A stretch of 64,000 nt of DNA from assembly GCF_002943425.1 (NCBI RefSeq), contig NZ_PTRA01000005.1, positions 1-64,000 on the forward strand. The letters run 5' to 3'. Positions 1 to 64,000 of this stretch are shown here, in pieces; within the stretch, counting starts at the first letter, position 1; each line of letters opens with the position of its first letter. The position numbers and the translations under genes are program-made. Under the pieces are notes generated by a model. That model was not told the origin of the DNA and searched no databases. It saw only the letters and a list, made by a program, of their open reading frames with translations. Origin of the DNA: Siphonobacter curvatus (lineage in GTDB: Bacteria; Bacteroidota; Bacteroidia; Cytophagales; Spirosomataceae).

Positions 1-81
1 ATCTTCCGTGGGAGCGGCAAAGCTAGTCAGGGTAACGAAGGCGAAAGCAAGAGCGAACAGAGATTGAATGGAAGTTTTCAT
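1..81 (-). CDS. Secreted protein, N-terminal fragment (runs off left edge)
   Basis: Only the first 27 codons are in the window. They begin MKTSIQSLFALAFAF, then VTLTSFAAPTED. This is a typical Sec signal peptide: a lysine in the n-region, a hydrophobic core, and a likely signal peptidase I site after SFA. The mature protein lies outside the window, so no function can be given. The ATG at 81 is the only sensible start, because the upstream spacer is not coding in this frame. Confidence 0.6.
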   Translation of the reverse strand, partial: MKTSIQSLFALAFAFVTLTSFAAPTED

Positions 82-207
82 GGCTTTTATCGATTGAGAT
101 TGACAGGCAAAAAAAAGATGATCGGTTGTGTTAAAAATTCATGGCTTGGGTACATTCATCAAAGGCGACTGGCCTGATTGATGATTCAAAGTTGGGTTGA
201 AAACAGG

Positions 208-226
208 TACTATGCAATGCAAAGTA
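208..226. promoter_or_regulatory. 19-bp near-palindrome, putative operator
   Basis: The sequence TACTATGCAATGCAAAGTA is a dyad of two 9-base arms around one central base, with a single mismatch. It sits about 130 bases upstream of the leftward secreted gene and within its likely promoter region. The dyad resembles, from memory, operators of PadR-type repressors. No regulator gene is next to it here, so the regulator is unknown. Confidence 0.35.
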
Positions 227-827
227 GTATGTAAGGCTTGGTTGCTGGATGAGCGGTGATTGATGGGGTTTGCTTTCCAAAACGGCTGACCTTATTTACA
301 CACCAAGGATGCAGAGAAGCAGGGCTGCGTTGCAGTCAGGGCTGTTTTTTTAAGATTTCAGGGATGAATGGCAGGTTAAACAGGATGAGCGGGAATGTAC
401 AAGTCTGGGTTGGCCAACCCGAGTAATCGGATGGCAAGTGGGCATTGAATTAGCCTTACCCGATAGGATGGTTTGTATATATATAATAGGATACCACCGC
501 TAAAAACAGTACCGTTTCTAGTCTTCTCTAAGGGGCGGGAACGCGGAAGTCGGCTCTCTTCTACCTATTCTTGGGCTCTGAGGGAGCAAGCCTTATTTAG
601 GCAAATGTTTTGCGGCTAAAAATAAAATTATACATTTTTGCAGAGGTGTCGTCAGAGGAACGCTTAGGAAAAATTCATTTTAAGCAAGTATTTCTTACTT
701 TATACAGACAAATGATTTCATTACTAACAGACCTATCCCGTAATAGATCCCTTCTCTTGCCACTCCGTTTTTTCTGTGTAGTAATATATTTTTATTCACT
801 AGTTCTTTTCTTAGAGTTAGACCCATT

Positions 828-857
828 TTTTAAATAATACGCTGGTATTATTTAAAA
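828..857. repeat. AT-rich perfect hairpin upstream of glycosyltransferase
   Basis: Two 13-base arms (828-840 and 845-857) pair perfectly around the tetraloop GCTG. The hairpin lies 34 bases before the ATG at 892. It could be a terminator for leftover upstream transcription, a structured 5' leader, or a protein-binding dyad. Its A/T-only stem ends make a strong intrinsic terminator unlikely. Confidence 0.5.
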
Positions 858-891
858 TACAAATCCTCATTGATTACTATCACCCATTCAA

Positions 892-2775
892 ATGAACATA
901 AAAAAAAGATTTTTACTAATAGCACCGTGGGATTATCAATTATACGCGGTGATTGAAAAAAATCTTATCAGCTTAGGGTACGATGTTGTAGTAGTTCATA
1001 ATAATTCTTACCCTTTTACTTACAAAAATATTAGTCAACGTACGACTAATTTTTTTAGAAAGACTTTTCTAAAAGATAGAGATTACAAGAATTTCTTACG
1101 ACATAATTTTAATCAACAAACGCGTTTGTCGCTCGTAAAAACGTACGATCACTATGATGTGACGTTGGTAATCAGAGCGGATTTCTTTCCTTTAGAATTA
1201 CTACTGGAAGCCAGAAAAAGAAGCGACAAGTTTGTTTCATTTCATTACGACGGCATTTCAAGAAATCCAGAAGTGCTTCCTAAAGTTCATTTGTTCGATC
1301 GTTTTTACGCCTTTGACAAAACTGATGTTGTTAAATATCAGAAATACGGTGTACAATACGTACCCAACTTTTATTTCGATTATCCCGATGATTTGCCGGA
1401 TATTGAAACCAAAAATAAAATTTATTATATCAGTTCATTTCATCCTTCTCGCCTCCAGGCAATTATTGATTTCCATAAATTCATTATTAAGAAAATAAGT
1501 CCGGTACAATTCGATTTTGTTTATAATTTATACGACGAAGATAAAGTCCCTTTATACGTTAAAGAAAATTTTCATTGTCTACATAAAGTTAATCCATACG
1601 AAGACCAGTTAGTCCAGATAAAAAATACGGAGATCATTTTGGATTTCCGCATTGATGAGCACCAAGGCTTATCTTTCCGGATTTTTGATGGATTGAAGTT
1701 GCAGAAAAAAGTAATTACGACGAATGCTACAGTTGTCGACGAAGATTTTTATCATCCGAACAACTTCTTCATTTTAACGGAAGAGAATAAGGAGGAGCTG
1801 GATGATTTTCTGGCTCGTCCCTACGTAAAAATTGATGAGAAAATCCGGTCGAAATATTCCTTTACGAACTGGCTGGCCACGATTACCGATTATACGCACG
1901 GGCAGTTCCACGCGGCAACCAAACCCCTGATTAGTATCATCATTCCTTGTTATAATAACGAACGGGTCATCATAGAAGCCATCCAATCGGCTGAAAAACA
2001 GACCTACAAAAACGTTGAAATCATTGTAGTAGACGATGGTTCTACTGACCAAACCTTTGCTACCGTTTCTGAATACATACAGGGTACAAACAAAAACGTC
2101 AAACTTTATACAAAAACCAATTCCGGACCAGCCGCTACCCGCAACTATGGGTTTGATCAGTCAAAGGGACAGTTTATTGTTTTTCTGGACGGCGATGATA
2201 AGTTACACGAAGAATTCGTTGAAGAATATTTCAACGCCTTTATTCAGCATCCGAATGTTAATTTAGTGTATTCAAATGCCGAATATTTCGAAGGAAAAAC
2301 TGGTCCCTGGCATATTATTGATTATAACAAGGATGACTTACTCATCTCGAATTCCATTCCTATTTTTGCCATGATTAGTGCAGAAACCTTCGAAAAGGCG
2401 GGGAAATTTGATGAAAATTTACCTTGCCTTGAAGATTGGGAACTGTGGATTCGGGTGTTAGCAAAGAATAAAAACGTTTATAAAATTGATAAGTCCCTTT
2501 ATTATTACCGTAAACGTATTGAGAAAAATTCGTTAACGGATAACATCGATTTTCACGCTAAATCCATTATTTATTATCACTATATCTATGAAAAGCACAT
2601 TGATTTATACCGTGAAATGCACCTTGATTTGCCCCGCCTGCTAGATTCATATCGGGCGAATCGACAAAATCACCACGCTTTTCTTCGATACAAACGAAAG
2701 TATTATTCCGTCTGGTACCGAAAACTATTTTACAAGTTATTTAAACCTGATCTTTACAGGGAAATCTTTCACTAA
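892..2775 (+). CDS. Two-domain glycosyltransferase (CgeB-like N-terminus plus GT2)
   Basis: A 627-residue cytoplasmic or membrane-associated glycosyltransferase, presumably acting on cell-surface polysaccharide. Residues 1 to about 340 resemble the CgeB/DUF3880-type GT-B domain. From about 345 a GT2 fold of GT-A type begins with PLISIIIPCYNN, followed by the nucleotide-binding VVDDGS (380-384), the metal-binding DGD (433-435) and an EDWE motif (514-517) that fits the catalytic base. The C-terminus is basic and tyrosine-rich. The gene is clearly more AT-rich than its neighbours and stands alone, which suggests horizontal transfer. Donor and acceptor cannot be read from sequence. The ATG at 892 is the first in frame. 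Confidence 0.8.
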   Translation: MNIKKRFLLIAPWDYQLYAVIEKNLISLGYDVVVVHNNSYPFTYKNISQRTTNFFRKTFLKDRDYKNFLRHNFNQQTRLSLVKTYDHYDVTLVIRADFFPLELLLEARKRSDKFVSFHYDGISRNPEVLPKVHLFDRFYAFDKTDVVKYQKYGVQYVPNFYFDYPDDLPDIETKNKIYYISSFHPSRLQAIIDFHKFIIKKISPVQFDFVYNLYDEDKVPLYVKENFHCLHKVNPYEDQLVQIKNTEIILDFRIDEHQGLSFRIFDGLKLQKKVITTNATVVDEDFYHPNNFFILTEENKEELDDFLARPYVKIDEKIRSKYSFTNWLATITDYTHGQFHAATKPLISIIIPCYNNERVIIEAIQSAEKQTYKNVEIIVVDDGSTDQTFATVSEYIQGTNKNVKLYTKTNSGPAATRNYGFDQSKGQFIVFLDGDDKLHEEFVEEYFNAFIQHPNVNLVYSNAEYFEGKTGPWHIIDYNKDDLLISNSIPIFAMISAETFEKAGKFDENLPCLEDWELWIRVLAKNKNVYKIDKSLYYYRKRIEKNSLTDNIDFHAKSIIYYHYIYEKHIDLYREMHLDLPRLLDSYRANRQNHHAFLRYKRKYYSVWYRKLFYKLFKPDLYREIFH

Positions 2776-2887
2776 GTGATAGTATTCCAAAAAAGTAATT
2801 ATGACGTAATTACTGTTCGTTAAAAGCAGTACCCTTTACATTTTCAAATGCAACAGTTTCGTCGTCCACTTCTACCTTTCGAAAGAA

Positions 2888-2944
2888 AAGTGTACTAAAC
2901 TGATCGCCTGGATTGCCTTCAATTTCTGCCAGTTTAGTACACTT
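2888..2944. repeat. 15-bp perfect inverted repeat in intergenic spacer
   Basis: AAGTGTACTAAACTG (2888-2902) is repeated exactly inverted at 2930-2944, with a 27-base spacer. It sits in the 306-base gap (2776-3081) between the AT-rich glycosyltransferase and the ABM protein. No run of T follows, so it is a poor intrinsic terminator. It could be a dyad operator or the ends of a decayed small element. The rest of the gap shows nothing recognisable. Confidence 0.5.
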
Positions 2945-3081
2945 CATCTTAATAATTAAAAGCCTAATACCACGGACAATTCCAAACGGTTTTTCTGCAC
3001 TTCCTCTATATTAAAAAACTGTTTCCAGAGACTTACATTCAAAAGTGAGCTACACACGCCGCTGACTTATCTACACTATAC

Positions 3082-3399
3082 ATGTCAATCACGAAATACG
3101 GTCTTTTTGGAAAGTTAAAAGCCCTGCCTGGTCAGGGACAAGCCCTAGCCGATTTTTTACTAGAAGCGGCTCGGCTGCTGGATACAGCCTCCGGTTGTCA
3201 GTTATATCTGGTCAGTACGGATGTTACAGATGCCGATACGATCTGGGTAACGGAAGTCTGGGATACGCAGGAGGATCATGATCGTTCTCTACAGGCACCC
3301 GCCATACGAGAACTCATTGGTCGGGCCATGCCTTTGCTGGCCGAACGCCCCGAACCCGGCATGACCGTAAACGTACTAGGTGGAAAAGGACTTGCGTAA
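3082..3399 (+). CDS. Antibiotic biosynthesis monooxygenase (ABM) family protein
   Basis: A 105-residue single-domain protein of the YgiN-like ABM family, a dimeric ferredoxin-like fold often described as a quinol or heme-type monooxygenase. Visible family features are the N-terminal strand ITKYGLFGKLKALPGQ, the central TIWVTEVWDTQEDHDRS segment (the conserved EVWxxxxxHxxS pattern) and a final hydrophobic strand. No signal peptide is seen, so it is cytoplasmic. It is followed by a hairpin terminator shared with the convergent SGNH hydrolase. The natural substrate is unknown. Confidence 0.8.
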   Translation: MSITKYGLFGKLKALPGQGQALADFLLEAARLLDTASGCQLYLVSTDVTDADTIWVTEVWDTQEDHDRSLQAPAIRELIGRAMPLLAERPEPGMTVNVLGGKGLA

Positions 3400-3442
3400 T
3401 TCTTGGACGGATGCTTTTTCTGGCTTCTTATAACCATACAAT

Positions 3443-3477
3443 CACGAGCCCCTTACGATCTTGTGAAGAGGCTCGTG
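3443..3477. terminator. Bidirectional hairpin between convergent genes
   Basis: CACGAGCC (3443-3450) pairs perfectly with GGCTCGTG (3470-3477). It lies between the 3' ends of the ABM gene and the SGNH hydrolase gene. A short T run is lacking, so termination strength is uncertain, but position and stem fit a shared terminator. Confidence 0.55.
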
Positions 3478-3502
3478 TCAAAACCTTCTTTTGAAAGCTC
3501 CG

Positions 3503-4516
3503 CTATTTAGCTTGCTGAACGTACCAGTTTTTAGCTACTAGCTTGTCCTTGATTCGGCGGGCGATGATCTGATAGCCCAGTGAGTTCAGGTGCAGGTAAT
3601 CCGAGCGTACGCCCGCTGGAAATATATCCTGAGCCAGTTGAGCCTGATCTTGGGCAGTTGGCGTATACCCTACGGCTTTGAGTTCGTCGGCCGTGGGAGG
3701 AGTCATGGGCACAAAGTTGCTGCCGTAACGTCGCTGGAGTAAGGCATTAAAATCCGAAATCTGTTTGTAACCTGCTGTACCTTTCGTTTCCAGATTACTC
3801 ATCAGAATGCCTAATACCAGATAAAATTTAGGATTCGGCAGATAGTTAATGCAGTTGTCGATCAGATTGACAATCCCATCAAAATCGGGTACATCGTTTC
3901 GTCCCAACCAGAGGACCTGAATAGACGACTGATACGCGACTGCATCATCCGAAATAAAGACCGAATCGGTCGGAACGGCTACAGTGCTGGACTCGGTGGG
4001 CGTTAAGGTGTAGCTTTCCACTTGAGCCTCTCCCCCACCCTTTGCGGTACGGGTCAATGTACAGGGCACTTCGTTTACCCGACCCTTCAACGTCATGGTC
4101 AGATTGTTAGCAACCGTTGACAGCAGTTGTGTTGATAGCTTGGTTACCTTTACAGCTCCTGCTCCATTAAAGGCGTTTCCTTCCACGCTTAGTGTTAATG
4201 GAATCCCGCCCTGGCGAGCTACAATAGCCCGGCTTACCTGTCCATCGATACCAAAATTCTTGATCGTGTAATTAGGCAGTTCGTTGGCCAGCACCGTTGG
4301 ATAAGGCGTACCGCCTTTCCCAAACGTCAGCGAATCTCCCCAACAGGCAATTCGGGGTGGCGGGGGCGTAGTAGAGGATTTGGTAGGAAATACGTCATCG
4401 AGTACCTGGCATGAATCCAGAAGCATACTTCCTAAACCTAAAAGGCTAGCCCTTTGTAAAAAGGATCGACGATTCAGTAATGCTTGATCGCTTACTGGTT
4501 GATTATGTATAGACAC
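3503..4516 (-). CDS. SGNH/GDSL-type esterase, exported by Tat signal
   Basis: A 337-residue exported hydrolase of the SGNH superfamily, which deacylates esters of lipids, sugars or polysaccharides. The N-terminus carries a twin-arginine pattern NRRSFLQ (residues 15-21) and a hydrophobic stretch ending in Cys36, so it may be a lipoprotein. Block I is CWGDSLTFG with nucleophile Ser62. Block III is LGRND. Block V is SDYLHLNSLGY with the catalytic Asp and His. A proline-rich linker (about 48-54) follows the signal. Residues about 100-190 form an insertion rich in Thr and Val between blocks I and III. The substrate is not predictable. Confidence 0.8.
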   Translation of the reverse strand: MSIHNQPVSDQALLNRRSFLQRASLLGLGSMLLDSCQVLDDVFPTKSSTTPPPPRIACWGDSLTFGKGGTPYPTVLANELPNYTIKNFGIDGQVSRAIVARQGGIPLTLSVEGNAFNGAGAVKVTKLSTQLLSTVANNLTMTLKGRVNEVPCTLTRTAKGGGEAQVESYTLTPTESSTVAVPTDSVFISDDAVAYQSSIQVLWLGRNDVPDFDGIVNLIDNCINYLPNPKFYLVLGILMSNLETKGTAGYKQISDFNALLQRRYGSNFVPMTPPTADELKAVGYTPTAQDQAQLAQDIFPAGVRSDYLHLNSLGYQIIARRIKDKLVAKNWYVQQAK

Positions 4517-4923
4517 TGGATGATTGATTTGAAGAAGGTTTGATTTATGATATTTTTTAAAAAACTATACCTGTTTTCTAAAGCCGCCAGTGTACGCTTA
4601 TCATCCGCCTTTCCGGGCTAAACACAAAACGCACACAGTCAGAGTCGTATACAGATAACCGTAATCGGGATTCACCGAAGGCTTCGCTGGCGTATAACCG
4701 ATTTAAGAGCAGGGATTATTTTCCCCAGCGTCAATCTGCTCCTGCTCCTTAAAATGGGTTACAGCTTCCGCCAAGCCCCTTTTCGATGCTTCCGGCGATA
4801 CCTACGAAAATGAATCAGGCTGGTATTCTTTTTGTTCAAAAAAGTGTTAGCAAATGGTTTTACACCACGCAAGTCGCCTGATTTAGGCTTTGAGTAATTT
4901 CTACCACCAATCCATCCAACCTT
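4517..4923. other. Divergent promoter region
   Basis: A 407-base spacer between the starts of the SGNH hydrolase (minus) and the isochorismatase-like hydrolase (plus). It must hold both promoters. I found no clear TAnnTTTG box, riboswitch, tRNA or long repeat in it. Confidence 0.4.
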
Positions 4924-5523
4924 ATGAGTGAAAAGAATGCCGATTTACATGGCAATGTCCTCGAACAGTCTCCCGTTGCCTTGCTGGTTATTGATATGAT
5001 TAACGACCTGGAATTTCCCGAAGGAGAAGAATTCGTTGAATCATCCGAGCAGGCAGCCCAGAATATTTTAAGATTAAAGGAACAGGCCCGGCAACATCGG
5101 ATTCCCGTTATTTACGCCAATGATAACTTCGGACGTTGGCGGTCAGACTTTAACGAGGTCATTGAGCACGTGCTCCACGATCAGGTACGGGGGCAGCGAC
5201 TAGCCGAGCTATTGCGTCCAGATCAGGACGATTATTTTGTACTAAAGCCCAAACATTCCGCTTTTTACGCCACTACGCTTTCTACGCTTTTGCAATATTT
5301 TCAGGTCAAACGTTTAATCTTAACCGGTATCTCAACCGATTCCTGCATTGCCTTTACTGCTTCGGATGCGTATATGCGGGATTATGAAGTGTACGTTCCT
5401 TCGGATTGTACGACGGCTCGCAATGAAGAATTCACGAAAACTACGCTGGATTTTCTCGGACGTAGTGTTCATGCGGATACTACACCCTCTACGGAATTGG
5501 ACTTGGGAAAGCTGCGTCAGTAA
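4924..5523 (+). CDS. Isochorismatase-family cysteine hydrolase
   Basis: A 199-residue cytoplasmic hydrolase of the isochorismatase-like superfamily. The catalytic triad is visible: Asp24 in LLVIDMIND, Lys110 in LKPKHSAF, and Cys141 in STDSCIAF. The GIS before the Cys region fits the cis-peptide motif typical of the family. Members include nicotinamidases, N-carbamoylsarcosine amidases and true isochorismatases. The residues that separate these cannot be judged here, so only the family is called. The gene is monocistronic and ends before a very strong hairpin terminator. Confidence 0.85.
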   Translation: MSEKNADLHGNVLEQSPVALLVIDMINDLEFPEGEEFVESSEQAAQNILRLKEQARQHRIPVIYANDNFGRWRSDFNEVIEHVLHDQVRGQRLAELLRPDQDDYFVLKPKHSAFYATTLSTLLQYFQVKRLILTGISTDSCIAFTASDAYMRDYEVYVPSDCTTARNEEFTKTTLDFLGRSVHADTTPSTELDLGKLRQ

Positions 5524-5586
5524 TGTATGTCCCTATACGTTTAAAACGAACGTATTGATAGACAAACTCCTGGTAATACCTTCCTA

Positions 5587-5632
5587 CCATAAAGAAACCC
5601 CGTCTGGCAAACCAGACGGGGTTTCTTTATGG
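5587..5632. terminator. Strong 21-bp hairpin terminator
   Basis: A perfect 21-base stem (5587-5607 with 5612-5632) around the loop CAAA lies 63 bases after the isochorismatase-like gene. The stem contains the T-rich segment GGTTTCTTTA on its 3' side. The rest of the 306-base gap before 5830 holds no recognisable gene; a 62-codon frame there is lysine- and tyrosine-rich low-complexity sequence. Confidence 0.85.
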
Positions 5633-5829
5633 CCTATTTCAGTGGTTTTCTACCTTTAATCAGTAGCAAAAAAATGAGTACTCCCCGAAAAACCCGAAAA
5701 AGGTACCTGAAAAGTTACGTTAAATGCTATACGTCGAAAGTTTCGCCATATGGCTTAAATAAGTACAAAATTTACATCAGAAAACACAGTTGGACGTTTC
5801 CCGCCAATCACTTTTAATACTACCGTCCC

Positions 5830-6252
5830 ATGGCAAAGTTTGAGATTTTCCGCAGCAACATTAACTCTTTATATTATTTCAGTCTTGTTACCGATCTGGG
5901 TCAGCAGATTCTTTCCAGCGAAGGTTTTCTGAGTCCGAACGGCTGTTTGCAGGCCATCACGGCGGTCAAAGCCCGGGCTTCATTCCGGAATGCGTATCAG
6001 CGTATTGAAAATAACGGTTACTTCCGTTTTGACATGCTTTCGGATAACTTACAGGTCATTGCTAGCAGTAGTGCTTCGTATGCAACGTTACAGGGCCTTG
6101 AAACCGCCATTGACACATTGAAAACAGAAGCTCCGGAAGCTCCGGTTTACGAATACACTCCCCAAGGTTATCAGATTTTATCGACACTGCCGAAAGGATT
6201 AGCCGCCTTGCTCTTCATCCAAGCCTTTAGTTTTCTTTTTAGCCTGACGTAG
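5830..6252 (+). CDS. DUF1508 (YegP-like) protein
   Basis: A 140-residue protein with two tandem copies of the short YegP/DUF1508 unit. The first starts FEIFRSNINSLYYFSLVTD and the second YFRFDMLSDNLQVIASS. Each includes a segment like SEGFLS or SASYATLQG followed by a helix. The family forms compact beta-rich domains of unknown function, often linked with stress. The last 54 bases overlap the 3' end of the convergent TonB-receptor gene. Because of that overlap, the final residues (LLFIQAFSFLFSLT) may be poorly constrained. Confidence 0.75.
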   Translation: MAKFEIFRSNINSLYYFSLVTDLGQQILSSEGFLSPNGCLQAITAVKARASFRNAYQRIENNGYFRFDMLSDNLQVIASSSASYATLQGLETAIDTLKTEAPEAPVYEYTPQGYQILSTLPKGLAALLFIQAFSFLFSLT

Positions 6253-8607
6253 GCGATAGTTCAAAGTCAGGTTAATCTGTCGCAACCGCCCCTGACTGTT
6301 GGATTCCGTATAAAAATTACTGCCTTCGGTAATGGAGCGAAAACGTCGCGAATTGAAGACGTCGAGTACGTTCAGCGTCAGTGTTCCATTTCCTCGCAAA
6401 ATATCCTTACTCATCGATAAATCTAGTGTCGCCAGTGCTTTACGCGTTCCCTGCGGCGTTTGCTGGGGAGCTTCGTAATTGGCCCGGGCCTGTATATCCA
6501 GATTTTTCCAGAACGTAAATCGGTTGGTCATCCGGGCAAACCAACTGTAGGTATCACTTTGATAGGTGGCGTCGAGATTGGCACCGTCGGTGATGGCCCG
6601 GAAAAAGTTAAGGCTACCGTCAAGCTTCCACCAGGTTTTTGGTGAAAAAGAACTGGTAAATTCCGCCCCGTACGCATGTTCGGTTGCCAGGTTTTCGGGC
6701 CGGGTGGTTGAATTTCCGCCGTCATCCACCCGGCGAATCCGAATGATTTTTCCGTCCGTATGTCGATAGTACAGCGAGGAAGTAAACGATCCTTTCTCGA
6801 CGTACTTGATATGCCCGACTTCAAAAGCGTGCGTAAATTCCGGATTCAGATCCGGATTGCCGCTGTAGAAATTCCGACTATCACTAAACGTCATAAACGG
6901 ACTCAGATCGTTGTACTGCGGCCGTCGCACCCGGCGACTGTAACTGGCTTGGATAGCGTGCTGACGCGGCAGGTCGTAAGTGGCGTGTACGCTGGGAAAC
7001 AGATTGGCATACTGCCGGGGATTGACCTGATTGGTTTGTTTCAACGTAGTCGTCACATCGGTAATTTCACCGCGTAAGCCCAGCTGATACGAGAACTTGT
7101 GGGCCTTATTTCCCAGAATGGCGTAGGCTGCGTGAATGCGTTCTTCGTAGAGGAAGTTATTGGTAAGGCCTTCTAGGGGTTGCCAGCCCGTTTCGGCCCG
7201 CTGAGTCACCGAATAATTATTGGTCATATCGCGAAAACTGCTGCGAATTCCTGCTTCCAGCTTTCCTTCCTTGGCAAAGGGCCGTACGTAATCAGCCTGC
7301 AGGAGCCACTGCTTTTCGGTTTCATCATTCAAGGCCCGCTGTAAGATGGAAGGAGTACTTCCGCCACCTGGGTAAAACGTTTGCTGGGTGAAGTACTGAT
7401 CGGAATTTTCCCAGTTATCCAGGTATCGGATGTCCGCCGTCAGTTCGTGGCCCGCACGGGCGAAGGTTTTTTTGTAGGTAAGCACGTATTCGGAATTCGG
7501 CTCGGTTTCCGTTTCGTCCTGCGTCCGTTTGGTGGTCGCCAGTAATTCGGGACTTTGATACTGGTAATCGAGGTATTCCAGGTTAGTGAAACGTTTGCCC
7601 TTGCTGGTCCGCCAGGTATACGCCGCCGTTAGGATGCTTTTTTCACTGAAATAATAATCCAGTCCGGCCCGGGCGTTATTGTTCATACCCTTAAGCTGGC
7701 TTCGGGAGTTTTGCCGGGAAACAAAGGTGGAATCATTCCGGTAGACTTCCTGATACAGGTTATTTCGACCGGGGGTATTCCGATAAGCCAGCGTATAATT
7801 GACGAAAAAATTCAGATTCCGACGACGGTAATTGACGTTGGCAGCTAGTCCATAATTGGTCGGATGTCCCGTAATTACATCGAACGAGCCATTGATCCCT
7901 TCCTGCCGTTCTTTCTTGAGAATGATATTAATGACTCCTCCCATCCCCTCGGCTTCGTAACGGGCGGAAGGATTGGTAATGACTTCAATCTTTTCGATGG
8001 CACTGCCCTGTAGCTGTTGCAGTCCACTCCCACCCTTGATACTGACCAGTCCCGAAGGTCTGCCATCAATAAGAATCCGGACGTTGCTACTGCCCCGTAA
8101 GCTTACGTTTCCTTCCACATCCACGGCCACGGAAGGTACATTACTCAAAATATCCGAGGCCGTACCGCCCGCGTTGGCTAGGTCTTTTCCGACGTTAAAT
8201 ACTCGCTTGTCGAGCGTCAACTCCATCGAACTTTTTTCGGCCTGTACCACCACCTCTTTCAGGGAATTGCTGGTAGGGCTCAGTTGAATAACGCCCAGAT
8301 CCAGGGCCTGCGAGCGTACCTGCAAAGCCGCCGTTTTTACGGGCTGATACCCAATGAATTCGATTCGGGCAAAATAATTTCCCGGCGTACTGGCGAGGCT
8401 GAAGGCACCGGATTCGTCGGTAAGCGTACCGGCCACGAACGAACTATCCGGCAGTCGGAACAATCGCACGGTAGCCGAAGCCATGGGCGTCTGCTTTTCC
8501 TGAACCCGCCCGCGAATGCCCGACTGAGCCCAGACCGGATTCGAAAAAACAGATACACAACTAAGCAAACAAAAGAAGCAATAGAATAGTAGAGGTTTAG
8601 AGGTCAT
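6199..8607 (-). CDS. TonB-dependent outer-membrane beta-barrel protein
   Basis: An outer-membrane protein of the OMP_b-brl_3 type found widely in Bacteroidota. From the ATG at 8607 it has 802 residues: a signal peptide ending VWAQ, a CarboxypepD_reg-like beta-sandwich (GIRGRVQEKQTPMASATV onward), a plug domain containing VEVxGNVSLRGSSNVRILIDG and IEKIEVITNPSARYEAEG, then the barrel. A longer frame reaches 8640, but it would start with TTG and bury the signal peptide. It is a paralogue of the receptor at 57655-60102. No neighbour indicates the ligand. Its 3' end overlaps the DUF1508 gene. Confidence 0.85.
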   Translation of the reverse strand: MTSKPLLFYCFFCLLSCVSVFSNPVWAQSGIRGRVQEKQTPMASATVRLFRLPDSSFVAGTLTDESGAFSLASTPGNYFARIEFIGYQPVKTAALQVRSQALDLGVIQLSPTSNSLKEVVVQAEKSSMELTLDKRVFNVGKDLANAGGTASDILSNVPSVAVDVEGNVSLRGSSNVRILIDGRPSGLVSIKGGSGLQQLQGSAIEKIEVITNPSARYEAEGMGGVINIILKKERQEGINGSFDVITGHPTNYGLAANVNYRRRNLNFFVNYTLAYRNTPGRNNLYQEVYRNDSTFVSRQNSRSQLKGMNNNARAGLDYYFSEKSILTAAYTWRTSKGKRFTNLEYLDYQYQSPELLATTKRTQDETETEPNSEYVLTYKKTFARAGHELTADIRYLDNWENSDQYFTQQTFYPGGGSTPSILQRALNDETEKQWLLQADYVRPFAKEGKLEAGIRSSFRDMTNNYSVTQRAETGWQPLEGLTNNFLYEERIHAAYAILGNKAHKFSYQLGLRGEITDVTTTLKQTNQVNPRQYANLFPSVHATYDLPRQHAIQASYSRRVRRPQYNDLSPFMTFSDSRNFYSGNPDLNPEFTHAFEVGHIKYVEKGSFTSSLYYRHTDGKIIRIRRVDDGGNSTTRPENLATEHAYGAEFTSSFSPKTWWKLDGSLNFFRAITDGANLDATYQSDTYSWFARMTNRFTFWKNLDIQARANYEAPQQTPQGTRKALATLDLSMSKDILRGNGTLTLNVLDVFNSRRFRSITEGSNFYTESNSQGRLRQINLTLNYRLRQAKKKTKGLDEEQGG

Positions 8608-8904
8608 TCCTGAGGAAATAGCGAGGTCGTAAGCCTTCAAAGTACAAGCTATTTCCCAGAATTATTCCAAACATTGGATTTATTCGAGTATAAATACGAC
8701 AAGAACGCGAAAGATGAAGATTTGGAGTACTATGGGCGGGCGGATGGGTTGGTTGTTGTCAGTTAATAGTTGTTGATTGATTGTTAACAGCTACTTGGAA
8801 CAAGCAAATTTCTTCATGGACGACATAAGCCCAAGGCCCGTCCTATCACATTCCATGGCGGAATTCCATTCCGGGAATCGCATTCTGGGGCTCAAGCCGC
8901 TTTC

Positions 8905-8944
8905 CATTCCATGGCGGCCACCATGGGATGGCCCCCATGGAATG
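8905..8944. repeat. Double-stem palindrome with CCATGG motifs
   Basis: CATTCCATGG (8905-8914) pairs with CCATGGAATG (8935-8944). Inside it, GGCCA (8916-8920) pairs with TGGCC (8929-8933) around an 8-base loop that contains a further CCATGGG. The result is a 10 plus 5 bp hairpin with one internal C/C mismatch. It is not followed by a T run. Confidence 0.6.
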
Positions 8945-9056
8945 CATACGGACTAAAAGACCAGCTCCGTCAGCGGGACGAAAATAGTCTTGTAATAACA
9001 TTACCATCAGTAGCTTTTAGTAGGAAATGCATACGAACCAAAAGACCAGCCGTCTC
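8942..9056. repeat. Imperfect direct repeat pair
   Basis: Two copies of a roughly 30-base unit start at 8943 and 9028 and are about 85 bases apart. Both contain ATGCATACG, then AAAAGACCAGC, then a CCGTC-like end. The first copy abuts the hairpin at 8905-8944. They may mark a duplicated fragment of a small element. Confidence 0.5.
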
Positions 9057-9087
9057 ACCGACACAAAAAACTAATTCATCAAAAAAA

Positions 9088-9981
9088 CTAACGACCTCTC
9101 ATTACTTTCCTCTCCCTCAAATCATACCGCTGCCCCTGACTCAACAAAATAAACCCGCCGTTGGACGCAGTAAACTGCTCTTGTTGACCCTGCACATGAG
9201 GCTCCCTTTTCCCTACAATGGTTTGGTAGTCATACACCGCCACGTACGATTTGCCCAACACTTCCAACTGATCTTGTTGTACAACAATGGCCGTCGATTC
9301 GTCCAGCCCGATCCCAATCAGTTGCGGAGACTGGCGGATGAAATCAATGAGATCAAACTGCCGATTGCGTTTGAGTAAATGCTGATCAATTGCGGAATTT
9401 TTCAGAAAACCCAGTCCCTGTGTATGATCGCCGACGAGGATGTCAGCCCCCTTCGTATCGCCCCGCCACAAAAACGAACCCTGAATACTCGCTCCCGCCG
9501 AACTTCCGGCGATGACCCCGCCCCGGTTCAGTACCTCAAAAAAAGCCTGATGCGTACGGGTATTAAGGTAGGAATCCGCAATTCGCCACTGCCGACCGCC
9601 GATGAAGTACACGCCCGTCGCTTCCCTGAGCGGAGCAATAAACGCGTCACTATTGGCTTCCGTCAGGTTTTTGGTGTGGAGAAGCGTAACCCGGCTCACG
9701 CCCGACTGTTTCCGGATACTCTCCAGATGCGTCGGACTCAACGCCGCCGAATCACCCGCTGCGGCGGTAACGACGACAATGCGGGCTTTCTCTTTGCCTC
9801 CAGCCAGTTCCACAAACCGGGCCCAGATTTCCGGTCCCACGGTACCACCACCAATGATGAGTAGCGAACCCTTTTCGGGGCCGTGGCGAGTGGTACTTTT
9901 TTCATTGATGACAATCGGTGTCTGGGCTGAAAGGTCAAGCGTCCAGACGATTAAGAAGAAAAGTAGAATGAATTTTTGCAT
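9088..9981 (-). CDS. Cyanophycinase-like peptidase S51, secreted
   Basis: A 297-residue serine peptidase of family S51 (cyanophycinase and dipeptidase E type). It has an N-terminal signal peptide (MQKFILLFFLIVWTLDLSAQ), a GSLLIIGGG start to the glutamine-amidotransferase-like fold, and the nucleophile elbow IAGSSAGAS with Ser161 as probable nucleophile. The FIGGRQWRIADS and GIGLDESTAIVV segments are family-typical. It likely cleaves isoaspartyl or acidic peptides in the periplasm. It lies 92 bases downstream of the flavoprotein in the SusC-SoxC operon. It may be the last gene of that operon or may have its own promoter. Confidence 0.8.
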   Translation of the reverse strand: MQKFILLFFLIVWTLDLSAQTPIVINEKSTTRHGPEKGSLLIIGGGTVGPEIWARFVELAGGKEKARIVVVTAAAGDSAALSPTHLESIRKQSGVSRVTLLHTKNLTEANSDAFIAPLREATGVYFIGGRQWRIADSYLNTRTHQAFFEVLNRGGVIAGSSAGASIQGSFLWRGDTKGADILVGDHTQGLGFLKNSAIDQHLLKRNRQFDLIDFIRQSPQLIGIGLDESTAIVVQQDQLEVLGKSYVAVYDYQTIVGKREPHVQGQQEQFTASNGGFILLSQGQRYDLRERKVMRGR

Positions 9982-10073
9982 ACGTCAGGAAGAAAACCGG
10001 AAGGTAGAAACCCTCCGCTACAAAAGACTTAAACAGCGATTTTCCGGAACAGAACCGCGACCAATGCTTACGC

Positions 10074-11525
10074 TTAAGGAATTAGCGTCCGGTTTTCCCG
10101 AATCTGGAATACGTCCTCTAAGGCCTTGCGGGCCGCATGATAGCCGCACATGCCATGCACGCCCCCGCCCGGAGGCGTGGATGACGAGCAGATGTACAGG
10201 CCTTTCGTAGACGTCCGGTACGGCGAAAAGCGTAAGGCAGGTCGGGTGAACAGTTGGGTAATATCAAGAATTCCGCCGTTAATATCGCCACCGATGTAGT
10301 TGGGGTTGTGCTCCTGTACCTGAGCCGTATTCATGACGTGGCGAGCCAGAATCCGGTCTTTGAAACCCGGAGCAAAGCGTTCCACCTGGTTTTCGATGGC
10401 TTCGGTACGGTCCCGCGTGGAGCCGTTGGGCACGTGGCAGTACGCCCAGGCCGTATGCTTGCCTTCGGGAGCCCGCGAAGGATCGTACTGACTTTGCTGG
10501 GCCAGCAAAACGAAAGGCTTCTCCGGGTAGCCGCCCTGTGAACTAAGCTTTTCGGTGTCCGTGATTTCCTGAAGAGTGTTCCCTAAATGCAGGGTTCCGG
10601 CGTTCCGGCAATTTTCGTCGGTAAACGGAATCGGAGCGTCGAGAGCCCAGTCAATTTTGAAGATACCCATCCCGTAGCGGTAACGTTCCAGTTGCCAGCG
10701 ATACAGGGGGGAAAAGGTATGTCCAGCAATTTTAAGCAATTGTCGGGGCGTAATGTCGAACAGCACCGCGTGCGAGGAAGGCAGTTGCTGCAGGGATTCG
10801 ACGTAGAAGTTCGTTTCGATTTTTCCGCCCAGCGACTGAAAGTACATCGCTAATGCTTGAGCAATTTGTCCCGAGCCGCCTTTGGGTATGGGCCAGCCCC
10901 GTAAATGGCCAGCCGTTAAGAGTACCAGTCCAATCGCGGAGGTGGTGAGGTTACTCAAAGGCTGGATGGCATGGGCGGCCATACCGCCCAACAGTCCCTG
11001 AGCCTGCGTTCCTTTGAAAACGTGTTTGAACCAGCTGGCCGGGGGTAAGGCCCGCAAGCCGAAGGCCGCGAAATCCAGAGGATGTGAAGGAAACGTCAGC
11101 GGACCGAGCGTATCGACCGCCACGTTGGGCCAGGTTTTGGTTAGAAATCCGGCGAGTTTTTCGTAGACCTGCTGATCCACGCCCAGCGTTTGAGCGGTTT
11201 TTTGAATGGATTGAAACAGTACCGCTGCTGGCCCTGTATCGAAGGGATGGGCCGCCGCGACCTCGGGATAGATGAATTCCAGACCAAAATCCGCCAGCGG
11301 AAGCGTATTAAAGAAGGGCGAGCCTGCCGCCAGGGGATGAATGGCCGAACAAATATCATGCTTGAAACCTGGCAGAGTGACTTCCTGGGTACGGAGTCCA
11401 CCACCAATGGTCGATTTCCCTTCCACAACCAGCACTGAAAGTCCCGCTTGTTGTAGCGTGATGGCGGCAGCCAGTCCGTTCGGACCGGAACCTACCACTA
11501 CGGCATCGTACTCTTTTTTTGTCAT
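10074..11525 (-). CDS. Phytoene dehydrogenase-like FAD oxidoreductase
   Basis: A 483-residue flavoprotein of the CrtI/amine-oxidase superfamily (COG1233). The N-terminal dinucleotide-binding motif is VVVGSGPNGLAAAI at residues about 9-22, followed by VLVVEG and the GGGLRTQEV loop. The C-terminus has the FAD-closing pattern GLYICSSSTPPGGGVHGMCG. No signal peptide is visible, so it should be cytoplasmic or peripheral. Carotenoid enzymes normally sit beside crtB, which is absent here. It starts 20 bases after the SoxC-like gene, so it is probably co-transcribed. The substrate is unknown. Confidence 0.8.
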   Translation of the reverse strand: MTKKEYDAVVVGSGPNGLAAAITLQQAGLSVLVVEGKSTIGGGLRTQEVTLPGFKHDICSAIHPLAAGSPFFNTLPLADFGLEFIYPEVAAAHPFDTGPAAVLFQSIQKTAQTLGVDQQVYEKLAGFLTKTWPNVAVDTLGPLTFPSHPLDFAAFGLRALPPASWFKHVFKGTQAQGLLGGMAAHAIQPLSNLTTSAIGLVLLTAGHLRGWPIPKGGSGQIAQALAMYFQSLGGKIETNFYVESLQQLPSSHAVLFDITPRQLLKIAGHTFSPLYRWQLERYRYGMGIFKIDWALDAPIPFTDENCRNAGTLHLGNTLQEITDTEKLSSQGGYPEKPFVLLAQQSQYDPSRAPEGKHTAWAYCHVPNGSTRDRTEAIENQVERFAPGFKDRILARHVMNTAQVQEHNPNYIGGDINGGILDITQLFTRPALRFSPYRTSTKGLYICSSSTPPGGGVHGMCGYHAARKALEDVFQIRENRTLIP

Positions 11526-11545
11526 ACCTTCATCGACCGGAACCG

Positions 11546-12796
11546 TTACGTTCGGAGCAAAACCTGCCCGTCGCGTTGGAGCACCCAGCCCGTAATGGGA
11601 TTGAAATGATAGCCGCCTTTGGAACCACGGGCGGCTACTAACTGCTGATAGGTGGGTTGGACATAACCAGTTTCGTCGGTCACCCGGCTCTGGATTTCCG
11701 TTTCATTGCCGTCCCAGTGCCAAAGGTAACGAAAACCCGTATGGGCCTTATCTAAAATGGGGCCTTGGATCTGGGCCAGTTGCCAGCTTCTGCCGCCATC
11801 CGTACTCACTTCCACCCGATCCACCTTACCACGACCACTCCAGGCAATCCCCCGAATTTCGATCCAGCCCTTTTGTACTTGAGCCGGATACGCCGGGAAA
11901 GTGATGATGGAACGGGCGTCGATGTCGAAACTGAAATAACGTATTTTGCCGTCCTTCACGGGTTCGGTATACTTGGACGTTTCCTCGCGGGTCATAAAGG
12001 GTTCGTCGGAAAGTTCCAGTCGCCGAAGCCATTTGACACTCATGTTTCCCTCGTAACCCGGCAGAAACAACCGAAACGGATATCCCTGCTCGGGGCGAAT
12101 GGCCTCGCCGTTTTGGGCGTACACGATCATGGCATCCGACCAGCCTTTCGCCAATGGAATACTGCGGGTCATCTTCGCCGCATCCGATCCTTCAGCTAGA
12201 AACCACTGGGCTTGGGGCTTCACTCCCACTTCCCGAAATAAGGTAGAGAGCATGACTCCCGTCCATTCGCTCTGGCTGGTTAGGCCGCAAATATCCTGTG
12301 GACTCAGCTTTGGATTACCCGAACGAAAGTTGCCCGAACATTCCAGAAAGCAAATCCGCGTGACGGACGGATACCGCTTCAGATCAGCTAGCGTCAATAC
12401 CAGCGGTTTTTCCACCAAGCCATGAATCAACAGCTCGTGCTGAGCCGGATCGATGGCGGGAACACCGTTGTGATTCCGTTCAAAATGCAAATCCGAGGGC
12501 GTAATCGTGCCGTATAGATTCTGCAAGGGCGTTCGGGAAGAAATGTCCGACGGTTTCTTGACGGGCTTCTCAAACGGCGACCGCGTGCCGACTGTGCCGG
12601 GTGGTACACCAGGAACTTTGGTCGGGTCGGTCTTCCACTCTTTTTCCGACAGAGCCGCCTGTACAGCTTTGCCGAACGGAGCCTGAGCCAGCACGATCGC
12701 GGCGGTAGCCGCTCCGCCTAATAGACTTCGCCGACTGACTTTTTGTTCGAGTACAACGGGTTTTTCTCCGGGTAATACTTTCATTGGTTCTTTCAA
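11546..12796 (-). CDS. SoxC/sulfite-oxidase-like molybdopterin enzyme
   Basis: A 416-residue exported molybdoenzyme of the sulfite oxidase family, closest in layout to SoxC sulfur dehydrogenase. A Tat signal (SRRSLLGGAATAAIVLAQA) starts it. The Moco domain contains CFLECSGNFRSGN, with Cys153 the expected molybdenum ligand. From about 290 a Mo-co dimerisation domain follows (IEIRGIAWSGRGKVDRVEVS, then DGGRSWQ). It should oxidise sulfite or a protein-bound sulfur species in the periplasm and pass electrons to the cytochrome c encoded 7 bases upstream. The enzyme-cytochrome order mirrors SoxCD and SorAB. Whether the substrate is sulfite, sulfane or something else is not visible. Confidence 0.85.
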   Translation of the reverse strand: MKEPMKVLPGEKPVVLEQKVSRRSLLGGAATAAIVLAQAPFGKAVQAALSEKEWKTDPTKVPGVPPGTVGTRSPFEKPVKKPSDISSRTPLQNLYGTITPSDLHFERNHNGVPAIDPAQHELLIHGLVEKPLVLTLADLKRYPSVTRICFLECSGNFRSGNPKLSPQDICGLTSQSEWTGVMLSTLFREVGVKPQAQWFLAEGSDAAKMTRSIPLAKGWSDAMIVYAQNGEAIRPEQGYPFRLFLPGYEGNMSVKWLRRLELSDEPFMTREETSKYTEPVKDGKIRYFSFDIDARSIITFPAYPAQVQKGWIEIRGIAWSGRGKVDRVEVSTDGGRSWQLAQIQGPILDKAHTGFRYLWHWDGNETEIQSRVTDETGYVQPTYQQLVAARGSKGGYHFNPITGWVLQRDGQVLLRT

Positions 12797-12803
12797 AACG
12801 GCT

Positions 12804-13376
12804 TTACCGGATTATGGGACCTCCGCTGCGGTCGTCCAGAATATATTTGGCTTTAGCGGGCATTGCCACGCGGGGTAAGGTCTGAGCATCGAGCACAAAT
12901 CCAGGCTGGATCCGCTGGTTTTTTTCCAGCAAAAAAGCCGTCAGACTGTACACTTCAGCGTCGGTCAGACTGCCTGGAGCGTTAAACGGCATAGCCCGCC
13001 GGATGTAATCAAACAGCGTCGTAGCGTAGGGCCAGTAGTTACCAATACCTTTGGTTTTGCTGGTATCCGAAACCACTAGTCGGTCATTGGGACCTTCTAC
13101 GCCCGTTTTGCCGTGACAGGCCGAACAACGTTCCGCATACAGCACGGCTCCTTTCACGGCCGTCCCCGAACCCGGTGGTAAGCCTTTTCCATCGGGACGA
13201 ATGGCACTATCCCAGGCTTTGATTCGCTCAGCCGTAGCCGGACGGCCCAAGCCATAAATGGTATCAGCAGACATCCTTCCGACCGTAGGGGTTCGGGGCT
13301 GGGAAAAGCTCAGACTGGCCCAGGCTCCCAGCCCCAATCCGGCCCAGAGTAGTCCTTTTTTTACAATTAAACTCAT
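12804..13376 (-). CDS. Periplasmic cytochrome c (SoxD/SorB-like)
   Basis: A 190-residue mono-haem class I cytochrome c. An N-terminal hydrophobic segment (LLWAGLGLGAWASLSF) acts as signal or anchor. The haem-binding CSACH is at residues 84-88, and Met129 in RRAMPFNAPG is the likely sixth ligand. The segment GPNDRLVVSDT and the end LPRVAMPAK resemble SoxD and the cytochrome partners of sulfite dehydrogenases. It is 4 bases from the DoxX-like gene and 7 bases from the SoxC-like gene, so it is almost certainly the electron acceptor of that molybdoenzyme. Confidence 0.85.
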   Translation of the reverse strand: MSLIVKKGLLWAGLGLGAWASLSFSQPRTPTVGRMSADTIYGLGRPATAERIKAWDSAIRPDGKGLPPGSGTAVKGAVLYAERCSACHGKTGVEGPNDRLVVSDTSKTKGIGNYWPYATTLFDYIRRAMPFNAPGSLTDAEVYSLTAFLLEKNQRIQPGFVLDAQTLPRVAMPAKAKYILDDRSGGPIIR

Positions 13377-13380
13377 CCTT

Positions 13381-15054
13381 CTAATCGTATTTACCCGCTT
13401 TCAGGGTACTTTCGGAAAGGGCGTATTTGCGGGGTACCCGATCGAGTACTACGTGAATCGAATCTCTGTTTTCATTAATCCCTGACAGGATGACCCGGTT
13501 TCCTCCGTTAATGGCTTGGTAATTCAGAATCATCCGGTTGCGTAGCGGCGTGGGTGCTTTCACGGTACCGTTGTTGCTACGATCCCAGCCTACGACCTGC
13601 GAACTTTCGCCGCCGGGGTTTTCGGCTTCGCTGATCATCCCACGGGTGCGGCGGGTAGATCGGGCCAGCGGATGAATTTTTTCATCTTCCGAACCGATAA
13701 TCGCCAAAGCTTCCTTGGGTATCCAGCTGGCCACGACGGGTTTTGCTTTGGCTTCTGTACGAGCCGCTTTTCCCTCAATCTCCCGCGTTTCGCGGTTCTG
13801 ACGTCCCCGATTTTTATCCTGCAAATACAATACCTGATGCAGAGTATCGGCCTCGTAGTAAAACACCCGTTGCCCGCCCGCGACGCCCGTCAGCTCGAAG
13901 GTTCGGTTAATGTCCCGCATGGGCGAACCTCCGCCATTGGACAAATCCAGATCCACGGGTCGGTTGACTTTAAACGTGAGCGTCGTCCAGTTTTCGAAGG
14001 TGGCTTGTTGCCAGCGTACGGAATCCAGCGGCGAATAGGGAATGACCTGGTTGTTGATTTTAAATTCCGTCACGTTATAATTTCCCCGCAATTCCGACAC
14101 GCCTTTAAGGGCGGGCTGTTTGTACGGATCATACAGGAAGTTCACGCCCTGCAGGTAGAAAAACCACACCACAAACACCCCAATTACTCCGGTTTTTAGG
14201 AAAACCCGGCTCCATTGTTGCCAGGGTTTATGAAACGAAGGATAGTAATGAACGGGAATGGTCAACTGTTCGCGAACGAGCAGATTGTATACTTTTGGTA
14301 TATCGTAAATGAGCAAGAAACCGGATAAAAGCACGAAGTACGAACTATATACGTGGACGCCTCCATCGTACTCGAAGTTAACAAAGACAATGTCAGCCAA
14401 AGCTCCAAATAATAATACGGAACCCCAGAAGGTCGTGGCTCGGAAAAACAGTAAGGCTCCAGCCAGTACTTCTACCACACCCGCGAACACTTCGTACCAG
14501 GGGACAATGCCAATGGAAAGCCAGTAGATTTTTTGTAGCGTCAAATCACCAAAATCGGTATTGAGAACGCCCAGCGAAGGATACGGCAGTTGCGTAGGGA
14601 ATAGTTTGGTATACCCGAAACCGATAATACCAATCCCCGCCCGGTAGCGTACTACCACCCGAAGCCAGTAATACAGTCGGTTGTACTCGCGGGGCTGAGG
14701 TTTGCGGCGACTATCGATAAAGGTCCAGACCAACCCTACCCCGATGGCAAAAATCAAGGTGATTACCCAGGTGGCGTAGCCATTGAGCGAGCTACCGAAA
14801 ATCTTGTTTCCGAAAATATTCAGACCGGAACCAAACCGGGCAATGTCGTACAAATCGCGGTAATGCAGTCGCGTCCAGTCAAACGAAAACAGATCTTTGT
14901 ACCAGCCCGGATCATTGGGCAGAGCAAGACTCACAAAAAACACGAAAGCAATGCGGAAGAGAATCTTCTGCCAGGCCGTCCAGAATGGAGGCCGAAGCTG
15001 CGTTTCTGAAGCCGCCGTTTCCGGACGTAAGGTATCGACAGGGAGCGTTGACAT
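13381..15054 (-). CDS. DoxX-like membrane protein with C-terminal insertion
   Basis: A 557-residue inner-membrane protein related to its upstream neighbour. The N-terminal half has roughly seven or eight hydrophobic helices, including the DoxX/DoxD-like core YRAGIGIIGFGYTKLFP and VLAGALLFFRATTFWGSVLL. The C-terminal 230 residues are soluble and beta-rich and end in INENRDSIHVVLDRVPRKY. Compared with the 452-residue paralogue it carries about 87 extra residues (roughly 418-504), charged and low in hydrophobics, just before the last strands. DoxD proteins of archaea are subunits of thiosulfate:quinone oxidoreductase. A role in moving electrons or sulfur species to quinone is therefore plausible here but is inference. 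Confidence 0.7.
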   Translation of the reverse strand: MSTLPVDTLRPETAASETQLRPPFWTAWQKILFRIAFVFFVSLALPNDPGWYKDLFSFDWTRLHYRDLYDIARFGSGLNIFGNKIFGSSLNGYATWVITLIFAIGVGLVWTFIDSRRKPQPREYNRLYYWLRVVVRYRAGIGIIGFGYTKLFPTQLPYPSLGVLNTDFGDLTLQKIYWLSIGIVPWYEVFAGVVEVLAGALLFFRATTFWGSVLLFGALADIVFVNFEYDGGVHVYSSYFVLLSGFLLIYDIPKVYNLLVREQLTIPVHYYPSFHKPWQQWSRVFLKTGVIGVFVVWFFYLQGVNFLYDPYKQPALKGVSELRGNYNVTEFKINNQVIPYSPLDSVRWQQATFENWTTLTFKVNRPVDLDLSNGGGSPMRDINRTFELTGVAGGQRVFYYEADTLHQVLYLQDKNRGRQNRETREIEGKAARTEAKAKPVVASWIPKEALAIIGSEDEKIHPLARSTRRTRGMISEAENPGGESSQVVGWDRSNNGTVKAPTPLRNRMILNYQAINGGNRVILSGINENRDSIHVVLDRVPRKYALSESTLKAGKYD

Positions 15055-15060
15055 AGCGGT

Positions 15061-16419
15061 TTAGAGTTTAAGACCTTTACGGCGACCTACTTTTTTAGCT
15101 TCGTAAATCAGATACTTTTTGTCCACCTGGTTGAGTACGACGCGGATGGAATCGCGGTTTTCGTTGAGGCCCTTCAGCAGGATGGTTCCAGCTTCGGGAC
15201 GCTCGTAATGCAATACCAGTTGCTCGCCTTTGTAATGGCGGTTTTTGTTTTTCAGCAGCAGCGTATGAGTCAGCGAATCAATCGTGTAAGAATAATAGTG
15301 ACGACTAATCGAACCGGTTGATTCATAGTTTCGCAGGGAATCAGCGGCGAAAATTTCTTCCGTATTGAGCGAATCGATTTGCACCGGACGGTTGGAGCGA
15401 ATACTCAGGGTAGCCCAGGTTTCGAACACCACATCTTTCCAGCGAACGGGGTCGGTTTTCGAGTAGGGAATGTCCTTGCCATTAATGCTGAATTCACTGA
15501 CATTATACAGCCCCGCCGCCTGCGAAAGTCCCTTTTGCTGGGGATACTGATACGATCCTTTGCGGTGACCAGCGTAGGTTTGATAGCCGTAGAAAAAGAC
15601 GAAGAAAACGATAAAGGCCAGTTTGCCTACCAGCCTAGCGTTTTTCAGCCACTGCTCGGAGAACACGGGCTGAAAGCGATTAGGCTTGGTAGCTTTTTCC
15701 AGCGATAGTAACGTAAAAAGTCGAATAGCATCGAAGGAAAACAGAAACAAAGCCAGACTGATCAGGTAGAGACTATACACGTATTCACCACCCTCGTAGG
15801 CCAGGTTCGAAACAAAAACATTTCCCGTAAACGGCAGAATGATGAGCGTGGCAATCGTAGCCGTTTTCCGATGCAGGAGTAGTAAGCCACCGATAATTTC
15901 AATCAGACCCAGGAAGGATTCGTAGGTTGGTACGACACCTAAACTTAGGGAGAAGAGTTTCCAGGCCGAAAAATCGCCATAGTTGGTATTCAGATGACTT
16001 AGCGAAGGCAGCGGCGATTGTTCGGGAAAGAACTTGATGAATCCATACGCCAGCACACCCACGGCCAGCCGATACCGAACCAGCACCCGCAGCCAATAAT
16101 ACAACAGGTTGTATTCCCGCTTCTGGCGATCGAATACACTCCACACTACCGAACCCACCAAAGCGATACCCGCCACGATGGCCCAATTGAGAAACGTGTC
16201 CGCTCCATCAATGAATTTGGGACTGTACCGCGACAGGTAAAAAATTTCGCGGTAACTCAACTGTAGCCAGTCGATGGAAAACAGATACTGGTAATACTTG
16301 TAATCGAGCGGTACGACCTGAATGAAAAAGTACAGAAAGAAAAAGCGGAAGATGGCTTTTTCGGCCGTACTCCACGCGGCCGGTTCCGGGAGATGCGTTG
16401 GTTGATCCATCGTTTGCAT
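15061..16419 (-). CDS. DoxX-like membrane protein, shorter paralogue
   Basis: A 452-residue integral membrane protein with the same architecture as the next gene. It has an N-terminal membrane anchor (EKAIFRFFFLYFFIQVV), a REYNLLYYWLRVLVRYRLAVGVLAYGF core typical of DoxX-like proteins, a further set of helices, then a soluble C-terminal domain with NVSEFSINGKDIPYS and NENRDSIRVVLNQVDKKY. The tandem pair probably arose by duplication and may form a heteromer. It begins 5 bases after SusD and ends 6 bases before its paralogue. Exact function is unknown; the coupling with SoxC-like and cytochrome genes suggests sulfur redox chemistry. Confidence 0.7.
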   Translation of the reverse strand: MQTMDQPTHLPEPAAWSTAEKAIFRFFFLYFFIQVVPLDYKYYQYLFSIDWLQLSYREIFYLSRYSPKFIDGADTFLNWAIVAGIALVGSVVWSVFDRQKREYNLLYYWLRVLVRYRLAVGVLAYGFIKFFPEQSPLPSLSHLNTNYGDFSAWKLFSLSLGVVPTYESFLGLIEIIGGLLLLHRKTATIATLIILPFTGNVFVSNLAYEGGEYVYSLYLISLALFLFSFDAIRLFTLLSLEKATKPNRFQPVFSEQWLKNARLVGKLAFIVFFVFFYGYQTYAGHRKGSYQYPQQKGLSQAAGLYNVSEFSINGKDIPYSKTDPVRWKDVVFETWATLSIRSNRPVQIDSLNTEEIFAADSLRNYESTGSISRHYYSYTIDSLTHTLLLKNKNRHYKGEQLVLHYERPEAGTILLKGLNENRDSIRVVLNQVDKKYLIYEAKKVGRRKGLKL

Positions 16420-16424
16420 AGAGG

Positions 16425-17762
16425 TTAGTAGCCTTCGTTTTGAACCAGTGCTTTATCCACCAGCAGCTGATCTACGGGTAGGGGTAATACGTAACGTTTC
16501 GGATCCGTAACGCCCAGTACAGTAGCCGCCCGTCCCGTCCGTACGAGGTCAAACCAGCGGTGCGGTTCCAGGGCAAATTCCACGCGGCGTTCGTTTTCAA
16601 TCGCCAGTAAAACAGCCTCGGACGTAGCCGCCGTAACGGCGGGCAGCCCAGCCCGATCACGCACGGCATTCAGATCGCTCAGAGCAGCCGTCAATTTGTT
16701 CTGTTGAGTCCGGGCTTCGGAGCGAATCAGGTATTGTTCGGCAATGCGAAGCACGTACGAAGGGTCTGAGCCAGGGTTGCGGTAGTAGAGGTTGCCGTAC
16801 CAGCGGTTTTGGTTGTCTTTGGCGACGAGTACGCTCCGATTCCCACCCACGCTGGCGTCGTTGAGCAGCGTGACCAGAGCGGTATTGGGTGCCCACTGAC
16901 GCGTACCGCCGTTGGTTTGCGGCTGCCACTGCCCACGATGAGCGTTGATTTCAGTGGTACCGTTGTAGAAAATCTCGAAAATGGATTCCTGCGTACCCCG
17001 GGCGTTATCGGCAAAGAAGTTCCGGTACGGCTTTAGCAGGGTATAGTTTGTCGCATCGCCGATGAGCTTGCTGGCGTATTCTTCCGCTTTGACCCAATCT
17101 TTCTGATAGAGGTAATAGCGGGCTTTCAAAGCCCAGACAGTCTTTTGCGTGGCCCGGTAGCGGTCGGTGGTAGCGGGTAGTAGAGACTCGGCAGCATCCA
17201 GATCTTTAAGTACCTGAGCATAGGTCTCAGCGGTGGAACTGCGGGCAATGCCCCGGTTGTCGGCGGGTGTCACAGTCGGTTTGGTAATCAGTGGTACTCC
17301 GCCCCAGACGCGGGCTAGATCAAAATAGGCCAATGCTCGTACGAAATACGCTTCGCCGAGGTACTGGTTCTTCAAAGCAGTAGTCAGAGCTGGGTCGGCT
17401 ACGTCGTTGACCTTCGCCAGCACGTTGTTGGCCCGGTTGATGGTCTGATAAATGGCGATCCAGACGCCGCTGACCATGCCATTATCGGCATTGACTTTGT
17501 GGTTGATGAATTCCTGAACGATGGACTGCGAGCCAGTCCATTCCACGTTATCACCCGACAGGTAACCGATGGCCTGAAAGTTAGTACCGTAATAATTACC
17601 ACTCGCCAGAGCACTGTACACACCGCGAACGGCCGTTTCAGCGGAAGTTTTATCGGTAATGGTAACGGCATCCGAAATAGATTCCTTCGGCTTCACATCC
17701 AGAAACGACTGGCAGGAAGTCAGGAACAGAATACTCAATACAATTGAAAAAGTTGCTTTCAT
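16425..17762 (-). CDS. SusD/RagB-family outer-membrane lipoprotein
   Basis: A 445-residue surface lipoprotein that forms the lid of a SusCD importer. The signal peptide ends in LFLTSCQSFLDVKP, with lipidated Cys17. TPR-like helices include YLGEAYFVRALAYFDLARVWGG, a hallmark of the family, and the C-terminus has NAVRDRAGLPAV and ENERRVEFALEPHRWFDLVR. It is 12 bases after the SusC gene. The pair binds and imports a ligand across the outer membrane. The ligand is usually glycan or peptide but may be different here given the downstream genes. Confidence 0.9.
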   Translation of the reverse strand: MKATFSIVLSILFLTSCQSFLDVKPKESISDAVTITDKTSAETAVRGVYSALASGNYYGTNFQAIGYLSGDNVEWTGSQSIVQEFINHKVNADNGMVSGVWIAIYQTINRANNVLAKVNDVADPALTTALKNQYLGEAYFVRALAYFDLARVWGGVPLITKPTVTPADNRGIARSSTAETYAQVLKDLDAAESLLPATTDRYRATQKTVWALKARYYLYQKDWVKAEEYASKLIGDATNYTLLKPYRNFFADNARGTQESIFEIFYNGTTEINAHRGQWQPQTNGGTRQWAPNTALVTLLNDASVGGNRSVLVAKDNQNRWYGNLYYRNPGSDPSYVLRIAEQYLIRSEARTQQNKLTAALSDLNAVRDRAGLPAVTAATSEAVLLAIENERRVEFALEPHRWFDLVRTGRAATVLGVTDPKRYVLPLPVDQLLVDKALVQNEGY

Positions 17763-17774
17763 TACGGTCTGTTC

Positions 17775-20700
17775 TTACAAAGTCACGTTTAAACCCAACT
17801 GCAAACCCACCGGCTGCGGTGGCGTACCCAGGTCAATGCCCTGCTGATTCTGGTCACTGCTGGCACTCGATTCGGGGTCCAGACCCGTGTATTTGGTCAG
17901 CAGCCAGAGGTTGGTACCCACGGCGTAGAGGCGGAGGTTATCCAGTCCCACTTTCTTGGACCAGGTTTTCGGTAAGGTATAGCCCAGGGTCAGGGAACGA
18001 AGGCGGAGGAATGAGCCGTCTTCCAGCCAGCGGCTACCGCCATCGCGATAGTTGTTGACGTTGACACCATCGGGACGGGGTACGTCGGTGATGTCGCCGG
18101 GTTTCTGCCAGCGGGCCAGGTTGCTGGCGAAGATGATCCGGGCAGCGTCGCGGGCTCCGCCACCCTCTCCGAAGAATTTGTTGTGATTGTAAATTTTGTT
18201 TCCGTACGAAAAGGAAAAGAACACATTCAGATCGAAACCGCCGTAAGTCAGGTTATTGGTCAAACCGCCGAAGAGTTTGGGCCAGATGCTACCCAGAATC
18301 TGCCGGTCGTCCGTAGTAATTTTTCCGTCTTTGTTGACGTCTTCGTACACCACGTTTCCCGTCTGCGGATCAACGGACAATTGCTTGTACACCCAGAACG
18401 AATACAGCGGATGACCCTGCTGCTGCAAAATCAGATCGCGGCTGCCGTAGCGTAAGGGCGTTTCAAGTTTTTCAATGGTGTTGACGTTACGGGCCAGATT
18501 CAGGCTCGTCGTCCATTTGAGTTGAGACGTTTGAAGGTTGACCGATTGAATACCTAATTCAAAGCCTTTGTTGCTGATTTCTGCCGCGTTGCTCCAGTAG
18601 GTGCTAAATCCCGTTGTGGCGGGTAAGGTCAGTTGCAGCAGGCCATTGGTTGTGTATTTTTTGTAGACGTTGAATTCGGCGGATAGGCGTCCGCTGAAGA
18701 ACGCCAAGTCCAGACCTACGTTCAGCTGACGGGTTTTTTCCCACTGCAAATCCGGGTTGCCCAGTTGCTGGGGAGCAATGCCGGGACTACCCTGGTACGA
18801 AGCTCCTCCGGTCCACAAACCCTGGGCGGCGAAATTGCCGATGCCGTTCTGGTTTCCCGTAATGCCGTAACTGGCCCGCAGTTTCAAATCACTCAGTACC
18901 GTTATGTCTTTCAGGAATTCTTCCTGCTTGATTCGCCAGGCTGCCCCGACCGCCGGAAAGTAGCCCCATTTACGTTCATTCCCGAAGCGGGACGAGCCGT
19001 CAGCCCGGATACTGGCATTGATCAGGTACCGACCCGCAAAGTTGTAATCGGCTTTGGCGAAAAACGAGGCCAGCGTACTCTTACTCCAGTTCTGGGAAGC
19101 GGCCGTTGTCGAAGCCGACGAAATCTGCGTAAAGTTGTTATTGGCAAAACCACGGCCTTCGGCATACGTACGCTTTAGTACATCACTTTGCAGGGTATTT
19201 CCCACCAGCAATCCGAAGGTGTGTTTATTGCCTAACGTCTTGCGGTACGCCAGCGTCTGTTCGTTGAGAACGCTGGAAAACTGCGTTTGACTGGAAGTCG
19301 CCAGTCCCGACGGACTGCCCGCAATGAGTAGATTATTCCAGTATTCGGATTCGTCGTAGCCGTTGTAATCCAGCCCGAAGCTAGTACGGAATTTCAGTCC
19401 GGGTACGATTTCCGCTTCCCCATATACGTTCCCGATGTAACGCAGGCTGATGGAGTGAACGTCGTAATTATTGAGCAGTAACGTCAGGTTATCAAAACCC
19501 GCCCGGCCGACCAGTACACCGTTTTCGTAGGGCGAAAGATACGTAGGCGTGTGCAAAGCGGCCTGTAACAAACCGCCCTGTGGACCGTCCCCGGCCCGTG
19601 CCTGATTACGGAAGGTTCGGCTGAGGATATTACTCACCCCTACTTGGACCTTGTCGTTGACTTTTTGATCGAGATTGATTTTGAAGCTGGCCCGTTCGAA
19701 GTTGATGGGCTTGATGATGGCTTCCTGTTGCGTATAGCTACCGCCGATGTAATACTTGGTGTTGGTGGTTCCTCCGGCTAGTGACAAGTCGTAGTTCTGC
19801 AGGCGGGCGGTACGGAACAATTCGCCGAGGCGGTCGTAGGTTTGCTGTTCTTCCGGTAGTCCCCTACCCCCTTCGGATACGGGGCGGAAGGGTCGGTTAG
19901 CTTCCGTACGATTCAACGAAGGCGTATCCTTGCCCGTATTGATCCACCATTCATTGACCAGTTGGGCGTGTTCGGGACCCGTCGTCAAATCCCAGAGCCG
20001 GGCCGCTTTCGACCAGCCCGTGGAAGCATTGAGGCTTACCTTGGGTTTCTGTTCGAAGTTACCGCGTTTGGTCGTGATGAGAATAACGCCATTGGCCCCT
20101 CGCGATCCGTATAAAGCCGTGGCTTCGGCATCCTTCAGAATTTCGATACTTTCGATGTCGGAAGGGTTGATGTCGGCAATGGGTGAGGTCGCTTTTCCAC
20201 CCGTACTCACCGATTGCAAACTATTGTTATTGATGAAAACGCCGTCTACTACGTACAGCGGATCATTATCGGCATTGATGGATGTGGCTCCGCGAACGCG
20301 AATGTTTACGGCTTCGCCCGGTACGCCCGTGTTGCTGGAAATCTGTACACCAGGAATTTTACCCTGAAGCTGAGCGTCGAAACTACCTGTAGGAATATTT
20401 TTGGTATCGGAAGGGTCAATTTTGGTAATGGAACCGATCAGGTTTTTGCGTTCCTGTGTGCCATAGCCCACCACGACTACTTCACTCAGTTGGTTCTGAT
20501 CGGGTACTAGCTGAATCGTTAGCTGGGTTTGATTACCAACGCTTACCTCCTGCGTTTTGTAACCGATGAAGGAAACCACCAATCGAGCCCGGTCGGGGGC
20601 CTGACTGATTTCAAACTCACCATTGGCATTGGTGGATACCCCCTGAATAGTACCCTTAATCTGAATATTCACCCCCGGAATGCCTTTCCCCGTTTCATCA

Positions 20701-20852
20701 AGTACCTGCCCTTTGATGGGTCCTTCCGTCGCTCGCCAGTAGGATCGAACCTCTTTAGCAGGAATGGCGGCATGCCCCGATGATACGCTTAGGAGCAGAG
20801 GCAGCATCCAGGCCTTCCAATAATTCCCGTGCATGTGTACGTAATTTTTCAT
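17775..20852 (-). CDS. SusC/RagA-family TonB-linked outer-membrane transporter
   Basis: A 1025-residue TonB-dependent transporter. After the signal peptide (ending GHAAIPA) comes a CarboxypepD_reg-like domain (IKGQVLDETGKGIPGVNIQI). The SusC signature VVVGYGTQERKNLIGS is next, then the plug with VRGATSINADNDPLYVVDG and IEILKDAEATALYGSRGANG, and the barrel. First gene of the operon that continues with SusD, two DoxX-like proteins, cytochrome c and the SoxC-like enzyme. Its promoter and structured leader lie at 20990-21053. The ATG at 20852 gives M-K-N-Y; a second ATG seven codons in is also possible. Confidence 0.92.
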   Translation of the reverse strand: MKNYVHMHGNYWKAWMLPLLLSVSSGHAAIPAKEVRSYWRATEGPIKGQVLDETGKGIPGVNIQIKGTIQGVSTNANGEFEISQAPDRARLVVSFIGYKTQEVSVGNQTQLTIQLVPDQNQLSEVVVVGYGTQERKNLIGSITKIDPSDTKNIPTGSFDAQLQGKIPGVQISSNTGVPGEAVNIRVRGATSINADNDPLYVVDGVFINNNSLQSVSTGGKATSPIADINPSDIESIEILKDAEATALYGSRGANGVILITTKRGNFEQKPKVSLNASTGWSKAARLWDLTTGPEHAQLVNEWWINTGKDTPSLNRTEANRPFRPVSEGGRGLPEEQQTYDRLGELFRTARLQNYDLSLAGGTTNTKYYIGGSYTQQEAIIKPINFERASFKINLDQKVNDKVQVGVSNILSRTFRNQARAGDGPQGGLLQAALHTPTYLSPYENGVLVGRAGFDNLTLLLNNYDVHSISLRYIGNVYGEAEIVPGLKFRTSFGLDYNGYDESEYWNNLLIAGSPSGLATSSQTQFSSVLNEQTLAYRKTLGNKHTFGLLVGNTLQSDVLKRTYAEGRGFANNNFTQISSASTTAASQNWSKSTLASFFAKADYNFAGRYLINASIRADGSSRFGNERKWGYFPAVGAAWRIKQEEFLKDITVLSDLKLRASYGITGNQNGIGNFAAQGLWTGGASYQGSPGIAPQQLGNPDLQWEKTRQLNVGLDLAFFSGRLSAEFNVYKKYTTNGLLQLTLPATTGFSTYWSNAAEISNKGFELGIQSVNLQTSQLKWTTSLNLARNVNTIEKLETPLRYGSRDLILQQQGHPLYSFWVYKQLSVDPQTGNVVYEDVNKDGKITTDDRQILGSIWPKLFGGLTNNLTYGGFDLNVFFSFSYGNKIYNHNKFFGEGGGARDAARIIFASNLARWQKPGDITDVPRPDGVNVNNYRDGGSRWLEDGSFLRLRSLTLGYTLPKTWSKKVGLDNLRLYAVGTNLWLLTKYTGLDPESSASSDQNQQGIDLGTPPQPVGLQLGLNVTL

Positions 20853-20989
20853 TCAATAACTGTAATGGTTGAGTACTAAAACATTTTCTATAATTCATAT
20901 AGATTAACTATACAAACTAAAAACGTAGATTCACAATGGGTTCACTCAATTGAAGGTTTGAGATGCTTGGCGACCGATGGAGGGCGGGG

Positions 20990-21038
20990 CGGAGGTCCTC
21001 TCTGACGGAAAAGCTCGACAAAACTAGAGAGGCTTCCG
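20990..21038 (-). promoter_or_regulatory. Structured 5' leader with competing hairpins
   Basis: At the predicted 5' end of the SusC operon transcript, CGGA plus CCTCTCT (RNA-sense, plus-strand arms 21035-21038 and 21026-21032) pair with AGAGAGG plus TCCG (20997-21003 and 20990-20993). The 3' arm of an alternative helix, ACGGAA with TTCCGT (21005-21010 and 21034-21039), uses the same bases. The two folds exclude each other. The leader from here to the ATG is about 180 bases. It does not match the SAM, TPP or cobalamin riboswitch consensus that I know. Confidence 0.45.
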
Positions 21039-21045
21039 TATTTAG

Positions 21046-21053
21046 CAAATATA
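21046..21053 (-). promoter_or_regulatory. Bacteroidota -7 box of the SusC operon
   Basis: On the minus strand this is TATATTTG, an exact match to the Bacteroidota -7 consensus TAnnTTTG. A TTA, one base off the -33 TTG, lies 19 bases upstream. Transcription would start near 21038, exactly at the first base of the hairpin leader. The remainder of the 513-base spacer 20853-21365 is AT-rich and holds no gene that I can support. Confidence 0.55.
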
Positions 21054-21365
21054 ATCTACAGAATTTATAGACTAATAAATTATATTCTTGGTTCTGTCAC
21101 AAAAGATATATTATATGTCACATTTACGGGGCTGAAAGTAAGATCTCCGATCTTCAACGAATGGCTTACCATCTTTACAATTTCAATTTGCTACGATCAC
21201 CCATCTTTTAAAATGATCCCTCTGAAAAGATTGAGTATTAGTAACGTCATGTGTTAAGTAATACTTATCATTTAGTTTTAAAATGAGCTATAATTCTGAT
21301 GGTTAAGTCCGATTTCATTCAAAAAATCATATTTTCACGTTTCTAATTACTATCACCGCCCTACC

Positions 21366-21869
21366 GTGAAACTACTTTTATACGTGCTTTTTCTGTCGCC
21401 ATCTATTCCTAGTTTGGCCCAAACGTATCCATGTGAGTCTGCTTTTTCCGTTAAAAATGGCTACACACTTGAAGAAAAAATTTCCAGTATCAATCCGCAG
21501 CAAAAAGATGCCCTAGGGAGATGGAAATGGATTGAAATCCGAAAGGAAAAGAAGCAGAAACAACCCGCCTCCTATTTACTCAATCTGACGTTCTACAATC
21601 AAACGGCCGGAGAAGAACGGAATCATGCTGAAGTCCTTTTCAAGGACCAATCCAGACACGTTTTCAAACGGGTAACGTCCCAAAGTGAGTTATCTCATGG
21701 AAGGGGATATAAACATTCGGCCGTGGTTTATCTGACTCCTGAGGAACGTGAACTACTTGAAAATAAGCTGATTGAGCAAATAATCATCAATCATGAAGTT
21801 AGTAAAGAAATCAATGAAGATGACACGTTATACGTGCAAAGTATGGCCCAGTGTATCTTTTCAAAATAA
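21366..21869 (+). CDS. Secreted hypothetical protein
   Basis: A 167-residue protein with a signal peptide (MKLLLYVLFLSPSIPSLAQ) and a mature domain of about 148 residues. It has two cysteines near the termini (CESAF and QCIFS) that could form a disulfide. The mature part is rich in Lys and Glu. I recognise no family. The start is GTG at 21366; there is no ATG upstream in frame that keeps the signal peptide. It is monocistronic and ends before a strong terminator. Confidence 0.6.
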   Translation: MKLLLYVLFLSPSIPSLAQTYPCESAFSVKNGYTLEEKISSINPQQKDALGRWKWIEIRKEKKQKQPASYLLNLTFYNQTAGEERNHAEVLFKDQSRHVFKRVTSQSELSHGRGYKHSAVVYLTPEERELLENKLIEQIIINHEVSKEINEDDTLYVQSMAQCIFSK

Positions 21870-21874
21870 TTAGC

Positions 21875-21922
21875 TTAGTACTCCAGGAATGCCCCACGGG
21901 ATTATCATTCCTGGAGTACTAA
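21875..21922. terminator. 17-bp perfect hairpin between convergent genes
   Basis: The arms 21875-21891 and 21906-21922 are perfectly complementary (17 bp) with a 14-base loop. It separates the 3' ends of the secreted hypothetical gene and the DUF1080 gene and is followed by CCTTTT on the plus strand. It should terminate both. Confidence 0.8.
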
Positions 21923-21926
21923 CCTT

Positions 21927-23726
21927 TTACAGGGCTTTCACACGAATATTTCGGAAGCGAACCACCGAACCGTGCCCCAGAAAACCAATGTGCCCGGAGG
22001 TACGTTTCAAACCGGGATGTTCTTTGTGGTCGGGGGTACCATTTTGGCTTGCTTCGGCTACGTCACCGTCCAGAATCGTTACGCCATTCAGTACCACTTT
22101 CACACGTGTACCACGGACCGTTACTTCCTCCGTATTCCATTCCCCAACGGGTTTCATACCTTCCCGCTTCGCCGGAATAATGCCATAGACGGATCCGTGA
22201 TACTGGTAGGGTTGCAGGTTCTTGTACTGGTCTGCCGTATTATCCAGAATCTGTAATTCCATACCGGTGTAAGCGGCATCGCCTTCGAGCGGAGCCCGAA
22301 TACCCAGTCCGTTATTTGCTCCCGGCGTAAGCTGGAAATCGAACCGGAATATAAAATCGGCGTACTCGTCTTTGGTATACAAGTTTCCCTGTCCCTTGCC
22401 GGTGGGCTCAATCACCAGATTCTGGTCTTTGATTACGTAGTCTTCTTTGTTACCCGTCCATTGCTCCAGATCGGAACCATCGAAGAGGACCTTGAAACCT
22501 TCCTGCTTTTCTGCTTCGGTTAGGGTAAACAACTGGGGTAAGCCTGCCAGATGCTTTTCCAAGGTAGCGGGCTGACTGAGATACGGCAAACTCTTCTGCA
22601 ACCATTCGCGAACTTCCAAATTATTAAAATGAGGTTCGGCTAACGCAATCTGAGCAACCGCTTCAGCGGCTGGTTTTCGCAATACGGGATGGTTTAGAAA
22701 ACTCGCGGCGTACGAAAGAGCCGCGTATTGACGAAGGCTCCCTACTTCTCTTAGAATTTCTTGTCTCTGTTGCGGGGTACGGGCTACGGCCATGCTCTTT
22801 TGTAGCAACACAAGTCGCTGGGCTTCCGTATACGAAGGATGGTTCAATCGCTGGAGATTGGCCGTCAGATCCTTCGTAAGCGGGATGATGAGTTGCTCGG
22901 CGGCTAGTCGGGTAGCCTGTTGGGAAGACTGACTGGCCGCCTCGACCAAGGCCCGAGCTGCCTTTTCGGCCGTAGCAGTATGCCCCGCCTCCCCTACCCG
23001 CTTTATCCAGAGCAGATAGGAGGCTGTAGCGTTGGAGGCTTCGAACCTATACTGCCGATCTGCCGCTGCACGAGCCAGTAAAGCTCCGGAACCTGGATTG
23101 CCGATATTCGCGAGAGCGTATAAAGCTAATTTCTTCGCATGATCAGAACCGTTTTGAGCGAGTTGGGTCAGAACGGGTACGGCCTCCCCAGTACGAGTTT
23201 TACCAATGGCTTCGATCAGGTATAACTGAGCAGGTTCCTGAGCCGTTTTCAACGCTTTGAGCAGTGCTTGCCGGGCGGAAGGCGTATTGATTTTCACCAG
23301 AGCCCGGGCAGCCGGATCAGCCAGTCGATTATCTGCCAGGAAAGAGGCCAGCGTAGCCACTGCTTCTTCTTTTCCCACCATCTGCAATTGGGCGATCAGA
23401 AAGGCTTTGGCTTCGGGTGTAGTGGCCTGTTTCAGGGCCTTCTGATACGCCATTGAACTTTTCATGCGGTCGGCAGAACGATTGCTGGCGTAGGCTGTAT
23501 ACCCTCCCAGGGCGTACTCCGTCTGGGTATGATCGCCCGGTGTATTCAGGCCCGCCGCCAGAGCTAGAAGTCCTTCTTCGTTGAGTTTGCCCACTTCGCC
23601 CATTGCCGTTTGTAGCTGGGTTTGATTGCCCGCCGGTAATTGAGCTAATACGCCCGCGACGCGGTCAGACTGAGCCCATGCGGCCTGCTGGAAGAGAATC
23701 CCCAATAGAAGTATGCTTGGTTTCAT
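21927..23726 (-). CDS. HEAT-repeat plus DUF1080 (3-keto-disaccharide hydrolase) protein
   Basis: A 599-residue exported protein. A signal peptide (MKPSILLLGILFQQAAWAQ) is followed by about 380 residues of alanine-rich helical HEAT-like repeats, for example AAVPVLTQLAQNGSDHAKKLALYALANIG-type units. The last 200 residues form a DUF1080 jelly-roll (FKVLFDGSDLEQWTG, then DFIFRFDFQLTPGANNGLGI). DUF1080 proteins act on 3-keto-glycosides. A longer frame reaches 23873 but overlaps the upstream gene, and the ATG at 23726 gives a proper signal peptide. It is 31 bases after a Gfo/Idh/MocA gene, the usual partner that makes or uses 3-keto sugars. Confidence 0.85.
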   Translation of the reverse strand: MKPSILLLGILFQQAAWAQSDRVAGVLAQLPAGNQTQLQTAMGEVGKLNEEGLLALAAGLNTPGDHTQTEYALGGYTAYASNRSADRMKSSMAYQKALKQATTPEAKAFLIAQLQMVGKEEAVATLASFLADNRLADPAARALVKINTPSARQALLKALKTAQEPAQLYLIEAIGKTRTGEAVPVLTQLAQNGSDHAKKLALYALANIGNPGSGALLARAAADRQYRFEASNATASYLLWIKRVGEAGHTATAEKAARALVEAASQSSQQATRLAAEQLIIPLTKDLTANLQRLNHPSYTEAQRLVLLQKSMAVARTPQQRQEILREVGSLRQYAALSYAASFLNHPVLRKPAAEAVAQIALAEPHFNNLEVREWLQKSLPYLSQPATLEKHLAGLPQLFTLTEAEKQEGFKVLFDGSDLEQWTGNKEDYVIKDQNLVIEPTGKGQGNLYTKDEYADFIFRFDFQLTPGANNGLGIRAPLEGDAAYTGMELQILDNTADQYKNLQPYQYHGSVYGIIPAKREGMKPVGEWNTEEVTVRGTRVKVVLNGVTILDGDVAEASQNGTPDHKEHPGLKRTSGHIGFLGHGSVVRFRNIRVKAL

Positions 23727-23757
23727 AGAATAGAGGAATAAGGCAATTGAAAACAAA

Positions 23758-25017
23758 TTACATAACCCAGGGAGCACGCATGGGTTGATCGATGAGGCGA
23801 TTGGCTCCTTCATCATCAATGAAGACTTGATTTTTTGGATCGAAGCGAAGCGAACGGCCCAGTCGCAGAGCAATGATTCCCATGTTGACCAGGGTACAGG
23901 AACGGTAGCCGTTCTGTTCGTTCAGGGCAAAGGGTTTCCGCTCCCGTACAGATTCCAGAAAGTTAGTCACCTGGGGTTTCGGATCTGGAAAGGACGCCAG
24001 TTTGCGGGCTAAATCAGGAATATCCGAGCGGAATTCGGGATACAGTTTTCCTTTGGGCCCCTGAATGTAGGGTACGCCTTCATCACGACCTTCACCGTCG
24101 AGTACGATTTTACAACCATCGGCGTACGTGTAGGTAATGCGTCGCCAGGTACCCACCGCATCTGGATGCTGCTGGGGAGCGTCAATTTCTACGCTAATCG
24201 GGCTTTCGTTGTCTTTGCCCAGAAAGTACTGGATTGGATCGAGGTAATGCTGGCCCATGTCGCCCAGTCCGCCGCCATCGTAATCCCAGTACCCCCGAAA
24301 CGTTCCATGAACGCGATGGGCGTTGTAGGGCTTGTACGGAGCCGGTCCTAACCAGCTTTCGTAATCCAGTTCGGTAGGTACGGGGGCTTCTTCTAGGTGG
24401 GTCTTGCCTACCCAGTAAAATTTCCAGTCAAAGCCCGTATGCTTACTTACCGTAACCGTCAGGGGCCAGCCCAGCAATCCGCTTTCCACAAGCTTCTTAA
24501 TGGGCCGCACCGTCGTTTTCATGCCGTAAAAGGTATCCTGAAACCGGAACCAGGTATTCAGCCGAAACATGCGTCCGTATTGAGCAACGGCTTCTTTCAC
24601 GCGTTTTCCCTCGCCGATGGTCCGCGTCATGGGTTTTTCGCACCAGATGTCTTTACCAGCCCGGGCGGCGTCTACCGCCATGAGTCCGTGCCAGTGGGGC
24701 GGTGTGGCAATGTGTACAATATCGACTTCGGGTAACAGAAGCAGTTCGCGGTAGTCCTTAAACGTTTTGATGCCTGAGCCACCAGCCAATTCCAGCCCTT
24801 TCTGTAAATGGGTTTGATCCACGTCGCACAAAGCGACCACGCGGGTACCCGCGTAAGGAATGTGCCCACGGCCCATCCCTCCTAGACCAATGATTCCTTT
24901 GGTCAACTGATCACTGGGGGCCAGATACCCCTTGCCGAGTACGTGCCGGGGCACTATACTGAAGGCCGCTACGGCAGCGGCCGTTTGCTTAAGAAATTTT
25001 CTGCGGGAATGCGTCAT
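23758..25017 (-). CDS. Gfo/Idh/MocA-family oxidoreductase with Tat signal
   Basis: A 419-residue NAD(P)-dependent sugar oxidoreductase. The N-terminus SRRKFLKQTAAAVAAFSIVP is a twin-arginine signal. The Rossmann motif GIIGLGGMGRGHIP follows at about 40-53. The substrate-side motif WCEKPMTRTIGEG contains the conserved EKP lysine, and GGGLGDMGQHYLDPIQYF fits the family's second domain. Secreted members commonly convert sugars or glycosides to 3-keto forms with tightly bound NAD. It is the first gene of a two-gene unit with the DUF1080 protein. Confidence 0.88.
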   Translation of the reverse strand: MTHSRRKFLKQTAAAVAAFSIVPRHVLGKGYLAPSDQLTKGIIGLGGMGRGHIPYAGTRVVALCDVDQTHLQKGLELAGGSGIKTFKDYRELLLLPEVDIVHIATPPHWHGLMAVDAARAGKDIWCEKPMTRTIGEGKRVKEAVAQYGRMFRLNTWFRFQDTFYGMKTTVRPIKKLVESGLLGWPLTVTVSKHTGFDWKFYWVGKTHLEEAPVPTELDYESWLGPAPYKPYNAHRVHGTFRGYWDYDGGGLGDMGQHYLDPIQYFLGKDNESPISVEIDAPQQHPDAVGTWRRITYTYADGCKIVLDGEGRDEGVPYIQGPKGKLYPEFRSDIPDLARKLASFPDPKPQVTNFLESVRERKPFALNEQNGYRSCTLVNMGIIALRLGRSLRFDPKNQVFIDDEGANRLIDQPMRAPWVM

Positions 25018-25148
25018 ACGGGAATAGAGGAATGCGTGATGCGGACTGCGTAACGGCTTGCGAACAGGCAGGCCATCATGCGTTGGGTAAGGTACGGAAA
25101 TTGACCTGTTTACCCAAAACTCCGGATTGCTTTCTCCCCTATGAACAC

Positions 25149-26606
25149 CTAAGCACGCCCCATGCGGCGTTCGAGTTCCTGCAACTGCGGCAGATACTGC
25201 TTTTCGATAACGTGAAGTTCTTCCTGACAGTACTGGCGGGCTAACTCCCAGACGGCCGTAGCAAAAAGCATTTTGTCTTTGTAATTCTGCTCGTCGCTCA
25301 GCTTGGGATCGAACGAAAAGGGTACGGTTTTCTTGGCCTGCTCAAAGAGTTCCATCCGCAAACCGGGACGTATGGCTAGGAATGCTTGAATGACTTCGTA
25401 CTGCCGTTCGTACCAGCGATTTTTCCACTGATTGTATTCGTCCTGCCAGTTCTTTTCTTCTTTTGGAGCCTGCGGTTTCGGTGCAGGGGCCGCGGGTTGG
25501 CCCGTAGCAAATAGGGAAGGCGACAGAATCAGCGTATTGAGATACCCCCCAATATTCTGAATGGGTGAGTTTTTCTTGCGAGCCTGTTTTAGAGTCGTTT
25601 GAATACTGGTCCGGATGTGTTCAATGGGAGCTTTCTCCAGCCACTGCCAGACGGTTTGCTCGGAAACGTAAGCACTGACCAGTGGGAAAATTTCATCAAA
25701 GTGTGATACTTCCACGGCCGAACCCTCTTCTTCCGGTACGGGTTCCTGAACCGGAGCCCGTTTTAATTTTAATACCGGCGGTACCGCTCCCTGACTCGTA
25801 TCGTTTTTGCTAATGTTGTAAAAGCGAATGGCCACTACCGCGTTTGACTTTAACTTGAATGGGAGTTCGTAGGGATAGTTCTTGGCCTGTACGCCTTCGT
25901 AATCAAACCGGATGTCGGTATACTTCTGCAAATCCTCCTTGGCCTTCTCCAGAACCCGGTCGCGAAAGTGCCCATAAAGCTTGTACTCCTCCTCCATGCC
26001 GAGCATCGCTTTGAGTTCCTGTAATTCAATCGTCCGCTCCCCCAGTTTTTCGTACTGCTTGAGCAATTCGTAAATCCGTACGGTATAGGGACTCGACAGG
26101 TCGAGAATATTCGCCATCTCGTATACCAGATACCGCTCCTTGAGTTCAATCAGAAAGGGCTTTAGATCGGGATGAAAGGAAACCTTCAGGTACACCCGAT
26201 CGTCGTCCAGACGTTTCGACTGAATGATTTTACGCTGTACGTCATCTGGCGTTTTAATACCACCAATAATGGGCGTTTCCAGCGTTTCGTAGACGCCATC
26301 AGTTTTGACCTTTAGCTTGATGATTTTACTCATCAGGCCGCGGGCTCCTTCTTTGAGATCTTCGTAGGTACGACCGTCCTTGCGTAAGCCAAAATCCTGA
26401 ATGACATCCCGGAAAAAAATCTTATACTCTTTGAAGTCGCGGTCTTCCCAGTCAATCATGGAAATCATCTTGGCAAATACCCGCGTTTCCCAAATGGTGA
26501 ATTTATAATGGGCTTCTACCAGAGCGTTTGACTTCCGGATCAGAACTACGGTATTATTTCGCTTCTTTTTACGGGTATTCTTACGAGGATTAAGCTTTTT
26601 CTCCAC
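25149..26606 (-). CDS. rep: Rep_3-family plasmid replication initiator
   Basis: A 485-residue initiator that should bind the iterons upstream and open the origin. The N-terminal 270 residues match the Rep_3/RepB winged-helix pair: LVEAHYKFTIWETRVFAKMI, then LDLSSPYTVRIYELLKQYEKLGERTIEL and FRDRVLEKAKEDLQKYTDIRF. The rest is a longer, less conserved tail with a proline-alanine linker (about 375-390) and a helical, glutamine-rich end. The N-terminus is strongly basic (KKLNPRKNTRKKKRNN). The start is GTG at 26606. It is adjacent to 14 iterons, a DnaA box and parAB, so the function is well supported. Confidence 0.88.
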   Translation of the reverse strand: MEKKLNPRKNTRKKKRNNTVVLIRKSNALVEAHYKFTIWETRVFAKMISMIDWEDRDFKEYKIFFRDVIQDFGLRKDGRTYEDLKEGARGLMSKIIKLKVKTDGVYETLETPIIGGIKTPDDVQRKIIQSKRLDDDRVYLKVSFHPDLKPFLIELKERYLVYEMANILDLSSPYTVRIYELLKQYEKLGERTIELQELKAMLGMEEEYKLYGHFRDRVLEKAKEDLQKYTDIRFDYEGVQAKNYPYELPFKLKSNAVVAIRFYNISKNDTSQGAVPPVLKLKRAPVQEPVPEEEGSAVEVSHFDEIFPLVSAYVSEQTVWQWLEKAPIEHIRTSIQTTLKQARKKNSPIQNIGGYLNTLILSPSLFATGQPAAPAPKPQAPKEEKNWQDEYNQWKNRWYERQYEVIQAFLAIRPGLRMELFEQAKKTVPFSFDPKLSDEQNYKDKMLFATAVWELARQYCQEELHVIEKQYLPQLQELERRMGRA

Positions 26607-26659
26607 TAGGCATTCGATTTAAAGGCAGCTTTCTGAACGATTTTGTGCATACACTAACC

Positions 26660-26678
26660 AACTATCACAAATTCCACG
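26660..26678 (-). repeat. Inverted iteron near the rep start
   Basis: AACTATCACAAATTCCACG is the iteron in the orientation opposite to the four tandem copies at 26708-26783. It lies 54 bases upstream of the rep GTG. Inverted iteron copies at a rep promoter are used for autorepression in other Rep_3 plasmids, so this is a likely rep operator. Confidence 0.6.
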
Positions 26679-26707
26679 CTTCCAAGGTACGAAACAAACG
26701 TGATTTC

Positions 26708-26783
26708 TGTGATAGTTTTACGTGCATTTTGTGATAGTTTGGTGTGAAATCTGTGATAGTTGTACGTGGAATCTGTGATAGTT
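26708..26783 (+). repeat. Four tandem 22-bp iterons
   Basis: TGTGATAGTT starts at 26708, 26730, 26752 and 26774, an exact 22-base period. The spacers share GTG, A and T positions such as ACGTGCATT, GTGTGAAAT and ACGTGGAAT. Two helical turns per repeat place all copies on one face of the DNA, as expected for Rep loading at an origin. Confidence 0.92.
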
Positions 26784-26790
26784 TCTCAAG

Positions 26791-26799
26791 TTATCCACA
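26791..26799 (+). promoter_or_regulatory. DnaA box
   Basis: TTATCCACA is a perfect consensus DnaA box, 8 bases after the last tandem iteron and directly before the AT-rich tract. This is the expected place in an iteron plasmid origin that uses host DnaA. Confidence 0.8.
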
Positions 26800-27021
26800 A
26801 ATAATTCATTGAATATCAATTACTTACAAGTGTTTTTTTTGCCGGAAATACTATTAAAATATAATATAAAAACATCAAACAAGGAATTGATGATGATTTT
26901 CGTAATTTTTTGATGAAAAGAAAAAAGCTGTGAGTAAGGCTGATGGACTTAAGAGAAGACCTAAAAACAAAGGAGATTAAAGTGATTAGCTAAAAGTTCC
27001 GGCGTGCGGGCACGTGCATTT

Positions 27022-27830
27022 TGTGATAGTTTGCCGGTATTCAATGGATTTCATGCGATGAAAAGAGGTACAATTGCTGTTAATGTATTCATTATTAGGT
27101 TAAAAACATGCACGGAGGCTACTAGTGAAAAGTCATTTTGAAAAACTATCACAATTTGTGAATAGTAAATGGATCTCTATGAATCCCCCATTTCGATCAA
27201 ACTCCTAAATGGGCCGAACGTTTTGCAATCTCACAAACTATCACAGATTGTTTGGGTATAGTTCTGATAAACAGCTAGTTACTGCATTTGCTTTCTCTTC
27301 TTACCATGGATTTTAAATGGATTTATAGTTGTATTCAACTATCACAAATTGTTTTTATAAAGCCTTGATTCATAGGGACAAACTGGTAGAAAAGGGTCAA
27401 TATTTCTTCAACACAGCTATACATACGGTATACCATAACTATCACAAATTGTTTGTATAAATCATTGATAGACAGATAATTAAAAGGTTTATGCCGTCTA
27501 TACACCCGTTTAATTGGCGAGATGATGATAAAGATGAAAGTGTCGCAAATTGTGATAGTTTTTTAATAGAGGTGGCTCATAAGACCAAAGTGACACGCTG
27601 TCACTTTGGTCTTATCAACGAAAGGTTCCTGACTAACTGATAATTAGGACATTCATTGAATACAGGAGCTATTCACTATAGTAATCGAATTACGATAACT
27701 GCAAATAAAACTATCACAATTTGTGAACGAATACTATTGGTTTTCAAATGATTACGTTAAAGGTTTGTGATAGTTGCGAGAAGTGCAGGCTATGATCTCT
27801 TTACGAAAAGTGTCACAAATTGTGATAGTT
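27022..27830. repeat. Dispersed iteron array, part with about 100-bp spacing
   Basis: Nine further cores lie here: plus-strand at 27022, 27551, 27766 and 27821; minus-strand at 27144, 27236, 27337, 27437 and 27709. The copies at 27236, 27337 and 27437 share an extended unit (AACTATCACAAATTGTTT, then TATAA) and are 101 and 100 bases apart. Copies at 27551 and 27821 share a preceding TGTCRCAAAT. This resembles the incompatibility or copy-control arrays of iteron plasmids. Confidence 0.75.
27579..27615. repeat. Partition-site-like palindrome 1
   Basis: Two perfect 17-base arms (27579-27595 and 27599-27615) flank the centre CGC. The inner part is CAAAGTGACA-CGC-TGTCACTTTG, shared with the other palindromes. 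It has no flanking T run in the minus direction, so it is not simply a terminator. Confidence 0.75.
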
Positions 27831-27841
27831 TATGCTTGTCC

Positions 27842-27878
27842 TGCTAACCAAAGGGACATGCTGTCCCTTTGGTTAGCA
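27842..27878. repeat. Partition-site-like palindrome 2, covarying core
   Basis: Same 17-3-17 layout (27842-27858 and 27862-27878) with centre TGC. The core reads CAAAGGGACA-TGC-TGTCCCTTTG: two bases differ from the other palindromes, and both arms changed together so that the dyad stays perfect. Confidence 0.75.
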
Positions 27879-28001
27879 ACCGTAATTGGAGCAATGAATA
27901 ATAAACATTCCCCTGCCCTACCTACGGTCGTTAATGATACGCTGTAGCGATTATTCAGATGCAAAAGCTTCCACTAGTGGGTACGAAACGAAGTGTCACA
28001 A

Positions 28002-28036
28002 AAAAAGCAAAGTGACACGCTGTCACTTTGCTTTTT
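28002..28036. repeat. Partition-site-like palindrome 3, also terminator-like
   Basis: Arms 28002-28017 and 28021-28036 (16 bp, perfect) flank CGC with the same CAAAGTGACA core. Read on the minus strand it ends in a T run, so it may also stop transcription from parAB before the origin. Confidence 0.7.
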
Positions 28037-28065
28037 AATAATTCATCCAATGAGACTTGTTCTGA

Positions 28066-28923
28066 TCAAAGTGACACGCTGTCACTTTGGTTGAGCAGTT
28101 GCTGATAGTGGTGCAATTGATCGAGTAGCTGCTGACAAGTTTCTTTAGTTAACGGACCTACTGCCAGGGTACGAATGGACTGCTGAAGCTGTTGTCGTTC
28201 GTCTTGCTGGAGACTGGGGCGAGCCGCAACTTCCATGACTTCTTCGGGAGTACTTAGTAAGTGAGTCGTTGCTGCTTTAGCAACCGCATTGATCGAAGCT
28301 TTCGGTAATTTCTGCTTCCCGGTCAGAACCGCGTTTTTCAAATCGGGCGTTAACTTTTCCAGTCCGGCCGCAAAGTCGCCGTCGCGTTTAATGGTCCGGC
28401 TACTTACGCCATATTCCTTGCCCAGTGCTGCGGATACGTTTTCATTTTCGGCAAACTGATTCCCACCCCGTGCGTTCTTCTGCTGTAAATAGCGTAAACC
28501 CCGCAGGTATGAAGCCTGCTCGGGACTCAGGTTCCGACGGCCTAACTGGTAATCAATCATGTAATCTTTTACTTCGGCCAGTGAAGTAAAATGTACCAGA
28601 TTGATGCGAAAATCCAGGTGGTACCGCTGAGCGATGGCGTATCGGTTATGGCCGTCGATAAGAATGAAAACCGGCGTTGGCTGGTCACTTATTCCCGCCG
28701 TTGCAGCCGTGGTTTCCCAGATGGTCAGCGGATCCTTAATCCCGTGTTTAGTGATATTTTGTTCCAGCTGCTGGGATTCGTCCGCGGTGAGGGGCGGAAT
28801 AAGATCTTTTAATTCCGGCAGAACGGTAATCTGACTTTTGATATGTTCCTCGGAAGACAGGAGTGAAGGTTTCAGATCGGTCGTCTTTTCCTTCATTAGG
28901 TTCATGAAGTCTTTTTTCGCCAT
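28066..28923 (-). CDS. parB: ParB-family partition protein
   Basis: A 285-residue centromere-binding protein. The ParB/Srx N-terminal domain includes LTADESQQLEQNITKHGIKDPLTIW and FILIDGHNRYAIAQRY, the CTP-binding fold of the family. A helix-turn-helix region follows (GRRNLSPEQASYLRGLRYLQ and AAALGKEYGVSSRTIKRDGDFA). The usual ParB box GxRR is not obvious, so it may belong to the plasmid branch. The ATG at 28923 is 1 base after the parA stop; a TTG at 28935 would overlap parA. Its gene ends inside a palindrome of the family that it may bind. Confidence 0.85.
   Translation of the reverse strand: MAKKDFMNLMKEKTTDLKPSLLSSEEHIKSQITVLPELKDLIPPLTADESQQLEQNITKHGIKDPLTIWETTAATAGISDQPTPVFILIDGHNRYAIAQRYHLDFRINLVHFTSLAEVKDYMIDYQLGRRNLSPEQASYLRGLRYLQQKNARGGNQFAENENVSAALGKEYGVSSRTIKRDGDFAAGLEKLTPDLKNAVLTGKQKLPKASINAVAKAATTHLLSTPEEVMEVAARPSLQQDERQQLQQSIRTLAVGPLTKETCQQLLDQLHHYQQLLNQSDSVSL
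28067..28089. repeat. Partition-site-like palindrome 4 inside parB
   Basis: CAAAGTGACA-CGC-TGTCACTTTG, 10-3-10, forms the last codons and stop of parB (the protein ends QSDSVSL). A shared core inside a coding end and in three intergenic places suggests a binding site rather than chance. Confidence 0.7.
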
Positions 28924-28924
28924 A

Positions 28925-29869
28925 TCAGTGTTCAATTAGTTCGGTAGCCAGCTGATTGTACTGCTGCCACGAAACCGACTTTGGGGAGTAACTATACAAG
29001 TCTTCTTTGGCTACCTGCGATTGTTTGATAACCGTGGAGACCTCAATGATGGAATTATAAATTGGGAAATTTTTATAGTTCTCCCGAATGTGAGCCATCA
29101 TGCTTTTGTGAACGCTCTGGTTTTTGTGAACCATCGTGAAAACAATGCCCTTCACGGAAAGCGTTGGATTGATATAGGTACGGATTTCAGCGATCCGGTT
29201 GAAAAGACTTTCTACCCCATGGTACGCACTGGCTTCGGGTTGAATGGGTACAATGCAGGAATTGGAAGCCACCAGCGAACAGGTCGTACAAATGCCCAGG
29301 CTCGGTGGACAGTCAATGAGAATATAGTCAAACTTATCGCGGGCTTCTTCCAGCTTGAGAGCTAAGCGGCGGTCAGCACCAATGGCATTCGCCAGTTCAG
29401 ATTCCTTATAAGCCATCCGAATGTCCGACGGCGTCAGGTACAGCGTCTCGGTAATTTGCAGCATGGGCAGGGGCGAGTTGTGCAGGAGAGCATCAATGAT
29501 CTGCTCTTTGGGCTCGTGAATTCCAAAACACTGCGAAAGATTACCCTGAGAATCCATATCAATCAGTAGCACCCGGTTTCCGAGCAGACTCAGGGCCTTA
29601 CCCAGATTAATGACCGTCGTGGTTTTGCCTACGCCACCTTTGTGGTTGACAATGGAAATGATTTGAGCTTTATCGAACAGGGTTTCCGAATAACCGTACT
29701 TACGCAGGGCTTCATCCAGAGCCTGCAGGTGTTTAACCGGAATGTCTTTCTGTTCAGAAAGAGCTTTATGAAGTGTTTTAGAAGGAATACCGGCTTCTTT
29801 TTCGATTTGAGAAAGGTTAAGAGCAGGTTTCGAACGTAGGAATCGAATCGCTTTTTCAGGCGTAAGCAT
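28925..29869 (-). CDS. parA: ParA-family partition ATPase with N-terminal HTH
   Basis: A 314-residue Walker-type ATPase. Residues 1-65 form a helix-turn-helix domain (LNLSQIEKEAGIPSKTLHKALSEQKDIPV), as in type Ia ParA proteins that repress their own operon. The deviant Walker A motif is VNHKGGVGKTTT at about 75-86, Walker A' is VLLIDMDSQGNLS, and Walker B is YILIDCPPSLG. It moves ParB-bound plasmid copies along the nucleoid. It is the first gene of the parAB operon, with a clear promoter at 29898-29927. Confidence 0.92.
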   Translation of the reverse strand: MLTPEKAIRFLRSKPALNLSQIEKEAGIPSKTLHKALSEQKDIPVKHLQALDEALRKYGYSETLFDKAQIISIVNHKGGVGKTTTVINLGKALSLLGNRVLLIDMDSQGNLSQCFGIHEPKEQIIDALLHNSPLPMLQITETLYLTPSDIRMAYKESELANAIGADRRLALKLEEARDKFDYILIDCPPSLGICTTCSLVASNSCIVPIQPEASAYHGVESLFNRIAEIRTYINPTLSVKGIVFTMVHKNQSVHKSMMAHIRENYKNFPIYNSIIEVSTVIKQSQVAKEDLYSYSPKSVSWQQYNQLATELIEH

Positions 29870-29876
29870 AAGCTCA

Positions 29877-29925
29877 GGGATAAAATTTTCTCTTTGTCAA
29901 AAATAGAAAGAACTTTTTTTATCCC
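29877..29925. promoter_or_regulatory. 9-bp inverted repeat flanking the parAB promoter
   Basis: GGGATAAAA (29877-29885) and TTTTATCCC (29917-29925) are perfect inverted copies, 31 bases apart, and bracket the -7 box. One arm overlaps the -33 element. This is where an autorepressor such as the HTH-bearing ParA would bind. Confidence 0.5.
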
Positions 29926-29927
29926 AA
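29898..29927 (-). promoter_or_regulatory. Bacteroidota promoter of parAB
   Basis: On the minus strand, TTG (29925-29927), 19 bases, then TATTTTTG (29898-29905). This is an exact match to the consensus TTG-N19-TAnnTTTG. The leader to the parA ATG would be about 20-25 bases. Confidence 0.7.
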
Positions 29928-29956
29928 AAGAAAATGATTTTTCTTCCTAAGGGCAC

Positions 29957-29997
29957 AAAAAATCCCTCTTCAGGGGTCAAGCTGAACGAGGGATTTT
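29957..29997 (-). terminator. Intrinsic terminator of surE
   Basis: AAAATCCCTC (29959-29968) pairs with GAGGGATTTT (29988-29997). On the minus strand the hairpin is followed by a run of T, so it terminates the surE transcript before the parAB promoter. Confidence 0.8.
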
Positions 29998-30012
29998 CTT
30001 AAGCTGCAAAAA

Positions 30013-30744
30013 TTATGGCGTTTGTAAAGCCTTCTTCAGAGCTGTTTCATCGGTTAAATCCAGCCTTAGGGGTGTCATGGATACAAAGCCATTTTCAACG
30101 GCCCAGCGGTCCGTACCTTCATCCGCGGGCTCCAGCGGGGTAACGGTAAACCAGTAATGCTTCCGACCCAGGGGGTCTTGACCCGGAACAATGTAACCAT
30201 CGTACTGGCGTACGGATTGCCGGGTCCAGCGAAGATCAGTCGGTTCGGGAGGAAAGTTTACGTTGGTTAAATTAACTTCCTTATCCGCCAGCAATAATTC
30301 AAGGGTTCGTCGTACGAAGGGTTCCAGGGCTTCAAAATCGGGTTCGGTCTTGCCCACGGGTGTACTGAGGGCAATGCCTTTAATGCCTAATAACACAGCT
30401 TGTTTGGCTGCTGCCAGCGTACCCGAGTGCCACATGCCATTACCTAAATTAGGACCCATGTTAATCCCGGATAGTACTACATCTACGTCCGTAAATAGGT
30501 GCGTACCCAGAGCTACGCAGTCGGCGGGCGTACCATTGACCCGGTGGGCCTGAATATGGTCCCCAAACGTAATGGGTGATTTTTTAAAACTCAATGGGCG
30601 GGAGTGCGTAACGGCATGGCCCATGGAAGATTGCTCGACATCCGGAGCAACCACGTATACTTCTCCAAATTCAGTAGCTACTTTCGCTAAGGCAGCAATG
30701 CCGGGGCTATAAATACCGTCGTCGTTGGTTACTAAGATTCGCAT
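30013..30744 (-). CDS. surE: 5'/3'-nucleotidase SurE
   Basis: A 243-residue cytoplasmic survival protein that removes phosphate from nucleoside 5'- and 3'-monophosphates using a divalent metal. The N-terminal motif MRILVTNDDGIYSPGI carries the metal-binding Asp pair; SSMGHAVTHSRPL, VNGTPADCV and SGINMGPNLG are all SurE signatures, the last providing the metal-binding Asn. Length is normal. It is a single gene with its own terminator. Such a housekeeping enzyme beside parA argues against a small cryptic plasmid. Confidence 0.93.
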   Translation of the reverse strand: MRILVTNDDGIYSPGIAALAKVATEFGEVYVVAPDVEQSSMGHAVTHSRPLSFKKSPITFGDHIQAHRVNGTPADCVALGTHLFTDVDVVLSGINMGPNLGNGMWHSGTLAAAKQAVLLGIKGIALSTPVGKTEPDFEALEPFVRRTLELLLADKEVNLTNVNFPPEPTDLRWTRQSVRQYDGYIVPGQDPLGRKHYWFTVTPLEPADEGTDRWAVENGFVSMTPLRLDLTDETALKKALQTP

Positions 30745-30925
30745 AATACATTCGATTGGTTGCGTATAGGGAATAACCGCTAGAAAACCGTTCAGAGGGA
30801 GATTGAGTAAGTTTGGGGTATCCGTTAGACAGAATTCAAAGAAGGCTTTTGATCAGCAAGGTTAATGAATTTGACTCATACGTCATCGGTTTGCCTTCGG
30901 GTATACTTTTAGTAGAAAATGACGC

Positions 30926-31810
30926 ATGAAAAAGAAAGTACAACTCGTGCATAACCCGGCAGCGGGGGACGAAGAACACGAAGCTCAGGACCTAATTGCT
31001 TTACTACAAAAAGAAGGCTACGCCTGCGACTATACTTCAGCGAGTGAGGACATCTGGCCTTTACCCGACGCCGATACGGGACTCATTGCCGTGGTAGGAG
31101 GTGACGGTACCATCCGGCAGGTGGCCAAAGCACTCGTACAGGGAGCATGGGCAGACAGCCATTTACCTTTGGCCGTTATTCCCTGCGGAACGGCTAATAA
31201 CATCGCCAAATCATTGGGGGTTTCGGCTCCAACCCGTCAGATCGTCCAATCCTGGAGCCAGTGCCAGCCGCAGCCTTTTGACATCGGCAGGGTAGAGGGC
31301 TTGCCCGAAGAAGCGTTCTTTATGGAAGCCTTCGGCTTTGGGTTGTTTCCTGATTTGATGGATACTATGAAAAAGCTCGATAAACCTGAGAATCCTTCCG
31401 ATGAATTGACCTATGCCTTGGAGGTACTTCATGAGTTGATTCAAAAAGCGAAGCCCTGTCAGGCTCGGCTAACCATCGATGGAAAGGTTTACGAAGGAAG
31501 TTATCTTCTCATCGAAGTAATGAATATTCGCTCCATCGGTCCTAATCTGGCATTGGCTCCAGAAGCAGACTGGGGGGACGGAGCTTTTGAAGTGGTACTG
31601 GTTTCAGAGGAAGACCGAACGGTTCTAGCCCAGCATGTGCTCAACCAAAGCCACGGCATTCACGACGTTTTTTCTTTACCCAGCATCATGGGCCGAGAGA
31701 TTCGCATTGAATGGGCACAGACGAACGCTCATTGTGATGACGAACGCATCGAAGCACCTGGCCCCGTGCAGATACAAATCCAGCCGGGCCGCTTACAGGT
31801 ACTACGTTAA
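30926..31810 (+). CDS. Diacylglycerol-kinase-like lipid kinase (YegS/DgkB type)
   Basis: A 294-residue cytoplasmic lipid kinase. The catalytic domain shows VQLVHNPAAGDEEH, the glycine-rich AVVGGDGTIRQVAKAL and IPCGTANNIAKSLG, all diagnostic of the DAGK_cat family. The C-terminal beta domain contains GSYLLIEVMNIRSIGPNLALAPEADWGDG. It phosphorylates a lipid such as diacylglycerol or a sphingoid base. It is monocistronic. Its stop codon lies in the loop of a hairpin. Confidence 0.88.
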   Translation: MKKKVQLVHNPAAGDEEHEAQDLIALLQKEGYACDYTSASEDIWPLPDADTGLIAVVGGDGTIRQVAKALVQGAWADSHLPLAVIPCGTANNIAKSLGVSAPTRQIVQSWSQCQPQPFDIGRVEGLPEEAFFMEAFGFGLFPDLMDTMKKLDKPENPSDELTYALEVLHELIQKAKPCQARLTIDGKVYEGSYLLIEVMNIRSIGPNLALAPEADWGDGAFEVVLVSEEDRTVLAQHVLNQSHGIHDVFSLPSIMGREIRIEWAQTNAHCDDERIEAPGPVQIQIQPGRLQVLR

Positions 31811-31820
31811 CGGCCCGGCT
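31782..31820. terminator. GC-rich hairpin between lipid kinase and cydB
   Basis: AGCCGGGCCG (31782-31791) pairs with CGGCCCGGCT (31811-31820), with the lipid kinase stop in the loop. No T run follows, so it may act as a transcription or mRNA-end barrier between the convergent genes. Confidence 0.45.
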
Positions 31821-31836
31821 ACTCGAAGTAAGATAA

Positions 31837-32859
31837 TCAGTATACAGGAGCCTGTTTGGGCTCTTTTTTCTGAAAACTGTAGATCAGATAGATCAGGGCG
31901 GGCAGGATCAATACACTGCCCAGCAATAAAGCAAGGCCCAAAGCCTGAATGGTTTTATCCTGCCCCCGGTGTTCGAGTAGGGAAAGGTACCCACCGCCTT
32001 TGAGTAGTACCAGGTTGGGAAAATGTCGGTAGGTAGCCACAAACAGAATCATCATGACCTGAAAGCCTGCCAGGAGACGGAGTACCGTTCCTTTTCCATG
32101 CAGGAGCAAATACCAGAGCAACACCAATGAAGCCGAGGCTGCCAGTACGCCCAAGAGACCCAGCGGATGACCGAACACCCAATCCATGAGCGGAATACCC
32201 TCCCAGTACGCCGCCAGGAAAACGAGTCCTCCGCAAACGACCGCCAGGATATTCATTCCTTTTACTTTGTCAACAAACTGCTGCCGCTCACTGGGCGTAT
32301 CTGTTTCGCCCACCAGATAAACGGCTGCCAGAAAGCCACAAATGGCGACGGTAAACAAGCCCACGGCGATCGGAAAGGGGTGTAACCAGGAAAAGATATA
32401 CGCATCGAGAAAGGTTCGGGCCTGCGGATCAATGTGACGCGATACGGTACTTCCCGCAATGATGCCGAGAAACAGCGGAGTAATGACGCTGGAAATGCCA
32501 AAAATCCGGTTGTAGAGGTGTTGCATGTCATCCACTACTGCGTCGTAATGCCGGAACGAAAAAGCAGTACCCCGGGCAATAATGCCTAACAGCATAATGG
32601 TCAGCGGAATATGCAAATGCACGGACATAGTCGCGTAGATGGCTGGAAAGCCTACAAACAGAATCACAATGGCAATGATGAGCCACATATGGTTGGCCTC
32701 CCAAATCGGACCGATGGCTCGGTAAAGCGTTTTGCGGGTCTGGGTTTTATTGGCCCGCGAGGTGAAGACTTCAATGATCCCCGCTCCAAAATCGGCTCCG
32801 CCCAGCAGCAGATAGAGCAGGAGGGAAGCCCAGAGAAAAATGATGACAACGGTAAGCAT
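31837..32859 (-). CDS. cydB: Cytochrome bd oxidase subunit II
   Basis: A 340-residue membrane protein, subunit II of the cytochrome bd quinol oxidase, with about eight helices. Family signatures are YLLLGGADFGAGI, GPIWEANHMWLI and FPAIYATMSVHLHIPL. It forms the heterodimer with CydA that reduces oxygen to water at low oxygen tension. It starts 14 bases after cydA. No small CydX-type subunit gene is visible nearby. Confidence 0.93.
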   Translation of the reverse strand: MLTVVIIFLWASLLLYLLLGGADFGAGIIEVFTSRANKTQTRKTLYRAIGPIWEANHMWLIIAIVILFVGFPAIYATMSVHLHIPLTIMLLGIIARGTAFSFRHYDAVVDDMQHLYNRIFGISSVITPLFLGIIAGSTVSRHIDPQARTFLDAYIFSWLHPFPIAVGLFTVAICGFLAAVYLVGETDTPSERQQFVDKVKGMNILAVVCGGLVFLAAYWEGIPLMDWVFGHPLGLLGVLAASASLVLLWYLLLHGKGTVLRLLAGFQVMMILFVATYRHFPNLVLLKGGGYLSLLEHRGQDKTIQALGLALLLGSVLILPALIYLIYSFQKKEPKQAPVY

Positions 32860-32873
32860 AGGCCTGAGAATTG

Positions 32874-34199
32874 TTAATGGTATTCCTTAACCCCCTGAGG
32901 ACGATCGTAGAGCTGATCGACCATTTTAATTTGCCGATACAGCATAAAGACCACGACTCCAGCCAGGGACAGGTATACCGCCGTAAACAGATAGAACGAA
33001 TACGCAATACCCGGCATGGGCGTTACGGCGTCGGCCGTACGCATAATGCCATAAATAATCCAGGGTTGGCGACCTACTTCTGTAACGGTCCAGCCCGCCT
33101 CTACGGCAATGAAACCGAGCGGAATGGCTACTACGAATAATTTGAGGAGCCAGGAACGGTCCGTTTTTTTCTTCCACAGGGCCCAGAGGTACAGCAGCGA
33201 AAGCAACAGCATAGCCATACCCAGCCCCACCATAATCTGAAAAGCATAATGCGTAATAGCCACGGGCGGATGAAAGGCTTTAGGAATCTGATCAAGGCCT
33301 TTTACTTCGGCGTCGAAATCGCCGTGGGCCAGAAAGCTCAGTCCGCCCGGAATTTTAATAGCGTAATTCACCCGTTCCGCATCGGCGTCCGGAATGCCGC
33401 CAATGACCAGTGCGGCCCTTTTCTCCGTACGAAAATGGGCTTCCATCGCAGCGAGCTTGGCGGGTTGCCGCTGGGCTACATCCTTGGCCGAATGGTCGCC
33501 ACTCAGGGGCTGTAGGATCGCTGCCAGGCAAGCAAATAGAGCCGCGATTTTGAAGGCTTTTCGGTGAAAATCAACATTTTTATTCTTCAGAATCATTAAG
33601 GCATGAACGCCCGCTACGGCAAATCCCGTTGCGGCAAAGGCGGCTATAGACATGTGCAGGGCCTGCGAAAACCAGGCTTTGTTGAACATGGCCTGAATGG
33701 GATCAACATTCAGGTATTGACCGTTAACAAAGTCAAATCCCGCCGGACTGTTCATCCAGGCATTGGCTGCTACGACCAGAATACCCGAAGTTAAACCACT
33801 GATTCCTACCACAACGCCCGTTACCCAGTGAAACCAGGGATTAAACCGACCCCAGCCGTACAGGTAAAAACCCAGGGCAATGGCTTCGATAAAGAAAGCA
33901 GTACCTTCCAGGGAAAAGGGCATGCCGAAAATGGGCCCGGCGTGTTTCATGAAAGTAGGCCAGAGTAGGCCCAGTTCGAAAGAGAGAACCGTACCCGATA
34001 CGGCTCCAACCGCAAAGAAAATGGCCACGCCCTTGCTCCAGGCTTTCGTTACATTCTGGTAGACCATGGCATTCGTCTTCAACCATAGGTAGTGGGAAAC
34101 GGCCATAAAAAAGGGCATAACCATGCCAATACAGGAGAAGACGATGTGGAACCCCAGGGAAAGGGCCATCTGAGAGCGGGCAGCTAGAAAATCATCCAT
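32874..34199 (-). CDS. cydA: Cytochrome bd oxidase subunit I, short Q-loop form
   Basis: A 441-residue haem-bearing subunit. The N-terminal SQMALSLGFHIVFSCIGMVMP holds the first conserved His, GTVLSFELGLLWPTFMKHAG is the characteristic helix, and HMSIAAFAATGFAVAGVHAL carries another haem ligand region. E. coli CydA has about 520 residues; the shorter length here fits the short Q-loop class. The GRQPWIIYGIMRTADAVTP motif is present near the C-terminus. It oxidises menaquinol in the cytoplasmic membrane. Only 102 bases separate it from the gene upstream, so its promoter is there. Confidence 0.93.
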   Translation of the reverse strand: MDDFLAARSQMALSLGFHIVFSCIGMVMPFFMAVSHYLWLKTNAMVYQNVTKAWSKGVAIFFAVGAVSGTVLSFELGLLWPTFMKHAGPIFGMPFSLEGTAFFIEAIALGFYLYGWGRFNPWFHWVTGVVVGISGLTSGILVVAANAWMNSPAGFDFVNGQYLNVDPIQAMFNKAWFSQALHMSIAAFAATGFAVAGVHALMILKNKNVDFHRKAFKIAALFACLAAILQPLSGDHSAKDVAQRQPAKLAAMEAHFRTEKRAALVIGGIPDADAERVNYAIKIPGGLSFLAHGDFDAEVKGLDQIPKAFHPPVAITHYAFQIMVGLGMAMLLLSLLYLWALWKKKTDRSWLLKLFVVAIPLGFIAVEAGWTVTEVGRQPWIIYGIMRTADAVTPMPGIAYSFYLFTAVYLSLAGVVVFMLYRQIKMVDQLYDRPQGVKEYH

Positions 34200-34301
34200 G
34201 AGTAGTCAGTGTTGATGCGTGAACCCTTGCTGCAAAGCTCTTAGGTATTACCTGGAAATGAATGATTTTTTTTCAATTTATGGGGAGTACCTCTTGGGGA
34301 T

Positions 34302-35006
34302 TCAGGTGATACGAGGCGTATCCAGAGCCTGTACCCATTCGCTGTGCATGCAAACCGGGCAGACGTGATAAGAGTCTTTTGGTATGAGTTTCTCCACCTG
34401 TCCACAGAACGTACAGGCGTAGGTACCCGATTGAGAAATACGTTCGGTTTTCTGAAGAAACAATCCGGGTAAAATGGGAAGACCCATGCGGACTTCATCA
34501 TCGGCGTAATAAAATACGCTTACCTGTCCGTTGGGTTCGATGTAGGCCCGGCGAATTTGGCCCAGGTGTTCAATACCGTGCAAGCGTAATTCCATCAGAA
34601 ATTCATCCTGTCCAACGTCTTCTTTGTCAAAATTCTGAATGGAGAACTGGCCGCTTTCAATAATTAGAATCGGTCGACCCTCCAGGAGTTCCTCTACTTT
34701 TCGTGATTTCGCCGCCATCCGGGTAATGAGTCGGTATGCCAGTAGAATGACTACAAAAACGACCAGGGGAGGTAATAGACCAATATCATGGTAAAACATG
34801 GGATCACCCGCCGCCGACCCTAGGCCAATCACCAGCACCAGTTCGATGATAGAAAGCTGCTGTACGGCCCGTTTACCAGTCAGCCGCATTGTCACTACGA
34901 TCACGATAAACATGAGCAAGGTTCGCAGCGTTACCTCCAGCAGAAATTGACCCGGCAAATCACCGAGCAGGATGCGGGACCAATCCTGAATATCGTAGTC
35001 GTCCAT
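34302..35006 (-). CDS. DUF421 (YetF-like) membrane protein with C-terminal zinc ribbon
   Basis: A 234-residue protein. Residues about 18-95 contain three hydrophobic helices and the conserved RLTGKRAVQQLSIIELVLVIGLGSAAGDPM of DUF421 in pieces such as RLTGKRAVQQ. The cytoplasmic domain has FLMELRLHGIEHLGQIRRAYIE, also typical. The C-terminus adds two CxxC pairs (CTFCGQ and CPVCMH), a likely zinc ribbon, which I do not remember in most DUF421 proteins. Function unknown; related proteins affect sporulation or envelope in other phyla. Confidence 0.8.
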   Translation of the reverse strand: MDDYDIQDWSRILLGDLPGQFLLEVTLRTLLMFIVIVVTMRLTGKRAVQQLSIIELVLVIGLGSAAGDPMFYHDIGLLPPLVVFVVILLAYRLITRMAAKSRKVEELLEGRPILIIESGQFSIQNFDKEDVGQDEFLMELRLHGIEHLGQIRRAYIEPNGQVSVFYYADDEVRMGLPILPGLFLQKTERISQSGTYACTFCGQVEKLIPKDSYHVCPVCMHSEWVQALDTPRIT

Positions 35007-35029
35007 TCTGCGTTGAGTAAAGATAAAGC

Positions 35030-36469
35030 TTAGGCTTTCAAATAAATCTGAAAAGTCGATCCCTGATTTTCTTGACTATGAGCGAGAATCCGGCCTCCGT
35101 GGTTTTCGACGATGTTACGAACAATCGTCAGGCCCAAACCCGTACCGGTATACGTGTTCCGGGAGTGGAGGCGTTGGAAGGCTTCAAAAATTTTCTCCTG
35201 ATACTGCTCATTAAAACCAATACCATTATCAGATACCTCAATCCGGTAAAACGAATCGGCCCGGTCCCGCAGGTAAATCTGGGGACCCTGAGAACGAATG
35301 TGGATGACGGGGCGAACACCTGGGGCAATGTACTTCAGAGCATTCGAAAGCAGGTTCTGAAATAATTGCCGCATTTGCCAGGCATTCGCCTGAATGTGGG
35401 GCAGGGGATCGATGGTGATAAGAGCCTCCTGTTGGCGAATGGGTACTTCCAGATCCGAGCAGACTTCCGTCAGAATTTGGTTCAAATCAACGGCCTCGAA
35501 AGTCGTCGATTCGTTACTTAGCTGAGCGAACGTGAGCAGATCATTAATGAGTGAACCCATTCGGTCGGTAGCCGACTGCATTTTGTCAATTAATTCGGTT
35601 CCTTTGCCCAAATTAGCTTGGTACTGGGTAGCTAGTAAATGACCAAAGTGCCTGATTTTTCGCAGTGGTTCCTGCAAATCATGACTGGCGATGGAAGCAA
35701 ACTGCTCTAGGGCTTCATTCGATTGCTTAAGCTGTTGCTGATTACGTTGACTCTGGGTAATGTTGGTAAAGGTAATGGTAATCTGATCAGGCCCCTGGGC
35801 CACGGCCGATACATCAAACCACGCTTCCAATCCGTTGCTATCCCGGTAGTACTGAATAGCATGTTCCGGCTGACCGGTTTCGGCCACCCGGGCATACATA
35901 TCGAATAAACCCGATTCTTTATTTCCCGGAAAAACGCTCATCAGCGTTTTTCCCGTGATGTCCTGCGGTTTCAGATACAGATCCCGTTCCACCGTTGCAT
36001 TGGCATTTTCCATCAGAAAATCCGTAATCAGCTCCGGAGTATCTGGTTGCTGCCGAAGAGCTTTCATGGAAATGATACTATTGGGCGAAGCATCCAGAAT
36101 AGACTGTAGTCGTTGGATGGCATCGGGTACTTCCCAGAAGGTGCAGAGCATTTGCGTACCGACCATCTCCAGGGTGGCGTCGAGGCAAAGTTCGGGGCGA
36201 ATTTGTAGACGCTGCTGAACAGGTTGTCGGGTATGAATGACCTGCGGACAAACATTCAGGAAAAACGGATCGGGTACGTAAGCTCGGAATGAAGTTTCTG
36301 CAGTGGATTGTAACAGATTCCGGCCGGTTTCATTAAGAAAAACGATCCGAAGGTCCATGAGCTGTTCCGCCGCGTATAGCGGTTCAAGCAAAGCGACTCC
36401 CGGCGAAGAAACCGGAATTCCCAGGGAATCATTAGCTTCTGAAGTTATATCAATCTGGAGTGATTTCAT
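35030..36469 (-). CDS. PAS-domain sensor histidine kinase
   Basis: A 479-residue kinase without a clear membrane segment. Two PAS-like regions (about 1-120 and 120-245, the second with GKTLMSVFPGNKESGLFDMY) precede a HisKA domain with the phospho-acceptor His263 in SIASHDLQEPLRKI. The HATPase domain shows QNLLSNALKYI, DNGIGFNEQYQEKIFE and TGTGLGLTIVRNIVENHGG. No response regulator is adjacent, so the partner is elsewhere. The lack of a transmembrane helix suggests an intracellular signal. Confidence 0.9.
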   Translation of the reverse strand: MKSLQIDITSEANDSLGIPVSSPGVALLEPLYAAEQLMDLRIVFLNETGRNLLQSTAETSFRAYVPDPFFLNVCPQVIHTRQPVQQRLQIRPELCLDATLEMVGTQMLCTFWEVPDAIQRLQSILDASPNSIISMKALRQQPDTPELITDFLMENANATVERDLYLKPQDITGKTLMSVFPGNKESGLFDMYARVAETGQPEHAIQYYRDSNGLEAWFDVSAVAQGPDQITITFTNITQSQRNQQQLKQSNEALEQFASIASHDLQEPLRKIRHFGHLLATQYQANLGKGTELIDKMQSATDRMGSLINDLLTFAQLSNESTTFEAVDLNQILTEVCSDLEVPIRQQEALITIDPLPHIQANAWQMRQLFQNLLSNALKYIAPGVRPVIHIRSQGPQIYLRDRADSFYRIEVSDNGIGFNEQYQEKIFEAFQRLHSRNTYTGTGLGLTIVRNIVENHGGRILAHSQENQGSTFQIYLKA

Positions 36470-36591
36470 CAGTCACAAACAATGCTACTCGAAATTTTCT
36501 AAAAAAATCGTACTCATTCAACCTGTAATCTACTTGTAGGCGGCTAGTTAAGTCTTTTTAAGGAAATCATCCAAACCTCAATGGACCTTCG

Positions 36592-36599
36592 TATTTTTG
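36592..36599 (+). promoter_or_regulatory. Putative -7 box of the MFS gene
   Basis: TATTTTTG matches TAnnTTTG and lies 22 bases before the ATG at 36622. A convincing -33 TTG is not seen at the right distance. Confidence 0.4.
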
Positions 36600-36621
36600 A
36601 GTTTTGACACTCCTTACCTAC

Positions 36622-37869
36622 ATGGCTACGACTAAGCCTTCGGCAGCACTGACGTTCATCTTCATTACCCTTTTGATTGACGTTACCGGACTGGGAATCA
36701 TTATTCCGGTATTTCCCAAACTCATTGAAGAGCTCATTCAGGGCAATATCAGTCAAGCCTCACTGTACGGTGGCTGGCTGACCTTTGCCTATGCCATTAT
36801 GCAATTTCTCTGTGCTCCCGTACTCGGAGGGCTGAGTGATCACTTTGGCCGACGGCCTGTACTACTAGCGTCCTTGTTGGGTTTTGGACTTGACTACATC
36901 CTGCAAGGCTTTGCTCCTTCCATTGGCTGGCTGTTTGTGGGTCGTATTCTGGCCGGCGTTACCGGAGCCAGCTTCACTACCGCTAGTGCCTACATCGCCG
37001 ACGTGAGTACGCCCGAAAAACGGGCTCAGAACTTTGGGCTAGTCGGTGCGGCCTTCGGTGCCGGATTTATTCTGGGACCGGCATTGGGTGGATTGCTAGG
37101 AAGTTTGGGGTCGCGGGTACCCTTTTTCGTCGCCGCAGCACTGTCGCTGATTAACTGCCTGTACGGTTATTTTGTTTTACCCGAATCTTTGGCTCCGGAA
37201 AACCGACGCGTTTTTGACTGGAAACGGGCCAATCCGGTGAGTTCGCTGCTTAACCTGCGGCGGTACCCGATCATTTTGAGCCTGACGGCCTCACTGGTAT
37301 GTATCTACATTGCCGGGCACGCTACCCAGAGTACCTGGACGTACTTTACCATGGAAAAATTCCAGTGGACGGAAAAATGGGTTGGCCTTTCACTGGCCTG
37401 TATTGGTCTGTGCGTGGGTATTGTACAGGCGGGTGTGATCCGACTGATCACGCCGCGAATTGGCCCCCGCCGTTCAGTATACGTGGGGCTGTTTTGTACC
37501 ATTATCGGCTTTATCTGCTTTGCCTTTGCTTCGCGAGGATGGATGATGTTCGTTTTTACCATTCCCTATGCCCTTGGCGGAATCGCCGGACCTTCGTTAC
37601 AGGGAATTATTTCAAGTCAGGTACCGGCCAATGAACAGGGTGAACTCCAAGGGGCTCTGACAAGTCTAGTGAGCGTCACTTCCATTATTGGGCCTCCGTT
37701 TATGACGAGTCTGTTTTCGTACTTTACGCAGGCGTCGGCACCCGTCTATTTTCCGGGGGCTCCGTTTATCGCGGGTGCCATTTTTGCTTTGTTCAGCGTG
37801 ATTTTTGCCATACGAACGTTACAGAAAACCGATGTTATCGTACCACCGAAGCCGTATGATCAAGAATAA
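36622..37869 (+). CDS. TetA-like major facilitator exporter
   Basis: A 415-residue inner-membrane transporter with about 12 helices, of the TCR/TetA drug:proton antiporter group. Motif A is [16 protein letters not shown], followed by the TetA-like [22 protein letters not shown] and [13 protein letters not shown]. The ATG at 36622 is preferred to a TTG six codons earlier. The family includes tetracycline pumps and many exporters with other substrates. Resistance cannot be inferred from sequence alone. Its last 35 bases overlap the convergent hybrid kinase gene. Confidence 0.85.
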
Positions 37870-40180
37870 CCCGTAGTAATTCTTCGGGTTTGAAGGGTTT
37901 CAGGACGATGTCGTTCAGTCCCGAAGCTTTCACTTTTTCCGAAATCTCGGGAATCAGGTTAGCCGTCAGAGCAATAATGGGGAGCGTATAGCCGCCTTGC
38001 CGTAACTGTCGGCTGGCTTCGTAACCATCCATGATGGGCATTTGCAGGTCCATGAGAATCAGCATTGGTTGCTCCGTTTTGACTTTTTGTAAAGCTTCTT
38101 CTCCCTGGGTCGCCGTCACGACTTCAGCTCCCCAGCGTTTCAAAATGCCACGAGCCGCAAGAATATTCATGGGCTGATCATCAACCAGCAGGATTTTTAG
38201 CCCTCGTAAGGGATGTTCGTCCACGACAGCCACTGGACTAGTTTCGAGGGGTTTGTCAGCTTTAGCGAAGCGTTGACGAAAGTAAAAACGGGAGCCATGG
38301 CCTGGCGTACTGCTCAATTGCAGGGGCACGCCCTGCAATTCGAGTAGATGTTTACAAATGGCCAGCCCCAAGCCAGTACCGCCAAAGCTACGCGTCATGG
38401 AGGAGTCGGCCTGGGTAAAGCGTTCAAAAATGAGCTGCTGTTTTTCAGTGTCTATGCCAATCCCCGTATCTTCTATCGAAAATTCCAGCCAGATTTCCGT
38501 ATCCGATTGTTCAAGTACGCGAATGCCAAGTCCTACCCAGCCGCTTTCAGTAAATTTAAGGGCATTGTGCACCAAATTGGTAAGCACCTGCGAGGTACGG
38601 GTGGGATCCCCTACAACGAGCGTTTGTAGGGCTGCATCTGCTTCAACTTTTAATTCCAGCTGCTTTTCTGCCGCATAAGGCCGATAACTGGCTACGATGT
38701 TTCGGGCCATCTGCACCGGATCAAAGGGGATGGCTTCGAAAACAATTTTTCCCGCCTCAATTTTATTAAAATCCAGGATATCGTTGATGATGTTGAGCAG
38801 ATTATTCGCCGAAAAAAGCATCACATCCAGATGCTGCTGCTGATCGGTGCGGGGACGTTCGCCCAGTAGCAGGTGCGTCATACCAATGATGGAATTCAGC
38901 GGCGTCCGGATTTCGTGACTCATGGTACTGAGGAAATCACTCTTCACCCGTAAGCCTTCCTCCGCCTGAAGCCGAGCTTGTTTCAATGTAAAGGCGAAGC
39001 GAAAGGAAAGAATGAGCGATTGCAGCAAAAAGAAACAGAGATAGCCTACAAACAGCAGTTGTTTCTCAGGGGTAGTCAGCCCAAAATACCGCAGGTTGAT
39101 AACGGTAAATACGATCATCAATACGCCAGTGCTCATCAGGGCATAATAAGCTCCTAAACGCCGATGCCGGGCCGCTTGTGAATACACGTAAAAGGCATAG
39201 GCAATGTAGAGAAACATCAAAACCAGAAAGGGATTGATGAGTTGGGTGAAGATCAGGGGTGAACTCAGCAGGGTAATGAGAACAAACAACAAACAAATCC
39301 CGGTCATGCCCCGGATAATGACCCGATGCGTATCGAGCGGGTAGAGAGCCTGGGTGTACTGCGTAAAAAAGGCGATACCCAGAAACAGCGACAAGTACTC
39401 CAGATGAAGCATAAAGCTCCAGGATCCATTCGGAAATAAATCATGGATTTCGTACAAATCCGTACCGACAATGCGGTAACTGTAACAAAACGCAAACAGA
39501 GCAAAGTATAAAATGGCCCGATCGTGTTGACCAAACCTGAATAGGCCCAGAAACAGTAAGCCACCCATGAGCAGAAATCCCGTTAATAACCAATCAATGG
39601 CTTTGACCTGGCGGTATTCTGGCAGAAGCTTCTGGGCATCACCCATTTGAATTTCCTGATAGGTTCCGCCCTTGGAATGATGAAAGTTCGCTACTTGTAG
39701 TAAAAGTCGTAGCGTATCGCTGGTTTGACGGGGTAGCAGCTGACACTGAGAAGTCCAGAACGGTACGGTGGTCGCCCGGCTCGTGCCCGGCTGCCCGCTA
39801 TTCATAAGTTCCTCGTCATTGACGAACAATCGGAATGAACTGTAACAATCGCCCATGAACAAGGCCAACGGAGGATGCCCGGCAGGCAATAGTACAGTCA
39901 ATTCATAGGTAGCGTAACCCTGGCCGGTTAAAGGTTTGCCCTGCCAGTGAGATTGATTGAATAAACTGGGGAAAGGCGTGTATTCGGTACGGGAAGCGGC
40001 TTGCCCGGGCTTCCGCAGTTGTGCCCAAGTCCACTTCCATTCACCGTTCAGGGCAACTTGCGACTGTTCAAGGGGGGTATGCCGAAGGTCGAGTATACCT
40101 TTGACGGCTTTCGGCTGAGCATAGACATTAGGCAAGAAAAAGGCCAGTATCCATAGCAGCAAGTAACTTTTTTTTTTCAT
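37835..40180 (-). CDS. Hybrid sensor histidine kinase/response regulator (7TMR-DISM type)
   Basis: A 781-residue membrane kinase. A signal peptide ([22 protein letters not shown]) leads to an extracytoplasmic jelly-roll of about 180 residues (7TMR-DISMED-like), then seven transmembrane helices. HisKA follows with His422 in [15 protein letters not shown], then HATPase ([28 protein letters not shown]) and a C-terminal receiver domain with Asp711 in [15 protein letters not shown]. The frame extends to 40354, but the extra N-terminus is not a plausible signal. The output partner is unknown. The 3' end overlaps the MFS gene. Confidence 0.88.
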
Positions 40181-40446
40181 GACAGAAGATCTGCCGGGTG
40201 GCGGAATAGCAATGATGGTGCGGTGGAATTTTTCCGACTTCTCATAATACAGCTGCGGAAAGGGTTTTCGTACCGATTCGTAGAAGATAAGATGGAGTGG
40301 GATAAACAGTAAATATACTATAAAAAAGGCTAATAAGCTGGAATATGTAACCAAATGATAAGGCGAGTGTATACGGATTTTTGTCCGGGTTCAGCGGAAT
40401 CCTCCTAACTTCGGGACTTTCAAATCAGATCTTTACGTTTGAAGCT

Positions 40447-41025
40447 ATGACTCTTTCCCTAGAAGTATTGAACGAAGTGATCCGTTCGCGTCGCAGTATT
40501 TTCCCGCCCAGCTATACCGATGAGGAAATTTCGGTGAAGGATCTGGAGATGATTCTGGAGAACGCCAATTTCGCTCCCACGCACCGACTAACCGAACCCT
40601 GGCGTTTTACGATTTTCCGGGGAAATGGTTTAACCAAACTCGCTGATTTTCTGGGCGAAACGTACCGTTCGCAAACAACCCCCGAAAATTTTTCGGAAGC
40701 CAAATACGAAGGTACGCGTTCGAAAGCCCTCAAATCGGCTGCTGTCATCGCCATTGTGATGGAAGTACACCCCGAAAAAGTACCCGAGTGGGAAGAATTG
40801 GCCGCCGTAGCCTGTGCGGTGCAGAATATATGGTTAACCATAACGGCGATGGGGTTAGGCGGCTATTGGAGCACGCCGGGTAATCTGGCCGCCCTGGGAA
40901 CCTTCCTGAATCTACCGGAAAATCAGAAGTGCGTCGGTCTCTTTTACCTGGGCCACCATGCCGCCCCGAGCAAACCAGCCGTCCGTAAACCGATTATGGA
41001 TAAGCTGACCTGGATTGAAGATTAA
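40447..41025 (+). CDS. Nitroreductase-family flavoenzyme
   Basis: A 192-residue FMN-dependent NAD(P)H oxidoreductase. Family features are EVIRSRRSIFP near the N-terminus (FMN phosphate contact), the NFAPTHRLTEPWRF segment, and MGLGGYWSTPG for the isoalloxazine site. The ATG at 40447 is chosen; a longer frame from 40381 has no family support. It probably reduces nitro compounds or quinones. A terminator follows at once. Confidence 0.88.
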   Translation: MTLSLEVLNEVIRSRRSIFPPSYTDEEISVKDLEMILENANFAPTHRLTEPWRFTIFRGNGLTKLADFLGETYRSQTTPENFSEAKYEGTRSKALKSAAVIAIVMEVHPEKVPEWEELAAVACAVQNIWLTITAMGLGGYWSTPGNLAALGTFLNLPENQKCVGLFYLGHHAAPSKPAVRKPIMDKLTWIED

Positions 41026-41033
41026 CAAACCCC

Positions 41034-41071
41034 GCCCTTTGTCTGACGAGCTTGGACAAAGGGCTTTTCTT
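41034..41071 (+). terminator. Intrinsic terminator of nitroreductase gene
   Basis: GCCCTTTGTC (41034-41043) pairs with GACAAAGGGC (41055-41064) and is followed by TTTTCTT. It starts 9 bases after the nitroreductase stop. Confidence 0.85.
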
Positions 41072-41078
41072 AACCTCT

Positions 41079-42221
41079 ATGCTACGATCGCTTCTATTCA
41101 CGTTACTAGCCATACCTCCCTTCTTACTGAACGCACAGTCTACGTTCCGCCTAAATGGCAAAGTAGACGCGTTGAAAAATGGCGATACAGTCTTTTTAAT
41201 TTACGATAAGGGGAATCAGCAAAGCGTAGATTCCAGTCGGGTACAGGACGGGCGGTTTACCTTCGAAGGAACGATTGATTACCCCGTTTTTTCAGGACTG
41301 TATCTGCACAAGAATCCCTATCAAAGTAAGTTGGCAGCGGGGGAAAAAATGGATTACCTGCGGTTTTATTTGGAACCGGTTACCATGCAATTGCAAGCAA
41401 AGGATTCCCTGAAACATATCCGTATTCAGGGTTCGCCGAGTAATACCTTACACCAGGAGCTGCAAAGTCAGTTGAAAGCCAACGATGAAACCTTTCAGCG
41501 TTTTGTTCGGCAAACTCAGGCCCTGCCGCCAGAGAAGCTGAAAGATAAAACCATCTACGACAGCCTGCTGAATCGGGAGCAGGAGCTATTGCGGGAATCC
41601 TATGAAATTCATCTGGCCTTTGCCGACAAACATCCCGACGCTTACCTCAGCCTGATTAGCTTATCCCACGTGGCCGCTCAACCGGGCATGACGGAACGGG
41701 CGGGTAAAGTCTATCAGAAAATACCGGAAACGCTCAGGCGAACGCCGCTGGGTAGGGATATTCCCATGCAATTGGCAGCCCCCACACGCACCCAGGTGGG
41801 TAGTACGGCCCCCGATTTTGAGCAGCCTACACCCGAAGGCAAGGCCGTCAAGGTATCGGATTTTAAAAATCAATACGTGTTAATCGATTTTTGGGCCAGT
41901 TGGTGTGGTCCCTGTCGGCAGGAAAATCCGCAAATTGTCAAGGCTTATCAGACCTACAAAGCCAAAGGCTTTGCGATCCTGGGCGTATCCCTCGATTTTC
42001 CGGGTCAGAAAAAAGCCTGGCTAAAAGCCATTGAGAAAGATCAGCTTACCTGGACCCAGGTTTCGGATTTAAAGGGCTGGGAAAACGCAGCGGCCAAGCA
42101 GTACGGGATCAGGTCCATTCCCGCTAATTTTCTGATTGATCCTTCGGGTAAAATCATTGCCCGGGATCTACGGGGAGAGGATCTGCAACGGGAATTGGGT
42201 CAAATTTTTGCGAATAAATGA
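41079..42221 (+). CDS. TlpA/ResA-like thiol-disulfide oxidoreductase with DUF4369 domain
   Basis: A 380-residue exported protein. The signal peptide (MLRSLLFTLLAIPPFLLNAQ) is followed by a DUF4369 beta domain (about 22-120: FRLNGKVDALKNGDTVFLIYD), a helical linker, and a thioredoxin domain from about 240. The active site is FWASWCGPCRQENP. AILGVSLDFPG and YGIRSIPANFLID complete the AhpC/TSA-TlpA fold. It reduces disulfides in the periplasm, perhaps in cytochrome maturation. The ATG at 41079 lies just after the preceding terminator; the TTG further upstream is discarded because it adds to the signal peptide. Confidence 0.88.
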   Translation: MLRSLLFTLLAIPPFLLNAQSTFRLNGKVDALKNGDTVFLIYDKGNQQSVDSSRVQDGRFTFEGTIDYPVFSGLYLHKNPYQSKLAAGEKMDYLRFYLEPVTMQLQAKDSLKHIRIQGSPSNTLHQELQSQLKANDETFQRFVRQTQALPPEKLKDKTIYDSLLNREQELLRESYEIHLAFADKHPDAYLSLISLSHVAAQPGMTERAGKVYQKIPETLRRTPLGRDIPMQLAAPTRTQVGSTAPDFEQPTPEGKAVKVSDFKNQYVLIDFWASWCGPCRQENPQIVKAYQTYKAKGFAILGVSLDFPGQKKAWLKAIEKDQLTWTQVSDLKGWENAAAKQYGIRSIPANFLIDPSGKIIARDLRGEDLQRELGQIFANK

Positions 42222-42256
42222 CCTGACAGAAACGAATGGATTTGTGTCAGGTCATT
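42219..42256. terminator. Hairpin between TlpA-like gene and cobU
   Basis: ATGACCTGACA (42219-42229) pairs with TGTCAGGTCAT (42246-42256), 11 bp. It overlaps the last codon of the plus-strand gene and stands before the cobU stop, so it can end both convergent transcripts. Confidence 0.7.
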
Positions 42257-42261
42257 GCTCA

Positions 42262-42765
42262 TTACTTCAGCCGCAGGGGTAAGCCGGATACCATAAAAAT
42301 TGCTTCCTCCGCCTGACGGGCCACGTATTGATTCGCCCAGCCCTGCAAATCCGTGAACTGCCGTCCAAGCGGCGTATCGGCGTGGAGGCCCATGCCAATT
42401 TCGTTGGAAATAATCAGTAACGTAGCCGGAGTCTCTACCAAAGCATCCACCTCGGCCTGAAACGCTGCCAGTGTCCGGTCCAGATCGTTTTCGTGAGCCA
42501 TAAATAGGTTGGTGAGCCAGAGCGTGACGCAGTCGATGACGACGACCCGACCGGGTAAGGGAAGGGTAGCCAGATCTTTTTCGGCTTCAAACGTCGTCCA
42601 TTCCGGACCGCGTTCCCGCCGGTGCCGATTCACCCGTCCGGCGAAATCTTCGTCCCAGATTTTCGCCGTAGCCACGTACACCGGCGACTCCGAAAGAGCG
42701 AGAGCCCGCTCCTGAGCGTAGCGACTTTTGCCGCTCCGGGCTCCACCCGAGATGTAAATGATCAT
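42262..42765 (-). CDS. cobU: Adenosylcobinamide kinase / guanylyltransferase
   Basis: A 167-residue bifunctional enzyme that phosphorylates adenosylcobinamide and then adds GMP to give adenosylcobinamide-GDP. The P-loop is IYISGGARSGKSRYAQE at residues 3-19. RHRRERGPEWTTFEAE holds the guanylylated His region, and VVVIDCVTLWLTNLFM and LLIISNEIGMGLHADTP are conserved. It is the last gene of the riboswitch-controlled btuFCD operon and overlaps the preceding gene by 4 bases. Confidence 0.93.
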   Translation of the reverse strand: MIIYISGGARSGKSRYAQERALALSESPVYVATAKIWDEDFAGRVNRHRRERGPEWTTFEAEKDLATLPLPGRVVVIDCVTLWLTNLFMAHENDLDRTLAAFQAEVDALVETPATLLIISNEIGMGLHADTPLGRQFTDLQGWANQYVARQAEEAIFMVSGLPLRLK

Positions 42766-43340
42766 TCGGGTTTCTTAAAGCGTTTGTACAGAAAGAGTTG
42801 CCATTTTTCTTCGGCGACTCCGGCTTTATCCATTTCAGCCCGGGCTAGTGTAAAAAACAGATCGGACAGGCGGTTGATGTAGGCCGGAATGGCCTCGTGG
42901 ACGGTATCGGTTTTGATGAGTGAAACCAGTCGCCGCTCACCCCGCCGCATCTGCGTACGAATCATGTGACAGAGGGCTGAAATCTCGTTTCCACCGGGCA
43001 AGAGGAAGTAGTCGGAAGGGGAGGTCATGGCCGCTTCCAGGTCATCAATCCAGGTTTCGCAAAACTCGGCTCCGTCTTCGGGAAGCGGGTTCGTGTTGAT
43101 TTTTTTCGCGTCGGAAGGACGGGCCAGGTGCGACATCATGTCCATCAGATCCTTCTGAATTTTGTGCAGATTGGTCTGCCATTCGTGCTCAGTCCCGAGC
43201 TTCACGCGTAACAGTCCAATCGTTGAGTTAACCTCATCCAGCGTACCGATGCACTCCACGCGGACGTTATCTTTGGCGACGCGACTACCGCCGAACAAAC
43301 CCGTCGTTCCTTTGTCGCCTTTTTTGGTGTAAATTTTCAT
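42762..43340 (-). CDS. PduO-type ATP:cob(I)alamin adenosyltransferase
   Basis: A 192-residue cytoplasmic enzyme that adds the adenosyl group to cob(I)alamin or cobinamide. Motifs are MKIYTKKGDKGTTGLFGGSRV at the N-terminus, in which KKGDKGTTGL binds ATP; ECIGTLDEVNSTIGLLR; and AALCHMIRTQMRRGERRLVSL-like sequence with the conserved CHxxRTxxRRxER pattern. It is a trimeric family. It follows the B12 ABC transporter in the operon and precedes cobU, which fits the order of cobinamide salvage. Confidence 0.92.
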   Translation of the reverse strand: MKIYTKKGDKGTTGLFGGSRVAKDNVRVECIGTLDEVNSTIGLLRVKLGTEHEWQTNLHKIQKDLMDMMSHLARPSDAKKINTNPLPEDGAEFCETWIDDLEAAMTSPSDYFLLPGGNEISALCHMIRTQMRRGERRLVSLIKTDTVHEAIPAYINRLSDLFFTLARAEMDKAGVAEEKWQLFLYKRFKKPE

Positions 43341-43348
43341 AAGATGAG

Positions 43349-44332
43349 TTATCGGCCCTTGAGCCGTTTGGAAAGTTCTTCAAGTAATGCCTGGATGGAA
43401 GTGACCGCAACGGCTCCATCAATCAGCCAGCGATCGGACTGTACCTCCACGGAAAGGGCAGCCCCAGGCTCCGTGCGGTAGCCTTCCCGCCACAAGGCCC
43501 GCCGGGTCCAGAACAACGAACCGGCTTCGCCCGTCAGTTGTACGGCAGGGCCCGTAGGGGAGGGGTACAGCTGGAAAGTCCCCGTAAGACGATCAAACAC
43601 AAAACCAGTAGCCGTAAAGGCCCTCTCAAACGCACCGTTGAGAACCAAATCTTCGGGGACACCCTGAGCAAAACGGCCGTTGGTTCCCATGAGCCATAAC
43701 TGGTCGGCGGCCTGCAGGGCCAGATCCAGTTCGTGCGTGGAAAGCAGAATGGCCTTTCCCGTTTGCCGGGCCAGCTCGTGTAGCAGTCGCATCAACTCCA
43801 CCCGACTCGGTAAATCCAGGTGAGCGGTGGGTTCATCCAGCAAAATCAGATCGGTATCCTGAGCCAGTGCCCGGGCGAGCATGACCTTCTGCCGTTCGCC
43901 ATCGCTAAGCTGGGAGATGCGTCGATCGGCAAAGGCCGTGGTTCCCGTCAATTCCAAGGCCCAGTCCACCTTACGCTGATCTTCCGCAGTCAGACTGCCC
44001 AACCAATTGGTGTACGGCGTGCGGCCCAGAGCTACCAGTTCGCGAACCCGTAGGTGTCCGGATTCGACGCGTTCGGTCAGGACCAGACTGAGTTTTCGGG
44101 CCAGATCAGTAGGAGCGAGGCTGGCTAGTACCTGCCCGTTCAGGTGAATTTCGCCACTTAAGGCCGCCTGTAAACCCGAAAGGGTTCGCATCAACGTCGA
44201 TTTGCCCGCTCCGTTGGGACCCAGCAAACCGACCAACTGACCCGGCTGCAAGCTCAGATTGAGAGGCCCAGCAACGGATTTCGTTGGGTAACCAATCCGC
44301 AGGTCATGGGTCGTTAGTAGCGGCTGGCTCAT
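43349..44332 (-). CDS. btuD: Cobalamin ABC transporter ATP-binding protein
   Basis: A 327-residue ATPase of the FecE/HmuV/BtuD group. Walker A is GLLGPNGAGKSTLM (about 34-47), the signature is QLSDGERQKVMLA, Walker B is DLILLDEPTAHLD, and the switch His is in LLSTHELDLALQ. It is about 70 residues longer than the usual 255; the extra C-terminal region (about 235-327) contains AVQLTGEAGSLFWTRRALWREGY and may be regulatory. It overlaps the permease gene by 4 bases. Confidence 0.85.
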   Translation of the reverse strand: MSQPLLTTHDLRIGYPTKSVAGPLNLSLQPGQLVGLLGPNGAGKSTLMRTLSGLQAALSGEIHLNGQVLASLAPTDLARKLSLVLTERVESGHLRVRELVALGRTPYTNWLGSLTAEDQRKVDWALELTGTTAFADRRISQLSDGERQKVMLARALAQDTDLILLDEPTAHLDLPSRVELMRLLHELARQTGKAILLSTHELDLALQAADQLWLMGTNGRFAQGVPEDLVLNGAFERAFTATGFVFDRLTGTFQLYPSPTGPAVQLTGEAGSLFWTRRALWREGYRTEPGAALSVEVQSDRWLIDGAVAVTSIQALLEELSKRLKGR

Positions 44333-45366
44333 ACAAAAACGGATTTATGACGACTGACAAGCATCCAGATCACCACCGGAGCCCCCAGTAAGGACGTCAC
44401 TACATTGATGGGTAAGATCGATTGCGTACCGGGAAGCTGGGCAATGCTGTCGCATAATAACATCAACAGACTACCTATGAGGCCATTCGCCGGAATGAGA
44501 ATGCGGTGATTAGAGGTGCCCAGCAACGAACGGGTCAGGTGCGGTACGGCAATGCCAATGAACCCAATCGGACCGCAAAACGCGGTGATACTGCCCGTAA
44601 GCAGACTTGTACTGGCAATAATCAGGGTGCGGGCCCGCCGAACGGTCAGCCCCATACTACGGGCGTAGGCCTCTCCCAGCAGTAAAGCATTTAGTGCTTT
44701 GGAAGAGGCAAAGGCTAGAACCAGTCCCAGCAGGACCACGCCGGAGAGCACGTACAGGTGTGACCCGAGTACGCCACCCAGCGAACCAAAGGTCCAGAGT
44801 AAATATTCCTGAATCTGTTCGGGCTGACTGAAATACTGCCAGATACTAATGACGGAAAAGGTAATCGTGCCGACCATTACCCCGACCAGCAACAGAACCA
44901 CATGGTCGCGGAGTCGTCCGGCAATGAGCAGGACCAGTCCCAGTACCAGAGCAGAACCCAGCGAAGCCATGCCCACAATTAGCCAGCTCCCGGAAAGCCC
45001 CAGTTGTCGGATGGCGTATAGACTGGTAACGCTCCCACTACCCAGCATCACCGCCGCCACGCCCAGACCCGCCCCGGCGGTAATACCCAGTTCGGAGGGG
45101 CCAGCCAGCGGATTGCGAAAAAGCGTTTGCATTTGCAGCCCACTCACGGATAATCCCCAGCCGACCAGCACGGCGGTACAGGCCTTGGGAATACGAATTT
45201 TTTCAACGATAAATAGCCAAGCCGTCTGTTCGGATTCATGGTGAAGTACGATACGTACCACTTCTCGAAGCGGAATGGCTACGGAACCCAGGGTAAGGTT
45301 CACCAGAAAACCAACTACCGTTGCTGCCAGGAGTAAACCCAGCACGAGTCGCAGGCGTGGTGTCAT
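44329..45366 (-). CDS. btuC: Cobalamin ABC transporter permease (FecCD family)
   Basis: A 345-residue inner-membrane permease with about ten helices. Family motifs are NPLAGPSELGITAGAGLG, the cytoplasmic coupling region LLGEAYARSMGL, and FCGPIGFIGIAVPHLTR near the C-terminus. FecCD permeases move cobalamin, haem or siderophores; the cobalamin riboswitch upstream and cob genes downstream settle the likely substrate. It overlaps its neighbours on both sides by 4 bases. Confidence 0.87.
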   Translation of the reverse strand: MTPRLRLVLGLLLAATVVGFLVNLTLGSVAIPLREVVRIVLHHESEQTAWLFIVEKIRIPKACTAVLVGWGLSVSGLQMQTLFRNPLAGPSELGITAGAGLGVAAVMLGSGSVTSLYAIRQLGLSGSWLIVGMASLGSALVLGLVLLIAGRLRDHVVLLLVGVMVGTITFSVISIWQYFSQPEQIQEYLLWTFGSLGGVLGSHLYVLSGVVLLGLVLAFASSKALNALLLGEAYARSMGLTVRRARTLIIASTSLLTGSITAFCGPIGFIGIAVPHLTRSLLGTSNHRILIPANGLIGSLLMLLCDSIAQLPGTQSILPINVVTSLLGAPVVIWMLVSRHKSVFV

Positions 45367-46538
45367 TGGAGTTGTTTGTAATAATACAGTTCGTAATCGG
45401 GCAGGAGTTCGGGATGCAGAATTTTAATCAGATCGCCCAGTACCCGCTCCGGATGAACAGCTCCCGATTCCCAGTAATCGTTTGATCCCCGGGCGTTGGT
45501 TCGCTTGCTGTAGTTATACAACTGGCCGGTTTTGAAGGCTTTAAAATCTCCGTAACGGGCGTCTCGGGCCAGGATGTCTTTTTTCGTATCTCGTCCGCTG
45601 ATGCCTACATTCAACCAGTAATCGGCCTGTAGTCCAATGGGATACACGGCCTCGAAGTTAAGCGGCAAACTGCCCGTGGCCCGGGTGGCATTCCAGTGGT
45701 AAGTAGCTCCGGCATCGCGGAAAAACTGAGCCATGTAACTATTGCCATTGGGTACAAACCAGGAATCTTTATAGCTGGTACCGGTGATGATACTGGGCCG
45801 TGTTTTGACCGAACGGGTCAGGGATTTGAGTCGATTGTATTCCTTTTCTACGGCGGCAAATCGCTGATTCACCTGTTCTTCCTGATTAAGTAACGCCGCC
45901 AGCAGCTTCACCCATTCGGCCCGGCCCAGCGGTGTCGTTTCGACCCACTCGGAGTTGATCAGTACAGGTACTCCGGCGGCATTGAGCGTCTGGTAGCGAT
46001 CCATGCGGGCATTGGGTTGCCCCACGGCCATTACCAGATCGGGGTGCATGGCGACCAGCGTTTCTTCGTTGAGCGTCTGATCTTTGCCCACCTGCGTAAT
46101 TTTCTTTTCGTTGATACGAGCAATGACTTTTTCGGAAGATACGTACTTGAGATCGCCCAGTCCTACCAGAATAGCTTCGGCGTCAAGAAAACTAACCAGT
46201 CCAATATGCATGGACGACATTGCCACCAGCGAACGCAGAGGAATCTCAATGAGCTGACTATTCTCGTACCCTTTCGGGCGGGGCGTACCGCGTTGCAGGA
46301 GAACGTAGGTCGCCGTATCCGTGCTCTTTTCAAAGGGACTCATAATCTGTACCACTTTATAATGCGAGCGGTAGGTAATCCGAAAACCTTTGGCGTGTTT
46401 GATCTGGACTTTCTCGGGAAAGTAGTCGTGTTTAACGGCCGCTTCGCCCTGTTCAGCAACGGAAGAGGTGGAACTACACTGGCTCAGTAAACCCAGCGTG
46501 AAGGCTGCCACTACCAACAGTGAAGCCCATTGCCGCAT
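45363..46538 (-). CDS. btuF: Cobalamin ABC transporter substrate-binding lipoprotein
   Basis: A 391-residue periplasmic-binding lipoprotein. The signal MRQWASLLVVAAFTLGLLSQ ends at Cys21 in LLSQCSS. The type III binding fold shows LVSFLDAEAILVGLGDLKYV, HPDLVMAVGQPN and AGVPVLINSEWVETTPLGRAEW. The frame continues to 46619, but the ATG at 46538 gives a clean lipoprotein signal; another ATG at 46574 adds 12 residues. It is the first gene after the cobalamin riboswitch. Confidence 0.85.
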   Translation of the reverse strand: MRQWASLLVVAAFTLGLLSQCSSTSSVAEQGEAAVKHDYFPEKVQIKHAKGFRITYRSHYKVVQIMSPFEKSTDTATYVLLQRGTPRPKGYENSQLIEIPLRSLVAMSSMHIGLVSFLDAEAILVGLGDLKYVSSEKVIARINEKKITQVGKDQTLNEETLVAMHPDLVMAVGQPNARMDRYQTLNAAGVPVLINSEWVETTPLGRAEWVKLLAALLNQEEQVNQRFAAVEKEYNRLKSLTRSVKTRPSIITGTSYKDSWFVPNGNSYMAQFFRDAGATYHWNATRATGSLPLNFEAVYPIGLQADYWLNVGISGRDTKKDILARDARYGDFKAFKTGQLYNYSKRTNARGSNDYWESGAVHPERVLGDLIKILHPELLPDYELYYYKQLQ

Positions 46539-46604
46539 ACATTTCTGCGGAAAAGTAAACAAAGGATGCATCATGATTCGTACGAGCTTTTCTTCCGAAA
46601 GCTG

Positions 46605-46862
46605 TCGGGGGTTAACCACTCAGGCAGGTCTTCTGACTCGTTCTCTTCCCAACCCCTTCCCATACCCAAGAGGGTACAGTGGCGTATCTTGTTAGGAAAT
46701 GTTGGGAGTTTAGGGTTTTGAGTTTAGTGTTTGGAGTATTCTCAACAACTCAGAACGCTAAACGCAACACTCAAAACTCTTGCAGAACTTACAGCAGCGG
46801 AGACTGTTCCGGAATTGCACCGGATTCCCTTTTCAAACCGTCGCCTCACGACGGTTACCTGG
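46605..46862 (-). promoter_or_regulatory. Cobalamin (AdoCbl) riboswitch
   Basis: Reading the minus strand: the 5' hairpin ACCGTCG-TGAG-GCGACGGT, then AAAGGGAATCCGGTGCAA and TTCCGGAACAGTCTCCGC, a variable arm, the B12 box GCCACTGT (46676-46683), GGGAAGGGGTTGGGAAGAG, and GAGTCAGAAGACCTGCC (46621-46640). All conserved blocks of the cobalamin riboswitch are present in order. The variable arm (about 46690-46790) is unusually long and forms its own AT-rich hairpin. It should shut off btuFCD-PduO-cobU when coenzyme B12 is abundant. Confidence 0.93.
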
Positions 46863-46871
46863 ATGGGGCCG

Positions 46872-46879
46872 CAAAACTA
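46872..46879 (-). promoter_or_regulatory. -7 box driving the cobalamin riboswitch
   Basis: TAGTTTTG on the minus strand matches TAnnTTTG. It overlaps the stop region of the upstream ATPase gene and would start transcription about 7-10 bases downstream, at the 5' edge of the riboswitch. The btu operon therefore probably has its own promoter. Confidence 0.5.
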
Positions 46880-47485
46880 CGAAGAAATTGTCGGGTCACT
46901 AACACGAAGCTTGCCTGATTGACAAAAACCGGACTCCGGGATAAAATCAGGTAGCGATCCTTTTTCCAGTATACTTTCCACAAAAGCCACGCGTTCAGCC
47001 ACAGAAACCTGGGGAAGTACGATCAGCTGATAGCCCAGCGACTGATACACCTCCGATAGAGTTTCGTACAGCCGTGTGGCTTCGGCAAAGGTCTGCCAGC
47101 GTTCGGCGTCGTTGACGTAAATTTCTTTCCAGGGCGGAGCCATCAGCACCCAGGGAGCGTAAGGGTATTGGCGGGCCACCTGTATCCACTCTGGTTCCAC
47201 CGGAATGTTGCCCACCCGTAGATACGCCAGAATATCAGGAATGCCCCGGTCGAAAAACGTCAGCGGTCCCTGAGCTTGTTGATAGGCCCTTTGCATTCGT
47301 TCCAAAGCCAGCCCGGCAAAACCGCTCAGATCGTTCCAGGGAACCCGCTTGGAATCCAGCTGTACCTGTTCCTGAATCAGGAGTCGCGATACTTCGGCTG
47401 AAGTAGAATACCCCCGGTCCTGTAATGCTTCAAGTAAGGTACTCTTACCGGCTCCGGGTCCTCCTGAGATGATGATTCGCTGCAT
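46877..47485 (-). CDS. AAA-family ATPase (AAA_28-like) P-loop protein
   Basis: A 202-residue single-domain P-loop protein. Walker A is SGGPGAGKSTLLEAL (GGPGAGKST at 8-16). FFDRGIPDILAYLRVGNI and APPWKEIYVNDAERWQTF are typical of small AAA_28-type kinases or ATPases of uncertain role. No membrane segment. It sits between the metallopeptidase region and the riboswitch, upstream of the B12 transport operon. Linkage to B12 is positional only. Confidence 0.75.
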   Translation of the reverse strand: MQRIIISGGPGAGKSTLLEALQDRGYSTSAEVSRLLIQEQVQLDSKRVPWNDLSGFAGLALERMQRAYQQAQGPLTFFDRGIPDILAYLRVGNIPVEPEWIQVARQYPYAPWVLMAPPWKEIYVNDAERWQTFAEATRLYETLSEVYQSLGYQLIVLPQVSVAERVAFVESILEKGSLPDFIPESGFCQSGKLRVSDPTISS

Positions 47486-48064
47486 TGCCTAAAGTTTGAC
47501 CCACAAAAATACCGATTCTGATGGTCAGACCAACCGGATGCTAAAAGTGGATTTGGCAATACTAGGCAGTAATCGGATAAGTCATACGAATCAGCAAACT
47601 ATAGATCTGTGCCGTTCCTACTCCAATCGGATAGGCCTTGTCTTACCTTACGATAATGTTTTTTTGTATTTTTTTATAAAAAACTAGAACTAATGGAGTA
47701 TGTCAACAAGGGTAATTGCATAGGAGCATCAAACGCATGCCTGATGTTGTAAAGCGTCCTTGAAGAAATTAGTCACCCCATTTCTTCACTAAAACTTTTT
47801 CATCAGATTGCTTCCCGCTTACGCTTTTAGGTACGGCGGGTTTTCAATAAGTACAAATCTGTTCATCGTGTTCACCGCCAAAACTAACTAGATGGAATCA
47901 CTTCAGATGCACTACTTCCGCCCTTCCTGCTTCATTCCTCGTTAGGAAATAACGCTACAGGAGAAAGCCGCTTAGCCACTGCTTTTCTCATGCTCTCTTG
48001 TTCACCCCAAACATTGTACATAAGCATGGGTATGTACACCACATGTCAATAACACTCTATTACT
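47486..48064. other. Divergent spacer before ricin-domain metallopeptidase
   Basis: A 579-base gap between divergently oriented genes. It includes a T-rich stretch near 47656-47690 and an 8-bp inverted repeat at 48015-48038. No cobalamin riboswitch, tRNA or convincing small gene was found. Confidence 0.4.
48015..48038. promoter_or_regulatory. Inverted repeat upstream of metallopeptidase gene
   Basis: TGTACATA (48015-48022) and TATGTACA (48031-48038) are perfect inverted copies around an 8-base spacer, 26 bases before the ATG. This could be a repressor or activator dyad or a leader hairpin. Confidence 0.4.
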
Positions 48065-49129
48065 ATGAAAACGCAAGTAAGTTTAAAAGGACTCGCTCTG
48101 GCGATCCTGGCTTTGGTAACCAGTTGCCAAAAAGAAAACTTAACCCAACCCAAACCTGAATCTAACGTTGTAGTCAGCTCTAAAGGGGCTCGCGTTCCTG
48201 CCTCAGAAACTCTGCAAACCGCTGCGAATGGCCGGTTCTTTATTGTGAATCGACGCAGCGGAAAAATGCTGGATGTGGAAGGTTTACAGACGGCTTCAGG
48301 TTCTAATATTGTCCAGTACGGTGGAACCGGAGCCAGTAATCAGGAATGGACGCTGACCCAGCTTTCGGGTGGATTTTATTCCATTGTAGGGGTGCAAAGT
48401 CAACGTGCGTTGGAAGTGGTACAAAGTTCAACGACCGATGGTGGAGACATTAGCATCGCCAACTACACCGGAGCCAACCAGCAACAATGGCAATTTTTGG
48501 CCTTAGGGGATGGTTATTATCGCATTATTAATCGGAACAGTGGCAAAGATCTGGATGTATTCAACCAGTCGATCGACGATCTGGCCGAGATCAAACAATG
48601 GGGGTATTGGGGTGGAGAAAACCAGCAGTGGGCCTTGATTAAAGCCCAGGAAGCAGGGCAGTTAGGCTGGGTTTTAACGACGTCTAACGTACCCGATGAT
48701 GTACGGGCCCGGATTACCAGTGCCATGAATGACGCCTGTGCCCGCTATAACCGTTTTGCCAATTGGCCCGCCAGAACCCTGACCGTTGAGTATAACACTG
48801 GTGTACAGACCGCCGACGGTAATACCAACGGAAACATTCGCTTCGGGGGTAATCCTAGTTATCAAAACACGCGTACGGCCATGCACGAAATCGGACATAC
48901 CTGGGGTGTAGGCATCTCGGGGGGCTGGTATTCCAACACGTCTACGGGACCCTTCACGGGAGCAAATGCCGTCGCCACTATTAAGACCTTCGATGGTCCG
49001 AATGCGGTCATCAATACCGGCGGAAGTCACTTCTGGCCGTATGGACTGAATTACGATAATGAATGGTCGGAGATTAACGCTTATCGTCACGTAAAACTGG
49101 TATATGCAATGCGGACCGATGGGATGTGA
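48065..49129 (+). CDS. Secreted lipoprotein: ricin-type lectin plus zinc metallopeptidase
   Basis: A 354-residue surface or secreted protein. The lipoprotein signal ends LALVTSCQKEN with Cys21. Residues about 55-205 form a ricin beta-trefoil with three similar repeats: FFIVNRRSGKMLDVEG, FYSIVGVQSQRALEVV and YYRIINRNSGKDLDVF, each ending in a Q-x-W motif (QEWTL, QQWQF, QQWAL). The C-terminal half has the zinc motif HEIGHTWGVG, with His274, Glu275 and His278. It should bind sugars and cleave proteins or glycoproteins outside the cell. The peptidase family is not identified beyond HExxH. Confidence 0.8.
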   Translation: MKTQVSLKGLALAILALVTSCQKENLTQPKPESNVVVSSKGARVPASETLQTAANGRFFIVNRRSGKMLDVEGLQTASGSNIVQYGGTGASNQEWTLTQLSGGFYSIVGVQSQRALEVVQSSTTDGGDISIANYTGANQQQWQFLALGDGYYRIINRNSGKDLDVFNQSIDDLAEIKQWGYWGGENQQWALIKAQEAGQLGWVLTTSNVPDDVRARITSAMNDACARYNRFANWPARTLTVEYNTGVQTADGNTNGNIRFGGNPSYQNTRTAMHEIGHTWGVGISGGWYSNTSTGPFTGANAVATIKTFDGPNAVINTGGSHFWPYGLNYDNEWSEINAYRHVKLVYAMRTDGM

Positions 49130-49175
49130 TACGATTAAAAAGTAAACCCGCCCAGTAGTAGCGTAGATAGAAGGG

Positions 49176-49216
49176 ACCTCCTGATGTAGTTGAAAAACTA
49201 CGTTGGGAGGTTTTTT
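49176..49216 (+). terminator. Intrinsic terminator of metallopeptidase gene
   Basis: ACCTCC (49176-49181) and GTAGTT (49186-49191) pair with AACTAC (49196-49201) and GGAGGT (49206-49211), followed by a T run (to 49216). The rest of the 371-base gap to 49500 shows no recognisable element. Confidence 0.85.
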
Positions 49217-49500
49217 GGTTGTGAGTGTTACCCTAGAGGGTGGATTTATGAAAACGTATGTAGAAACACCAACGTTGTTGGAACGACCTGAAAGTACCCA
49301 AAAACCGGTGATTGAATTACCTGAATAAATGAAATCGGCAAAAGTCAACGAGTGGATGATAAGGAAGAATCAAACGATATTAAGCTGTGCTTACAGAAGT
49401 ATAAGATTGCTAATATCCAAACTATCTAAAAAGACGATTTAATAGCATAGAAATTACGTTGTCAAATAGGAAACAGGTGAACATTGCCCATTACTCTTCT

Positions 49501-50442
49501 CTACCACGCACCCTGTTTCCACGCGTTCCAAGCCAAGCAACCCAGCACCATCACCAGACAGCAGGCGTGGTTGATCCAGCTTACGCGTTTGATTTCGTGC
49601 GGTTCAATCATTCGCTCCTGTTCACCCAGGTACGGCTTTTCTACGCGGATGCCGTGGTAGACGTTAGTGCCGCCGAATCGGCAGTTAAGAATGCCCGCCA
49701 GAGCCGCTTCGGGATACCCCGCGTTGGGGCTTTTGTGCTGATGACCGTATCGGAAAATGAAGCGGAGCCCCCGGCCGCTCGTCGTTACCAGTACCATCAG
49801 TAGGGCCGTGAGTCGGGCGGGAATGAAGTTAGCTACATCGTCGATGCGAGCAGCAACCTTGCCGAATTGCTCATAACGCGGATTGCGGTAACCAATCATG
49901 GAATCGAGCGTATTGACCATTTTGTACGCCATCATACCCGGAATGCCCGCCAGTGCATAATAGAAAAGCGGAGCAATTACGCCGTCACTTAGGTTTTCGG
50001 ACATGGTTTCCAGTACGGCAATACGAATTTGCTGAGCACTGAGCTGGGACGTATCACGACCCACAATGCGGGATAATTGCTTACGCCCCGCTTCCAGCCC
50101 CTGCGTATCGAGTACGGTAAATACCTGTTGGCCTTCGCGGATCAGGTTATGATTGGCTAACCCATACCAGATGAAGACGCCATGAACCAGTCCGGCAATC
50201 CACCAGGGGCCTGCGGAGAGTAACCGTTCCAGTCCCCAAAAGCAGGAAAAGACGGTGATAATCAATACTACAGCAAACAAACCTCCTTTCCAGAATCGAT
50301 ACCGACCCTGATTCAACCAACGTTCGCCCTTGTAGATCGTCGTACCAAAAAGCCGAATGGGGTGGGGCCAGTGGTCCGGATCACCGATTACCAAATCCAG
50401 CCCGTAGCCGAAAATCAGCGGAAAAAAAGTTAACAAGGCCAT
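49501..50442 (-). CDS. cbiB: Adenosylcobinamide-phosphate synthase
   Basis: A 313-residue membrane enzyme that attaches (R)-1-aminopropanol phosphate to adenosylcobyric acid. Motifs are GYGLDLVIGDPDHWPHPIRLFG at the N-terminus (in pieces: LVIGDPDHWPHP), ETMSENLSDGVIAPLFYYA, and YRNPRYEQFGKVAARIDDVANFIPARLTAL. About five hydrophobic helices. The ATG at 50442 is preferred over a GTG at 50466; it overlaps cobD by 13 bases, so the two are likely translationally coupled. Confidence 0.93.
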   Translation of the reverse strand: MALLTFFPLIFGYGLDLVIGDPDHWPHPIRLFGTTIYKGERWLNQGRYRFWKGGLFAVVLIITVFSCFWGLERLLSAGPWWIAGLVHGVFIWYGLANHNLIREGQQVFTVLDTQGLEAGRKQLSRIVGRDTSQLSAQQIRIAVLETMSENLSDGVIAPLFYYALAGIPGMMAYKMVNTLDSMIGYRNPRYEQFGKVAARIDDVANFIPARLTALLMVLVTTSGRGLRFIFRYGHQHKSPNAGYPEAALAGILNCRFGGTNVYHGIRVEKPYLGEQERMIEPHEIKRVSWINHACCLVMVLGCLAWNAWKQGAW

Positions 50443-51437
50443 GTCTGAAGGGCGTTGAGGAGCCACTGGTTTTCTTCGGGCGTACGCGTAGCGATCCGAA
50501 AGTGACGAGGACTTAAGCCCCGAAAATTACTGGCATCCCGAATGAGTAAGCCGTGCGATTCGAGCAGATAGCGTTTTAACTCAGCGGCGGTATTGTCGAG
50601 CGTCTCCCCCAAAAAAAAGTGCGTATGGCTGTTGTGAATCCGAAGTCCCGAATGGGTTCGCAGGGCAGTTACCACCTTTTCTTTATCGATTAAAAGCTGA
50701 TCCAGTGGAAGCTGAATGGCATCAAAGTGTTCGAAAATAAAATGCCCAGCGGCCAGAGCCAGGGCGTTGACGGTCCACGGCTGCTTGTACCGCTTCAATC
50801 GTTCGATGCCGTTTTCCTGAGCCATCACGTAACCCAACCGAAGGCCCGGTATCGCGTAAGTTTTCGTAAGCGACCGCAGGATAATCAGATTCCCATACGA
50901 CGCGATCAGCGATTCGCAGGAGTCAATGGCTCGGGTGAAATCAATAAAGGCCTCATCCACGACGAATACCGTTTGCGGGTACGTTTGAAGCCAGTAGTCC
51001 AGCTTCTGAAAAACGGCTCCCGTGGGATTATTGGGATTGCAGATAAAAACGAGATCGCTCTCGGGCAGGGCCTCCGTTTGCTCCCAGGGCAAAAACGTCA
51101 GGGTATGCCCGTGCATCCGGGTAGCATCTTCGTATTCAGCAAATGCGGGAATCACAATGGTGGTACGACTTCCCGCAAAAGCCTGGGCAACGAGGTAAAT
51201 ACTTTCGGTCGTACCACTATTCACCAGAAACTGCGTGGGAGCCTGCTGATGATGAACCGATAACCGCTCAATCAAACTTTCAGCCAGCACTTCCGGATAG
51301 CGATTGATGCTCGACCAGCGGTCAAACAGATAGGCTTTTAGCCCGGCGGGTTCGCCCCCGTACCAAACGTTTGTACTAAAATCCGCGAGAATGGGCTTTC
51401 CATACTGATACCCATCATCGCCGTGTCCCTGCAACAT
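50430..51437 (-). CDS. cobD: L-threonine-O-3-phosphate decarboxylase (aminotransferase fold)
   Basis: A 335-residue PLP enzyme of the histidinol-phosphate aminotransferase-like class I/II fold. It has the PLP-binding segments FICNPNNPTGAVF and VVDEAFIDF, and the lysine in LRSLTKTYAIPGLRLGY. Position between cobQ and cbiB identifies it as the CobD that makes aminopropanol phosphate rather than as HisC. It is 3 bases from cobQ. Confidence 0.85.
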   Translation of the reverse strand: MLQGHGDDGYQYGKPILADFSTNVWYGGEPAGLKAYLFDRWSSINRYPEVLAESLIERLSVHHQQAPTQFLVNSGTTESIYLVAQAFAGSRTTIVIPAFAEYEDATRMHGHTLTFLPWEQTEALPESDLVFICNPNNPTGAVFQKLDYWLQTYPQTVFVVDEAFIDFTRAIDSCESLIASYGNLIILRSLTKTYAIPGLRLGYVMAQENGIERLKRYKQPWTVNALALAAGHFIFEHFDAIQLPLDQLLIDKEKVVTALRTHSGLRIHNSHTHFFLGETLDNTAAELKRYLLESHGLLIRDASNFRGLSPRHFRIATRTPEENQWLLNALQTWPC

Positions 51438-51440
51438 ACC

Positions 51441-52910
51441 TTAGCTTTTCAAATGAGCGTAAATCTGCTCCATATCTACGTGCTGACGAATGAGATCCGC
51501 CAGTCGATCATACTGTTCCTGTTTGTAGGCGGCGTAATCGAAGCTTACCGACTCGGTGGTATATGCGGACAAAAGCTCTTCGATTACCACCTCATTATCC
51601 AGAATGCCGTGCAGGTACGTGCCCCAGCATCGCTCATTCAGAAAGTAACCATCCGATTGTCCATCTTCGAAAACCGTCAGCGGCTGTTCAGGTCCTAACG
51701 GGCGACTTTCCCCCATGTGAATTTCGTAGCCCGTGCACCAGGAAGATTCCTGGCGATAGCGAAACTGCCGCTGAACAGTGGTTTTGACGGGTTGTAGTAC
51801 CGTCTGGATGGGCAAAATCCCCAGTCCGGCGATACTTGGAATAGCACTTTCCACGCCCTGCGGATCTTCCACGCTCTGGCCCAGCATCTGATAGCCACCG
51901 CAAATGCCAATGACCGTTTTGCCCGCCCGATGAGCCCGCACAATGCTCTGATCGAGCCCACTTTGTTTCAGAATCAGCAAGTCATCAATGGTATTTTTAC
52001 TGCCGGGCAAAATAACGATGTCAGCCTTCGCCAGTTCGTCAGCTTCGCGAGTATAGTACAAATGGACGCGGGGGTCATTCTCCAGTCGGTCGAAATCCGT
52101 GAAGTTTGAAAGTCGATTCAAATGCACAACGGCTACATTGATTTTCTGGGTTTGGGCGACTCGTTTTTTGTATTCCAGAGCCAGAGAGTCTTCAGCTTCA
52201 ATAAAAATATCTTTGAAATAGGGCAGAATACCCACCACGGGCAGACCCGTCAGCTCTTCCAGCATCTGTTTCCCATCGGCAAACAGTCGGGCATCGCCGC
52301 GAAACTTGTTCACCAAGATACCTTTCATGCAAGCCCGTTCTTCGGGGCTTAGCAGAGCAATGGTACCGTAGACACTCCCGAACAAACCACCCCGGTCGAT
52401 GTCACCAATGAGATAAGTGGCCGCTCCGGCGTGCCGGGCCATGCGTAGGTTGGTGATGTCGCGGTGTTTCAGGTTAAGCTCCGAAATGCTCCCAGCTCCT
52501 TCCAGTACGATGGGAGAGTGCCGAGCCGAAAGTCGGTCGAAAGCCCGCGTTACTTCGGCGAATAATTCCTGCCGATCCTGCGTGCGGAAATATTCATACG
52601 CGGACTGCGTACCAACGGGTTTCCCGTTCAGAATGACCTGCGAACGCTGATCGGTAGTCGGCTTAAGCAGCACTGGATTCATGTCCGTGTGGCAGGGAAT
52701 GCCCGCCGCTTCGGCCTGCACGGCCTGAGCACGGCCCATTTCCAGTCCTTCGGGCGTTGCGTAACTGTTCAACGACATATTCTGAGCCTTGAAAGGAGCC
52801 GGAGAATAGCCATCCTGTTTAAAAATCCGGCAGAATCCGGCGGTAATCACACTTTTGCCCACATCAGAGGCTGTGCCCACGAACATAATTGGGCGAAGTG
52901 AAGCATTCAT
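51441..52910 (-). CDS. cobQ: Cobyric acid synthase
   Basis: A 489-residue enzyme (CobQ/CbiP) that amidates four carboxylates of the corrin ring with glutamine and ATP. The N-terminal P-loop-like domain has MFVGTASDVGKSVITAGFCRI, FKAQNMSLNSYAT and GRAQAVQAEAAG. The C-terminal glutamine amidotransferase shows the nucleophile in VIGICGGYQMLG and the His of GTYLHGILDN. The ATG at 52910 begins MNASLRPIMF; the longer frame to 52982 intrudes on the upstream gene. Confidence 0.94.
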   Translation of the reverse strand: MNASLRPIMFVGTASDVGKSVITAGFCRIFKQDGYSPAPFKAQNMSLNSYATPEGLEMGRAQAVQAEAAGIPCHTDMNPVLLKPTTDQRSQVILNGKPVGTQSAYEYFRTQDRQELFAEVTRAFDRLSARHSPIVLEGAGSISELNLKHRDITNLRMARHAGAATYLIGDIDRGGLFGSVYGTIALLSPEERACMKGILVNKFRGDARLFADGKQMLEELTGLPVVGILPYFKDIFIEAEDSLALEYKKRVAQTQKINVAVVHLNRLSNFTDFDRLENDPRVHLYYTREADELAKADIVILPGSKNTIDDLLILKQSGLDQSIVRAHRAGKTVIGICGGYQMLGQSVEDPQGVESAIPSIAGLGILPIQTVLQPVKTTVQRQFRYRQESSWCTGYEIHMGESRPLGPEQPLTVFEDGQSDGYFLNERCWGTYLHGILDNEVVIEELLSAYTTESVSFDYAAYKQEQYDRLADLIRQHVDMEQIYAHLKS

Positions 52911-52917
52911 TTGGCTC

Positions 52918-54756
52918 TTATAACATCCGTCCGGAGACCGTTCGGGTAAGGGTTTCGGCAGAAAAATCTTCCAAAGATACACATTCGGCTCCTAGGGTCT
53001 GTGCCAGCTCACTCGCCCGTCCCAGTCGCACGTAAGCCGTGTCGGTATCGAGTACCAGGGCGGGAATTGTACGCAGGTTGGTCGCCAGTTCCAGCGTTTG
53101 CTGCCAGGCATCGCCACCGCCGGGCAGGGGTACGTTAGCTTTGCCATCGCTTAGGATAATCAGTAAGGGATTTTCGGGTTGCTGTTTCAATACGTCAAGA
53201 GCCAGCTGTAAGGCTTGGGGTAAGGGCGTCCGTCCACCCGTAGGCAGGGTACGCAGAGCCACTTCCGCCCGTTCGACGCTTTGCGTAGGTTCCAGAAGCA
53301 ACTGAGCTTCTACGCCCCGAAAGGCAATGACCGCCACCGTATCACGGCGTTGGTAAGCGTCAGTAAGCAGACGGAGTACACTGCCTTTCACCGCTTCCAT
53401 TCGCCGACTAGCCGCCATGGAACCCGAAGCATCTACCACGAAAAGAATGAAATGTCCGGTTTTTCCGGTTCGTATCGTTTGGTGAAGGTCTTGCCGCGAA
53501 AGCTGAAACGTCTCCGGATCCCGGATCAGGGCCTGCTGTACGCTGGCCGTCAGAGCCAGGTCAGTAGGAGAGGTGCTCGGTACCGTCTGGGTTTTGAAGC
53601 CACGGGGCGTCCGGGCTATTTCACTCCGGCGTCCGTTCAACGCCTCCATCGAATGGTTTTCAACGGTCAAAGCTGGGGGCTCGGCACCGGGAGCTACGCC
53701 CAGTACTTCTTCTTTGGCTGGTTCGGTTTCCGGCTCCGGCTGGGGTAGCGGCGGGGGTGGGGTATTCATCAAATCGTCCAGTTCAGACGAATGGAAGGAC
53801 GGAGATTCGAAGGGCTTTTTGCGTCGTCGATGGGGGAGGACTAATTCCGCAGCTCGTTTAATGTCCGCGGCTTCTACTTCTATTCGACCCTCAAAAGCAG
53901 CCAGGGTAATCGCCGTTTTGTAGAGAACGAGATCGGCCCGTAAGCTACTGATCTGTAATTGGGTACAGAGCTGACTGATGAGGGTGAGCAATCCCTCGGG
54001 CATCTGTACCTGCGGCAGTCGCTCGCGGGCCTGAGCAATGCGAGCCCGTAGGGCCACCTGGGCGGGCTGCCAGTCGTGCATGAACGCCTGCGGGGCCTGA
54101 TCATAGGCCATGCGACGACGCACCACTTCGGTACGCTCGGCAATGGAATCCGGAGCCTGTACGTTGACCATCAGACCAAAGCGGTCCAGAAACTGTGGGC
54201 GTAAGGCTCCTTCTTCAGGATTCATAGTACCGATGAGTACAAACCGCGAGGGGTGGCTTACCGACAAGCCTTCCCGCTGGACGGTATTGATGCCCGAGGC
54301 GGCTACATCGAGCAGTACATCCACCAAATGGTCCGGTAATAAATTGACTTCATCAATGTACAGAATACCCCGGTGAACCTGAGCCAACAGACCCGGCTGG
54401 AGGGCCCGGCGGCGTTCGTTGAGGACGCTTTCCAGATCAAGCTGACCCAGTAGCCGATCTTCAGTGGCACCTAAAGGCAGGTTTACCAGGGGTACGGCTA
54501 CTTCTTCGATTTCGTACTCGCCAGACTGGCTGACCGCATCAAAGTCTAGAATCTGACCGGGTTCCGTATTGAAGCGGGAGCCGGCAATCCGCTGAATGGG
54601 CGGCAGAATTTCGGCCAGTGCCCGGGCAGCGGTACTTTTGGCGGTTCCCTTGTCGCCCTGAATGAGTACGCCGCCAATACCCGGGTTGATTCCACAAAGC
54701 AAAAGGGCGAGGGTAAGTTGATCCTGGCCAACCAGGGCGGAGAAGGGGTACGACAT
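52918..54756 (-). CDS. ChlI/ChlD-fusion metal chelatase subunit (putative cobaltochelatase)
   Basis: A 612-residue fusion of an AAA+ ATPase and a von Willebrand A domain. Walker A is IQGDKGTAKSTAARAL (about 32-47), and NLPLGATEDRLLGQLDLE and GILYIDEVNLL are the ChlI motifs. A proline- and glutamate-rich linker (about 330-370) joins it to a VWA domain with the MIDAS motif VDASGSMAA from Asp442. Family members insert Mg or Co into tetrapyrroles with a large CobN or ChlH subunit. That subunit is not in this window. Placement 7 bases before cobQ favours cobalt. Confidence 0.85.
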   Translation of the reverse strand: MSYPFSALVGQDQLTLALLLCGINPGIGGVLIQGDKGTAKSTAARALAEILPPIQRIAGSRFNTEPGQILDFDAVSQSGEYEIEEVAVPLVNLPLGATEDRLLGQLDLESVLNERRRALQPGLLAQVHRGILYIDEVNLLPDHLVDVLLDVAASGINTVQREGLSVSHPSRFVLIGTMNPEEGALRPQFLDRFGLMVNVQAPDSIAERTEVVRRRMAYDQAPQAFMHDWQPAQVALRARIAQARERLPQVQMPEGLLTLISQLCTQLQISSLRADLVLYKTAITLAAFEGRIEVEAADIKRAAELVLPHRRRKKPFESPSFHSSELDDLMNTPPPPLPQPEPETEPAKEEVLGVAPGAEPPALTVENHSMEALNGRRSEIARTPRGFKTQTVPSTSPTDLALTASVQQALIRDPETFQLSRQDLHQTIRTGKTGHFILFVVDASGSMAASRRMEAVKGSVLRLLTDAYQRRDTVAVIAFRGVEAQLLLEPTQSVERAEVALRTLPTGGRTPLPQALQLALDVLKQQPENPLLIILSDGKANVPLPGGGDAWQQTLELATNLRTIPALVLDTDTAYVRLGRASELAQTLGAECVSLEDFSAETLTRTVSGRML

Positions 54757-54765
54757 GACGCTACG

Positions 54766-55419
54766 TTACTTTTGGGCACTAACGACCACAAAGGTACGAA
54801 CGACGGCGTGTCCCGCGTTACTTAGAATTTCTTCGTCCTCCTGATGCACATCCGAAACGGAAAACCGAGCCTGCGTTAATAAATCGCTGGCCGTATCGAT
54901 GGAATACAACGCAAAGCCGTACTGCGTAAAGGGCAAATGCTCCATAAAATCCTGAGTAGCAAAGGCCAGCAGTAGCCGTCCACCGGGTTTGAGGCAGCGG
55001 TACATCTCTTTTAGATACGCCAGCGGTTCGGGCCAGAAGTAGATAGTATTTACCGTAAAAATTTCGTCAAAAAAGGCATCGGGAAAGGGCAGATGCTGCC
55101 CGTCGATGTGCTCAACGTATATGCGGCCCTGCTCAATCCAGGCCGCGTTGCGTTGCCGGGCCTCGGTCACCATCGTTTCCGAAATATCCACCGCGTAGTA
55201 GTGCTTTACTTTTTCCAGTACCAGGGCGGCGTGCTGGGCATTGCCCGGCCCGATTTCAAGGACACGCTCGGCGGCCTGTAGCTTTTCGAGCGTTCGGGCC
55301 GTCATTCCAGCGTTATTGACGTTCATATGTTCGCCCGTCTGGATGCCTTCGTCCCCTTCCGGGCAACGCAGCTGGCGGGCGAGTTCTTTCAGGTGTTCAA
55401 CTTTCTCGTGGTGATTCAT
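54766..55419 (-). CDS. Class I SAM-dependent methyltransferase
   Basis: A 217-residue Rossmann-fold methyltransferase. Motif I is VLEIGPGNAQHA, followed by YAVDISETMVTEARQR, then PFPDAFFDEIFTVNTIYFW and the post-motif ALKPGGRLLLAF-like CLKPGGRLLLAF. It resembles UbiE/Methyltransf_11 enzymes. None of the corrin-methylase (CobI, CbiH) features is visible, so its location in the cob run may be accidental. It overlaps the GNAT gene by 23 bases and ends 9 bases before the chelatase gene. Confidence 0.82.
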   Translation of the reverse strand: MNHHEKVEHLKELARQLRCPEGDEGIQTGEHMNVNNAGMTARTLEKLQAAERVLEIGPGNAQHAALVLEKVKHYYAVDISETMVTEARQRNAAWIEQGRIYVEHIDGQHLPFPDAFFDEIFTVNTIYFWPEPLAYLKEMYRCLKPGGRLLLAFATQDFMEHLPFTQYGFALYSIDTASDLLTQARFSVSDVHQEDEEILSNAGHAVVRTFVVVSAQK

Positions 55420-55873
55420 GGCTGATTGAATCGGTTATTAAAGCTAAATGCAGCAGAGGATAAGGCTTTCCCATCCCATCTACCTCCGACCGACCGATGC
55501 GGACGAAGCCCAGGTGCTCGTAAAAAGCCAGTGCCTGGGGATTCTGTTCGTTGACGTCAACCGTAGTAGCCTGCTTATGGGTAATCGCGTGACGTAACAA
55601 TTGTTTTCCTAGGCCCTTGCCGCGGGCGTCTGGGTGCAGAAAAAGCATTTCAACCTTCTGTTCGGCAACGCCCACGAAGCCCAGGATTTTGCCCACTTCG
55701 TTCCGGGCGGCGGTCAGATCGACCATCGCCAGAAATTCATTCAGAATCAAAGGTCTGAATGCTTGAATGTCGGCTTCGGAAAGAAAATCATGGGTGGCCC
55801 GGACGGAAGCTTCCCAAACGTCCGTGAGTTCGGAATAGTCGGCAGGAAGAACGGTAGTTAGAGTGATTGCCAT
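55397..55873 (-). CDS. GNAT-family N-acetyltransferase
   Basis: A 158-residue GNAT enzyme. Motif A is MLFLHPDARGKGLGKQLLRHAI, the acetyl-CoA pyrophosphate loop; ALAFYEHLGFVRIGRSEVD follows as motif B. It matches the general RimI/YafP-like acetyltransferase type. Substrate unknown. It is the first gene of the minus-strand run that includes the cobalamin genes and overlaps the next gene. Confidence 0.85.
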   Translation of the reverse strand: MAITLTTVLPADYSELTDVWEASVRATHDFLSEADIQAFRPLILNEFLAMVDLTAARNEVGKILGFVGVAEQKVEMLFLHPDARGKGLGKQLLRHAITHKQATTVDVNEQNPQALAFYEHLGFVRIGRSEVDGMGKPYPLLHLALITDSISHESPRES

Positions 55874-56308
55874 TGGATTGCGGTTGATCTGTACGGTTGC
55901 AGGCGTTCAAAGATAGAAAACCCCGGAAGCCTGAAGTTTTTATTTTTCTGGAAGAATGTTACAGGTTTCCTGAATTAGCTGCAACAATCTTTAAAAGGGA
56001 TAATTAATCTCTAACCCCGGAGGGATTCCATCTGAATAGCCATGTATGAAACCGATGGCCAACAGCCCTGATCTTCGGAACATGAAGTAATACATTATAG
56101 ATACCCCACCCCTTGTTAACCTCAACCATTCTTTTTTCCCAACTCTACTGTGGAAAAGGCCGACTTATGCAACTACCCAGGAAAGTACCAAAGGTATGGG
56201 GTAGCGGGAAGGCTTCAGGGATTGCTGCGAATGGCTATCGATCCGGTAAATCCCAGTACTTACCCTCGCCCCCGGTACCGAAACGCATTCAATCTATTCT
56301 ATTCGGCT
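55874..56308. other. Spacer upstream of PepSY gene
   Basis: A 435-base spacer between divergent genes. It contains a possible dispersed repeat at 56011-56063. The last 159 bases (56150-56308) are open in the PepSY frame but show no family sequence, so they are taken as leader. No Fur box or riboswitch was recognised. Confidence 0.4.
56011..56063 (-). repeat. Putative dispersed Bacteroidota intergenic repeat
   Basis: On the minus strand it reads GGCCATCGGTTTCATACATG, then GCTATTCAGATGGAATC, then CCTCCGGGGTTAG. GCCAT (56039-56043) pairs with ATGGC (56055-56059), and the other end holds CCCCGGAGGG. From memory this resembles a family of intergenic palindromic repeats in Cytophagales and Chitinophagales genomes. 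One copy only is in the window. Confidence 0.35.
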
Positions 56309-57568
56309 ATGACCTTCCGGAAAATTAATAACTGGTTGCATTTATGGTTGGGCTTAGGCTCCGGAATCATCGTTTTTATCGTCTGTATCACGGCCTGTAT
56401 TTGGGTGTTCAACGAAGAAATTACGTCTCTGCTGGAGCCGGAAAGCAATGTCCCCCAGCAGGAAAACCCGGTTCTCACGCCTTCGCAGGTACAGACCGTT
56501 ATTGCCGCGATTCTTCCCGGTAAGGACGTCACCTACGCTTCCTACCAGCAGGACAAAGCCATTGAAGTCGGCGTGGGGCCCTGGGAGGGCGAGCATTATA
56601 CCTTTAAAATGCACCCCTATACCGGAACCATCATTCGTCAGCAGGTACATCAGAAAGACGAAGCAGATTTTTTCCGCATCATCTTAAATGGCCATCGCTT
56701 CCTGTGGTTGCCCTGGGAAATCGGTCGTCCCATCGTGAATTATGCGACACTGATCTTTGTCCTCGAACTCATTACCGGACTAGTTTGGTGGTATCCCAAA
56801 AAATGGAGCAAAAGCACCGTGGAAAAAAGCTTTACCATCAAATGGGGAGCATCCTTCAAACGCGTCAACCTCGATTTGCACAATGTACTGGGCTTCTACT
56901 CGCTACTCTTTTTGCTAGCTATCGCCATGACGGGCATGGTATACGGCATTGAGTGGTACAGCCGGAGCCTCTACTGGGCAACGTCGGGTGGGCAAACTTT
57001 ACCGGAGTACCCCAACCATGAATCCGATACCTTACAGGCTCATCGCTTCTATACGCAGTCGCAGGCTATGGATAAAGCCTGGGCAACGGTGCTGACCAAG
57101 CACCCTGAAGCCCAGGGCTTTTACTACAACTATCCTGAAAAGAATGATCTGAAATCGCCCATTCACATCACCATTTATCCCACGGCAGGACAGTTTTATA
57201 ACCATCAGGCCTATGCGTTCGATCAGCATACGCTCAAGCCCATGCCCCGGAATACCGTTTACGACAGCCCTTACTCACAAGCGGATTTTGGCGTCAAGCT
57301 TCGTCGGATGAATTATGACATTCACGTGGGCAGTATTCTGGGTTTACCCGGTAAAATCATGGCCTTCTTTGCCAGCCTGATCGGAGCTAGTCTACCCATT
57401 ACGGGCTTCCTGATCTGGTGGGGCCGCCGGAATAAAAAGAAACCAGCTGGCAAAACGCCCGGTAGGTCCTCAAAAACGCCAGTGACTGAGACGCAAGCGG
57501 CAGGGGAGGCCCCCGCCATCAACGGCAAAAGGGTTCGACCCACGTTTGTGCCGAAACCGAAACCCTAA
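56309..57568 (+). CDS. PepSY-associated transmembrane protein
   Basis: A 419-residue inner-membrane protein of the PepSY_TM family, often called iron-uptake or FoxB-like ferric-siderophore reductase proteins. The first helix is WLHLWLGLGSGIIVFIVCITACIWVF. Two PepSY-like periplasmic regions follow (TPSQVQTVIAAILPGKDVTY and the AWATVLTKHPEAQGFYY part), with further helices at about 185-210, 240-260 and 355-380. RRMNYDIHVGSILGLPGKIM, with a possible haem or metal His, is typical. The C-terminus is a lysine- and proline-rich tail. The start is ATG at 56309. It precedes a TonB receptor, which supports a metal-uptake role. Confidence 0.8.
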   Translation: MTFRKINNWLHLWLGLGSGIIVFIVCITACIWVFNEEITSLLEPESNVPQQENPVLTPSQVQTVIAAILPGKDVTYASYQQDKAIEVGVGPWEGEHYTFKMHPYTGTIIRQQVHQKDEADFFRIILNGHRFLWLPWEIGRPIVNYATLIFVLELITGLVWWYPKKWSKSTVEKSFTIKWGASFKRVNLDLHNVLGFYSLLFLLAIAMTGMVYGIEWYSRSLYWATSGGQTLPEYPNHESDTLQAHRFYTQSQAMDKAWATVLTKHPEAQGFYYNYPEKNDLKSPIHITIYPTAGQFYNHQAYAFDQHTLKPMPRNTVYDSPYSQADFGVKLRRMNYDIHVGSILGLPGKIMAFFASLIGASLPITGFLIWWGRRNKKKPAGKTPGRSSKTPVTETQAAGEAPAINGKRVRPTFVPKPKP

Positions 57569-57594
57569 CGCTCTTGAGCCACCCATCCGTTTCA

Positions 57595-57611
57595 CCCGAC
57601 CATCGGTCGGG
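57595..57611 (+). terminator. Small hairpin between PepSY and TonB genes
   Basis: CCCGACC (57595-57601) pairs with GGTCGGG (57605-57611) with loop ATC. A T-rich tract (CTTTTCTTTTTTT) starts 11 bases later, so it may attenuate rather than stop transcription into the TonB receptor gene. Confidence 0.45.
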
Positions 57612-57654
57612 TCCAGTACGCCTTTTCTTTTTTTATTACTAAGTCTTAGATCGA

Positions 57655-60102
57655 ATGCCTTTTCCCACTCATTACCTGAAACACATCCGCTGGGCCCTAC
57701 TGCTGATCACGAGTACCGTTTACGCCCAGACCGACCTACGGGGACGGGTGACTGATCCTGCGGGTATCGCCATTGAATTTGCCACGCTAGCTCTCTACTC
57801 GGCCGCCGACTCTACCCTGGTGAAAGGAACGGTATCCGATTCCCTGGGGCAGTTTGGCTTTACCCGCATGCCCTTGGGGGCCTATTACGTAGAAGCTCGC
57901 TTCGTGGGCTACCAGCCCCAGCGAAGTGCCCGCTTTACGTTGAGTGAAAAGCAACCGCAACTGCTGCTTCCCACGCTGAAACTGCAACCGGGCGAACAGG
58001 ATTTACAGACTTTAACCGTGACGGCAAAAAAGCCCCTGGTCGAACAGCGTATCGATCGAACGGTCATGAATATTGAAAACAGCATTCTTTCGGAAGGCAA
58101 TACGGCTCTGGAAGTACTGGAAAAAGCTCCCGGCGTTACCGTTGACGACGAAGGCAACATTACCCTCAAGGGCAAGCAGGGAGCCACCATCATGATCAAT
58201 GGAAAGTTGACTTATTTGTCGCAGAAGGAACTGGCTACGCTGTTACGGGGAACGTCGTCGAGTGCTCTTTCGAAAGTGGAAATCATCACCAACCCTTCCG
58301 CCAAGTACGATGCCGCCGGAAATTCGGGCATCATCAACATTCAACTGAAGAAAAATGAAAGGATCGGCTTCAACGGCAATGTGTACGCCAATGTCGCCCG
58401 CAGCCGCAAGAACCGTTACGGAACGGGCCTGAACCTCAATTATCGCAGCAATCGCCTGAACGTATTCGGGAGCTACGACCACGCGTATCGGGGTGAAAAG
58501 GAGTTGCTGTCCTATACCCGCCGCTTCCGCGATCCGGGTGAAAGCAGTCCGAGCCGCATCTCATTCCAGAACACCGTAACCGATGAGCCCCTGTACACGA
58601 ATAACTTCAAAGCGGGGATAGATTATTTTCTTGATTCCCGGAATACCCTCGGGCTGGTGGTCAACGGAAACGTGGGTACCTACGCGAACAATGGCAACAC
58701 CAGTAACCTCCTGCAAACCATTACCCGTCATACTCTGGCGGATGCCCGCAGCACCAATACCGACGACAGCCGCTGGTCGAATCTTTCCTACAACCTCAAC
58801 TATACCCACCGCTTCAAACAGCAGGGCCGGGAACTGACAACCGACTGGGACTATTCAGCCAATGGTTTTCAATCCAATCAGTTGCTCGATACGCGTTATG
58901 TGGATGAAACGGGAGCCTTTACCAGTCGTCGTTCGACGCGTCGGGGCGATATTCCTTCCACCACTTACGTATACGTGGGGAAAGCCGATTACACGCATCC
59001 ACTGGGAACGAAAACGAAACTGGAAACGGGCTGGAAAAGCAGTTACGTAACCGTCGACAACGAAGTAAAGTACGACACCTTGTCGGGTATTAACTGGGTC
59101 AGGGATTTTTCGGCTTCTAATCATTTTACCTATCAGGAAACCATTCATGCGGGGTACGTAAACTTCAACCGGGAGTTTGGTTCGTTTAGCGTACAGGCGG
59201 GTTTGCGGGGGGAATACACGCATACGAAAGGGCATCAGATTACGTCCGATTCACTGGTGGTTCGTAAGTATTTTCAACTCTTTCCCAGCCTGTTTCTGAC
59301 GCAGACTTTGAACGAAAAGCACCGGCTTCAGCTTTCGTACAGCCGCCGCATCGAGCGTCCGGATTATGAAGATCTGAACCCCTTCCGGTTTTTTCGGGAT
59401 CCCTTTCTGTACTACGAAGGAAACCCCTTCCTGAAACCGCAATTGACGCATTCACTGGAGTTAGGGCATACCTTCAATAATTTCCTGACGACGACGCTCA
59501 ACTATAGTTACACCTCGGACGTCATCAACTGGATGATGGGACAGATCGATTCGACCAATACCACTTTCCAAAGTCCACAAAACCTGAAAAGTCTGATTAA
59601 CTACGGGATCAGTTTTTCGGCGTCCCAGTCACCTACCTCGTGGTGGACGACCAGCAATTTTTTCAACGTCTTTCGAAATGAGTACAAGGGCGATCAAAAG
59701 GGCGGCGATCTGGACAACAGCATTACCAGTTTTACCTTCAACGCTCAGAATTCCTTTCAGCTAGGTCGGGGAGCGTCCCTGGAACTCAGTGGCGTCTACA
59801 ATTCCAAATCAGTATACGGCGTGTTCGTAACCCGGCCTTTCTACGTCATTTCAGCGGGGGTACAAAAGCAGCTTCTCAATAAGCAGGCTACGCTGAAACT
59901 GATGGCTAATGATATTTTTCAGGGACGCCGCCGGGTACAAACGGCCCGGTACGAGAACCTGGATCTGAACACGAACATCCGGTTCGATAGTCGCGTCATT
60001 ACGCTTTCGTTCAGCTATCGTTTTGGTAATCAGAACCTCAAAACCGGATCAACCCGTAAAAGTGGAGCCGATGATGTACAAAACCGAGTCAAAGGACAGT
60101 AA
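57655..60102 (+). CDS. TonB-dependent outer-membrane receptor (OMP_b-brl_3)
   Basis: An 815-residue outer-membrane receptor. Signal peptide to TVYAQ, then CarboxypepD_reg-like domain (TDLRGRVTDPAGIAIEFATLALYSA in parts), the plug (VTVDDEGNITLKGKQGATIMING and VEIITNPSAKYDAAGNSGIINI), and a barrel ending in FRFG-like RFGNQN. It is a paralogue of the product of 6199-8607. It follows the PepSY gene and carries an overlapping Fur-like gene at its 3' end. Iron or another metal chelate is the likely ligand. The first ATG of the frame is at 57655. Confidence 0.88.
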   Translation: MPFPTHYLKHIRWALLLITSTVYAQTDLRGRVTDPAGIAIEFATLALYSAADSTLVKGTVSDSLGQFGFTRMPLGAYYVEARFVGYQPQRSARFTLSEKQPQLLLPTLKLQPGEQDLQTLTVTAKKPLVEQRIDRTVMNIENSILSEGNTALEVLEKAPGVTVDDEGNITLKGKQGATIMINGKLTYLSQKELATLLRGTSSSALSKVEIITNPSAKYDAAGNSGIINIQLKKNERIGFNGNVYANVARSRKNRYGTGLNLNYRSNRLNVFGSYDHAYRGEKELLSYTRRFRDPGESSPSRISFQNTVTDEPLYTNNFKAGIDYFLDSRNTLGLVVNGNVGTYANNGNTSNLLQTITRHTLADARSTNTDDSRWSNLSYNLNYTHRFKQQGRELTTDWDYSANGFQSNQLLDTRYVDETGAFTSRRSTRRGDIPSTTYVYVGKADYTHPLGTKTKLETGWKSSYVTVDNEVKYDTLSGINWVRDFSASNHFTYQETIHAGYVNFNREFGSFSVQAGLRGEYTHTKGHQITSDSLVVRKYFQLFPSLFLTQTLNEKHRLQLSYSRRIERPDYEDLNPFRFFRDPFLYYEGNPFLKPQLTHSLELGHTFNNFLTTTLNYSYTSDVINWMMGQIDSTNTTFQSPQNLKSLINYGISFSASQSPTSWWTTSNFFNVFRNEYKGDQKGGDLDNSITSFTFNAQNSFQLGRGASLELSGVYNSKSVYGVFVTRPFYVISAGVQKQLLNKQATLKLMANDIFQGRRRVQTARYENLDLNTNIRFDSRVITLSFSYRFGNQNLKTGSTRKSGADDVQNRVKGQ

Positions 60103-60367
60103 GGATACGTTGTCCATAACCGAACGCATTCGGGCGTATGGAAGCCGGCACGGCATTCGGCATTCGCCCAAACGAAACGCGGTAGCGATGGTCCTGGAAA
60201 AAGCCACACGGGCGATGGACGCTGAGCAAGTCTGGTTGCAGTTGAAGCAGGAACACGTTCGCATCAGTATCGGAGCTGTGTACCTTTCGCTGAACTGGCT
60301 GGTAAAGGCTCAACTCGCCCAAAAGAAAATCCGGGAAGACCGGAAGGCCGTTTTCGAACGTCTTTGA
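60071..60367 (+). CDS. Fur-type DNA-binding domain protein lacking the metal domain
   Basis: A 98-residue protein that aligns with only the N-terminal winged helix of Fur: ITERIRAYGSRHGIRHSPKRNAVAMVL, then MDAEQVWLQLKQEHVRISIGAVYLSLNWLVKAQLA and the wing KIREDRKAVFERL. Full-length Fur proteins have 130-150 residues with a C-terminal dimerisation and metal-binding half, which is absent here. The ATG at 60071 (or 60074) lies inside the end of the TonB receptor gene, a 32-base overlap that suggests translational coupling. It may regulate the locus or act as a partner of full Fur. It could also be a truncated gene. Confidence 0.72.
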   Translation: MMYKTESKDSKDTLSITERIRAYGSRHGIRHSPKRNAVAMVLEKATRAMDAEQVWLQLKQEHVRISIGAVYLSLNWLVKAQLAQKKIREDRKAVFERL

Positions 60368-60377
60368 AACGGGATAA

Positions 60378-60431
60378 AAAGGAAGCGGGTGTACAATCTT
60401 GATTAACCAAGATTGTACACCCGCTTCCTTT
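60378..60431. terminator. 24-bp perfect hairpin terminator
   Basis: The arms 60378-60401 and 60408-60431 are perfectly complementary (24 bp) around a 6-base loop ATTAAC. It separates the convergent Fur-like and POT genes and ends in CCTTT. It is the longest hairpin in the window. Confidence 0.88.
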
Positions 60432-60456
60432 GGTGATCGAACTTAGAATCAATTTC

Positions 60457-61803
60457 CTAGGGAGTCGTCTCGGCGAAATGATCGTCCGCTCCGTGCGTGA
60501 GTCGTTTCAGCGGTTTGAGGAGCAGTAAGATCAGGCTTCCGAACAAAATACAGAAAACTGCAATCCCAGTGAAGGTTTCCAGTTCACCCCAGGTTTGCGA
60601 CCAGGCTCCGAGTTGACCCGCGAGTTTCTCGCCTAGTCCGGTCGCTGCCCAGTACGCTCCCATGATGATCGAAGCGTATTGAGCCGGAGCCAGTTTGGTA
60701 ATGAATGAAAGGGCCACCGGCGAGGAAGACAGCTCACCAATGACGTGGAAAAGGTACGCCAGAATCAGCCAGTACATGGCCGCCTGCCCGGTTTGCTGAG
60801 CCTGCAAAGCAGCGGCCGTCATGAAGAAAAAGCCCGAACCCATGATCATGGTACCAATGGCCATTTTCGCCAGGGAAGAGCTTTCCCGACCCTTGCGAGC
60901 ATTACGGGCCCAGAAATTGGCCACGGCTGTACCGAGCGTAATGACAAAGATACCGGAGAGGGACTGAAACCAGGACGCCGGAATCTCCATACCCATAAAC
61001 TGCCGGTAGGTTTTTTGTTCGGCGTATAAATTCATCAAACCGCCGGCCTGCTCGTACGCTCCCCAGAAGGTGATCACAATCAAAAACGACAGCATCAGTA
61101 CCCAGACCCGGTCTTTTTCCACGCGGGTGAGGGGTTGGTTAAGTTTTGTGCGATCCTCCAGATCAGAACTTTTGCCGAGAAAATTACCGACTTCTGCCAG
61201 GTGTTTTTGGCCCTGAATGTACAGAATCAAACTCAACAGCATGCCGATGCCGGCCAGGGCAAAGCCATAATGCCAGCCGTACTGATAGGCAACCCAGCCC
61301 ACCATGATGGGAGCAAAAGCCGCTCCCAGATTGATCCCGATGTAAAAAATGGTGAAGCCTTTATCCCGGCGAGGATCGTGCTGGGCGTACAGTCCCCCCA
61401 CCATCGTCGAGATGTTAGGTTTCAAAAGTCCCACGCCGAGTACAATTAGAAAGATACCCAGGTAAAAAGCCCACATGGTCTGAATCGCCAGAATCAAATG
61501 GCCAATCGCCAGAAGCAGAGCTCCGATCAGTACGGTTTTCTTCTGGCCCAGAAAGCGGTCGGCGAGGTAACCACCGGGCAAGCTGGCCATGTACACACTG
61601 AAGCCGTACCAGCCATAAAAGGTCAGGGCTTCGGCGTTGGTCCAGCCCAGACCGGGATTCAGCCCCGTCACGGAAGCCGTCAGGTACAGTACCAGAATGG
61701 CCCGCATGCCGTAGAAACTAAAGCGTTCCCACAGCTCGGTCATAAACAACACAAACAGGCCTTTCGGGTGACCTAACCACTGATTTTCGGGGGAAGAAGT
61801 CAT
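60457..61803 (-). CDS. POT-family proton-dependent peptide transporter
   Basis: A 448-residue membrane protein with about 12 helices. The family signature is MTELWERFSFYGMRAILVLYL, the ExxERFxYY proton-coupling motif in variant form. GGYLADRFLGQKKTVLIGA and FTIFYIGINLGAAFAPIMVGWVAY are typical of PTR2. It imports di- and tripeptides. Single gene on its strand, its 3' end facing the Fur-like gene. Confidence 0.9.
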   Translation of the reverse strand: MTSSPENQWLGHPKGLFVLFMTELWERFSFYGMRAILVLYLTASVTGLNPGLGWTNAEALTFYGWYGFSVYMASLPGGYLADRFLGQKKTVLIGALLLAIGHLILAIQTMWAFYLGIFLIVLGVGLLKPNISTMVGGLYAQHDPRRDKGFTIFYIGINLGAAFAPIMVGWVAYQYGWHYGFALAGIGMLLSLILYIQGQKHLAEVGNFLGKSSDLEDRTKLNQPLTRVEKDRVWVLMLSFLIVITFWGAYEQAGGLMNLYAEQKTYRQFMGMEIPASWFQSLSGIFVITLGTAVANFWARNARKGRESSSLAKMAIGTMIMGSGFFFMTAAALQAQQTGQAAMYWLILAYLFHVIGELSSSPVALSFITKLAPAQYASIIMGAYWAATGLGEKLAGQLGAWSQTWGELETFTGIAVFCILFGSLILLLLKPLKRLTHGADDHFAETTP

Positions 61804-61947
61804 AAGCTAATAAACACAAATAATACGATATAAAAAGGGTAGGGCTCCTGATTGCAGGGCTGTAAACGACGAAGCAGGACCGGGCTTGCCCCATCCGGGG
61901 AAAAGTCACTTCCTTGCCTCAGGCTGGATTTCCAGGAAAATACGTCC

Positions 61948-63036
61948 TTATTTTTTTCGGAGTTGCACCGTCTTTCCCGTACGGGCCGACTCCCGGGCGG
62001 CTTCGAGAATACGTACCACCTGCACGTTGTTTTCCAGCGAATACAGCGGATGAGGTTTGATTTTTCCCCGGATCAAATCGGCAAAATAAGCAAACGGATC
62101 GTCGTAAACGGGCAATTCCTGTTTCGTAATGCGTCGTTTCTGCTCTTTTTGCGAACGAGAACGGACTGTATAATCCGTGGTATTTTCCGTAATGACGTAG
62201 CCCGCATCGCCGTAGACTTCCATATCTTTTCGGCTGAAAGGCCAGTTCCAGGAAGCCTGTACAATGCACTGAGCCGAGGAGTATTCGATCACAATCGTGG
62301 CCTCATCGTCCACCTTGGGATAAATCTGGGGTTTGAACTGTCGCGTAACCGCCGTGACCGACAGCGGCGTTTCATTCTTCATGAAATACGTCATTAGGTT
62401 GGCTCCGTAGCAGCCGAAATCAATCAGGGCACCACCGCCATTTTGTACGGGGTCCGTCAGCCAGTTAAAGAATTCGGCATTGACACCAATCTCTTTCGGA
62501 CCCTCGTGTCCCGTGTGTACCACCATTTTCTTAAACGTTCCCACGGTACTGCTATCAGTAACGAGCTGATAAGCTTTTTCAATGCTGGGGTACCAGGACG
62601 TTTCGTAGTTGGTTAGTAAGAGCGTTTGATGCTTCCGGGCTAAAGAGGCCATTTGTTCTGCATCCGCTAAGTTGGTAGACAGCGGTTTTTCCACCATGAC
62701 ATGAATGCCCCGGGGAGCACAGGCCTCCACGACGGCTTTGTGCTCGTAAATGGATCCAAAGGCCACGACGGCTTCGGGTTTGACGGCATCCAGCATTTGT
62801 ACCAGATCGCGGTAAAAAAGTTTGGAATCCAGGTGGTATCGTTCAGCGTAGCGTTTCGAAAGGTCCATATTGGATTCGGAGATGCCCACCAGTTCGATGT
62901 CGCCCAGCGGTTTTCGACCCAGAATCCAGGGGACGTGACCGTGGGTGATACCAGCTACGGCCAGTCGGACGGGTTTTTGGGCCTGAAGGTTCAGCATACC
63001 CAGCAGAAAAAAGCAAACGAAGAATATAGTTTTCAT
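61948..63036 (-). CDS. Secreted Gfo/Idh/MocA-family oxidoreductase
   Basis: A 362-residue NAD(P)-dependent oxidoreductase. A Sec signal (MKTIFFVCFFLLGMLNLQAQ) precedes the Rossmann domain, whose usual GxGxxG is replaced by LAVAGITHGHVPWILG. The conserved lysine is in HVMVEKPLSTNLADAEQM, and GGALIDFGCYGANLMTYF fits the second domain. Export of this class is common in Bacteroidota. Its substrate is unknown. It lies 144 bases upstream of the POT gene on the same strand. Confidence 0.82.
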   Translation of the reverse strand: MKTIFFVCFFLLGMLNLQAQKPVRLAVAGITHGHVPWILGRKPLGDIELVGISESNMDLSKRYAERYHLDSKLFYRDLVQMLDAVKPEAVVAFGSIYEHKAVVEACAPRGIHVMVEKPLSTNLADAEQMASLARKHQTLLLTNYETSWYPSIEKAYQLVTDSSTVGTFKKMVVHTGHEGPKEIGVNAEFFNWLTDPVQNGGGALIDFGCYGANLMTYFMKNETPLSVTAVTRQFKPQIYPKVDDEATIVIEYSSAQCIVQASWNWPFSRKDMEVYGDAGYVITENTTDYTVRSRSQKEQKRRITKQELPVYDDPFAYFADLIRGKIKPHPLYSLENNVQVVRILEAARESARTGKTVQLRKK

Positions 63037-63100
63037 TCGGTAACGAAGTCAGAAGCAAAAAGGGCAAACGCTTTCGCAGCCTGCCCTCGGGTTTGATCAA

Positions 63101-64000
63101 TTAAGCCGTGAGTGTTCCCTCTAACGTAGGTCGGCGGTCGGGTTTACCATCGAGGATGGAAAGACTTCGCTGGAATTTGACCTGTACCTTCCCCGTTTCA
63201 AAGTGCAAGGAAATGATTTCGTAATGAGCGGTTTCGATGAATCGAACCAGGAAATCAAAGGTATTCTCGTTTCGCCAGGCTCCGCTCGTGGCAATAGGCG
63301 TGACCGTTTCACCGGGAACGGGCGTTTGGGTAAGTTTGAGCGGAGTCGTGGATAAATCCGTACGACCGAATTTCCAACGACTTAAACCCGCTTCGATGCG
63401 GTCTTCGCCCTGGGTATCCTTGAGCGTCAATTGAACGGAATCCTTCTTCACGTCCATTCGCACGGATTGAATACCCAGCGAATTTTCCTGAATCTGAAAG
63501 GTTTTCCCGTTGATTTGTTCACTCAAGGGGGAGCTAAACGTCCCCTCAGCCAGCGGTAGTCGTAGAGAAGCCAGCCGTTTTTTTAAAGCCGATTGGGCGG
63601 AGGCCGGACTAGACTTGCCCACGGATGGCAGAATGTGGTTCCAGGCGGCATCCATAATGCCCTGCATATTACTGGTTTCGCTGGTCATGGCAATGACGAG
63701 GTCGAGCTTGGGCAATACCAGACAGTACTGACCAAAGGCCCCGTCTCCCCGGTACCCCTCGTGGCGGCACCGCCAGAATTGATAGCCGTAACCCTGTAGC
63801 CAGTCGTTGGTTTCTTTGGGACGACTACCTCCCGAGGATTGTACCTGAAAACGCGTAGCCTCATCAATCCAGGCTTCGGTAATCAGCCGCTTGCCTTTCC
63901 AGACGCCTTTTTGCAGGTACAACTGACCAAATTTGGCAATGTCTTCCGTCTTAACCCGTAAGCCCCAGCCACCCGTGTTGATGCCCTGCGGACTTACTTC
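63101..64000 (-). CDS. Serine hydrolase (class C beta-lactamase-like), C-terminal part
   Basis: The frame is open to the right edge, so the N-terminus with the SxxK nucleophile is outside. The visible 299 residues include GINTGGWGLRVKTEDIAKFG, YLQKGVWKGKRLI, WLQGYGYQFWRCRH and GYRGDGAFGQYCLVLPKLDLVIAM. The GDGAFGQ region is where the KTG-like motif of this fold lies. The C-terminal 150 residues form a DUF3471-like beta domain. Members are esterases, D-amino-peptidases or beta-lactamases; which applies is unknown. Confidence 0.78.
   Translation of the reverse strand, partial: EVSPQGINTGGWGLRVKTEDIAKFGQLYLQKGVWKGKRLITEAWIDEATRFQVQSSGGSRPKETNDWLQGYGYQFWRCRHEGYRGDGAFGQYCLVLPKLDLVIAMTSETSNMQGIMDAAWNHILPSVGKSSPASAQSALKKRLASLRLPLAEGTFSSPLSEQINGKTFQIQENSLGIQSVRMDVKKDSVQLTLKDTQGEDRIEAGLSRWKFGRTDLSTTPLKLTQTPVPGETVTPIATSGAWRNENTFDFLVRFIETAHYEIISLHFETGKVQVKFQRSLSILDGKPDRRPTLEGTLTA

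Follow-up and report, generated by a model that had tools for sequence, protein, structure and literature searches.

A SusCD-DOXAB-cytochrome c-SoxC gene array conserved in Spirosomataceae: a candidate locus for organic-sulfur utilisation

Genes and predicted products of the array

Eight open reading frames, all on the minus strand, were found at the positions given in a preliminary description of the 64-kb stretch of Siphonobacter DNA analysed here (the window). Seven of them form an array that reads, 5′ to 3′, SusC, SusD, DOXA, DOXB, cytochrome c, SoxC and a CrtI/CrtO-like flavoprotein, and the distances of 12, 5, 6, 4, 7 and 20 bases reported between these genes were reproduced from the ORF coordinates. 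The eighth gene, encoding an S51 peptidase, is separated from the flavoprotein gene by 92 bases.

The first gene of the array (17775..20852) encodes SusC, a TonB-dependent outer-membrane transporter that scored 870.6 bits with TIGR04056 (cut-off 368.25). It is followed by the gene for a SusD lipoprotein (16425..17762), which exceeded the cut-offs of both PF14322 (104.8) and PF07980 (87.7). With both families above cut-off and the genes 12 bp apart, these proteins qualify as a SusC/SusD transporter pair. SusD matched many SusD structures, 9sje_B best, none of them with a named substrate.

The next two genes encode DOXA (452 aa; 15061..16419), which has a helical, membrane part and a C-terminal beta-barrel-like domain, and its paralogue DOXB (557 aa; 13381..15054), which is 38% identical and has a longer C-terminal domain. 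Their earlier label, DoxX-like, held as a weak likeness without profile support: neither protein reached any Pfam or NCBIfam model at 1e-3, and the gathering cut-off of DoxX (PF07681) was not reached by either. Under a lax limit, DOXB-type proteins matched MauE at E values of 0.0099 to 0.054 (0.046 for the window DOXB), below the curated cut-off, and a distant relative matched DoxX at E 0.025 with 15.6 bits against a cut-off of 23.6. NCBI names one Hymenobacter DOXA homologue 'DoxX family protein' and the DOXB that goes with it 'hypothetical protein'. The predicted DOXA structure was modest (mean pLDDT 65.9). A Foldseek search with it returned nothing at E 0.001 or better; its best matches, at E 0.01-0.05, were mostly small beta-barrels and lipocalins over about 110-175 aligned columns, and a PDB profile search gave a single match at E 0.21. 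The predicted DOXB structure was unusable (mean pLDDT 45.7).

The cytochrome c (12804..13376; PF13442) has a signal-like N-terminus and a single CxxCH in its sequence, and had no NCBIfam match at 1e-3; SoxD of Paracoccus has two haem domains. It is likely the electron acceptor of the adjoining SoxC-type molybdenum sulfite dehydrogenase (11546..12796). SoxC scored 489.7 bits with TIGR04555, above the equivalog cut-off of 420, and exceeded the cut-offs for its molybdopterin and dimerisation domains (PF00174 and PF03404). Its best match among solved structures was 2xts_A, a 'sulfite dehydrogenase', with residues 82-412 aligned. SoxC also carries SRRSLL, which we take to be a Tat-like signal. The SoxC reading frame opens with TTG; since three relatives of the same genus align from residue 5, an ATG, the true start is probably the ATG at 12784, and the gap between the cytochrome c and SoxC genes may be 19 bases instead of 7. 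A second sulfite-oxidase-like protein, 36% identical to SoxC, is encoded elsewhere in the genome, with a small CxxCH-motif gene next downstream.

Conservation of gene order and exchange of front ends

The preliminary description had joined the SusCD pair to SoxC in one operon. Comparison of SoxC loci bore out this linkage: the gene order continued past SusD through SoxC, both throughout the family and into other families. Strict SusC-SusD-DOXA-DOXB-cytC-SoxC order was found in 45 of 70 family loci, and six more had the same order with an S51 gene inserted (51/70 in total); the cytochrome c gene adjoined SoxC in all 70. This set includes L052 (genome G178), a near-identical relative of the window with fragmented ORFs that was dropped from the box and Mantel counts; it omits the SoxC loci of G171 (a 3.5-kb contig) and G096, the plasmid record L001 (G194), and loci L115 and L118, which are also absent from the later box counts. 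Outside the family, three of seven loci had the strict order and six contained all of SusC, SusD, DOXA and DOXB. Median gaps in 39 strictly ordered loci were 22, 18, 18, -20 and 3 bp. The gene order in the 70 loci is beyond chance.

SoxC and DOXB occurred together in 69 of 222 family genomes, SoxC only in three, DOXB only in 10 and neither in 140. Five family genomes kept SusCD-DOXAB without SoxC, and SoxC is therefore dispensable; two loci (L096 and L097) had cytC-SoxC without SusCD nearby. The SoxC and DOXB distances were correlated (Mantel r 0.77; 0/999 permutations as high; 62 loci), a result that we do not take as proof because shared species history gives the same outcome.

Downstream of SoxC the loci were more varied. 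The CrtI/CrtO-like FAD oxidoreductase (10074..11525), recognised by profile searches and with no more than a weak PDB match, through its FAD-binding part, is a frequent neighbour, present in 41/70 family loci. The S51 peptidase (9088..9981; PF03575) scored 126.7 with the cyanophycinase model TIGR02069 against a cut-off of 126.6, and its gene was found in 23/70 loci at varying positions. Between the two genes lies a candidate terminator-like hairpin (9998..10017, minus strand), a weak sign because the region has 21 such sites where 16.1 would be expected (sd 4.0), slightly above chance. The S51 gene is not behind the flavoprotein gene in L037/L107 and L039/L108, two further loci from Siphonobacter. 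The cyanophycinase-like gene described after the array is present as a variable accessory, and we do not count it as a core member.

In four of the 70 family loci and in L001, the cytC-SoxC tail stands behind a different front end consisting of a distant SusCD pair, an amidohydrolase, an SsuD-like LLM protein and a permease. SoxC in these sister loci is 72-74% identical to that of the window, whereas their SusC is only 28-29% identical. The SsuD-like protein scored 249.3 bits with TIGR03565, short of the cut-off of 518.2, and is a relative of SsuD, with no equivalence implied. Other genes connected with sulfur recurred in sister loci. A YeiH/PSE exporter gene was found in 11/70 family stretches, and YeiH in 5/7 loci outside the family; one such protein scored 171.7 with PF03601 (cut-off 24.5) and 91.9 with TIGR00698 (cut-off 232.6). 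A DASS (sulfate) symporter gene was present in 6/70 stretches, and an O-acetylhomoserine sulfhydrylase gene in 3/70 and beside two loci without an adjacent SoxC. Amino-acid permease genes also occurred. The window operon itself has no SsuD-like, YeiH or DASS gene. According to passages of PMC11582611, PSE exporters are thought to send sulfite out for periplasmic oxidation, and passages of PMC3511301 state that optimal growth of S. meliloti on taurine needs a periplasmic sulfite dehydrogenase.

A palindromic box upstream of SusC

A palindromic box, GTCTATNNANTNNRTAGA (21055..21072, minus strand), is located 202 bp before the start of SusC and is a candidate sulfur-regulon operator. Its exact sequence occurs at five sites in the 6.39-Mb genome, among them before the window SusC, before cysH-cysD-cysN and between an FMN reductase gene and a related SusCD pair; other exact sites are near sulfatases and 1-Cys peroxiredoxins. 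In the passages of PMC12581299, 1-Cys peroxiredoxins are sulfur-starvation-induced in Pseudomonas aeruginosa.

The initial comparison of boxes was made with duplicate loci removed (L107-L114, L116, L117, L119 and L120) and L115 and L118 kept. With at most one mismatch, the box preceded 20 of 54 SusC genes of the window-operon type, a count that is circular in that the box was discovered in SusC upstream regions and that comes from relatives that are not independent. It was found upstream of 0/77 cytochrome c, 0/77 SoxC and 0/46 flavoprotein genes, even at two mismatches, of 2/69 internal DOXA genes at one mismatch, and of 0/9 SusC genes of the TPR/DUF1684 type; 22 of 55 operons had no box at two mismatches or fewer. 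Within the window alone the pattern was no rarer than chance at two mismatches (2 found, 1.36 expected). Upstream of cysH, the box was present in 13/50 stretches (one of them only 89 bases long) with at most one mismatch, against a mean of 0.05 for shuffles and 0 for the reversed pattern. All 13 matches fall among the 30 loci nearest the window genome; the 20 other cysH loci, spread over the family, had one box at two mismatches and none at one.

In Rfam searches covering 148,884 bases (the window plus four loci), nothing turned up before SusC; the sole match was a cobalamin riboswitch at 46606-46877. By eye, GGCGGCAACCG was seen in hairpin-like stretches before SusC in some loci.

Because the box is common to SusC and the sulfate-assimilation genes, we place the operon in a sulfur regulon: the sequence suggests that the array is under sulfur-regulon control through the box. 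A role in sulfur acquisition, or in handling sulfite from organic sulfur, is what the common box points to. An import-and-oxidise system for an organic or inorganic sulfur compound had been proposed for this locus. Its link to sulfur gains from the box shared with cysHDN and from the SsuD-like, YeiH-like, sulfate-symporter and sulfhydrylase genes of sister loci, while its inorganic, Sox-like form was not supported. SoxZ (PF08770) was found in 0/222 family genomes, in a search that matched four of five proteobacterial control genomes (an additional control, a plasmid record without soxYZ annotated near soxC, gave no match), and the operon is therefore no Sox pathway.

A proposed role in organic-sulfur utilisation

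On balance we favour, by a modest degree, the reading that the operon serves the utilisation of organic sulfur, within a sulfur regulon, and that its SoxC oxidises sulfite to sulfate. SusC and SusD would carry an organosulfur compound through the outer membrane, and the compound would be desulfurised to sulfite, perhaps by DOXA/DOXB and the flavoprotein in the window operon and by the SsuD-like monooxygenase in sister loci. Periplasmic SoxC would then convert sulfite to sulfate, passing electrons to the neighbouring cytochrome c, and the sulfate would be imported and assimilated via CysDN and CysH, or discarded. One control region with the box would drive the whole operon as a single transcript.

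It is doubtful, if quite conceivable, that SusCD instead supplies carbon or amino acids with incidental sulfur, such as peptides or taurine amides, and that SoxC merely detoxifies sulfite or provides respiratory electrons, the locus then meeting a need for carbon rather than sulfur. The YeiH-type exporters and the permeases for amino acids found in sister loci, the S51 peptidase in 23/70 stretches and the S. meliloti SorT precedent (passages of PMC3511301) would fit such a role, but the box common with cysHDN suggests control by sulfur status, and other exact boxes lie near sulfatases and 1-Cys peroxiredoxins, the latter being induced by sulfur starvation in P. aeruginosa according to the passages of PMC12581299. 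Least probable, in our estimate, is that SusCD takes up an ordinary glycan or peptide and that cytC-SoxC is a passenger or separate unit, placed there by chance or shared ancestry. The five family genomes without SoxC and the two loci with cytC-SoxC away from SusCD are what this would explain; the short median gaps, the order maintained across genera and other families, the same tail behind differing heads and the missing box before cytC and SoxC all argue against it.

Paracoccus SoxCD acts on SoxY-bound sulfur. With that precedent, and SoxZ in none of the 222 genomes, SoxC might act on something other than free sulfite, such as a sulfinate or S-sulfonate formed by DOXA/DOXB, in a new periplasmic desulfurisation pathway. 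DOXA and DOXB are tightly linked with SoxC, and the second sulfite-oxidase-like protein could serve free sulfite; however, the SsuD-like head, which would be expected to yield free sulfite, is likewise paired with SoxC, and we consider this pathway unlikely, marginally less so than a passenger tail.

Going beyond the favoured role of this operon in organic-sulfur utilisation, we raise tentatively, as a possibility well short of even, that a class of sulfur-utilisation loci exists in Spirosomataceae and related bacteria, in which SusCD importers are devoted to organic sulfur, the front ends can be exchanged, cytochrome c-SoxC forms the constant back end, DOXA and DOXB make up a new membrane desulfurase of two subunits, and one sulfur regulator governs all of these as well as cysHDN, sulfatases and peroxiredoxins. 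A sulfur branch, if true, would explain part of the abundance of SusCD and give these bacteria an organic-sulfur route. It would also open the question of the substrate to test, since the operon and its box are defined and cultures can be given one sulfur source at a time.

The known SusCD importers serve mainly glycans and also peptides. Phosphate compounds are a further substrate class, as passages of PMC8115612 on PusCD of Flavobacterium report. Among the matches listed from the open-access literature, judged by title and the start of the abstract, no paper described a SusCD-SoxC locus. Like PusCD as described in those passages, the window operon has a non-glycan SusCD, a presumed tie to limitation for a mineral nutrient and clustered, putatively nutrient-releasing enzymes, with sulfur in place of phosphate. 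Induction by limitation was demonstrated for PusCD (PMC8115612), whereas for the window operon we infer it from the common box, and nothing in the passages of PMC8115612 corresponds to the molybdenum sulfite dehydrogenase, the cytochrome c or DOXA/DOXB. The back-end of organosulfonate dissimilation, as passages of PMC11582611 and PMC3511301 present it, combines a YeiH/SuyZ/TauZ exporter with a periplasmic sulfite dehydrogenase and a cytochrome c. In that back-end, sulfite formed inside the cell is exported and oxidised in the periplasm, as it may be here; the exporter family is found in our sister loci, and cytochrome c adjoins the dehydrogenase. That back-end uses a SorT/SorA-type enzyme, whereas the window operon has a SoxC-type enzyme, a SusCD front end and DOXA/DOXB, and itself lacks a sulfonate-degrading enzyme. 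The Sox thiosulfate-oxidising system likewise has a SoxC-family enzyme that adjoins a cytochrome c but differs by SoxZ, found in 0/222 family genomes. Systems of the SsuEADCB/MsuED type scavenge sulfonates with an ABC importer and direct assimilation. The SsuD-like LLM monooxygenase of sister loci and the FMN reductase gene at an exact box recall these systems; here, in contrast, SusCD would replace the ABC importer, and sulfite would be oxidised rather than directly assimilated.

Gene content of the operon and its conservation

Eight minus-strand ORFs lie within 9088-20852, with successive gaps of 12, 5, 6, 4, 7, 20 and 92 bases. They encode SusC (17775-20852), SusD (16425-17762), two weakly DoxX-like membrane proteins that we call DOXA (452 aa; 15061-16419) and DOXB (557 aa; 13381-15054), cytochrome c (cytC; 12804-13376), SoxC (11546-12796; TIGR04555, 489.7 bits against a cut-off of 420), a CrtI/CrtO-like FAD protein (flavoprotein; 10074-11525) and an S51 cyanophycinase-like peptidase (9088-9981). 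Family searches matched the SusC, SusD, cytC, flavoprotein and S51 products. Neither DOXA nor DOXB attained a DoxX model in these searches; there were only sub-threshold matches, to MauE for DOXB and to DoxX for a distant relative, and a Hymenobacter homologue of DOXA is labelled DoxX family by NCBI. The two proteins are paralogues with 38% identity over DOXA residues 8-397. The predicted structure of DOXA (mean pLDDT 65.9) contains a helical part and, at the C-terminus, a beta-barrel-like domain, and gives no indication of function. The DOXB reading frame is interrupted in two Siphonobacter assemblies (loci L107 and L119), by assembly error or decay. A third DOX-like protein of the window's genome, 27% identical to DOXA, is encoded apart from SusCD (L194 on contig C1, ORF 8522-9826).

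SoxC was found at E 1e-40 or better in 72 of 222 Spirosomataceae genomes. At E 1e-60, a sample of 390 genomes of the order yielded 33 with SoxC, of which five belong to other families, and a sample of 395 from across the phylum yielded 3, counting the window's own. Besides the window, we examined 69 other loci of the family, in stretches of about 20 kb or, on short contigs, less. In all 70, cytC adjoins SoxC on the same strand; matches on that strand were found for SusC in 67, SusD in 67, DOXA in 63, DOXB in 62, the flavoprotein in 41 and S51 in 23. The six-gene series that begins with SusC and ends with SoxC stood in strict order in 45 of the 70, with S51 interposed in 6 more. In the 39 loci to which the ORF caller gave the strict order, the median gaps were 22, 18, 18, -20 and 3 bp. 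Among seven loci outside the family, strict order was found in three, a YeiH gene in five, and SusC, SusD, DOXA, DOXB and the flavoprotein together in six; the seventh is a 6.4-kb contig with cytC-SoxC alone on it. The gene array of the preliminary description was confirmed in its ORFs, its spacing and, the DoxX label apart, its families, and the gene order for which it proposed a search runs on past SusD to SoxC.

DOXB at E 1e-40 or better was present in 79 of the 222 family genomes, together with SoxC in 69. Three genomes had SoxC only (G074, G133, G135) and ten DOXB only. In five of these ten the DOXB match is weak and may represent a different paralogue. The remaining five (G113, G115, G116, G196, G198) carry SusC-SusD-S51-DOXA-DOXB and the flavoprotein, with no SoxC found at E 1e-40.

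Exchangeable heads and replicon context

Other heads also precede the cytC-SoxC tail. One such head, seen in 4 of the 70 loci and in locus L001 of Spirosoma oryzicola, has a SusCD whose SusC is only 28-29% identical to that of the window, together with an amidohydrolase, an SsuD-related LLM flavin monooxygenase (249 bits to the SsuD model, below its cut-off of 518) and an amino-acid permease. A DUF1684 protein precedes the tail in 10 of 70 loci, 8 of which also have a TPR protein. Across loci with different heads, SoxC is 70-75% identical to the window's. Additional genes in the 70 stretches encode a YeiH/PF03601 exporter (11), a DASS symporter (6), an O-acetylhomoserine sulfhydrylase (3) and a methionine aminotransferase (3). 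The window's operon has no YeiH, DASS, sulfhydrylase or methionine aminotransferase gene. Loci L096 and L097 have cytC-SoxC without SusCD, in a different neighbourhood common to both.

The window is the opening 64 kb of a contig of 372,542 bases. Genes for a Rep3 initiator at 25149-26606 and for a ParA-type protein at 28925-29869 make it likely that this contig is a plasmid or second replicon. The related locus of S. oryzicola is carried by a 219-kb plasmid, and a SusC-SusD-DOXA-DOXB set of Hymenobacter volaticus by a 147-kb plasmid. Elsewhere in the window, a cobalamin riboswitch (46606-46877, minus strand, 80.5 bits) precedes Peripla_BP_2 and FecCD genes at 44329-46619, which probably serve the uptake of B12.

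A palindromic box upstream of SusC and cysH

The palindrome GTCTATNNANTNNRTAGA (the box) is common to SusC upstream regions, and the window copy lies at 21055-21072. In the 6.39-Mb genome, 5 strand matches are exact and 18 have one mismatch, several being the two strands of one site, compared with 6 for the reversed pattern. Exact sites lie before SusC of the operon, 58 bp before a cysH-cysD-cysN ORF, in the interval that separates an FMN reductase gene from a SusC-SusD pair (45-47% identity to the window's), between thioredoxin-like and hydrolase genes with a TPR-SusC-SusD set (66, 47 and 48% identical) about 2.4 kb further, and, perhaps by chance, before a gene labelled by eye as sigma-factor-like. 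The two additional SusCD pairs (L235 and L236 on contig C6; 45-48% identical to the window's) are probable further members of the regulon. Among the one-mismatch sites, one separates a DUF1684 gene from a 600-residue ORF and another lies upstream of a PhyH dioxygenase gene.

Within 600 bp before SusC of 55 operons of the window type, the box occurred in 12, 24 and 33 at up to 0, 1 and 2 mismatches. Dinucleotide shuffling, repeated 20 times, gave means of 0, 0 and 0.9, and the reversed pattern gave 0, 0 and 3. The operon counts are circular because the pattern was derived from the same regions. In the window alone, a box at 2 mismatches is not rarer than chance. Gene by gene, with 400-bp upstream regions, we found the box at up to one mismatch before 20 of 54 SusC genes of the window type, and at up to two before none of 77 cytC, 77 SoxC and 46 flavoprotein genes, which fits control of the operon from a single region at its head. 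Counts at up to one (two) mismatches were 2 (4) of 69 for DOXA, 0 (1) of 21 for S51, 2 (4) of 18 for DUF1684, 1 (1) of 16 for TPR, 0 (2) of 16 for YeiH, 0 (3) of 3 for SusC of the SsuD-like type and 0 (0) of 9 for SusC of the TPR type; none was found before 6 DASS and 2 sulfhydrylase genes.

The cysH upstream regions played no part in the discovery of the pattern. Before 50 cysH genes the box occurred in 13 at up to one mismatch and 19 at up to two; shuffles averaged 0.05 and 0.9, and the reversed pattern gave 0 and 3. The 13 regions all belong to the 30 loci closest to the window's genome, with 6 of 6 in its own genus; of 20 loci hand-picked across the family, one had a box, at 2 mismatches. 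The sequence evidence that links the operon to sulfate assimilation is therefore good for Siphonobacter and its near relatives, to which we limit the claim.

Sixteen more hand-picked SoxC-bearing genomes contained 29 exact strand matches versus 5 for the reversed pattern; three had none. The matches fall at 28 distinct places, 20 of which have a gene of the following kinds at a distance of about 500 bp or less, although the kinds were set after inspection and several labels rest on partial similarity or were given by eye: SusC or a SusC-like receptor (8, three of the window operon type), PhyH (2), 1-Cys peroxiredoxin (2), sulfatase (2), serine hydrolase (2), and once each a lone DOX-like gene, a fatty-acid hydroxylase, a cysteine-desulfurase-type class-V aminotransferase and a thioredoxin-like gene. 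The other 8 have no clear neighbour kind, three being within ORFs. The lone DOX-like gene (L248, ORF 2481-3944, minus strand), 57 bp from an exact box, suggests that DOX proteins on their own may belong to the regulon. By eye, GGCGGCAACCG lies within a hairpin-like stretch of the SusC leader (L071, L073, L117, L118); L117 and L118 had no Rfam match.

A SusCD locus with a probable link to sulfur

The SoxZ model PF08770 had no match in any of the 222 family genomes, whereas it detected SoxZ in 4 of 5 proteobacterial genomes used as a positive control. Judged from this search for SoxZ, SoxC of the operon most likely works without a SoxYZ carrier. The window's genome encodes a second sulfite-oxidase-like protein, 36% identical (C1:499073-500029, within L195, C1:490000-509000); the ORF after it, of 132 residues, contains a CxxCH motif.

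We propose that SusCD would import an organosulfur compound from which sulfite is released, and that SoxC and cytochrome c would convert this sulfite to sulfate, under the control of sulfur status. As DOXA and DOXB occupy the place of the SsuD-like set in the sister head, they may perform a desulfurising or transport step. PSE/YeiH exporters are thought, in one account, to carry sulfite into the periplasm for oxidation (PMC11582611). In S. meliloti, optimal growth on taurine requires a periplasmic sulfite dehydrogenase (PMC3511301).

The preliminary description had inferred a sulfur import-and-oxidise system. Its joining of SusCD to sulfur is supported by the shared box and the genes of the sister loci, its Sox-like sulfur-oxidising module is unsupported, and the putative regulon, with a box shared with cysHDN, had escaped it. 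The locus is a SusCD nutrient-uptake locus of a new form, probably linked to sulfur. In Pseudomonas aeruginosa, a 1-Cys peroxiredoxin is reported to go up under sulfur starvation, as are the cys, ssu and msu genes (PMC12581299). SusCD complexes can be part of a phosphate-limitation response (PMC8115612); there the nutrient is phosphate, and in the window operon it is probably sulfur.
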